In this document: one piece after another, positions 1 through 32,698 of the stretch | Numbering within the stretch: position 1 is the first letter of the stretch | Layout: each line of letters starts with the position of its first letter | From: Myxococcales bacterium | GTDB lineage: Bacteria; Myxococcota_A; Polyangia; GCA-2747355 | Length of the DNA stretch: 32,698 nucleotides | Direction of reading: 5' to 3' | Assembly: GCA_020431405.1 (NCBI GenBank) | Contig: JAGQIK010000628.1 | Coordinates: 1-32,698, forward strand | The notes under the pieces: generated by a model | The model's input: only the letters and a program-made list of their open reading frames with translations | What the model was told of the DNA's origin: nothing | The model's database searches: none | Program-made: the position numbers and the translations under genes

Positions 1-70
1 CCGTTTCAGCCCAGCCGCGCCCGAACGCGCCCTGGCCACCAACGCACGAGGCGTCCCCCCACGCTCGCGC

Positions 71-95
71 CCCGCCCCGCCCCGCTCCGCCCCGC
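71..95. repeat. CCCGC-type pentanucleotide tract in the left-edge intergenic region
   Basis: Bases 1-131 hold no gene that I can support. The only structure is a short imperfect run of CCCGC units, one of them reading TCCGC, just downstream of the DUF1801 gene that ends at 132. It may be part of a gene end or simply low-complexity GC-rich DNA. No T-tract follows, so I do not call it a terminator. Confidence 0.4.
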
Positions 96-131
96 CAGCG
101 CCGCTTCGCGGGCGTTCAGTGCTGTAGCGCA

Positions 132-560
132 CTAGAACAGCGGTGCGCCGTCGAGCTTGGCGGCTTGCTCGACCCAGCGGACGAACGCCTCTTCGTCGAG
201 CGGGTCTGCTTCGCTGACGTGCAGGTAGCGCGCGTCGGGGTCTTTGGCTGCGATGGGGGGCAGCGGGTGTAGCGTGGCGCCGCGAAAGAAGGTCAGCTTG
301 ACGTACTTGGTGAAGCAGTGAAACGACAGGAACCAGCCGCGGCCGTCGATGCCGTAGAAGGGCGAGTTCCAGCGTATGGCCTTCTGGACGTGGGGCACGG
401 TGGCCACGACGAGCTCGTCGAGGCGCTTGCCGACGGCGTGCTTCCAGCCGGGCATCGCCGCGATGTATTGCTGCACGGGTGCGTCGCCGTCAGCCTTGGC
501 GATCTGAGGATTGCCCCCCGAGAGCAGCTTCGGTTTGCCTTTGGATGGCGATTCGCGCAT
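132..560 (-). CDS. DUF1801 (YdhG-like) protein, first of two
   Basis: This 142-residue protein has the DUF1801 fold signature: a helical N-terminal half, then the stretch KAIRWNSPFYGIDGRGWF followed by FHCFTKYVKLTFFRG, and a C-terminal helix (EEAFVRWVEQAAKL). DUF1801 includes Bacillus YdhG/Fra, described as a frataxin-like iron chaperone, but the role of most members is unknown and I assign none here. The first 25 residues are basic and low in complexity. The ATG at 560 is preceded by GGAG about eight bases upstream, which supports this start. The gene is divergent from the one at 587, with only 26 bases between starts, so the two must share a promoter region. A second DUF1801 gene lies at 1225-1626. 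Confidence 0.85.
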   Translation of the reverse strand: MRESPSKGKPKLLSGGNPQIAKADGDAPVQQYIAAMPGWKHAVGKRLDELVVATVPHVQKAIRWNSPFYGIDGRGWFLSFHCFTKYVKLTFFRGATLHPLPPIAAKDPDARYLHVSEADPLDEEAFVRWVEQAAKLDGAPLF

Positions 561-586
561 GAGGGCGCTCCGATGTTGGCTGTGAG

Positions 587-892
587 ATGCTGGAAGCGAT
601 GACTGATCAACAAGAGCGCGCGATGATCTTTGCCACCGGGTTCGACAGCGACCTTCGGGAGATGTGCTGGACGCTGCTCAAAGAAGGGCTCGCTTCGCAG
701 TGCGATATGTTCGACCGCTCGCGCCTGTATCTCAAGAACGGCGACACGCCCAAGTTCCGCAGCTCTGGAATGGCCGTTACCATCGTGTGCAAGCGCGCAG
801 ACCTAGAGCAGGTGATGAAGCGCATGCGGGCCTCGTACCACGGCGGCGACAGTCTCGCAGCCTACGCCTTGCCGATCCTCGCCTCGATGTGA
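587..892 (+). CDS. small hypothetical protein, possibly CutA-like
   Basis: This gene encodes 101 residues, or 97 if the second ATG at 599 (MTDQQ) is used. Neither start has a convincing ribosome site; GGAAG lies very close to the second. I do not recognise the protein with certainty. Its order of elements resembles CutA1, a trimeric ferredoxin-like fold linked to divalent cation tolerance: a first strand (AMIFATGF), a helix with LLKEGLASQC like the KLAAC region of CutA, an S-R-L-Y-L strand, a second strand (AVTIVCKR), a helix (LEQVMKRMRASYHGG) and a last strand (AYALPIL). The usual CutA residues after the last strand are absent, so this is a remote resemblance only. It could equally be an unrelated alpha/beta protein. 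Confidence 0.6.
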   Translation: MLEAMTDQQERAMIFATGFDSDLREMCWTLLKEGLASQCDMFDRSRLYLKNGDTPKFRSSGMAVTIVCKRADLEQVMKRMRASYHGGDSLAAYALPILASM

Positions 893-984
893 GCGGAGTC
901 GACAACGAAGGCAGTCCACATGCCGCCGGGCGTTGCGATACTCTCGTGACGCTTGGAGCAAACACGCGTGGAAAGGTGGGTGCC

Positions 985-1215
985 GTGACTCGACTGGTGC
1001 GGATCGTACAGCTGGCGGTGTGCTGCGCGCTCGCGCTGACGCTGCTCTTCGCGGCGGGCTGCAACGGTGGCGACGAGCCACGCGAGGGTGGACCTTGTGA
1101 CATCGCCAACGACACGGCGTGCCGTGGCGAGGTGTATCTGGTTTGCACCGCCGGCACCTGGAAGCAAGACACGAGGTGCGTCTGCACCGACAGCAACAAG
1201 GCCGTCTGTAGCTAG
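985..1215 (+). CDS. small Cys-rich lipoprotein
   Basis: The frame is open far upstream, but the GTG at 985 is the likely start because a purine-rich GGAAAGGTGGG ends a few bases before it and a signal peptide begins there. The product is 76 residues: a basic start (VTRLVRIV), a hydrophobic stretch and the lipobox FAAGC with Cys26 as the acylation site. The mature part is only about 50 residues and has six further cysteines in the pattern PCDIAND..C..EVYLVC..GTWKQDTRCVC, typical of small disulphide-knotted myxobacterial lipoproteins. Function is unknown. It converges on the DUF1801 gene at 1225, and both stop codons sit in one inverted repeat. Confidence 0.65.
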   Translation: MTRLVRIVQLAVCCALALTLLFAAGCNGGDEPREGGPCDIANDTACRGEVYLVCTAGTWKQDTRCVCTDSNKAVCS

Positions 1216-1229
1216 CGCCTCGCGCTAGC
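1211..1229. repeat. perfect inverted repeat holding two convergent stop codons
   Basis: GCTAGCGC, a CTC loop, then GCGCTAGC: an eight-base-pair stem. The TAG of the plus-strand lipoprotein (1213-1215) is in the left arm and the TAG of the minus-strand DUF1801 gene (1227-1225) is in the right arm. It could act as a bidirectional transcription end, but no T-tract follows on either strand. Confidence 0.5.
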
Positions 1230-1626
1230 GGCGCAGGTGATAGGTCAGGGCGGTGGCGATGCAGTCTGCGAGCGCCTGGCGAGGTAGCGGCTGTGTCTGA
1301 CCAACGACCACGGCGCGGTTGCCTTCGAAGCGCAGCGCGTTGCCGTGCTGCAGGCGAAACGACGAGACGAGCTTCGTCTGGCAGTGGAAGAACAGCGTAG
1401 CCTCGCCTTCGCAGACGCCGAGACGCACGGGGCTGCCGATGCGCGCCTTCGTAGGCGCGTAGCTCGGCTGCCCCCACTTGAGCGACTCGCTCAGCGCACC
1501 GACGGCCGCCGTCGCACGCGCCGTCTCGAAGATCAGCTGTCGTAGCTCGAGCAGCCGGTCGCGCACGTCATCACCGAAGGCGGCGAAGGCCTCGGCGACG
1601 GCCGGATCGTCGAAGGCTATGCGCAT
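1225..1626 (-). CDS. DUF1801 protein, second of two
   Basis: This 133-residue protein is a clear DUF1801 member. It has the family core ALSESLKWGQPSY, the strand pair around GSPVRLGV, then LFFHCQTKLVSSFR and LRFEGNRAVVV. This subgroup is more canonical than the copy at 132-560, which has diverged around the same motifs. Function in the cell is not known; proposals for the wider family involve iron or small-ligand binding. The stop of the upstream coiled-coil gene at 1633 is six bases before this ATG, so the pair is very probably co-transcribed. No strong ribosome site is seen, consistent with translation continuing from the upstream gene. Confidence 0.88.
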   Translation of the reverse strand: MRIAFDDPAVAEAFAAFGDDVRDRLLELRQLIFETARATAAVGALSESLKWGQPSYAPTKARIGSPVRLGVCEGEATLFFHCQTKLVSSFRLQHGNALRFEGNRAVVVGQTQPLPRQALADCIATALTYHLRR

Positions 1627-1632
1627 GTTGCG

Positions 1633-1902
1633 CTACTGATCGGCCTTCTTCTTGAGCGCCGCGAGCTCGTCTTCGATGCGCCGCTCGCGCTCCCGCTGCG
1701 CCTTTGCCGCCTGCTTGGCCGCGCGTTTGGCCTCACGCGCGGCCTGCCGCTCGGCGCGTCGAATCACGCGCGGGTCGGTCGCCTGCTGTCGGCGTTGCGC
1801 CTCGGCGCGCTCGTCCTCGCGCAGCTTGTTGATCGTCTCCTGGGCAGCTTCTTCGCCCAGACGCCAACCGAAGCCCTGAACCAAATACCGCAGTAGTCCC
1901 AC
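1633..1902 (-). CDS. small basic coiled-coil protein
   Basis: The frame can be opened at 1929, but the GTG at 1902 is preferred: GGAGGGG lies just upstream at normal spacing and the protein then begins MGLLRYLVQGFGWRLG, a natural amphipathic N-terminus. That gives 89 residues. After the first 20 residues (RLGEEAAQETINKL) the rest is a long charged helix rich in Ala, Lys, Arg and Glu, with the segment EAKRAAKQAAKAQRERERR, expected to form a coiled coil or bind nucleic acid. No catalytic motif is present and I do not assign a function. It is followed at six bases by the second DUF1801 gene. Confidence 0.65.
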   Translation of the reverse strand: MGLLRYLVQGFGWRLGEEAAQETINKLREDERAEAQRRQQATDPRVIRRAERQAAREAKRAAKQAAKAQRERERRIEDELAALKKKADQ

Positions 1903-1963
1903 GACACACCCCTCCGCTGAGCGCATCATACGATCCGCCGGCGCGGTTCTTCCAGCCCAGCGC

Positions 1964-2995
1964 CTAGCGCTTGCGCAGCACGAACAGCCGCGTGGTGCCT
2001 GCGAGGTCGCTCGACGACTCGATGGTCAAGCCGGCTCCATTGAACAGGCGGCGCAGCTCGGGCTTGGAGCGCTCGCGCCCGCCGCCGCCGAGCACCAGCA
2101 TCTCGAGGTCCAGCAGGCGGATCGCGTCGGGCCGGTTTCCGGGTAGCAGCGTGCCCTCGATGACGAGCACGCGGCCGTCGTCGTTCATCGCCTCGACGCA
2201 GTTTTCGAGGACCTTCGCGGCGCGCGGGTCGTCCCAGTTGTGCACGATGTGCATCACGATGTACGCGTCGGCGCCGCGCGGCAGCGAAGCGAAGAAGTCG
2301 CCGCCGACGAAGTCGCAGCGATCGCCGACGCCCGCAGCGTCGAGCACCGCGCGCGCTTCACGCTCGACCGCCGGTCGTTCGAGCAGCGTCGCGCGCAGCT
2401 CGGGATAGGCCTCGAGCAGCGCCACGAGCGCCGTGCCGACGCCGCCGCCCACGTCCACCACGCGCTCCACGCGCGAGAAGTCGAACGCCTCGGCGAGCGC
2501 GCGCGCCTCGCGTCGCGTGAAGGCGTCGATGGCGTGCTGGTAGACGCGGCCGTGCTCGCTCTCGCGGTCGAGGTAGTCAAACAGCTCGATGTCGTGCTCG
2601 AGCGCGAACGGCGAGCGGCCGCTGCGGATCGCGCTCGCCAGCTGTGACCAGGGGTTCCACGAAAACGGCGCGCCGGTGTAGACGGCGAGGTCGCCCAGCT
2701 CGTCGCGGCGCAGCTTCTCGCCGAGCGGCGTGAGCGACACGGTGTGATCGGGTTGTGCCGCCAGCACGCCTACGCCGCATAGCACGCGCACCAATCGAGA
2801 GAGCGCGTCGGCATCGCACGCGAGCTCGCCGGCCAGCGCGTCGACGGCACGCGGGCCGTCGCTGAGCGCTTCGGCGAGCCGCAGCTCGGCAGCCGCTGAC
2901 ACCGCGGCCGCGAGCCACTTGCCGCCGATGATGCGCAGCAGCTGCTCGCCGGGGTCGACGACGGCGTCGTCGGGCGTTCTGCGCGGCGAGACCAT
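1964..2995 (-). CDS. SAM-dependent O-methyltransferase (acetylserotonin/plant-COMT type)
   Basis: The 343-residue product has the two-domain layout of bacterial secondary-metabolite O-methyltransferases. A winged-helix dimerisation domain covers about residues 15-100 (LRIIGGKWLAAAVSAAAELRLAEAL). A Rossmann methyltransferase domain follows, with SAM motif I VVDVGGGVG at 179-187 and the acidic residue after the next strand in the ATLLERP region. His252 in MHIVHNWDD aligns with the catalytic His of the family. These enzymes methylate phenolic hydroxyls using S-adenosylmethionine in the cytoplasm. The ATG is 12 bases after the stop of the halogenase-like gene, so the two form an operon, and its substrate is probably that enzyme's product. 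An inverted repeat AGCGC-CTA-GCGCT surrounds the stop codon. The exact substrate cannot be read from sequence. Confidence 0.9.
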   Translation of the reverse strand: MVSPRRTPDDAVVDPGEQLLRIIGGKWLAAAVSAAAELRLAEALSDGPRAVDALAGELACDADALSRLVRVLCGVGVLAAQPDHTVSLTPLGEKLRRDELGDLAVYTGAPFSWNPWSQLASAIRSGRSPFALEHDIELFDYLDRESEHGRVYQHAIDAFTRREARALAEAFDFSRVERVVDVGGGVGTALVALLEAYPELRATLLERPAVEREARAVLDAAGVGDRCDFVGGDFFASLPRGADAYIVMHIVHNWDDPRAAKVLENCVEAMNDDGRVLVIEGTLLPGNRPDAIRLLDLEMLVLGGGGRERSKPELRRLFNGAGLTIESSSDLAGTTRLFVLRKR

Positions 2996-3007
2996 CGATC
3001 CGAAACG

Positions 3008-4861
3008 CTACTGGCGCGCCGTCACGCGAAACAGGCTCGCCGAGTCGCGCGTTGTCACCGGTGCTTCATCGGCGAGCAGCGGCGCCATCAGCTCGGCCAC
3101 GACCTCGTCGCTCGTGTTCTTGACGGTGCGGCCGAGGCAGCGGTCGACGTCGCGCACCGTCAGCGAGACCGCGCGCCGGCGCGCGAGCCCGATAGCCTTG
3201 TGCGCCTCGAGCTGCGCGCGCGGCACGCGCAGCTTCCAGTCGCCGACGCCGAGCTCGTCGAACATCGCGCGCGCCTTCTGCTCGCCCAGATCGTAGACCA
3301 GCCGCAGCAAGAGCTCGGAGGCCAGCTCGTTGCCCTCCTCTGCGCGCGAGCGCATGTACTCGAGCGTCTGCTCGGGCGTCATCTTGTCCTGTAGCGCCAC
3401 GTGAACGTCGACGAGGATCGACGGAAACGAGGGCACCGGCGCGAAGCCAGGCGGTGGCGCCTCCGGCGCTGCCACAGCCCAGTGGCGCATCAGCTTCTGC
3501 ATGTAGCCCGACAGCTCGACGAAGCGGATGCCGACGTCGGAAAACGGCGAGTGGTCGGCGCCCTCGAGCTTGTAGATGCTCTGTACGTAGTACTGGCAGG
3601 GGAAGCACCAGTAGGCGAAGTTGTCCCAGTAGACCTTGGTGCGCATGGCGCGCGCGTGGCCGTAGATCGGCGCCGCGTCGCGAAAGAGGTCTACCGTGCC
3701 GTTGAGCAGCGCGCGGTACTGCAGGTTGAGCGCCTGTGCGCGGCGCTTGAGGTCGCCGCCGCGCTGGTCGCAGCGCACCATCTCGGTGGTGAACGAGTTG
3801 GCGAACGCGATGAAGTCGGTGCCCGGGCTGTAGAGCGGATCAGCGAAGGCGCCGGCCTCGCCGACCATCGCCCAGCGATCCGCCGACCAGGCGCGCCCGA
3901 CGTTGTGGCTGTAGCCGTGCAGGCAGCGGAAGTCGAGCACCTCGAGGTTCTCGAGCGCGCGCGCCAGCACGGGCTCGTGCTCGGCGATGAACGCCAGCGT
4001 CTGCTCGAGCGAGCGCACGTGCTCGAACTCGTGCACGCTGTCGTGCACGACCACGCCGATGCTGGTCTTGCCCGACGACAGCGGGATGATCCAGACCCAG
4101 TAGCCTTCGCCCATCAGGTGGTTCGTCGAACGCCAGCGCTGGTCGCCGGTGGGCACCTTGTGCCAGTCGGCGGCGTCGGGCGCGACCATGTCGTTGATGT
4201 CGAGCTTGCTGTCGACGCGGAACCAGCTCGCGTTGGCTTGGTGATTGGTGCCCCGCGTGAGCTTGAGACGCTTGCGCAGCAGCGCCACGCGCCCGGTTGC
4301 GTCGACAAACCAGCGCGCCAGCAGCTGGCACTGCTCGTCGTCGCGTCCGCCGGGGCCGCCTTGCTCTTCGCGGCGCGCGAGCGTGACGACGTGGTCTTCG
4401 TCGCCCTCGCGAAGCGCGACGTCACGCACGCGCACGCCCTCGATCAACGTCACGCCGTCTTGCTCGACCATCGCGCGCACGTCGTTTTCGAAGGTGCCGC
4501 GATCGATCTGATAGGAGCGAACGATCGGCTCGGCGCTGGGGCCGATCTCGCAGCGCTGCTCGATGGGCAGCTCGCCGCCGCCCGGGAAGAAACGCAGCCC
4601 GAACTTGAGCAGATGGTGGCGCTGCAGATATTCGCCGAGCCCGAGGCTCTCGAGATAAAGCGAGCCGAGCTCGACGCTCGACTCGCCAACCTTGTGCGCC
4701 GCCGTGGGCAGCGGGCGCGCCGTCTTCTCGACGATGGCGACCTCGAGCTCGGGGAATTGCTGCCGCAGCTGGCGCGCGAGGGTCAAACCGGCGAGGCCGC
4801 CGCCAGCGATGACGACGTCGAATCGCTTGGAATCTATGGCCGACAGGCTGTCGTACTGCAT
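3008..4861 (-). CDS. flavin-dependent halogenase-like oxidoreductase
   Basis: This 617-residue enzyme begins with an FAD-binding GGGLAG at 20-25. It carries the halogenase-type motif HKVGES at 56-61, a lysine (Lys86 in LLKFGLRFF) placed like the catalytic lysine of tryptophan and phenol halogenases, and W255-x-W257-x-I-P (YWVWIIP), the WxWxIP signature associated with these halogenases. GEAGAFADPLYSPGTDF, further on, is the second flavin and halide-site region. Characterised members use reduced flavin, oxygen and chloride or bromide to halogenate aromatic substrates. The YSPGTD form differs from the SSGVH-like form of proven enzymes, so it may be a monooxygenase instead. The C-terminal 180 residues are an extra helical domain. 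AAGGAG sits nine bases before the ATG. It is first in an operon with an O-methyltransferase. Confidence 0.88.
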   Translation of the reverse strand: MQYDSLSAIDSKRFDVVIAGGGLAGLTLARQLRQQFPELEVAIVEKTARPLPTAAHKVGESSVELGSLYLESLGLGEYLQRHHLLKFGLRFFPGGGELPIEQRCEIGPSAEPIVRSYQIDRGTFENDVRAMVEQDGVTLIEGVRVRDVALREGDEDHVVTLARREEQGGPGGRDDEQCQLLARWFVDATGRVALLRKRLKLTRGTNHQANASWFRVDSKLDINDMVAPDAADWHKVPTGDQRWRSTNHLMGEGYWVWIIPLSSGKTSIGVVVHDSVHEFEHVRSLEQTLAFIAEHEPVLARALENLEVLDFRCLHGYSHNVGRAWSADRWAMVGEAGAFADPLYSPGTDFIAFANSFTTEMVRCDQRGGDLKRRAQALNLQYRALLNGTVDLFRDAAPIYGHARAMRTKVYWDNFAYWCFPCQYYVQSIYKLEGADHSPFSDVGIRFVELSGYMQKLMRHWAVAAPEAPPPGFAPVPSFPSILVDVHVALQDKMTPEQTLEYMRSRAEEGNELASELLLRLVYDLGEQKARAMFDELGVGDWKLRVPRAQLEAHKAIGLARRRAVSLTVRDVDRCLGRTVKNTSDEVVAELMAPLLADEAPVTTRDSASLFRVTARQ

Positions 4862-4972
4862 CTGCGAAGGCTCCTTGCGGGGTATTCATACACCGGCTGG
4901 CGCCGATGACAAACCCTCAGCGCGCAGCTTGGCGCAGCGCTTGCTCCAGCCTGCGCCCACAGGTGGTGAGCC

Positions 4973-5662
4973 ATGGGAAAACGTATCGAGCTTCCAGAGG
5001 TTGTTGTCGGAGCAGCGGGGGACGGCGAGCGCGGCGCACAGTGGGTCGCCGCCGCCGTCGCAGTGGGACGACCGCGCCGAGCAGTGCCGACCTGGCTCGC
5101 GATCGCGCTGCCGCTGCTGCTCTCCGCGGTCACCGGCGCGGCGATCGGCGCCTGTCAAACCGTCGACGCGTGCCGGCCGATGTCTGCCCACGCGTGTCTG
5201 GTCGCCGGCAAGAACGCGCTCCGCGATCGGCCCGCGTATGGCGTCAAGCTGCTCGTGCACGCCTGTCGGCGCGGCGAGTCGCGCGCCTGTGACCGCGCTG
5301 CGGTCGAGCTAATGGCCGGCCAACGCGTCGCACGCGACAACACGAAGGCCGCCGAGCTGGCGCGCCTCAGCTGCCGGCTGAAGAGCAAGGACGGCTGCAT
5401 GCTGTTCGGTGGGTTGCTGATCGATGGCCTCGGTGTCGAGCGCGACGTGGCGACGGGCGTGCAGCTTGTTCGCGCAGCCTGCCTGCGCTCGTCGGCCATT
5501 GGCTGCAACTTCCTCGCGCAACTTTACAGGCTCGGTCGCGGTGTCGCGCGCGACAGCAAGCGCGCCGCTGCGCTCGAGGCCAAGGCCTGCGCGATGGGCT
5601 ACAAGCCGAGCTGCGGCACGAGCGCAGACAAAGCGCCTGCACGACCCGCTTCAGGTGGATAA
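4973..5662 (+). CDS. membrane-anchored Cys-rich Sel1-repeat protein
   Basis: The 229-residue protein starts with a 38-residue cytoplasmic segment. One transmembrane helix follows (about 40-61, TWLAIALPLLLSAVTGAAIGA), then about 155 residues of Sel1-like helical repeats. The repeats are recognisable as A-x-LA--C/G-x-G---D--KA units: RVARDNTKAAELARLSC, GVERDVATGVQLVRAAC and GVARDSKRAAALEAKAC. Each repeat carries paired cysteines, as in Helicobacter cysteine-rich proteins, so disulphides and a periplasmic location are likely. Sel1 repeats usually mediate protein-protein contacts; no enzyme motif is present. AGGTGGTGAG precedes the ATG. It is divergent from the halogenase gene with 111 bases between starts, and converges on the Kelch-like lipoprotein at 5675. 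Confidence 0.85.
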   Translation: MGKRIELPEVVVGAAGDGERGAQWVAAAVAVGRPRRAVPTWLAIALPLLLSAVTGAAIGACQTVDACRPMSAHACLVAGKNALRDRPAYGVKLLVHACRRGESRACDRAAVELMAGQRVARDNTKAAELARLSCRLKSKDGCMLFGGLLIDGLGVERDVATGVQLVRAACLRSSAIGCNFLAQLYRLGRGVARDSKRAAALEAKACAMGYKPSCGTSADKAPARPASGG

Positions 5663-5674
5663 CGCGCGCGCTAG

Positions 5675-6973
5675 TTAGTTTTTGTAGCGGAAGGCCCAGG
5701 TGTGGGCGCCGGAGCTGCCGTCGGTGATGAAGATGAAGACGTTGTTGACGGGATCGTAGCCGATGGCGTGGAAGGCCTGCGTGCCGGGCGAGCCGCCGAG
5801 CGCGTGCGCGCTCCAGCTCGCGCCTGCGGGATCGAACACGTAGAACATGCTGTCTTTGACGGCGCCGCCGATGATGTTGTTCTGGGTGTCCACCGCGTAG
5901 CCTGGCTCGCCGTGTGTCGGCGCGCTGCCGCTCGTCGTCACGCGGTCGAGGGTCGACTTGGTCAGGTCGGTGCGATCGAGCTTCAGCGCGTAGACGTCGC
6001 CTCCCCCGCGCACGAAGTAGTAGAACGTGTCGGTGGACGGCAAGTAGACCATGTGGTTGGCGTAGCCGAGCGCGTTCATGTCGGCATCCGCGCCCTGTGA
6101 GGTCTTGAGCTTGTCGCCGTTGTAAGTGCTGACGGCGAGCGACCAGCTGCGTTGTGCCGGGTCGTAGTAGCCGAGCCCGCTGCGCCCGAAGATCAGGATC
6201 TTCTTGGAGACGGGGTCATACTCCGCGGCGTCGATGTTGCTGCCCGAGGCGGCCGAGACGCTGCTGAACGACCACGTGTTGGCGCCGAGGTCGAAGTGGG
6301 CGACCGGGCCGCCGACGTCGTTGCCGACGCTGCTGCAATAGCCGCCGTTGAATAGCCGGCTGATCAAGACGAACGCGTTTTGAGCCGGCGCGAAGGCGAG
6401 CAGGTCGTAGGTGTGCGCGGCGAGCGGGCGCGGATACGGCCCGGCGGGCCCCGCCTTCCACGCGCCCGTGGTGGGGTCGAGGTTCGAGGCGACCATCTGG
6501 CTGCACGGCGTGGGCGCGTAGAGCTCCTTCCAGGTGAGGCTCGAGGCGAGATCGAAGGCGAACACGCTGTCGGTCATGGTCGTGGAGTGACCGCCGCCGA
6601 ACATCAGGAACTGGTGGTTGTTGGGGTCGAACGTGAAGCCGCTGTAGTCGGTCACGCGCGTGCACGTGCCGTCGCCCGCGCCCGGGCTGGTGCAGCCGAA
6701 CGCGCCGAGGTCGATGGCGTCGCCGTCGCCGAGGCCGGCGAGCTTGGGATTGGGCGCCGCGTTGTAGTCGGGGCGCGGGCCGTCGGGTGCGGGCGGCACC
6801 GCCTCGGCACCGACATCGGCCCCCGCTTCGCGCGCGGGCGCGTCCGCGGCGCTGTCGCGCGCGGCGTCACCGCCGCCGTCGGGTGTCGGTGATTTGGCAT
6901 CTGCGTTCGACGCACTGTCGGAGCAGGCGGCGCAGACGAAGACGAGGGCGAGCGTGACGATGATGCGCGACAT
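5675..6973 (-). CDS. Kelch/galactose-oxidase-like beta-propeller lipoprotein
   Basis: This 432-residue exported protein has a lipoprotein signal (MSRIIVTLALVFVCAAC, Cys17). An Asp/Ala/Pro-rich linker of about 55 residues follows (SPTPDGGGDAARDSAADAP), of the kind common on myxobacterial outer-membrane lipoproteins. The rest is a series of beta-propeller blades with Kelch-like repeats, for example FDPNNHQFLMFGGGHS, YDPVSKKILIFGRSGLGYYDP and YDPVNNVFIFITDGSSG. Each has the form DP-x-N-x-hydrophobic-F-G-G followed by a W or Y. No copper-radical active site is evident, so binding rather than catalysis is more likely. The ATG lies seven bases after the deacetylase stop. No Shine-Dalgarno is visible, but TATGAT six bases upstream could serve a leaderless transcript. 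Confidence 0.85.
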   Translation of the reverse strand: MSRIIVTLALVFVCAACSDSASNADAKSPTPDGGGDAARDSAADAPAREAGADVGAEAVPPAPDGPRPDYNAAPNPKLAGLGDGDAIDLGAFGCTSPGAGDGTCTRVTDYSGFTFDPNNHQFLMFGGGHSTTMTDSVFAFDLASSLTWKELYAPTPCSQMVASNLDPTTGAWKAGPAGPYPRPLAAHTYDLLAFAPAQNAFVLISRLFNGGYCSSVGNDVGGPVAHFDLGANTWSFSSVSAASGSNIDAAEYDPVSKKILIFGRSGLGYYDPAQRSWSLAVSTYNGDKLKTSQGADADMNALGYANHMVYLPSTDTFYYFVRGGGDVYALKLDRTDLTKSTLDRVTTSGSAPTHGEPGYAVDTQNNIIGGAVKDSMFYVFDPAGASWSAHALGGSPGTQAFHAIGYDPVNNVFIFITDGSSGAHTWAFRYKN

Positions 6974-6980
6974 GCGCCGA

Positions 6981-7748
6981 TCATACCGCCGACGATACGG
7001 CTGCAGGGCGCAGCGTGTTCGGCTCGGGCACCACGGCCCGATAGCCGCGGCGCTCGAGCGCCGCGAGCACGTCGGCGATCACGTCGCTCGGCGCGTAGCC
7101 GCGGCGCTCGGCGTCGTACGCGTCGTGCAGCGCGAGGATCGCCCCCGGCGCGACGCCACGCTCGATGCGCGCGACGACCTGCGCGCGCGGCGTGTTGATG
7201 CCATCGAGCCCGCGCACCGACCAGCCGACGAGCACGGTGCCTCGCCGGCGCAGCAGCGCGTGCACGAACCAGTTGCTCATGCCCACCGGCGAGCGAAACA
7301 GCCGCGCGTCGGGCGCGATCTCGCGGCGCAGGCGCCACGGCAGCGCCGCCCAGAACGTGGCGTGCGGGTGCGTACGCGTGTGGTCGGCCACGGCATGGCC
7401 TTCGGCGCGTATGCGCTCGACGAGCTCGGGCGCGCGCGCGGCGCGCTCGCCGACCACGAAGAACGTCGCCTTGGCGCCGGCGGCAGCGAGGCAGTCGAGC
7501 AGCGCCGGCGTCGTGCGCGGATCCGGGCCGTCGTCGATGGTCAGCCACACCTCGCGGCGCGGCGTCTCGAAGCTGCGCATCACCGGGCCGAACAGCGGGC
7601 TGTTCGCGACCAGCGTGCCGAGCAGAAACAACGCGTGAGTCGCGAGCAGCGTCGCGAGGGCGGCGATCCACGCGCCCGCGACGGCTGCGGCGACGGCGCC
7701 GAGATGCCCGAGCAGAAGCAGCGCCCCCGTGAAGGTCGTGCGGTTCAC
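6981..7748 (-). CDS. polysaccharide deacetylase (NodB-type, CE4 family)
   Basis: With the GTG at 7748 as start the protein has 255 residues. One or two hydrophobic helices (about 8-48) anchor it in the membrane. A NodB domain follows with the CE4 motifs: TIDDGPDP (catalytic Asp72, metal Asp73), H123-x3-H127 as metal ligands, RSPVG, and a final LALHDAYD. CE4 enzymes remove N- or O-acetyl groups from peptidoglycan, chitin-like or capsular polysaccharide. A longer TTG-initiated reading from 7802 is possible but would overlap the first base of the divergent symporter gene. TACCCT lies eight bases before the GTG. The Kelch-like lipoprotein follows at seven bases and may recognise the same cell-surface polymer; that link is inference. 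Confidence 0.85.
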   Translation of the reverse strand: MNRTTFTGALLLLGHLGAVAAAVAGAWIAALATLLATHALFLLGTLVANSPLFGPVMRSFETPRREVWLTIDDGPDPRTTPALLDCLAAAGAKATFFVVGERAARAPELVERIRAEGHAVADHTRTHPHATFWAALPWRLRREIAPDARLFRSPVGMSNWFVHALLRRRGTVLVGWSVRGLDGINTPRAQVVARIERGVAPGAILALHDAYDAERRGYAPSDVIADVLAALERRGYRAVVPEPNTLRPAAVSSAV

Positions 7749-7801
7749 CGGCTGCAAGGGTAGCAGGCCGCAGCGAATGCCAAGTACTCTGTGGAAAGCC
7801 A

Positions 7802-9196
7802 ATGACGCCCGTCATCATCAGCTTCCTCTTCTTCCTGGCGCTCTTCGTCGTCATCGGCGTGCTCTCGGCGCGCCGCGCCAAGGCCACGGCTGACGACTAC
7901 CTCATCGCCAGCCGCGACGTGCATCCGTGGCTCGCCGCGCTCTCTGCCGTCTCGACCAACAACAGCGGCTTCATGTTCGTCGGGCTGATCGGCGAGACCT
8001 ACAAGACGGGCGTGTCGGCGGCGTGGATCATGATCGGCTGGGTGCTCGGCGACTGGGCGACGTGGCTGTTTATCCACCGCCACGTGCGCGAGCGCTCCGA
8101 GAAGCTCGAAGTCGCGACGATCCCCGGCTACCTCGGCGGACGCACGCGCGGCGAGCGCATCGTCATCGCGCTGGCGGCGGTGATCACGCTCGCCTTCCTC
8201 GGCACCTACGCGGCGGCGCAGCTCAAGGCCGGCAGCAAGGCGCTGCACGTGCTGTTCGGCTGGAGCAAGGCAGCGGGCGCCATCATCGGCGCCGTGATCG
8301 TCGTCGCCTACTGCATCGCCGGCGGCATCCGCGCTTCGATCTGGACCGACACCGCGCAATCGGCGGTGATGATCGTCTCGATGCTGCTGCTGGTGGTCGT
8401 CGGCGTCAACGCCAGTGGCGGCTTCTCTGGGCTCGCCAGCAAGCTCGACGCGCTCGATCCGCAGCTCTTATCGTGGGCGCCCAAGGCCGCGGCGCTCGGC
8501 TCGGTGCCTTGGGTCATCGGCTGGTTTGCCGCCGGCGCGGGGGCCGTCGGACAGCCTCACATCATGATCCGACTGATGGCGATCCGCAGCAGCGAGCAGG
8601 TCAAGACAGCGCGGCGCGTGTACCTGGTGTGGAACGGCGTGTTCGCCGCCGCCGCGATCATCGCCGGCCTCGTCAGCCGCGTGCTGCTCGACACGTCGCA
8701 GACCTTCGACGCCGAGCTGGCGTTGCCGCGGCTGGCGCAACAGTTGTTGCCCGCCGTGATGATCGGTCTGGTTCTGGCGGGGCTCTTCGCCGCGACCATG
8801 TCCACGGCAGACTCGCAGGTGCTCTCCTGCTCGGCGGCGCTCACGCAGGACCTGATCCCGCGCTGGGGCGAGTCGTACTGGCGCATCAAGCTCGGCACGG
8901 CGCTCGTCACCGGCGCCGCATTGTTGGTGGCGCTCGCCGGCAGCGAGAACGTTTTCACGCTGGTGGTGATGTCGTGGTCCGGGCTCGCCTGCGGTCTCGG
9001 ACCGCTGCTCGTGGTGCGCTCGCTGGAGCGCGATCGTGCCAGCGCGCGCGTCGGCGTGGCGATGATGGTGTGCGGCTTCGCCACCAGCGTGCTGTGGCGC
9101 TACGTCTTCGGCCTCTCGGGTGCGGTCTACGAGGTGCTGCCGGGCATGGTCGCCGGTTTTGCCGTGTACGGCATCGCGCGCGCGATGCGCCGCTAG
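7802..9196 (+). CDS. sodium:solute symporter (SSS/PutP family)
   Basis: The 464-residue inner-membrane protein is hydrophobic throughout, with 12 to 13 probable helices, and matches the sodium:solute symporter family. Diagnostic stretches are DDYLIASRDVHPWLAALS near the start, the broken helix SAVSTNNSGFMFVGLIGETY, GGIRASIWTDTAQSAVMI, GAVGQPHIMIRLMAIRS, and GLFAATMSTADSQVLSCSAALTQD, which holds the usual Na2-site Ser/Thr residues. The GQPHIMIRLMA motif is like that of PutP, so proline or a similar small organic solute is plausible, but I cannot fix the substrate. GGAAAG lies six bases before the ATG. The gene is divergent from the polysaccharide deacetylase with about 53 bases between starts. 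GCTAGC surrounds the stop codon. Confidence 0.92.
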   Translation: MTPVIISFLFFLALFVVIGVLSARRAKATADDYLIASRDVHPWLAALSAVSTNNSGFMFVGLIGETYKTGVSAAWIMIGWVLGDWATWLFIHRHVRERSEKLEVATIPGYLGGRTRGERIVIALAAVITLAFLGTYAAAQLKAGSKALHVLFGWSKAAGAIIGAVIVVAYCIAGGIRASIWTDTAQSAVMIVSMLLLVVVGVNASGGFSGLASKLDALDPQLLSWAPKAAALGSVPWVIGWFAAGAGAVGQPHIMIRLMAIRSSEQVKTARRVYLVWNGVFAAAAIIAGLVSRVLLDTSQTFDAELALPRLAQQLLPAVMIGLVLAGLFAATMSTADSQVLSCSAALTQDLIPRWGESYWRIKLGTALVTGAALLVALAGSENVFTLVVMSWSGLACGLGPLLVVRSLERDRASARVGVAMMVCGFATSVLWRYVFGLSGAVYEVLPGMVAGFAVYGIARAMRR

Positions 9197-9223
9197 CTCC
9201 CGGCCGCGCCAGCGCTCGCTCGC

Positions 9224-9235
9224 TGACAGCTGTCA
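9224..9235. promoter_or_regulatory. 12-base palindrome upstream of the Hsp20 promoter
   Basis: TGACAGCTGTCA is a perfect palindrome lying 25 bases before the candidate -35 box of the Hsp20 gene and 28 bases after the symporter stop. It could be an operator for Hsp20 or part of the end of the symporter transcript. It is not a CIRCE element. Confidence 0.3.
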
Positions 9236-9260
9236 CGCCGAAAGCACCGCGCGCGCGGCA

Positions 9261-9288
9261 TTGCCTCGTCGCGCGTCGATCTTAACTT
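9261..9288 (+). promoter_or_regulatory. candidate sigma-70 promoter of the Hsp20 gene
   Basis: TTGCCT (9261-9266) and TAACTT (9283-9288) are separated by 16 bases and match the vegetative consensus fairly well. The implied leader of about 35 bases ends in a strong AAAGGAGG ribosome site before the ATG at 9330. Confidence 0.45.
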
Positions 9289-9329
9289 GGGCCTGTACCC
9301 GCACAGTCAACGGACGAAAGGAGGCTGTC

Positions 9330-9878
9330 ATGAACAAGCTCGAACGTTGGCTGCCTTTCAAGTTCCGTCGTAAGAAGGGGAAGAAAGGCACCGAGAAGGA
9401 GACGGAGAAGGCCGGCGCGATGATGGCGCCCTGGTTCGGCCAGAACATGGGCGAGATGATGCAGCGCATGTTCGATCAGACATGGCTGCGTGATCCGTTC
9501 AGCAGCTTCGCCGAGATGGAGACCTGGTTCGGTGACTTCGCGCCCGCGAAGTTTTCGCCGAGCGTCGACGTGGTGGACGAGGAGACCGCGCTCAAAGTTA
9601 CGGCAGAGCTTCCGGGGATGGCCGCCGAGGACGTCAAGGTGCAGGTCGACGACGGCGTGCTCACCATCCGCGGCGAGAAGCGCCACGAGGACGAGAAAAA
9701 GGAGGACGGAGTTTTTCGCAGCGAGCGCTACTACGGCGCTTTCGAGCGCAGGCTGCCGCTGCCCGGTGAGCTCGATCTCGACAAGGTCAAAGCCAAGTTC
9801 GAAAACGGCGTGCTGAGCGTCACGCTGCCCAAGGCTCCGGGCAAGAAGAGCACCGCCAAGACGATCCCGATCAAGTAG
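9330..9878 (+). CDS. small heat-shock protein (Hsp20/alpha-crystallin)
   Basis: This is a 182-residue small heat-shock protein, an ATP-independent cytoplasmic holdase. A Lys/Glu-rich start (FRRKKGKKGTEKETEK) and a Met-rich segment (MGEMMQRMF) lead into the alpha-crystallin domain at about 70-170. The domain shows SPSVDVVDEE, LKVTAELPGMAAEDVKVQVDDGVLTIRGEK, RSERYYGAFERRLPLP and KFENGVLSVTLPK. The C-terminal TIPIK carries the I-x-I motif that docks subunits together in the oligomer. AAAGGAGG at 9317-9324 makes the ATG at 9330 certain and rules out the longer open reading. It is a single gene with its own promoter, converging on the unknown gene at 9927. Confidence 0.95.
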   Translation: MNKLERWLPFKFRRKKGKKGTEKETEKAGAMMAPWFGQNMGEMMQRMFDQTWLRDPFSSFAEMETWFGDFAPAKFSPSVDVVDEETALKVTAELPGMAAEDVKVQVDDGVLTIRGEKRHEDEKKEDGVFRSERYYGAFERRLPLPGELDLDKVKAKFENGVLSVTLPKAPGKKSTAKTIPIK

Positions 9879-9926
9879 CGACTGCTCGGCGCGATCGTCG
9901 ACCGCGCGCGCGCCCCCGCTCGGGAC

Positions 9927-10781
9927 CTAAAGCCAGCTTGCCAGCTCGCCCAGCGGGATGCCGCGCGCGCGGGCCTCGACCAGCGTGTCGCGCATCGCTC
10001 GCGAGACGCTGCGCAGGTGCTCGGTGCGCTGCGAGCGCGTCTTGTCGGCGTAGTGCGCCACGCCGAGCAGCGTGGTCATCGCGCCGCCGACGAACATCAG
10101 CTTGCCGTGGGCTCCCGACGAGACGATCGGCTCGCGCCCCAACGCCGGCGCCAGCGAGTCGTGAAGCGAGACGCCCATCATCGCCAGGCCGCCGGCGCCG
10201 AAGGCGACGCCTTTGAGCGCCGCCGAGATCGTACGCACCTCGCTGCTGACAACGCCGCGCTCGCGCATCGCCTTGAAGAAGCGCGGCAGCAGCGACGGGT
10301 GGCGCGCGATGAAACGATAGAAGCCGAAGGCGGGACCGTCACCGACGACGAGCTCGCCGCTCGCGCGCAGGTAGCGCTTGGCGTGCGCGGTGATGCTGCG
10401 CTCGAGGTCGGCCGCGTGCAGGGACGACGACCAGCTGCCTTGCACCTGCGAGAGCAAGATCACGTCGTGCGCCTGTTTTTTGTTGGGCTTGATGGGCACG
10501 CTGGTCCGGCCCCGCGGGCGCTCGATCAATGCGCCGAGCAGCACGATGTCCGAGCCGCTGAGCGCGAGGGTCATCGGCGCGCCGTTGGGCTGGCGCGCGT
10601 AGGCGATGCGCAGCAGCGCGCCCCGCCGCAGCGCCGCGCGCACCACCGGCTTTTTCGCCAGCCGCTGCAGCGTGCGCGTGACCGCCCGATCGCGGGTGTG
10701 CTCGGCGCGCACGGCCCCGCCGGCCAGCAGCAGAAGAGCTGACAGCAGCGAGGTGACCAGCAGGCGAGCGCAGCGCTCCAT
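9927..10781 (-). CDS. exported hypothetical protein with two hydrophobic helices
   Basis: The ATG at 10781 is used; an upstream TTG would add six residues. The 284-residue product has a signal peptide or N-terminal anchor (LLVTSLLSALLLLAGGAVRA, cleavage plausible at VRA-E). A basic mixed alpha/beta region follows, with a strand-like LTLALSGSDIVLLGALIE, then GELVVGDGPAFGFYRFIARHPSLLPRFFKAMRERG. Two hydrophobic helices come later (ALKGVAFGAGGLAMMGVSL and LMFVGGAMTTLLGVAHY). I do not recognise the family and see no catalytic motif. It probably sits in the cell envelope. It is downstream of the PlsC gene on the same strand, but a 157-base gap rich in inverted repeats separates them, so it may have its own transcript. 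Confidence 0.78.
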   Translation of the reverse strand: MERCARLLVTSLLSALLLLAGGAVRAEHTRDRAVTRTLQRLAKKPVVRAALRRGALLRIAYARQPNGAPMTLALSGSDIVLLGALIERPRGRTSVPIKPNKKQAHDVILLSQVQGSWSSSLHAADLERSITAHAKRYLRASGELVVGDGPAFGFYRFIARHPSLLPRFFKAMRERGVVSSEVRTISAALKGVAFGAGGLAMMGVSLHDSLAPALGREPIVSSGAHGKLMFVGGAMTTLLGVAHYADKTRSQRTEHLRSVSRAMRDTLVEARARGIPLGELASWL

Positions 10782-10862
10782 CACGCGCTGCGGCTGCAAT
10801 GATCGTTCCCTCAGCTAAGCCGCTGAATTTGCGTGGGGCGGAGCCGTGTTCTCGACGTGGCT

Positions 10863-10899
10863 GGCAGCTGCCGGCGCCAGGCGCCGTGTCCCACACGGC
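10863..10899. repeat. cluster of inverted repeats after the acyltransferase gene
   Basis: The gap between the acyltransferase stop (10939) and the next minus-strand start (10781) contains GGCAGCTGCC (10863-10872), GGCGCC-A-GGCGCC, and a perfect seven-base-pair hairpin, GCCGTGT-CCC-ACACGGC (10883-10899). This could end the YihY/E1/acyltransferase transcript, but without a T-run it is not a classical intrinsic terminator. Confidence 0.35.
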
Positions 10900-10938
10900 C
10901 GTCGCCGCGTGGGGCCCAGGCGTCGAGGGCTGCGTCGA

Positions 10939-11787
10939 TCAGGCGCGCTGCGTAGCGCGGGCGGCAGGCCGTCGCTGTCGCTGCGCGGGCGTGGGCTCGC
11001 GCCGCGCGCGCTCGTAGTCGGCGGGGTCGAGGTTCGCCCGCTCGGGGCCGTAGTAGTCGGCCACGATCAGCTTCACGCGGCGCTCGACCTCGGTGATGCG
11101 TGCGTGCGGTCCGAAGTCGCTCGCGCGAACCGGCTCGCCGATGACGAGCTCGAGGTTGGATCCCTCGACGATCGTACGGTCGTGGCGCGAGAAGGCCTCG
11201 TAGGTGCCGAGCATCGCCACGGGCAGCATGTCGAGCCCGCCCTCGGCGAGCACGGTCAATCCCCCGCGCTTGAACGGCTGCAGGATGCCATCGGGCGTGC
11301 GAGTGCCTTCGGCGAAGATCAGGATCGGCACGCGCGAGTCGCTCTCCACGGCGCGGCGGATCGCCTCCTTGGCGCCATCGCCACGCTTGCGATCGATCAG
11401 TACGCCGTGATGTCGCAGCCAGCGACCGATGAACGGCATGTAGATCAGCTCGCGCTTTGCGATGAAGCGAAACGACGTGGGGAAGTGGCCCAAGGCCATG
11501 GCGAAGTCGAGGTAGCTGGCGTGGTTGGAGACCACGCAGTAGCGATCGAGCCCCTCGAGGTTTTCGGCACCACGCACCGTGACGTTCATGCCGACATAGT
11601 CGAGCTCGGCGCGACCGTACAGTTGCGCGCAGCGGTGACTGATGGTGCCGCCGTCATCATCGAGCAGCACGTCGGCGACGAAGCTGGCCGTGTGAAACGG
11701 AACGGTGTTGCGGATCAGTCCGAACAGCTGGCGGCTGCGCTTGAGCTCGCGCCCGATCACCGACAGGGAGCTGGTCTTCTTCGACAT
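10939..11787 (-). CDS. PlsC-like 1-acylglycerol-3-phosphate acyltransferase
   Basis: The ATG at 11787 is preceded by GGAGG at ideal spacing, giving 282 residues. The protein has the lysophospholipid acyltransferase motifs: NHASYLD with catalytic His89 and Asp94 (HX4D), the FIAKREL segment, GVLIDRKRGDGAKEAIRR, and the phosphate-binding FAEGTRTPDG, then LPVAMLGTYEAF. Such enzymes transfer an acyl chain from acyl-ACP or acyl-CoA to lysophosphatidate or a related lyso-lipid at the inner face of the cytoplasmic membrane. The C-terminal 35 residues are basic and rich in Arg. It is third in the operon after YihY/BrkB and the E1-like gene (47-base gap). A PlsB-like enzyme is at 20098, so this window carries two distinct acyltransferases. 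Confidence 0.92.
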   Translation of the reverse strand: MSKKTSSLSVIGRELKRSRQLFGLIRNTVPFHTASFVADVLLDDDGGTISHRCAQLYGRAELDYVGMNVTVRGAENLEGLDRYCVVSNHASYLDFAMALGHFPTSFRFIAKRELIYMPFIGRWLRHHGVLIDRKRGDGAKEAIRRAVESDSRVPILIFAEGTRTPDGILQPFKRGGLTVLAEGGLDMLPVAMLGTYEAFSRHDRTIVEGSNLELVIGEPVRASDFGPHARITEVERRVKLIVADYYGPERANLDPADYERARREPTPAQRQRRPAARATQRA

Positions 11788-11834
11788 CGAGACCTCCAAC
11801 GCGAGGGCAACACTAGAATCCCACGCCGGTCTCG

Positions 11835-14693
11835 TCAAATCGGCGTCGCATCGTCGTCCTCGGGGCGCCACAGCGTGCGCCAATCGGGCACCTTTCGGGC
11901 AGGCACGTCGATGGCGGCGCTCAGGATATTTTTATTGATTACAACGTCTTCGGTTGCCGTCTGGGCGAGGGCGCGTCCGCACGCGCGCGCGATGCTGGCG
12001 CCGTCGATGCCGTGATAGGCGTAGACGTCGGCGAGGCGGCCACACTTCGAAGCGCGACGAACGCCGAGCGCCAGCTGCTGCACGCCGACGATGCTGCCGG
12101 CGTTGTCGAGCAGACCGGGCTCTCCGTCGCAGACGCTGACGATCGGCACGCGCCGGCCGGCGGCGAGCACGAGATCGGCGCGGTCGCGAACGGTGCTGCT
12201 CGCGGCGTGTTGCGCGTGGGTGGCGCGCGCGAGGTGCAGCCGCCCGTCGAAACCGAGACGCTGCCGCAGGTGCGCGTAGTCGTCGCGCGCGCCGAGGGTG
12301 CCGAGCAGCAGGTCGGCGCTGGTCACGATGGTGACGTTGGCGAAGATGCCGCGCGCTTCGAGCGCCTCCGAGGCGTCGAGCGCCTCGCGGCCCATGGCGC
12401 CGAGGGCCAGGATCTCGACCACGTTGTCGCCGGGCTGATAGCCCTCGCGTCCGCGGTGGTCGACGAGCCGGTAGCCGCCCGCGAGCACGTCGCCGCGTAG
12501 CACCTCGAGCAGTTGCGCGTCGTCGCGGCCGGCGTTTTCAGCGCGCGCGCGCAGGCGCTCGAGCAGCGCGCGCTGCGGCAGACCGCGCGTCACGGCGCGC
12601 ACCACCACGCCGCTGCGCCCGGCGTTGTCGCTGGCGAGGTGGCGGCGTAGCGCGTCGGCGAAGATCCAGTCCATCTCGGCCGCGAACATCGGCTCCCAAC
12701 AGATCAGGTTGGGCATCTGGATGTCGGACTTCCACGAATGCTGCGCGCCCTCGGCCGACAGCGTCACCCCCGAGGGGGTGGCCACGACGACAAAGCTCGA
12801 GCCCCAGTAGAGGTTGTAGTAGAGCTGGTCGAGCGCGCGCTTGATGAAGAAGTCGTAGATCGTCATCAGCGGCAGCAGCGGCGCGCCGCACAGCGCGCTC
12901 ATCTTGCCGAAGGCGCCCGCTGCGAGCATGCAGTTGGACTCGGCGATCTCGAAACGCAGATGACGTGTGCCCGCGCCTTCGCGCGGCGTCAGCGCGGGGC
13001 GGCGCCGGTCGTGCGCTTCGAGCAGGCTCGGATAGTCGGCCTCGGGCGCCGCGCCGAACACGCGCTCGTTCATCACGGCGGCGATGTTGGTCGAGGTGCC
13101 CACGTCGGGCGAGAGGGTCAGCGCGTGCTGCGCCACGGCAAGAAGCGGCTGCTCGGCCGGCGCGAGCTCGGACGCGTCGCGCGCGCTGCCGATACGCGCC
13201 AGCTTGGCGGCGATCTGGCCCCACATCCACTGCGTGTGCGCCATCGGCATCAGCGCGAGGTTGATCGCCAGGCTGTCCGGCATCGCCGGGGCTCGGCGGC
13301 GCACGGTATCGAGGCGCGCCGCGCTCTCGGCCCACAGCGACTCGAAGCCGCGCCGCAGCGCCTCGCCGCGCCGCGTGCAGAGCGTCGCCGCCGCGCTCGG
13401 CGCGTCGAAACGCCGGTAGCTCTCGTGTGCGCGCGCGGGCCCCTGCTCGCCGGCGCGCGCCGAGGGCAGGCCCGCGCGTGCGAGCAGCGCGTCGACCTCC
13501 TGCGCGTCAGGCAGCGCCGAGTGGTTGCCGGGCGCCGCGGCCATCTCGAGCCCCCAGCCCTTGAGCGTGTGCGCGATGATCAGCGTTGGCTGCGGCGCGC
13601 TGCGCGCGTCTTCGAGCGCGTCGACGAGCGCGGCGAGGTCGTGACCGCCGAGGTCGGCGAGCAGCTCGGCTACGCGGTCGTCATCGAGCGCTTCGAGCGC
13701 GCTCGCCGCACCCTCGTCGCGCTTTCGCAGCTGGCGGCGCGTGGCGGCGGCGGCCGCGGCGCGTGCGTCGGCGTCGCTTGCGGCGCGCGCGTGGCGAAAG
13801 AGCAGCGAGGTCAGCTCGTAGTCGTCGAGGGCCTCGAAGGCGCGACGCAGCGCCTCGCCCGCGGGCGCCTCGAAGGCGGCGCGGCGGCGCGCGCCGTGGC
13901 GAAGCTCGACGACGCGCCAGCCGTTAGCCGCGGCCATGCGCGCGATGCGCTCGCTGTCGGCCACGCCGAGGGCGCCGTGACCCGCCACGCGCGCGCCGTC
14001 GAGGCTCTGGCGGTTGTAGTCGACGATCCACGTCACGTTGCAGAGCCCGCGCTCGCTCGCCTCGGGCAGCGCTTCGAGCAGCGAGCCCTCGCGCAGCTCC
14101 GAGTCGCCGACGATGGCGTAGACGTGCGGCGCGCGCGCGTCGGCCGAGAGGCCCTCGAGCAGCCCGTTGGCTTCGGCGTAGCGGTAGGCGAGGGCGACGA
14201 AGAGACCGACCACGGCGGGGATGCCCACGGAGCCCGCCGGCAGCATGCGGTGGGCGTCGGGGTCGCTTTCGGCGTGATAGGACTGAAAGACGGGCTCGCC
14301 GTCGCGCGGGAAGTCGCGCAGGCGCGTCATCGCGCGCGCGGCCGCGTCGTCGTCGAGCCAGCGGCCGCTGCGCGCGTCGCGCATCAGGCCGAGCAGAAAG
14401 CTCAGCGCGTGATCGCTCGGCGAGGCGTGTGGCTTGCCAGCGATGATGTCGCTCGGGCGGCGCACCCACAGGTGCAGCGCGGCGCAGATGTGCAGCGCCG
14501 ACGAAGCCGCCGCCGGATGGCCGCCGACCTTGGGGTCGCCGTCGGCCGCGTCGCCGCGGTGGTTGGCGTCGTAGATCATCGCCGTGGCCAGCGCCAGCGC
14601 GCGGCGCACGATCACCTCGAGCGTCTCGAGCTGCTCGGCGCTCGGCCCATCGCGGCGCTCCGCGGCGGCCGGCGAATCGAGCCGGCGGTTCAC
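11835..14693 (-). CDS. homodimeric-type thiamine-diphosphate E1 dehydrogenase (AceE-like)
   Basis: The start is the GTG at 14693, overlapping the YihY stop as GTGA, giving 952 residues. The layout is that of AceE/transketolase-type E1 enzymes. His59 in KVGGHPAAASS lies in the N-terminal part. The thiamine-diphosphate/magnesium motif runs from GDSEL at 196-200 to N227-RQSLDG. TLIIAHTLKGWGLEMA corresponds to the AceE segment TVILAKTVKGYG. A pyrimidine-binding domain follows with FEIAESNCMLAAGAFGK, and then a C-terminal transketolase domain. The family decarboxylates 2-oxo acids and passes the acyl group to a lipoyl E2. Compared with E. coli AceE, GDGEMDEP is changed to GDSELREG, and no E2 or E3 gene is nearby, so the substrate may not be pyruvate. 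It is co-transcribed with a membrane protein and an acyltransferase. Confidence 0.87.
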   Translation of the reverse strand: MNRRLDSPAAAERRDGPSAEQLETLEVIVRRALALATAMIYDANHRGDAADGDPKVGGHPAAASSALHICAALHLWVRRPSDIIAGKPHASPSDHALSFLLGLMRDARSGRWLDDDAAARAMTRLRDFPRDGEPVFQSYHAESDPDAHRMLPAGSVGIPAVVGLFVALAYRYAEANGLLEGLSADARAPHVYAIVGDSELREGSLLEALPEASERGLCNVTWIVDYNRQSLDGARVAGHGALGVADSERIARMAAANGWRVVELRHGARRRAAFEAPAGEALRRAFEALDDYELTSLLFRHARAASDADARAAAAAATRRQLRKRDEGAASALEALDDDRVAELLADLGGHDLAALVDALEDARSAPQPTLIIAHTLKGWGLEMAAAPGNHSALPDAQEVDALLARAGLPSARAGEQGPARAHESYRRFDAPSAAATLCTRRGEALRRGFESLWAESAARLDTVRRRAPAMPDSLAINLALMPMAHTQWMWGQIAAKLARIGSARDASELAPAEQPLLAVAQHALTLSPDVGTSTNIAAVMNERVFGAAPEADYPSLLEAHDRRRPALTPREGAGTRHLRFEIAESNCMLAAGAFGKMSALCGAPLLPLMTIYDFFIKRALDQLYYNLYWGSSFVVVATPSGVTLSAEGAQHSWKSDIQMPNLICWEPMFAAEMDWIFADALRRHLASDNAGRSGVVVRAVTRGLPQRALLERLRARAENAGRDDAQLLEVLRGDVLAGGYRLVDHRGREGYQPGDNVVEILALGAMGREALDASEALEARGIFANVTIVTSADLLLGTLGARDDYAHLRQRLGFDGRLHLARATHAQHAASSTVRDRADLVLAAGRRVPIVSVCDGEPGLLDNAGSIVGVQQLALGVRRASKCGRLADVYAYHGIDGASIARACGRALAQTATEDVVINKNILSAAIDVPARKVPDWRTLWRPEDDDATPI

Positions 14694-16228
14694 GCCGTCT
14701 CCTTGACCTTGGCGGCCTCGGTTTCGGCTACGGCTTCGGTCTCGGTCTCGGCTTCGGCTTCGGCTTCGGCTTCGGCTTCGGCTTCGGCTATCGCCGTGGC
14801 CTTGGCGGCATCGCGGGCGAGGCTGGCGAGGTCGCGTTCGGCCAGCACGTCGTGGCGCGCCTTGTCGGCGCGCGCGAGCAGCGCTTCGACGTCGTCGGCA
14901 CCTCGGTCGTCGGCGAGCTCGAGCGCGTCGCCGTCGCCTTCGACGGCGCGCGCGAGGTCGGCGAGCGTCGTGTCGTCGAGCGCGTGGTGCGGTACGAGGC
15001 CGCCGCCTTCGTCGCCCGCCAGCTCGCGCAGCAGATCCTGCCGCAGCAGCACGGCGACGACGTTCTGCACGAGCGTCAGCGGTGCCCCGGTCAGCTCCGA
15101 GAGGTCTTGGGCGGTGGGCGCGTCCTTCTGCTGGGCGAAGGCGCGGCTGCACAGCGAGACGATGCGCGTGGCCAGCCGCACGCGGCTGCGGATGCTCACC
15201 GACGCGGTGCCCACGCTGAGGCTGTGCGTGGCCACGGTCTGGTTAGCGTAGGTGTAGACCACGCCGAACAGCACGATGACCCAGCTGTAGTAGATCCACA
15301 GCATCAGCAACGGCAGCGCGCTGAGCGCGCCGTAGACGGCGCTGTACTTGGCGCTCGCCGCCGTCAGCGCGAGGAACGCCGCCTTGCCCGCCGTCCAGAG
15401 CAGCCCCGCGACGATCCCGCCGACGATGGCGTGGCGCAGGTACACCTTGATGTTGGGGACGATCAAGTAGACGAAGATGAAGGCGAGGCTGATCGCCAGG
15501 TCGGCCACGCCAGCGAGCAGCCACTTGCCGAGGCCCCAAGGCAGCCACGCCTGCACGGAGAGCGCGAAGGCCGACGTGCGCAGCTTCGCCGACAGCGACA
15601 GCGACACCCCGAGCAGCGGCGGCGCGAGCGTGATGATGCACCAGTAGATCGCGAATCGCAGCGCCAGCGGCCGCATGCGCTCGACGCCCCAGATGCGGTT
15701 GAACGCGCGCTCGACGGTGGTCAGCAGCCCCACGGCCGAATAGAAGAGGATGATCACGCCGATGCCGGCGATGGCGCCGGTGTTGATATTGGCGATGAAC
15801 TTGTCGAGCCAGCTCGCCACCGAGTCGCCGCTGCCGACGGCGAGGTTTTCGATGATGAACTGCTTCAGCGGTCCTTCGGCCGACTTGAGCCCGCCGAACG
15901 CCTTGAACAGCGCGAAGGCGACCGCGAGCACCGGCACCAGCGACAGCATCGAGAAGTACGTCAGGCCGGCGGCGCGGCGCGTGATCTCGTCCGAGCGCAG
16001 CCGCTGCGCCGTCAGCAGGAAGATCGCCAGCTGCTTGACCGCGAACGCGGTGATGCCCTTCTTGTGGCGAAAGCGGTCGAGCACCAGCTGCAGGTGAAGC
16101 GGGTCCCACAGCCAGAGCAGCTTGTCGAGCAGCCGGCGCACGAGCCCGCGCGTGGGCTCGGCCTCCTTCGTGGGCTGCGCCTTCTGCGCCTTGGTCTCGA
16201 CCGGCTGCTGCTGCTCGCTGGCGCTCAC
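14690..16228 (-). CDS. YihY/BrkB family membrane protein with winged-helix and Glu-Ala tail
   Basis: From the GTG at 16228 the product has 512 residues. A charged N-terminus of about 60 residues precedes a YihY (formerly ribonuclease BN) domain with six membrane helices. Family stretches are RRAAGLTYFSMLSLVPVLAVAFALF, SAVGLLTTVERAFNRIWGVER, VPNIKVYLRHAIVGGIVAGLLW and SAVYGALSALPLLMLWIYYSWVIVLFG. A predicted winged-helix region (PTAQDLSELTGAPLTLVQNVVAVLLRQDLL) follows. The C-terminal tail is low-complexity Glu-Ala/Glu-Thr, coded by a hexanucleotide repeat. The function of YihY proteins is not settled; transport or envelope roles are proposed and ribonuclease activity has been withdrawn. TATGGT lies six bases before the GTG. 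The stop overlaps the next start (GTGA), implying coupling. Confidence 0.88.
   Translation of the reverse strand: MSASEQQQPVETKAQKAQPTKEAEPTRGLVRRLLDKLLWLWDPLHLQLVLDRFRHKKGITAFAVKQLAIFLLTAQRLRSDEITRRAAGLTYFSMLSLVPVLAVAFALFKAFGGLKSAEGPLKQFIIENLAVGSGDSVASWLDKFIANINTGAIAGIGVIILFYSAVGLLTTVERAFNRIWGVERMRPLALRFAIYWCIITLAPPLLGVSLSLSAKLRTSAFALSVQAWLPWGLGKWLLAGVADLAISLAFIFVYLIVPNIKVYLRHAIVGGIVAGLLWTAGKAAFLALTAASAKYSAVYGALSALPLLMLWIYYSWVIVLFGVVYTYANQTVATHSLSVGTASVSIRSRVRLATRIVSLCSRAFAQQKDAPTAQDLSELTGAPLTLVQNVVAVLLRQDLLRELAGDEGGGLVPHHALDDTTLADLARAVEGDGDALELADDRGADDVEALLARADKARHDVLAERDLASLARDAAKATAIAEAEAEAEAEAEAETETEAVAETEAAKVKETA
14751..14786. repeat. six exact GCTTCG hexanucleotide copies
   Basis: Six perfect tandem copies, flanked at 14721-14750 by degenerate units, encode the Ala-Glu tail of the YihY protein. 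Gain or loss of units would keep the frame and change only tail length. Confidence 0.9.
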
Positions 16229-16281
16229 GGCGCAACCATAGCGCAAGAAGCTGCGCCGCTCTGCTCGGAAAGGACAGGCGC

Positions 16282-16311
16282 TTGAACGCGCGCCGCGGCG
16301 CGGCCTATCCT
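16282..16311 (+). promoter_or_regulatory. candidate promoter for the lipoprotein/pyrC genes, leaderless
   Basis: TTGAAC (16282-16287) and TATCCT (16306-16311) are 18 bases apart. The -10 box ends only six bases before the ATG at 16318 and there is no Shine-Dalgarno, so transcription would begin at or next to the start codon. Confidence 0.5.
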
Positions 16312-16317
16312 GCGTTC

Positions 16318-16761
16318 ATGAACGGAAAAATGCTCTTCGCCGCCCTCGCCATCCTGCTCTGCTGCACGCCGCTCGCCTGCAGCAAGAAGGCACCACCCGA
16401 AGCCAAGGCCGCGCTGACCTCCGCGCTCGATGCCCTCGGCCAGGGCAATGCTGCCGCCTTCGTTGCCAAGGTCTTGCCCGCACAGCGCGCCAGCGTGCGC
16501 ACGCTGCGCCAGTGGCCGTTCTTCGCGGCCGTCAAGGGCTACAAGATCGACGACGAGCTGAGCAAAGGCACCGACAACGGCGCGCGTTTCATGACGCACG
16601 TGTACTTCGACGCCGCGCAGAAAGTCTTCACCACGCTCGGGTTCGAGCTCAAGCAAGCCGGCGGCGCGTGGGGCATCGATCTCAAGGAGACCATTCGTAT
16701 GCAGATCGCGATGAACGGCGCCGCGGCCTTCAACCGCTACAAGTTCGTGCGCAAGCGCTAG
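16318..16761 (+). CDS. small lipoprotein of unknown function
   Basis: The 147-residue protein begins MNGKMLFAALAILLCC and has a plausible lipobox ending at Cys21 (TPLAC-SKK). The Pro at -3 makes the signal less than ideal, so a normal signal peptide is possible. The mature part has a helix (KAALTSALDALGQGNAAAFVAKVL), a central RTLRQWPFFAAVKGYKIDDE and a strand-rich end (RFMTHVYFDAAQKVFTTLGFELKQAGGAWGIDL). This looks like the cystatin/NTF2-like fold of small DUF4878-type lipoproteins, though I cannot confirm it. It is 19 bases before the dihydroorotase gene and probably shares its transcript. The palindrome GCGCTAGCGC (16755-16764) surrounds the stop codon. Confidence 0.8.
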   Translation: MNGKMLFAALAILLCCTPLACSKKAPPEAKAALTSALDALGQGNAAAFVAKVLPAQRASVRTLRQWPFFAAVKGYKIDDELSKGTDNGARFMTHVYFDAAQKVFTTLGFELKQAGGAWGIDLKETIRMQIAMNGAAAFNRYKFVRKR

Positions 16762-16780
16762 CGCGCGTGGAGCTTCGCTG

Positions 16781-18088
16781 ATGCCCGAGTTTTTCGAGCC
16801 TCGTGACCGCGCGACCCTCGTCAGCGGCGTGCGCGTCATCGACATCGCCGCCGACGTGGACCGCAGCGCCGACGTGCTGCTGGCGCCGGGGCGCATCACA
16901 CTCGACCCGCGCGCAGCCGACGTTCCCGACGACGCGCTGCGCATCGATGGCGCCGGCCTGTGGGCGCTGCCAGGTCTCATCGATCTGCAGGTGCACTTCC
17001 GGCAGCCCGGCTTCGAGCACAAGGAAGACATCGCCAGTGGCAGCCGCGCCGCGCTGGCCGGCGGCGTGACCACCGTCGTCGTGATGCCCAACACCAAGCC
17101 CACGCTCGACACCGCCGAGGCGGTGGCGTTTCAAGGCGCCGAGGCGCAGCGCGTGCACGGCGTGCGCGTGCTCGTCGCGGCGGCGGCCACCGAAGGCATC
17201 GCGGGCAAACGGCTCACCGATCACGCCGCGCTGCAGGGCGCCGGCGCCGTGGCCGTCACCGACGACGGCTATCCCCTCTCGGACGACGCGCTGATGCGCG
17301 CCTCGCTCGAGCAGTGCGCCAAGCTCGACTTGCTCTTCATGCAGCACGCCGAAGACATGTCGCTAAGCCACGGCGAGCCGATGACGCGCGGCGCCACCAG
17401 CGAGGCGCTCGGCGTGTCGGGCCAGCCCGCCGACGCCGAAGGGGCGATGGTCGAGCGCGACGTGGCGCTCGTCGGCGAGACAGGTGCGCGCTACCACGTG
17501 CTGCACCTCTCCACCGCGCGCAGCCTGCGCGCCGTGCGCGCCGCCAAGGCCAAGGGGCTCGCGGTGACCTGCGAGGCCTCGCCGCACCATCTGCTGCTCA
17601 CCGACGAAGCCTGCGCCGGCGGCGACACGCACTTCAAGATGAACCCGCCGCTGCGCAGCGAAGCGGACCGTCAGGTGCTGCTCGCGGGCATCGCCGATCG
17701 CAGCATCGACGCCGTCGCCACCGACCACGCGCCGCACTCGGCCGAGGAGAAGGCGCGCGGCTTTCGCGAGGCGCCTTTCGGTGTGATCGGCCTCGAGACC
17801 GCCTTCGCCGCGCTGCTCTCGCTGGTCGAGCAGGGCGTGATCGACGACAGGCGCGCCGCGGAGCTGATGACCGCGGGGCCGGCCCACGTGCTTCGCCGCG
17901 CGGACCTCGGCAGCATCGCGCGCCCGGGCAGCGTCGCCGATCTCTGCCTGGTCGATCCCGCGCGGCGCTTCACGGTCAGCGAGCAGACGCTCTTCGGGCG
18001 TTCCAAGAACTCGGCGTTTCTCGGGCGCGAGATGCCGGGACGGGTGGTGGCCACGTTCGTCGACGGGAGGCTGCGTTACCGCGTATAG
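16781..18088 (+). CDS. pyrC: dihydroorotase, class I
   Basis: The 435-residue amidohydrolase matches class I dihydroorotase, which closes carbamoyl-aspartate to dihydroorotate in pyrimidine synthesis. Motifs are GLIDLQVHFRQPG (65-77), KEDIASGSRAALAGGVT, MPNTKP, AVTDDGYPLSDDALM (Asp161/Asp162), His189 in MQHAED, His242 in LHLST, EASPHHLLL, FKMNPPLR and the catalytic ATDHAPHS (Asp315). The first metal motif reads D-L-Gln70-V-His72 where most class I enzymes have D-x-His-x-His. I recall QVHF forms among annotated dihydroorotases, so this may be a natural subgroup, but activity is not certain. It could be a non-catalytic partner of PyrB or act on another ureide. No other pyrimidine gene is in the window. 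Confidence 0.9.
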   Translation: MPEFFEPRDRATLVSGVRVIDIAADVDRSADVLLAPGRITLDPRAADVPDDALRIDGAGLWALPGLIDLQVHFRQPGFEHKEDIASGSRAALAGGVTTVVVMPNTKPTLDTAEAVAFQGAEAQRVHGVRVLVAAAATEGIAGKRLTDHAALQGAGAVAVTDDGYPLSDDALMRASLEQCAKLDLLFMQHAEDMSLSHGEPMTRGATSEALGVSGQPADAEGAMVERDVALVGETGARYHVLHLSTARSLRAVRAAKAKGLAVTCEASPHHLLLTDEACAGGDTHFKMNPPLRSEADRQVLLAGIADRSIDAVATDHAPHSAEEKARGFREAPFGVIGLETAFAALLSLVEQGVIDDRRAAELMTAGPAHVLRRADLGSIARPGSVADLCLVDPARRFTVSEQTLFGRSKNSAFLGREMPGRVVATFVDGRLRYRV

Positions 18089-18114
18089 CGTGGTGTACAA
18101 TCGATGATTCGTAC

Positions 18115-19986
18115 GTGTCTCGCACGCTCCTCAGCGCGCTCTGCGCCCTCGCTGTAGTCAGCACTGCTCCGGTTGCGAGCGCTCGGCGTACGCGGCCAGG
18201 CACGGCAACGCCCAACCTCGTGCGGCCCGACGCCGGTGGGCGCGCGCCGGCGCCGATGCCGGAGGTCGGCGGGGCGCCCAGCGGCGCCGGCGTTGGCTCG
18301 GGCAGCGGCGTTGGCTCGGGCAGTGGCACAGGCAGCGGCAGCGGCAGCGGCGGCTTTGGCGCCACCGTCGGGCGCGCCTTCGACAGCGCGCGCGTGCAGC
18401 TGCTCGGCTGGCACGCCGAGCTCGCCAAACACATGCCGTCGGCCGCGGCGTGGGCCGTGCTCGCCTCGCCGCTGTGGCTGCTGCTGCTGATCATCATCGT
18501 GCGTCGTGCGCGCGCCAAGCGCCGCCGCCGGCAGGCACCCGCCTTCGCCGGCGCGGGCAAGCGCAAAGCCGTGCGCGGTGGCGCCGCTGCCGCCGACGCG
18601 AGCAAAGCCAGCGCCGACGCCGAGCAGGGCGGGTCGCGTCCGCCGCGCGCGCGCAAGCAGACCTTCGTCGATCCGGCGCGCGAGATCCCCGCACCGCAAC
18701 GCGTGTTGCTCGCCTCCACCAGCGACGTCAGCTCGTTTTATCGCACGCTGATCTGCGCCGGCGCCGAGCCCGACGCGTTCGGCGCGCTGGCCACCTCCGC
18801 GCGCACCTGCTTCGACCACGCCGGCTGGGCTGCCGCCGTCGCCGACGGTACGCCAGCACACCTGGCGCGCTTGCGTCGTGACTGGGCTGCGCGCATCGCC
18901 GTCGAGCGCGCCGTCACGTGGCTGCGCGAGCACCCGCGCCTCGACGGGCTCGAGGTCCACACGCCGACGCAGCTCGACGACCCGGAGCTGCCCGGCCTCG
19001 ACGTCACGCGGCTCGACGGCCTCGGCGCGCAGCTCGACGACGAGCAGCGCGACGCGCTCGAGACGGCGCGCGAGTCGGCGGGTGATGTCATCGCCGACAT
19101 CGAAAACCCCGCCTCGTTGCTCGGCGCCGCGCTGCGCTGGCGCAGCAGCGGTCGCTCGCCGCTGTTACCTGCGCCGAGCACCGACGGCGCCGGCGCCGAC
19201 AAGATCGCGATCGAGCCGGCACGCATCTTTCGCTCCTGGCTGCTGCTCGAGGGACTCTCGGCGTGGCGGCGCGCGCCGGAGCTCGGTCTCAAGATGCCGA
19301 AGAACGAGGAGCTCGACCAGGCGCTCGACGAGCACTTTCGTCTGGTCGGCACCGCCGTCGCCGCCGAAGGCGCGGCGCTGCACGCGCTGTCGGCGCTCAG
19401 CGGCGGCAAGCTGCCCGGCTGCGGCACCATCCTCGCGTCGGTGGCCGGCGCCGCCTACAGCACGTCGTCGGTAGTGATGCGCATCTCCAAGCTCGCCGGC
19501 GATCTGCCGCCCGAGGTCGGCCGCGCCATGAGCACCCTTGGCGCGCGCGTCAGCTCTGCGCTCGCCGATCCGTCGAGCGGCGATGGTGCGCCGCTCGCGC
19601 GCAACGTGCCGCAGGTGCTCGGCGTCACGCTGCTCGAGGAGACGCGCGCGCGCCTGCCGCGCATCGAAGCGCTCTTCGACAAACGCAAGAGCGCGCCGCT
19701 GTGGGAGGGCGCATCGCTCGAGCCGCTGCGCCCCGACCGCGCGCTGTTCGAGCTGTACCGCGATCAGCTCGAAACGCAGCTCGAGCGCGCGCGCGGCGCT
19801 GGCGAGCGCTTGCAGGAGATCCTCGCGGCGCTCGACTACGCGGGCAAGGCCGGCGAGAACCGCGAGATCGCCAACCGGCGACTGGGTTACGCCGTGGCTG
19901 CGCTCGGCGTGCCGCTGCTGCGCGGGGCCAGCACCGAGCTGCTCTCGGCGGCACGCGAAGCGCTCAGCGCCGCGGCGGCGCTCTGA
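18115..19986 (+). CDS. large single-pass membrane protein, unknown function
   Basis: The frame is open well upstream over the pyrC gene; the GTG at 18115 is the first sensible start and begins a signal peptide (SRTLLSALCALAVVSTAPVASA). The 623-residue protein then has a Pro-rich stretch and a Gly-Ser linker at about 60-80. One strong transmembrane helix follows (about 110-130, AVLASPLWLLLLIIIVRRARAKRRRR). The cytoplasmic part of about 480 residues is helical and acidic, with a repeated Leu-Asp character (LDDPELPGLDVTRLDGLGAQLDDEQRDAL) and a final coiled segment (YRDQLETQLERARGAGERLQEILAALDYA). I recognise no enzyme domain. TACAAT lies 13 bases before the GTG. It is 26 bases after pyrC and probably in the same transcript. 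Confidence 0.75.
   Translation: MSRTLLSALCALAVVSTAPVASARRTRPGTATPNLVRPDAGGRAPAPMPEVGGAPSGAGVGSGSGVGSGSGTGSGSGSGGFGATVGRAFDSARVQLLGWHAELAKHMPSAAAWAVLASPLWLLLLIIIVRRARAKRRRRQAPAFAGAGKRKAVRGGAAAADASKASADAEQGGSRPPRARKQTFVDPAREIPAPQRVLLASTSDVSSFYRTLICAGAEPDAFGALATSARTCFDHAGWAAAVADGTPAHLARLRRDWAARIAVERAVTWLREHPRLDGLEVHTPTQLDDPELPGLDVTRLDGLGAQLDDEQRDALETARESAGDVIADIENPASLLGAALRWRSSGRSPLLPAPSTDGAGADKIAIEPARIFRSWLLLEGLSAWRRAPELGLKMPKNEELDQALDEHFRLVGTAVAAEGAALHALSALSGGKLPGCGTILASVAGAAYSTSSVVMRISKLAGDLPPEVGRAMSTLGARVSSALADPSSGDGAPLARNVPQVLGVTLLEETRARLPRIEALFDKRKSAPLWEGASLEPLRPDRALFELYRDQLETQLERARGAGERLQEILAALDYAGKAGENREIANRRLGYAVAALGVPLLRGASTELLSAAREALSAAAAL
18291..18352. repeat. Gly-Ser-coding tandem repeat
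   Basis: Two 18-base units (18291-18308 and 18309-18326, one mismatch) are followed by a GGCAGC hexamer run (18331-18348). Together they encode a flexible Gly-Ser linker just before the transmembrane helix of the membrane protein. Confidence 0.8.
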
Positions 19987-20097
19987 CAGGGCGCGTTGCG
20001 CCGCGCCCACCGGATCGTCTACGATTGCGCCGCGCGCGCGAGCCCTGCGATTCCCAATGGTTCGACGCCGTACCCACGGAGGGGAGGCGAGACATCG

Positions 20098-21702
20098 ATG
20101 AGACCCGAAGACAGGGATCGGATCCAGGTCGAGGTTGTCAGCCGCATCGTCGAGAACCACATGAAGCGGGCGCGCAGCGCGCCCGAGGGGTATCTCGAGA
20201 CGCTGGTCAACGACACGCTCTATCACGAACAACAGCGCCTCAAACGCGAGTCGAGCAGCAAGCGTGTGCGCGACGACAAGTCGTTCTACGGCGGCATCAA
20301 GCGCCGCATGCGCCACGCGTCGGACCATGACCTGCGCGGGCTGATCGACGAGATGTCGCGTCACTTCGTGCGCGAGGTGGTCGGCAACTTCGACGACCGC
20401 GTCTACAAGCTCTCCACGTCGGTGATCCCGACGGGCCTGTCGCTGCTGCTCAACGCGCAGTCGCCGGCGCGGCTGTTCTCGCTCGAGAACCTGCGCGACG
20501 GCCTCGCCGACCACCTGATCGTGCAAGGCGAGGTCGACCACGTGCGGGGATTGCTCGACCACGGCACGCTGGTGGTCGTCCCGACGCACTCGTCGAACCT
20601 CGACAGCCCGCTGCTCGGCTACGCCGCGCACCTGATGGGGTTGCCGCCGCTGCTCTATGGCGCCGGGCTCAACCTCTTTACCAACCCGATGATCTCGTTC
20701 TTCATGCGCAACCTCGGCGCGTACCGCGTCGACCGCAAGAAGAACGCCGGGCTCTACAAGGAAGTGCTCAAGGAGTACGCCACCGTCGCGATGGAGATGG
20801 GTTACCACAACCTGTTCTTCCCCGGCGGCACGCGCAGCCGCAGCGGCGCGATCGAGCAGCACCTCAAAAAAGGGCTGCTCGGCACCGCCGTGCGCGCCTA
20901 CGTGGGCAACCTCAAGGCCAAGAAGGCCAAGCCCAACATCTACGTCGCGCCGTGCACGCTCTCGTACAAGCTCGTGCTCGAGGCCGAGACGCTGATCGAC
21001 GACCACCTCAAGGAGGTCGGCAAGTCGCGCTACATCATCTCCGACGACGAGTTTTCGCGGCCGCGCCGCATCTACAACTTCTTTTCGAACCTCGTCTCGC
21101 TCGACGCGAAGATCCTGATCACCTTCTCGCCGCCGCTCGATCTGTTCGGAAACCCCGTCAACCGCCAGGGCGAGAGCCTCGACCCGCACGGCCGCGTGAT
21201 CGATCCAGCTGGCTACGTCTCGCGCGACGGCGAGCCGGTCTACGACGACCAGCGCGATCACGAGTACACCAACGAGGTTGCCAGCGAGATCGGGCGCGCC
21301 TACATGGAGCACAACGTGATCCAGTCGACGAACCTGGTCGCGTTTTCGATCTTCAACCTGCTCTCGCGCAAGAACCCCGACCTCGACGTCTATCGCATTC
21401 TGCGCACCGGCGGCGACGAGCCCTCGTTCACCATGGCCGACGTGCACGTCGAGACCGAGCGCGTGCTGAGCACCCTCGACGAGATGGAGGCCGGCCCGCG
21501 CCTCGAGCGCGACCTGCGACGCGGTGACATCCAGGAGATCGTCGGCGACGCGCTCAAGACGTTCGCGCTCTACCACACGCGGCCCGCGGCGCGCCGGCGC
21601 GGCGACCGCGTCTTCCACGACGATCGCAACCTGCTGCTCTACTACGGCAACCGCCTGCGGGGCTACGACCTCGGCCGCAAGCTCGGCGTCAACTGGGCCT
21701 GA
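20098..21702 (+). CDS. PlsB-like glycerol-3-phosphate acyltransferase
   Basis: The 534-residue protein has the acyltransferase catalytic motif PTHSSNLDSP (His164 and Asp169, HX4D) and the downstream LGAYRVDRKK and FFPGGTRSRSG, which together bind the glycerol phosphate. The size and the long helical N-terminus resemble PlsB/GPAT rather than the short PlsC type. Later regions (IYVAPCTLSYKLVLEAETLIDDHL) match GPAT-like proteins. Such an enzyme puts the first acyl chain on sn-glycerol-3-phosphate at the membrane. GGGGAGG lies ten bases before the ATG; an upstream in-frame start at 19996 has no support. GpsA, which makes its substrate, follows at 20 bases, a strong functional hint. Confidence 0.9.
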   Translation: MRPEDRDRIQVEVVSRIVENHMKRARSAPEGYLETLVNDTLYHEQQRLKRESSSKRVRDDKSFYGGIKRRMRHASDHDLRGLIDEMSRHFVREVVGNFDDRVYKLSTSVIPTGLSLLLNAQSPARLFSLENLRDGLADHLIVQGEVDHVRGLLDHGTLVVVPTHSSNLDSPLLGYAAHLMGLPPLLYGAGLNLFTNPMISFFMRNLGAYRVDRKKNAGLYKEVLKEYATVAMEMGYHNLFFPGGTRSRSGAIEQHLKKGLLGTAVRAYVGNLKAKKAKPNIYVAPCTLSYKLVLEAETLIDDHLKEVGKSRYIISDDEFSRPRRIYNFFSNLVSLDAKILITFSPPLDLFGNPVNRQGESLDPHGRVIDPAGYVSRDGEPVYDDQRDHEYTNEVASEIGRAYMEHNVIQSTNLVAFSIFNLLSRKNPDLDVYRILRTGGDEPSFTMADVHVETERVLSTLDEMEAGPRLERDLRRGDIQEIVGDALKTFALYHTRPAARRRGDRVFHDDRNLLLYYGNRLRGYDLGRKLGVNWA

Positions 21703-21722
21703 GGCCAGCGAAGGGGAAAGAC

Positions 21723-22733
21723 ATGCACGAGAACGTCGCGGTCGTTGGCTCCGGCAGCTGGGGAACGACCATCGCCAAGATCCTGGGCGACAACAACGTG
21801 CCGACCCTGCTGTGGGCGCGGCGCGAGGACGCCTGTCGCGAGATCAACGAAACGCGCCAGAACGAAAAGTACCTGCCCGGGGCGCGCCTCGGCGAGAGCA
21901 TCAGAGCGACGCACGACCTGCAGGAGGTCTGCGAGCGCTGCAAGGCGATCGTGATGGTGGTGCCGTCGCACGGCGTGCGCCAGGTGGCCTTCGACATGGG
22001 CCACTACCTCACCGGCGAGCACGTGATGGTGCACGCCGTCAAAGGCATCGAGGTCGACACCTTCAAGCGCATCAGCGAGATCCTGCGCGAGGAGACCTGC
22101 GTCAAGAAGATCGGCGTGCTCTCCGGTCCCAACCTCGCGCGCGAGCTGGCGGCGCAGCAGCCGGCCGGCACGCTGGTGGCCTCGCGCTTCAACGAGGTCT
22201 TCAAGCGCTTCCACAAGGCGCTGCACAACAACTACTTCCGCGTCTATGGCGGGCGCGACGTGGTCGGCGCCGAGGTCGGCGGCGCCTTCAAGAACATCGT
22301 CGCGCTGGCGGCCGGCATCGTCGATGGGCTCGGCCTCGGCGACAACACCAAGGCGCTGCTGCTGACGCGCGGCATGGCCGAGATGGGCAAGCTCGGTGCC
22401 GCGATGGGCGCAGACCTTCTGACCTTCGGTGGCATGGCCGGCATCGGCGACCTGATGGCGACCTGCGCCTCGCCGCTGTCGCGCAACCACCAGGTCGGCG
22501 AGCGGCTGGCCAAGGGCGAGACCCTCGAGCAGATCCGCGCCGCGATGTTCATGGTCGCCGAGGGCGTCAAGACCACGCGCGCTGTGCACGCCTACGCGCA
22601 GTACAAGGGGCTCGACCTGCACATCGTCGCCGCCGTGCACCGGCTGCTCTACGAAGGCGCCACCGTGCCGGAGGCGATCCGCGATCTGATGGCCGTGCCC
22701 ACGGGCGCGGAGTTCGACGGCAACCTGCGCTAG
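21723..22733 (+). CDS. gpsA: NAD(P)+-dependent glycerol-3-phosphate dehydrogenase
   Basis: This 336-residue enzyme is a clear GpsA. It has the nucleotide-binding GSGSWGTTIA (9-18), LPGARL, MVVPSHGVR, HAVKGIE with the catalytic-site lysine, VLSGPNLARELA, GGAFKNIVALAAGIVDGLGLGDNTKA and FGGMAGIGDLMATC. It reduces dihydroxyacetone phosphate to sn-glycerol-3-phosphate in the cytoplasm, the entry to phospholipid synthesis. GAAGGGGAAAG is a good ribosome site. It sits between a PlsB-like acyltransferase and a HAD phosphatase, forming a glycerolipid cassette. The palindrome GCGCTAGCGC (22727-22736) lies over the TAG stop. Confidence 0.96.
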   Translation: MHENVAVVGSGSWGTTIAKILGDNNVPTLLWARREDACREINETRQNEKYLPGARLGESIRATHDLQEVCERCKAIVMVVPSHGVRQVAFDMGHYLTGEHVMVHAVKGIEVDTFKRISEILREETCVKKIGVLSGPNLARELAAQQPAGTLVASRFNEVFKRFHKALHNNYFRVYGGRDVVGAEVGGAFKNIVALAAGIVDGLGLGDNTKALLLTRGMAEMGKLGAAMGADLLTFGGMAGIGDLMATCASPLSRNHQVGERLAKGETLEQIRAAMFMVAEGVKTTRAVHAYAQYKGLDLHIVAAVHRLLYEGATVPEAIRDLMAVPTGAEFDGNLR

Positions 22734-22769
22734 CGCGCGGCGCGCGAGCACCGACTGCGAGGCGAGAGC

Positions 22770-23771
22770 ATGCGTGGCTTCCCCATCGACCGCTGCGTCT
22801 ACCGCGACTACCCCGCCGACTTCGAGGGCGACGTCTTCATCTGCGACATCGACCGCACCTACCTGGCGACACGCATCTCGTCGCTGTCGGGCATGGCGCG
22901 TGTGCCGTTCGAGTTCGCCGTCGACAAGCGCGCCATCGACGGCATGACCGCGCTGCTCAAGGAGGTGCGGCGCGGCCCCGGGCACCACAGCCGCTCGACG
23001 CCGCTCTACTTCGTGTCCGCCTCGCCCGCGCAGCTGCGCTCGGTGATCGAGCGCAAGATGATGATCGACGGGCTCGAGTTTGACGGCAGCACCTTCAAAG
23101 ACTGGTTCGGCGTGGTCAAGGGGATGCGCCTGGCGCGCTTCCGCGAGCAGATCGGCTTCAAGCTGACCGCGCTGCTGAGCCTGCGCGCCGAGCTGCCGCC
23201 GCGCGTGCGCGAGACGCTGATCGGCGACGACCTCGAGAGCGACCCGGTGATCTTCGCGCTCTACGCCGATATTCTCAGCGGACGGCTCTGCGGCGACGCG
23301 CTGCTCGCGACGCTGCGGCGCCACGGCGTCTCCGACGACGACGCGGCGGCGATCGTCGAGCTCAAGTCGCGGGTCCCCGACATCGAGGGCGTGCGGCGCG
23401 CCTACATCCGCCTCGAGCGTCACCCCGACGGCGAGGCGCTGCGCCAGCTGGCGCCCTTCGTCGTGCCGTGCCGCAGCGCGCTGCAGATGGCGGCCTCGCT
23501 GTGGACGCACGGCTACATCAACGCCGATGGCGTGATCAACGTCGGGCGCGAGCTCATCAAGCGCCGCTACTCGCGCGACGAGCTCACCGAGCACCTCTCT
23601 GACGCGGCGCGCCGTGGGCTGATCGCCGGCGACGGGGCGCGGGAGCTGCAGCAGCTGCTCGTGCACGCGGCGATGGTGCGCGACGAGCCGCTGCCGGCGG
23701 TCGATCCGGCCTGGGCGATGCAGCTGGCCAAGCAAACGACGTTCTGGACGCCGGCCGAACAACGCGGCTAG
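22770..23771 (+). CDS. HAD-type phosphatase resembling App1/DUF2183
   Basis: The 333-residue protein has HAD phosphatase motifs: DIDRT (Asp26, Asp28, DxDxT), Ser83 in YFVSASPAQL, Lys131 in GFKLTALL and GDDLESD (Asp153, Asp154). The order and spacing, with the S-x-SPxQL and K-x3-L stretches, resemble the App1/DUF2183 group, which in yeast includes a phosphatidate phosphatase. After about residue 200 there is a helical C-terminal domain with a winged-helix look (RYSRDELTEHLSDAARRGLIAG). It follows gpsA by 36 bases. Given the acyltransferase and GpsA before it, a lipid phosphate such as phosphatidate or a lyso form is a reasonable substrate, but this is inference from context. GAGGCGAG precedes the ATG. 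Confidence 0.85.
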   Translation: MRGFPIDRCVYRDYPADFEGDVFICDIDRTYLATRISSLSGMARVPFEFAVDKRAIDGMTALLKEVRRGPGHHSRSTPLYFVSASPAQLRSVIERKMMIDGLEFDGSTFKDWFGVVKGMRLARFREQIGFKLTALLSLRAELPPRVRETLIGDDLESDPVIFALYADILSGRLCGDALLATLRRHGVSDDDAAAIVELKSRVPDIEGVRRAYIRLERHPDGEALRQLAPFVVPCRSALQMAASLWTHGYINADGVINVGRELIKRRYSRDELTEHLSDAARRGLIAGDGARELQQLLVHAAMVRDEPLPAVDPAWAMQLAKQTTFWTPAEQRG

Positions 23772-23896
23772 CGATTTCCCGCGGCGCATTTCATGTCACA
23801 CTAGAGAGGTCTCGTTCGCAGGAGCCTCTCGTACCCAAGCGCCGTCCGCCCCTCGCTCGACTCGGTCGCGCACCCTCTTCGGCGGGCGCTGTTCGG

Positions 23897-24817
23897 ATGC
23901 GCTCGCCAGAGTCGTTGCTGCCGCGCACGCGCGCCGCGGTCGGTTGCGGGCACTGCCAGCGGCTCGGCGCGCACCAGAGCTGCCCGACCTGCGGCCGGCC
24001 GGTGTGCGGTGGCTGCCGCGCGCGGCGCCTGGTCTGTCCCTCGCCGCGCCCGCGCGCGCTGCGGCTCGGCCTGTGGCGCGTGGTGGATGTCGACGAGGGC
24101 GAAAACCTCGCCCTGCTGCGCAACACCTGGCTCGACCGCCACGCGCTGCTCGATCTCGAGCGCGGCGAGATCGTCGAGCGGCTGCGCGCCGACCTCGCCG
24201 GGCCGCGGCTTTCGGGCACGCGCTGGCGCGAGCCGAGCGTGCTCGACCGCCTCGACGACGTGGTCGAGCGCGTGCGCGACCCGAGCGACGCCGTGCTCTG
24301 CCGCGATGTCTGCTACATCAACGATCTGCTGGTGCTCGGCCTCGGCGGCGGATTGCTCATCGCGCAGCTCTCGCAGGCGCGCGTGCAGGTGCGCATCACG
24401 CTGCCCGAGGTGGTGTGGGTGCGTATCGCGGGCGACCACGTCTTCGCGCTCGACGCCTCCTCCAACGTGTGGGTGCTGGCCATCGACCGGCGCCTGCATC
24501 CGCGCGCCTGGCGCCGCCACTGCCTCAGCTTCGCCGAGGGCAACGTGCGCTCGGGCGTGCTCGGCGCGCGCTTTCGCGTGGCGCTCGAGGAGGCCGGACG
24601 CCTGCTGGCGCTCGGCGCCCCCGACGGCGTCGACGTGGTGCTCGACCCGCGTGGCTCGCGTCAGCGCCAGCGGTTGCCGTTTCGCCCGCCGTCGCTGTTG
24701 CGCGTGCTCTCGCGGCGGCGCCTGCTGCTCGCCGCGGGCGGCAGCGAGCTGCGCATCTGGCCCTTCGACACCTCGCCCGAGATCTCGGGGCAGCGTCCGA
24801 GCACCTTTCGCCTGTAG
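23897..24817 (+). CDS. zinc-finger protein with propeller-like C-terminus, unknown
   Basis: The 306-residue product begins with a compact cysteine cluster, Cys17, 20, 29, 32, 37, 40 and 47 (CGHCQ..CPTCGRPVCGGC), which should bind one or two zinc ions. The rest is rich in Leu, Arg and Val. It has repeating beta segments of the kind seen in WD40-like propellers: VCYINDLLVLGLGGGLLIAQL, VVWVRIAGDHVFALDASSNVWVLAIDRRL and LLLAAGGSELRIWPFD. No enzyme motif is seen and I cannot name the family. The start is uncertain: no Shine-Dalgarno precedes the ATG, and the 125 bases before it contain no clear promoter. The lipoprotein gene at 24830 follows by 12 bases. Confidence 0.68.
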   Translation: MRSPESLLPRTRAAVGCGHCQRLGAHQSCPTCGRPVCGGCRARRLVCPSPRPRALRLGLWRVVDVDEGENLALLRNTWLDRHALLDLERGEIVERLRADLAGPRLSGTRWREPSVLDRLDDVVERVRDPSDAVLCRDVCYINDLLVLGLGGGLLIAQLSQARVQVRITLPEVVWVRIAGDHVFALDASSNVWVLAIDRRLHPRAWRRHCLSFAEGNVRSGVLGARFRVALEEAGRLLALGAPDGVDVVLDPRGSRQRQRLPFRPPSLLRVLSRRRLLLAAGGSELRIWPFDTSPEISGQRPSTFRL

Positions 24818-24829
24818 AATCTCTGTCGC

Positions 24830-25468
24830 ATGCGTGTGCTGCTCTTGTCTTTGGCCGTTGTGGTCGCTGGTTGTCCCGGCGGCGGGGACAGCAGCTGCAT
24901 CGAGCCGCCGGGCTGCAGCGGGCAGGGCAGCTGCTGCAACGCCGCGTCGCTCTGCCAGCGTGTCGTCTGCCAAGGCAACGCCTACGTCTGCGAGTCATCG
25001 GGCGCGGCGTTCACCTGGAACACCTCGCCGACCAGCGCGGCGTGTCAGAGCACCGTCGACCTCGGACCACCGCCACCCGACGGTCCGTCGCCCGACGCGC
25101 CGGCCGACGCCAGCGTGGATACGGTCGACAGTATCGCGCCCGACATGGGGCAGGGGCTGACCTGCAGCAACGGCGACGTGACGTTCACCTTGAAGGCCAA
25201 GCTGGTGGCGTGCACCAAGCCCGTGCTGGTGGCGCAGAGCCCGACGCCCTATCCGTGGATCGGCGGCGGCATCCGCGACACGGTGAGCAAACAGGTCGAC
25301 TGGGATACGGGGCCCAAGATCGAGGCCGGCGGCAGCGACTCCAAGTGGACCTTCAGCAACGTGCAGGTGCCTTGCGGCACGAGCGGGCCGTGGGAGCTCG
25401 TCTTCATGCGCGACGCCACCAACGGCGACACCAGCCTCGGCACCATCGTCGCGACCTGCACGCCCTGA
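24830..25468 (+). CDS. lipoprotein with Cys-rich head and Asp/Pro linker
   Basis: This 212-residue lipoprotein has a textbook signal: MRVLLLSLAVVVAGC, lipobox V-A-G-C, Cys15. A Cys-rich head follows (CSGQGSCCNAASLCQRVVCQGNAYVC), then a linker rich in Asp and Pro (PPPDGPSPDAPADASVD), and a beta-rich C-terminal domain of about 90 residues with two more cysteine pairs (LVACTKP, QVPCGTS). The linker is of the type that carries lipoproteins away from the membrane in myxobacteria. Function is unknown. TAGAAT is nine bases before the ATG and no ribosome site is seen, so a leaderless transcript is possible. It converges on the larger lipoprotein at 25494. Confidence 0.82.
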   Translation: MRVLLLSLAVVVAGCPGGGDSSCIEPPGCSGQGSCCNAASLCQRVVCQGNAYVCESSGAAFTWNTSPTSAACQSTVDLGPPPPDGPSPDAPADASVDTVDSIAPDMGQGLTCSNGDVTFTLKAKLVACTKPVLVAQSPTPYPWIGGGIRDTVSKQVDWDTGPKIEAGGSDSKWTFSNVQVPCGTSGPWELVFMRDATNGDTSLGTIVATCTP

Positions 25469-25493
25469 TCCGGCGGCGGCGGGGGCTTAGGGC

Positions 25494-27044
25494 CTAGAGC
25501 TTCTGGTATTCCTCGATCGACTTGATCTGCCCGGTGCCCGTGCCCTCGCGATAGATCTTGAGCGTCGTCGGCGTGGCCTCGATCTTGACCTCCTTGGGGG
25601 AGGTGGAGGCGATCGTCGGACAGTAGAAGTCCTCGAACCAGGCCGAGTTCTTGGTGTAGCGAAAGATCGCTGTGGTGATCGCGTTGGTGGCGGTGACTCG
25701 CTCGGTACGCTCGATAAACATCACCGTCGGTGAGAGCAGCGTGACGATGATCGAGCGTTTGGCCTGGTAGCCGCCGCCACTGGCGTCGGCCGCGGCGGTC
25801 AAGACGTAGGTGCCCGGCACTGGGTTGCCGCTGCTCGAGGTGGGCCACGCGCCGCTAGCCTGGGTCCAGGTGACCGTCAGCGCTTGCGAAGCCAACGCGA
25901 CGCTGTGGCAGGGCGCCGCACGGGTCACGCGCTCGAAGCGATAGGAGGTGCCGGTTCCCGCGCTGGTGCCGGCGACGTAGAGCGTGAAGCTCAGCGAGGT
26001 CGCCGTGAACGACACGTCGCGCGTGGCCACACCGCTCGGGCACTTCGTCAGCGCACGCCAGGTGTTGAGCGTCTGCACCTCGACGAGCGAGAGCGTGCGT
26101 CGCGTCGCCGGCGCGCCGTCGATCTCCTCGACGATCTCGAGCTGCACGTTGTTGCCGATACGCGTGATGATGGCGCTGGCCTTGATCTTGTTCGCTACGG
26201 CCGGCGAGCTCGCAGGCAGGTTGGGATCGTAGGTGCTCGCCGCCTTGAGCACGTAGTCGTCGGCGGTGACCGCGCTGCGGTTGCTCGCCCCGGCCGGCAG
26301 CGTCGCCTTGACGTAGGTGTTGTCGACCTGCGGTGCGTTGGGGTCGAGGTACGCCGCGTTGCACTGCGCGCCGCCGCCATCGCCGCCGTCCGCGCCGGGG
26401 CCATCGGGCGTGCCGTCACTGCCGGGGCCATCGGGTGTGCCGTCGCTGCCAGGGGCGTCCACCGCGGCGTCGCCGTCCGTGCCGCCATCGGGCTGCGCGT
26501 TGCAGCGCGGCGTGCTTCCGACGGTATAGCTGCTGCCGGCGACCTCGACGCTCGCCTCGAAGCACGCGCTCGTGCCGGTGAGGATGCCGGTGAGCGACTT
26601 GACGGTGATCGTGCCGCTGAACGCACCCGACATGGTGACGGTGCCGCTGAGCGAGAACTCGAGGCCGTTGGCGCTGGGGGTGAGCGTGCCGGTGAAGCTT
26701 CCGTCGATGGTCACGCCTGCGATGGCGCACTTCTGCAGCTGCGCGCTGCCCTGAAAGCTGCCCGAGCCCGCAGGCTGCACGTCGACCGCGACGGAGCCGC
26801 CTTCGGGGCAGCTGACCGTGCCTTTGAGGGCGCTGGTGCGCTTGCCGACGGTCAGCGCCGCCGAGCGAGCGGCTGCGCTCGAGACGGCTTCACGCAGCGC
26901 CGTGGCGAGCCCGCCGACGACGCGGACGAGCGCCTGTTCGGCGCTGGCTTGGGAATTGATGGTCGTGCTGGAGCTGTCGCTGTCAGAGCAGGCGCCGAAG
27001 CTGAGGACGAGGACTGATAGGAGCAGAGAGCTTCTTAGTTTCAT
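25494..27044 (-). CDS. large beta-rich lipoprotein, unknown function
   Basis: The 516-residue protein has a lipoprotein-like signal (SLLLSVLVLSFGAC, Cys19). It then has a helical segment and a small beta domain with many Gly/Ser/Thr strands (about 75-180, LKGTVSCPEGGSVAVDVQPAG..). A tandem linker GSDGTPDGP comes next, followed by a C-terminal beta domain of about 290 residues. The last part (YVLTAAADASGGGYQAKRSIIVTLLSP) looks like an immunoglobulin or lipocalin-like fold but is not recognised. It lies downstream of the sigma factor on the same strand, 52 bases after its stop, so it may be a target or part of that transcript. TAGAGT is six bases before the ATG, and there is no Shine-Dalgarno. 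Confidence 0.85.
   Translation of the reverse strand: MKLRSSLLLSVLVLSFGACSDSDSSSTTINSQASAEQALVRVVGGLATALREAVSSAAARSAALTVGKRTSALKGTVSCPEGGSVAVDVQPAGSGSFQGSAQLQKCAIAGVTIDGSFTGTLTPSANGLEFSLSGTVTMSGAFSGTITVKSLTGILTGTSACFEASVEVAGSSYTVGSTPRCNAQPDGGTDGDAAVDAPGSDGTPDGPGSDGTPDGPGADGGDGGGAQCNAAYLDPNAPQVDNTYVKATLPAGASNRSAVTADDYVLKAASTYDPNLPASSPAVANKIKASAIITRIGNNVQLEIVEEIDGAPATRRTLSLVEVQTLNTWRALTKCPSGVATRDVSFTATSLSFTLYVAGTSAGTGTSYRFERVTRAAPCHSVALASQALTVTWTQASGAWPTSSSGNPVPGTYVLTAAADASGGGYQAKRSIIVTLLSPTVMFIERTERVTATNAITTAIFRYTKNSAWFEDFYCPTIASTSPKEVKIEATPTTLKIYREGTGTGQIKSIEEYQKL
26401..26454. repeat. two 27-base direct repeats in a lipoprotein linker
   Basis: Units 26401-26427 and 26428-26454 differ at three positions and encode the GSDGTPDGP linker repeats of the lipoprotein at 25494-27044. 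Confidence 0.85.
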
Positions 27045-27096
27045 GCGCCTACTCTAGGCTGCGGCCTGCACCGACCGCAGTAAGCTCGCGCACAGC

Positions 27097-27930
27097 TCAG
27101 GGCTCGCTGGCGAGGTGGCGGCTGATCGTCAGATCGAGCTCGCCGTCGACGAAACGAAAGAGGCTCTCGCACTCGGTGGGCGAGAGCTGCAGCTCGCTCA
27201 TCACGCGCTGGCGCGTGGCCTCGCGTACAGCGTCGCGAATGCGCGTGATCCAGCGGCGCGGGCGCGAGGCGTCGACGTCGTAGATACGCGCCATCTCGAC
27301 GAAGGACAGGCCGTGTACGAAGCGCTGGCGCAGCAGCGTGCGATCGCGCGGCTCGAGCGCGGCGAGCACGTCGGCGAGGATCGCTTTGAGCTGCGCCGAG
27401 GAGCGCTGTTTGAGGTAGCGCAGCTCGGGATCGCGCTCGGCGCCGAGCACGCGCTCGAGGCGGCGGTCGTCGTCTTCGCGGCGCGCGCTGGTCTTGCGCA
27501 GCAGCGCGAGCGCGATGCGCAAGGCGACCACGCGCAGCCAGGCCTCGAGCGGATGGCGGCCGTTGTAGCTGTAGATCGCGGCACGCCGCGTCTGGCGCTC
27601 GACAAACAGGTGCTCGCGCAGTCGCTGCATCGCCTCGTCGGTGGCGGCCGCCGAGAGGCCGCGCGCACCGATGGCGCTGCGCAAGCGCGGCCAATAGAGC
27701 GCCTCGAAGCGCGCCAGCGCCTCGTCGTGCCAGGCGGCGCAGCTGGCGGCGAGATAGACGTCGCCGGCGCGCAAGCTCGCTTCGTCGGCGTCGGCTTCGG
27801 CGTCGGCGTTCGCGTCGGCGTGGAGATCGAGAAAACGGGTCAGCTCGTCGGCGGTGAGCGGGACGTCGGGGTGCTCGCGCTGACCAACGCGCAGCAGCGC
27901 AGCGCGGATGTCGCTATCTCGCTCGTTCAT
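27097..27930 (-). CDS. RNA polymerase sigma factor, Myxococcus-type sigma-70 group
   Basis: This 277-residue sigma factor has region 2 at about 70-165 (EALYWPRLRSAIGARGL, RRAAIYSYNGRHPLEAWLRVVALRIALALLRK) and region 4 at about 190-245 (LEPRDRTLLRQRFVHGLSFVEMARIYDVDASRPRRWITRIRDAV), including the helix-turn-helix. It resembles the sigma-70 'gmx1' group that I remember as being conserved in myxobacteria. The N-terminal 65 residues contain a low-complexity Ala-Asp-Asn-Glu stretch (about 38-50) coded by hexamers. Its ATG at 27930 lies inside the last codons of the selenocysteine peroxiredoxin gene in another frame, so translation is probably coupled. No anti-sigma gene is adjacent; the zinc-finger kinase encoded divergently at 30059 is a candidate partner. 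Confidence 0.88.
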   Translation of the reverse strand: MNERDSDIRAALLRVGQREHPDVPLTADELTRFLDLHADANADAEADADEASLRAGDVYLAASCAAWHDEALARFEALYWPRLRSAIGARGLSAAATDEAMQRLREHLFVERQTRRAAIYSYNGRHPLEAWLRVVALRIALALLRKTSARREDDDRRLERVLGAERDPELRYLKQRSSAQLKAILADVLAALEPRDRTLLRQRFVHGLSFVEMARIYDVDASRPRRWITRIRDAVREATRQRVMSELQLSPTECESLFRFVDGELDLTISRHLASEP

Positions 27931-28444
27931 CGGCGTCGATGTCGGCCAGCACTTGGGCCGCGTGACGCGCCACCGAGACGTCTTCGTAGACGGCGCGCAC
28001 GATGCCGTCGGGCCCGATCAGATAGGAGATGCGCTTGGCCGCGGCCACCGAGGTGTTGGGCGCGGCGCCATAGGCGACGCCCATGCTGCGCGACGGATCG
28101 CTGAGCAGCTTGAAAGGGAAGCCGTGCTTGCGCGCGAACTTGGCGTTGTCGGCGACGCTGTCGAAGCTGACGCCGAGCACGACGGTGTTGGCTTTGTCGA
28201 AGTCTTGGATTCGATCCCGGAATCCTTTGCCCTCGATCGTTCAGCCAGGGGTGTCGGCGACCGGGTAGAACCACAGCACGACGTGCTTTCCGGCGAGCCC
28301 CGAGAGCGAGACGGTGCTGCCGTCGTGAGCGGGCAGCTCGAAGTCGGGTGCCGTGTCGCCGACGGCGAGCATGGTGGTGGGCGTTCGCCCGTGACGCAGC
28401 TGATCGACGCCGGCGCGCAGGATGCGGAAGATCTTGTTGGCCAT
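27914..28444 (-). CDS. selenocysteine peroxiredoxin (Bcp-type), in-frame TGA read as Sec68
   Basis: Two frame-matched open stretches are joined by one TGA at 28243-28241. Read through, they give 176 residues of a normal Bcp/AhpC-TSA peroxiredoxin: VGDTAPDFELPAHDG, VVLWFYPVADTPG, U68, then TIEGKGFRDRI, VLGVSFDS, KHGFPFKLLSDPS and YLIGPDGIVR. The TGA is exactly where peroxidatic Cys stands in P-x3-T-x2-C (Pro61, Thr65, Sec68). The protein has no cysteine at all, so no resolving Cys; it would be a one-Sec enzyme reducing hydroperoxides with an external thiol. A SECIS-like hairpin follows. Selenocysteine peroxiredoxins are known in other bacteria. A start at Met25 (28372) would give the usual 152-residue length. 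The sigma gene overlaps its 3' end. A nonsense mutation is the main alternative. Confidence 0.85.
28198..28243 (-). promoter_or_regulatory. candidate bacterial SECIS element just after the TGA codon
   Basis: Counting bases after the TGA: CGAGG (6-10) pairs with CUUCG (39-43, one G-U pair). An internal loop (GCAAA / AAGA) follows. GGAUUC (16-21) pairs perfectly with GAAUCC (29-34), closing a seven-base apical loop CGGGAUC (22-28). The loop guanines are 23-25 bases from the TGA, within the range known for bacterial SECIS elements, which bind SelB through a G-containing apical loop. The upper hairpin is 28207-28225. Confidence 0.7.
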
Positions 28445-30058
28445 CTGCGGGCGATCGTGGCACGGCGGGCGATTTTTTTGGGGCTCGAGGCGCCGCTTGG
28501 CGTGCCGAGCCGCATAGACCGGACATGAAGACCTTCGCCCTAGCCATCGTGGCGCTGCTCGCGTCGAGCGCGCCGGCGCTCGGCAAGAGCCCGCTGCCGC
28601 GCCTCACCCTGTCAGACTTTAAATATATCGGCGGTTTCAGGCTGCCCGCGGCCGACTTCGGCGTCTCGAGCCTCAACTACTCGCAGGGGCCCATCGCCTA
28701 CAACACCACCAACCACTCGCTGTTCATCGTCGGGCACGCGCACCAGCAGGCCATCGCCGAGTTCGCCATACCGACGGTGGTCAACGCCACGACGGTCAAG
28801 TCGCTGGCGATGGCCGCCTCGCCGCTGCAGGTCTTCACGCAGGTTTTGGGGCGTGCCGCCGGCGGCAACCCGCAGAGCATCGATCGCGTGGGCGGCATGT
28901 TCGCTGTGCAGGGGCCTTCGGGAATGGCGCTGGTGATCAACGGCTACGAGTACTACGACGCGCCCGCCGACAACACGCAGACCACGCTGGTGGCGCGCGA
29001 CGCGAGCAAGCTCGCCAGCACCCCCATCGACGGCTACTTCAAGCTGCCCGGGGCGGCGCACGCTTCGGGCTGGATCTCGCCGCTGCCGCCGGACTGGCAG
29101 GCAACGCTCGGCGGCACGCACATCACCGGGCATAGCAGCGGCGAGCCGATCATCGGCCGCCTCAGCGTCGGGCCGAGCGCGTTCGCGGTCGACCTCGTCA
29201 ACGACGTGCTCGGCGCCACGCTGTCTGCGCCGATCAAGACAGTCAAGCTGCTCGACTACAGCCTCACCAACCCGCTGCACAGCGATCTGTCCAACACCAG
29301 CAAGAGCAACGACATCTGGACGCACCTGTCGCGCGCGACCTACGGCTTCGTCGCGCCCGGCACGCGCACCTACGTCACCCTAGGCCACACCGGCGGCCAC
29401 AAAAGCGGCGTCTGCTACAAGTGCCGCGGCTGCGGAGGCTACTGCTCCAACGACCCGAGCGACAACGAGCAGCACTACTGGCTCTACGATCTCGACGACC
29501 TCGTGGCGGTCAAGAACGGTCAGCTGGCGGCGCACGCGGTGAAGCCCTACGAGCACGGCACGTTCAAGACGCCCATCGCCAGCGACACCATCGGCGGCGG
29601 CGCCTTCGATCCGCAAAGCGGCGTGCTGTATCTCTCGTTGCCAGGCGCCGACCGCGATCAAGGCACGTATTCCAACCCGCCGGTGATCGTCGCCTACCAG
29701 CTGCAGGCGGCGAGCGCGCCCGACGCTGGCGGCGGCAGCGCAGGCGATAGCGGGCCGGGGCCTGGTGCTGATGCGGGCGGCGGCGCGGATACGGGCGCCG
29801 GCGGGGTGGACCAGGGGGGCGCGAGCGCCGATGCCACCGCTGGCTCCGGGGATTCTTCCGTGGGCCCAGGCGCCGACGCGGCCGCGAGCGGCGGCGATGG
29901 CGGTGGCGTGACGGACGGCGACGATGCCGGCGCTTCGGGCTCGCGCGGAGAAGATGGCTGCTCGCTGGCCGGCGGCGCGACAGGCGGTGCGACGCTGCCG
30001 TGGCTGCTGCTGGCGTTGATGCTGTTGCGAAGAAGGCGCCGTACAATAGTCGGCGTCC

Positions 30059-31728
<1,670 letters not shown>

Positions 31729-31732
<4 letters not shown>

Positions 31733-32698
31733 CGCGCGCGCTCGCCGTCGTGCTGCTGCTTTCGTGCGTGCCTCGCGTGGCGCTGGCAGACGACGCGCAG
31801 CAGCTGCTGCGTCAAGCCGAGGCCAAGCGGCGCGAGGGTGATATCGCCGGGGCGCTGGCGATCCTCGCGCGCGCGGCCAAGCGCACGCGCGACGACGTGG
31901 CACTGGGGCGCATCCATCTGCTCGAGGCGCTCACGCACGGCACCGACGCGCCCGCGCGCGCGCGCGCCGCGTTCGTCGAGGCGCTGCGTCATGATCCGAC
32001 GCTCGATGTGAGCACGCAGCGCTACAAGCCGGCGCTGGTGCAGCTTTATCGCAGCGCGCGGGCGACGCTCTCGGGCACGCTGCGCGCGGAAGGGCCGGCG
32101 GGCGCGCGCGTGATCGTCGATGGCGCCGCCGCGGGGAGCGTGCCGGCGAGCAGCAAGCTCGAGGTCGGCCGCCACCTGGTGGAGATCCGCGACGGCGCTG
32201 GGCAGCTGTTGTTGCGCAAGGAGATCGTCGTGCGCGTCGGCGCTCTCGTGACGCTGCGCGCCGAGAGCACACGGGCAACGCGGCGAGCCGCGAGCAAGCC
32301 GACCGCGCCGGCCGCCGCGACACCTGCACGGCGCGGCTTCTGGCGCAGGCGACGTCTGTGGACCTGGATCGCGGCCGGCGCCACCGTCGCCGCCGCGGGC
32401 GTGGCGATCGGCTTTGGCCTCGCCGCGCGCGCAGCTCACGACGACGCCAGCGCGCGCGCCGACGCGTTGGGCAACGATCCGGTCGCCATGCGGCATGACG
32501 AGTCGCTGCTCGCCGCCATCTCGCGCCTCGACGACCGGCGCCTGGTGACCAACATGGCCTGGGCCGGCTGCGCCGCGTTCGGCGTCGCCGCGGCGGTGCT
32601 GCTCTTCGTCGAGGGTCGCGCCGAGGCGCCCGCCGAGCGAACGGAGCGTAGGTCATTGAGCGTCGCGCCCACCCTGGGCGGCGCGCAGCTGAGGTTGA
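31729..32698 (+). CDS. PEGA-domain envelope protein, cut by the window end
   Basis: This gene overlaps the kinase stop as ATGA and is still open at 32698, so only the first 323 residues are visible. A signal peptide (MTRALAVVLLLSCVPRVALA) precedes a helical TPR-like region (about 22-100, QQLLRQAEAKRREGDIAGALAILARAAKR). A PEGA domain (about 113-170, GARVIVDGAAAGSVPASSKLEVGRHLVEIRDGAG) follows. Two transmembrane helices are at about 210-230 and 276-296. The visible end, SVAPTLGGAQLR, resembles the start of a beta-barrel-like tail. Proteins of this layout commonly follow Ser/Thr kinases in myxobacteria and are thought to work with them at the envelope. Translation is coupled to the kinase. The C-terminus is not in the window. 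Confidence 0.85.

Follow-up and report, generated by a model that had tools for sequence, protein, structure and literature searches.

PltA and its kin act on carrier-bound substrates, and an SSGVH-like loop is the usual form in proven halogenases. The halide site of RebH uses two backbone NH groups, and the WxWxIP motif has been suggested to prevent monooxygenase activity (excerpts of PMC5945002). MalA, a fungal enzyme acting on an indole alkaloid, is a proven halogenase with the catalytic residue Lys108 (excerpt of PMC9144378). Tailoring of aryl polyene (APE) head groups involves methylation and halogenation, and the hydroxyl of these groups usually comes from the precursor (excerpt of PMC8253772). 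In the literature consulted, the only link between the halogenation of xanthomonadin-type pigments and a gene is that the gene lies in the cluster, and the Lysobacter cluster is described as lacking an O-methyltransferase (PMC3691225).

We analyzed a stretch of 32,698 nucleotides from a Myxococcales bacterium (contig JAGQIK010000628.1 of assembly GCA_020431405.1; hereafter, the window), for which an initial annotation had described a halogenase-like gene (FDH) and an O-methyltransferase gene (OMT), separated by 12 bases and isolated from any polyketide or peptide synthetase. Both ORFs are present as described (Table 1). A scan of 40 distinct ORFs of the window, among them 28 of the 30 selected by the gene picker, detected no PKS or NRPS domain. 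Both frames of the pair are intact, with a strong third-position GC bias (0.91). As called by a simple gene picker, the two ORFs overlap by 4 nt in four relatives (L046, L048, L054 and L059). A viral origin of the pair was rejected, as 20 pattern matches among viral contigs included no relatives.

Table 1. Features of the FDH-OMT pair, in window coordinates.
Feature	Position	Strand	Basis or remark
OMT (second of the two genes), SAM-dependent O-methyltransferase of 343 aa	1964..2995	-	Pfam, closest PDB chains, His252
Intergenic gap FDH/OMT, 12 nt	2996..3007	-	
FDH (first of the two genes), FAD-dependent halogenase-type enzyme of 617 aa	3008..4861	-	Pfam, AF2 model, PDB folds
YSPGTD loop, FDH residues 344-349, at the halide-binding-loop position of other halogenases	3815..3832	-	
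WVWIIP (WxWxIP), FDH residues 255-260	4082..4099	-	
Lys86 codon, candidate catalytic lysine, within KFGLRFF	4604..4606	-	Aligned with MalA Lys108
HKVGES, FDH residues 56-61	4679..4696	-	HKVGES in 52/62 rows
AAGGAG, Shine-Dalgarno-like, 9 nt upstream of the FDH start	4871..4876	-	Predicted from sequence

When 94 loci and the window were searched in six frames with profiles, OMT was located directly downstream of FDH in 13 of the 16 testable loci whose FDH is at least 47% identical. The gene order is the same in all of these, which bears out the proposed two-gene tailoring cassette. The three loci without OMT are L057, L058 and L060, and L038, L050 and L070 were left out at contig ends; two contigs are each represented twice, as L035/L061 and L037/L074, and none of these is in the 16-locus set. 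The identities of FDH and OMT are correlated across 14 pairs (r = 0.82), a value reached in none of 5000 permutations. Since the order is shared by 13 of 16 loci and the identities are correlated, the adjacency of FDH and OMT is more than chance. The cassette is conserved in loci from Myxococcota and Planctomycetota.

The pair lies inside an APE cluster, flanked by 2-12 APE gene families, in all 13 of the other loci that have it. The Pfam neighbours in L054 and L046 comprise ketosynthases (KS), DUF3261, an MMPL exporter, LolA, a lipid A-type acyltransferase, GT2, ACP, a PlsC-type acyltransferase, AMP-ligase, aromatic amino acid lyase, thioesterase, ketoreductase (KR) and a second halogenase-like protein, in agreement with the ape gene list (A to M; C, I, O, P, Q) in the excerpt of PMC8253772. 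In addition, c4 of L054 has a match to 6qsr, a dehydratase chain of the FabA/FabZ type (E = 1.5e-5), but to no Pfam model. The FDH-OMT pair occupies the divergent KR/PlsC site in L034 and L054. The second halogenase-like enzyme, Hal2, which is present in APE clusters, has a canonical FSSGV loop.

Taken as a whole, the FDH family shows no fixed association with APE genes: in the genome-contig scan, covering the best 80 of 577 confirmed FDH loci and thus describing the nearest relatives only, at least two APE families flank FDH in 40 loci, one in 17 and none in 23. L058 and L060 are among these 23 loci. Strong FDH matches (E ≤ 1e-40, a threshold chosen after the results were seen) occur in 8 of 59 related genomes. 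In 13 of the 59, an APE-type ketosynthase exceeds its cut-off, and these 13 include all eight (hypergeometric 6e-7, but six of the eight genomes belong to one family). In six of these eight genomes, the contig with FDH is not the one with the APE ketosynthase.

The host genome (G000) carries an APE cluster of its own on contig C346. The pair is on C441 and absent from C346; the two are unlinked in the assembly. By homology to the genes of the relatives, C346 holds a KS, a CLF-like KS, a dehydratase, a KR, an ACP, an AMP-ligase, a thioesterase, acyltransferases, LolA and an MMPL exporter, the gene for the latter being interrupted by the contig end. This gene content identifies C346 as an APE cluster, with the dehydratase called through c4. 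Its KS and ACP are above NCBIfam cut-offs (NF006618 for the KS), and the best PDB chain for the KS is 6qsp; we take both 6qsp and 6qsr to be Xenorhabdus APE enzymes. The host Hal2 keeps FSSGV and WxWxIP. Elsewhere in G000, aromatic lyase matches (26-33%) were too weak to use, and weak MMPL matches were taken as other exporters. The tetranucleotide correlation of the window with C346 is 0.969, compared to 0.93-0.98 with four other G000 contigs and 0.62-0.88 with thirteen loci from other genomes. The ends of the window and C346 contigs, the only places where linkage was tested, have no shared 25-mers.

Because the pairs of the relatives sit among APE genes and the host APE cluster lacks FDH-OMT, the isolated pair has the appearance of an APE module moved out of its cluster. 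We consider it rather probable that FDH-OMT is a ring-tailoring module (halogenation plus methylation) of the APE pigment pathway that has been displaced from the core cluster. The initial annotation had considered plausible a small phenolic natural product, possibly chlorinated and methylated, which would make the pair a stand-alone cassette with a free metabolite as its product. Although the lack of PKS/NRPS domains in the ORFs scanned and the 23 loci without a flanking APE family are in line with such a cassette, that reading now appears improbable, given the APE genes around all 13 of the relatives' pairs and an APE core without the pair in the host genome; a modified aryl polyene is a more likely product than a free small phenol.

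The KR and PlsC genes of C346 diverge from starts at 8983 and 9109, 125 bases apart, and this divergent site corresponds to that in which FDH-OMT sits in L034 and L054. Such a site, together with the displaced position of the pair, would also be expected of a relic that was excised from the pigment cluster and has ceased to function with it. We consider this highly improbable, as both frames are intact with their third-position GC bias, the invariant residues of the family are retained, and FDH has a good predicted ribosome-binding site.

FDH matches the Pfam family Trp_halogenase (PF04820, E = 7e-16); no NCBIfam model reaches its cut-off for FDH or OMT. The WxWxIP, HKVGES, Lys86 and YSPGTD elements listed by the initial annotation are all present. 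FDH has the GxGxxG (GGGLAG) and WxWxIP (WVWIIP) motifs and the candidate catalytic lysine (K86, aligned with K108 of MalA) of FADH2-dependent halogenases. It keeps the invariant residues of its family: Lys86, as well as Trp255, Trp257, Ile259 and Pro260, is found in 62/62 aligned relatives. Within the YSPGTD loop, Ser345 and Gly347 are likewise invariant (62/62), while Pro346 is found in 50 and Asp349 in 61 of the 62 rows. This loop had been a source of doubt, since proven halogenases were expected to have an SSGVH-like form. The expectation holds in part, with FSSGV in PltA, ChlB4 and Mpy16, LSTGV in FasV and FSQGV in CmlS, but YSPGIN in MalA. The proline of S-P-G gives no NH, and Pro346 would remove one of the two backbone NH groups used at the RebH halide site (excerpt of PMC5945002); the proven-active MalA is likewise S-P-G. 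Thus, the YSPG form does not exclude halogenation, as it also occurs in a proven halogenase, and the doubt is weakened.

The AF2 model of FDH (pLDDT 93.5, pTM 0.93) is predicted to have a halogenase-type FAD fold, as its best PDB folds are mostly flavin halogenases. The ten best matches (Z 33.1-35.5) consist of nine halogenases, with CndH, FasV, Bmp2, ChlB4 and PltA at the top, and the uncharacterized 3nix; by Foldseek E-value, the top match is MalA′. MalA is absent among the 50 VIA-align matches listed, and its Foldseek TM-scores are only ∼0.5. The first monooxygenase in the fold ranking, PHBH, has a Z of 30.4, equal to that of the halogenases PltM, AbeH and CtcP. In a tree obtained by a quick method, with partial MalA and PltA sequences, an unsure placement of the long MalA branch, and no proven monooxygenase or tryptophan halogenase included, FasV, CmlS, ChlB4, Mpy16 and PltA are set off from the main FDH family by long, well-supported branches. 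Two FDH-like rows, L042 and L045, fall on the other side of the tree.

The same APE pathway could accommodate FDH as a hydroxylase built on a halogenase fold, with OMT capping the new hydroxyl as OMe and Hal2 on C346 adding any halogen. The tight coupling of FDH with OMT and the retention of FSSGV and WxWxIP in the host Hal2 are consistent with this, as is the score of the NCBIfam model for QhpG (a named flavin-dependent monooxygenase) on FDH, 53.6 bits, near the 58.3 bits of the CmlS halogenase model, both far under cut-off. Arcuflavin, moreover, is methylated and not brominated (excerpt of PMC3949708), and the known cluster of L. enzymogenes is said to miss both an O-methyltransferase and a ring 4-hydroxylase (excerpt of PMC3691225). 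We nonetheless regard a hydroxylase as unlikely, in view of the invariance of Lys86 and the WxWxIP residues in 62/62 rows, the nine halogenases among the ten best fold rows, and the usual origin of APE hydroxyls from the precursor (excerpt of PMC8253772). Halogenation, though unproven, is the likelier chemistry of FDH. Against it, arcuflavin from Azoarcus is non-brominated, yet its clusters include arcA, an annotated halogenase (excerpt of PMC3949708). Hal2, with its FSSGV loop, could be the real halogenase of APE clusters, rather than FDH. To our knowledge, no member of the FDH family has been assayed.

OMT belongs to the Pfam family Methyltransf_2 (PF00891, E = 1e-40), with a dimerisation domain (PF08100) and a SAM domain containing the glycine-rich VDVGGG. 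Its closest PDB chains are 6c5b, MmcR and AlpH. His252, which presumably occupies the general-base position, is present in 14/14 paired OMTs.

We infer that the displaced module acts in trans, in the following order. The core encoded on C346 (ketosynthases, dehydratase, ketoreductase, carrier protein, AMP-ligase, acyltransferases and exporter) would provide an aryl polyene on the carrier protein. FDH would receive FADH2 from a general flavin reductase and form a C4a-hydroperoxide which, with halide, would yield HOX held at Lys86. FDH would then halogenate the electron-rich aryl ring, probably with the substrate carrier-bound, and OMT would methylate a phenolic hydroxyl, with His252 as general base.

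More tentatively, the FDH family might represent a separate, MalA-like class of bacterial flavin halogenases, with an S-P-G-x-D loop and a long C-terminal domain, that serves carrier-bound aryl polyenes in many bacteria and includes the xanthomonadin "halogenase". It would have been joined by OMT in one Myxococcota/Planctomycetota clade, giving halogenated, methoxylated aryl polyenes, with the module acting in trans after leaving the cluster. The conservation of an FDH-OMT module within a defined clade would make the halogenation and methylation steps directly testable. Annotation by cluster boundaries can overlook tailoring genes that have moved elsewhere, as appears to be the case here.

Among known enzymes, MalA/MalA′ (malbrancheamide halogenase; PDB 5wgr-5wgz) has the best Foldseek E-value for FDH, over 587 alignment columns. 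Lys108 of MalA aligns with Lys86 and the YSPG loop is common to both, whereas the overall identity is ∼20% (TM ∼0.5) and MalA has an asparagine (YSPGIN) where the FDH family has an aspartate (YSPGTD). The variant-B FADH2 halogenases CndH, PltA, ChlB4, Mpy16, Bmp2, CmlS and FasV are the best fold matches by Z (33.4-35.5) and share a WxWxIP-type motif with FDH; their chains, however, are 409-591 residues long, compared to 617 for FDH, and the five loops read are SSG, STG or SQG.

The FDH family also adjoins the KS in Lysobacterales/Burkholderiales loci (L107, L112, L119 and L193), as does the "halogenase" of xanthomonadin-like clusters (H in Xanthomonas, drawn in green in Fig. 5 of PMC3691225; possibly Azoarcus arcA), a correspondence based on gene order rather than protein alignment. 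Of these loci, L193 has both a CLF-like gene and GT2 called, L107 the CLF-like gene and L112 GT2, a layout as in the legend of that figure (PMC3691225). A second halogenase-like gene is present in L193, as is XanB1 in the Xanthomonas cluster (excerpt of PMC3838355). These family members are ∼36-43% identical to the window FDH and, in the loci searched, have no adjacent OMT of this type. The E. coli APE cluster has its own methyltransferase, ApeB, and no halogenase gene adjoins an OMT in the gene lists excerpted from PMC8253772 and PMC3949708. The gene functions of known APE clusters (ape of E. coli; flexirubin, xanthomonadin and arcuflavin) match those of C346 and of the relatives' clusters; in the host, the FDH-OMT pair is unlinked from the core.

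The 617-residue halogenase-type FAD enzyme (FDH) and the 343-residue O-methyltransferase (OMT) lie on the same strand, with OMT following FDH after 12 bases. Neither reaches the cut-off of any NCBIfam model, and no polyketide or peptide synthetase domain was detected in the 40 distinct window ORFs scanned. The motifs named in the initial annotation were all located in FDH: HKVGES (residues 56–61), Lys86, WxWxIP (255–260) and YSPGTD (344–349). OMT retains its SAM motif, and its His252 is present in 14/14 paired OMTs. The product of the minus-strand PlsC-type gene is 28–31% like an acyltransferase of Lysobacteraceae pigment clusters, too weak a similarity to tie it to the pair.

Features of the window, with coordinates and strand
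Feature	Position	Strand	Assignment
FDH, FAD enzyme	3008–4861	-	Pfam Trp_halogenase
OMT, O-methyltransferase	1964–2995	-	Pfam Methyltransf_2 and dimerisation domain
PlsC-type acyltransferase	10939–11883	-	PF01553
PlsC-type acyltransferase	19996–21702	+	PF01553
Two DUF1801 genes	132–560, 1225–1626	-	left of the pair, towards the contig end
Gene divergent from FDH	4973–5662	+	weak Sel1-repeat match
Long overlapping ORFs	11835–15251	-, +	1105 aa (-), weak transketolase-like match only; 837 aa (+)

A seven-member alignment, run against a species-genome collection, retrieved 577 confirmed FDH relatives, the best 80 of which were used. Together with loci of class-level relatives, these yielded a close set of 19 loci with FDH at least 47% identical to that of the window; three end at a contig edge, leaving 16 testable for OMT. 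The proposed two-gene tailoring cassette is real, as OMT lies directly downstream on the same strand in 13 of these 16. It was not found beside FDH in the other three (loci L057, L058 and L060), and no OMT of this type (E ≤ 1e-10) was detected in the remaining loci of the 94 searched. FDH and OMT identities are correlated (r = 0.82 over 14 pairs including the window; 0/5000 permutations as high). In a 64-row tree, a clade of 13 rows with 99% support unites the window with L057 and 11 further paired loci, and the window joins L046, L048 and L049 (82% support).

All 13 paired relatives are flanked by 2–12 gene families of one common cluster. By Pfam, the flanks of L054 and L046 encode ketosynthases (KS), DUF3261, an MMPL exporter, LolA, a lipid A-type acyltransferase, glycosyltransferase 2 (GT2), a carrier protein, a PlsC-type acyltransferase, a ketoreductase (KR), a second Trp_halogenase-like protein (Hal2), an AMP-ligase, an aromatic amino acid lyase and a thioesterase. 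One further family, c4, has no Pfam match; its L054 member matches 6qsr, a FabA/FabZ-type dehydratase chain (E 1.5e-5), and one KS of L054 exceeds the curated NF006618 cut-off. The same set is found in aryl polyene (APE) clusters, according to part of an ape gene table (PMC8253772). Judged by sequence, the gene set flanking the paired loci is that of APE clusters, and the APE pathway is the likely context of the pair. In L034 and L054, a PlsC operon is followed by divergent FDH-OMT and then by a convergent operon running from KR to c4.

The host genome carries an APE core on another contig, C346. One strand there encodes c4, CLF-like KS, KS, Hal2 and KR; the opposite strand encodes PlsC, ACP, AMP-ligase, GT2, acyltransferase, thioesterase, LolA and an MMPL truncated by the contig end. 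The C346 ACP is 75% identical to that of L047 and passes the curated NF006617 cut-off; the C346 KS is above the NF006618 cut-off, with best PDB chains 6qsp, an APE ketosynthase, and 7f28. FDH-OMT was not found on C346. The KR and PlsC starts there are back to back, 125 bases apart, and this gap corresponds to the divergent site that holds FDH-OMT in L034 and L054. GC content is 0.700 in the window and 0.698 in C346, and their tetranucleotide correlation is 0.969 (0.93–0.98 for four other host contigs; 0.62–0.88 for thirteen loci of other genomes). Given the usual APE site of the pair and a host core without it, the pair has probably moved out of the cluster, or the cluster has been rearranged around it. 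Azoarcus arcuflavin requires both arc clusters (PMC3949708), a precedent for unlinked APE loci working jointly. The lone phenolic product first envisaged is thus disfavoured, with 13/13 paired relatives among APE genes and an APE core in the host.

The predicted FDH model is confident (pLDDT 93.5). Foldseek gave the best E-value to MalA', then 3nix, CtcP, FasV and PltA, with moderate TM-scores. VIA-align ranked CndH (Z 35.5) first, followed by FasV, Bmp2, 3nix, ChlB4, PltA, Mpy16, CmlS and RadH; PHBH, the highest-placed monooxygenase, scores Z 30.4, as do the halogenases PltM, AbeH and CtcP, and MalA is missing from the 50 matches listed. Several of the best-matching halogenases use carrier-bound substrates, a mode of action that would fit an FDH working on an aryl polyene still attached to its carrier. 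Lys86 aligns with Lys108 of MalA, the catalytic lysine (PMC9144378). Among 62 FDH-family rows, K86, W255, W257, I259, P260, S345 and G347 are invariant, D349 occurs in 61 and P346 in 50. The YSPG loop, initially held to cast doubt on a halogenase, is also found in MalA, which weakens that doubt.

Other observations speak against halogenation by FDH. Pro346 offers no backbone NH where the halide would bind, and the QhpG monooxygenase and CmlS halogenase models of NCBIfam score nearly equally on FDH, both below cut-off. To our knowledge, no FDH-family member has been assayed. Arcuflavin is methylated and not brominated, although its clusters have a halogenase-annotated gene (PMC3949708). Hal2, present in APE clusters and on C346, carries the classic FSSGV loop and could be the halogenase, with FDH a hydroxylase providing the OH for OMT; however, the WxWxIP motif of FDH, invariant as noted, is suggested to stop such enzymes acting as monooxygenases (PMC5945002). 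The chemistry of the FDH-OMT module is a clear, testable question.

Strong FDH matches (E ≤ 1e-40, a threshold chosen afterwards) occur in 8/59 related genomes, all within the 13/59 with an APE ketosynthase over cut-off; six of the eight are in one family and are therefore not independent. FDH and the ketosynthase are on different contigs in 6/8, so FDH away from the APE core is not rare, and the unusual feature of the host is that the pair, not FDH alone, lies apart from it. Among the best 80 of 577 loci, FDH is flanked by at least two APE families in 40, one in 17 and none in 23; the 68 without OMT include 28 with at least two and 23 with none. The wider FDH family is thus not confined to APE surroundings.

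Host contig C237 (L145, 3294–4886) encodes a distant FDH paralogue (37% over query residues 9–369), placed by the tree outside the main family. In five actinomycetotal loci (L082, L093, L095, L101 and L103; Streptomyces, Nocardiopsis and Rhodococcus), FDH-family genes occur as tandem doublets or triplets close to a type I PKS, the domains of which were read in L093, and four of the five also have a called gene of the alpha/beta hydrolase family; L033, on a Janthinobacterium plasmid, has a single FDH gene and a similar set of neighbours. FDH-family enzymes may also act in a different polyketide pathway. Divergent FDH-family gene pairs occur in L064, L066, L071, L072, L075, L076, L078, L111 and L118, all flanked by at least two APE families except L111; the divergent partners of L064 and L071 form their own tree branch. 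In L032 (Gloeothece plasmid, 14950–18401), an FDH homologue is followed after 176 bases by an hpaB-annotated gene (4-hydroxyphenylacetate 3-monooxygenase), which again hints at phenolic substrates.

In four loci of Lysobacterales and Burkholderiales (L107, L112, L119 and L193), the FDH family adjoins KS, with CLF-like KS and GT2 called in some. The 'halogenase' genes of xanthomonadin-type clusters occupy the same place (Figure 5 of PMC3691225), and from this gene order we infer that they belong to the FDH family. In the Lysobacter pythonis family, 111/198 genomes have a match to FDH at E ≤ 1e-20, the weakest of these matches possibly being Hal2. Two halogenase-like genes are also present in the Xanthomonas cluster (PMC3838355). 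In the tree, well supported branches part 43/45 FDH-family rows from Hal2 and variant-B halogenases, with MalA, a partial and long-branched sequence, on the FDH side. Overall, FDH-OMT is a tailoring module specific to one clade and probably displaced in the host genome.
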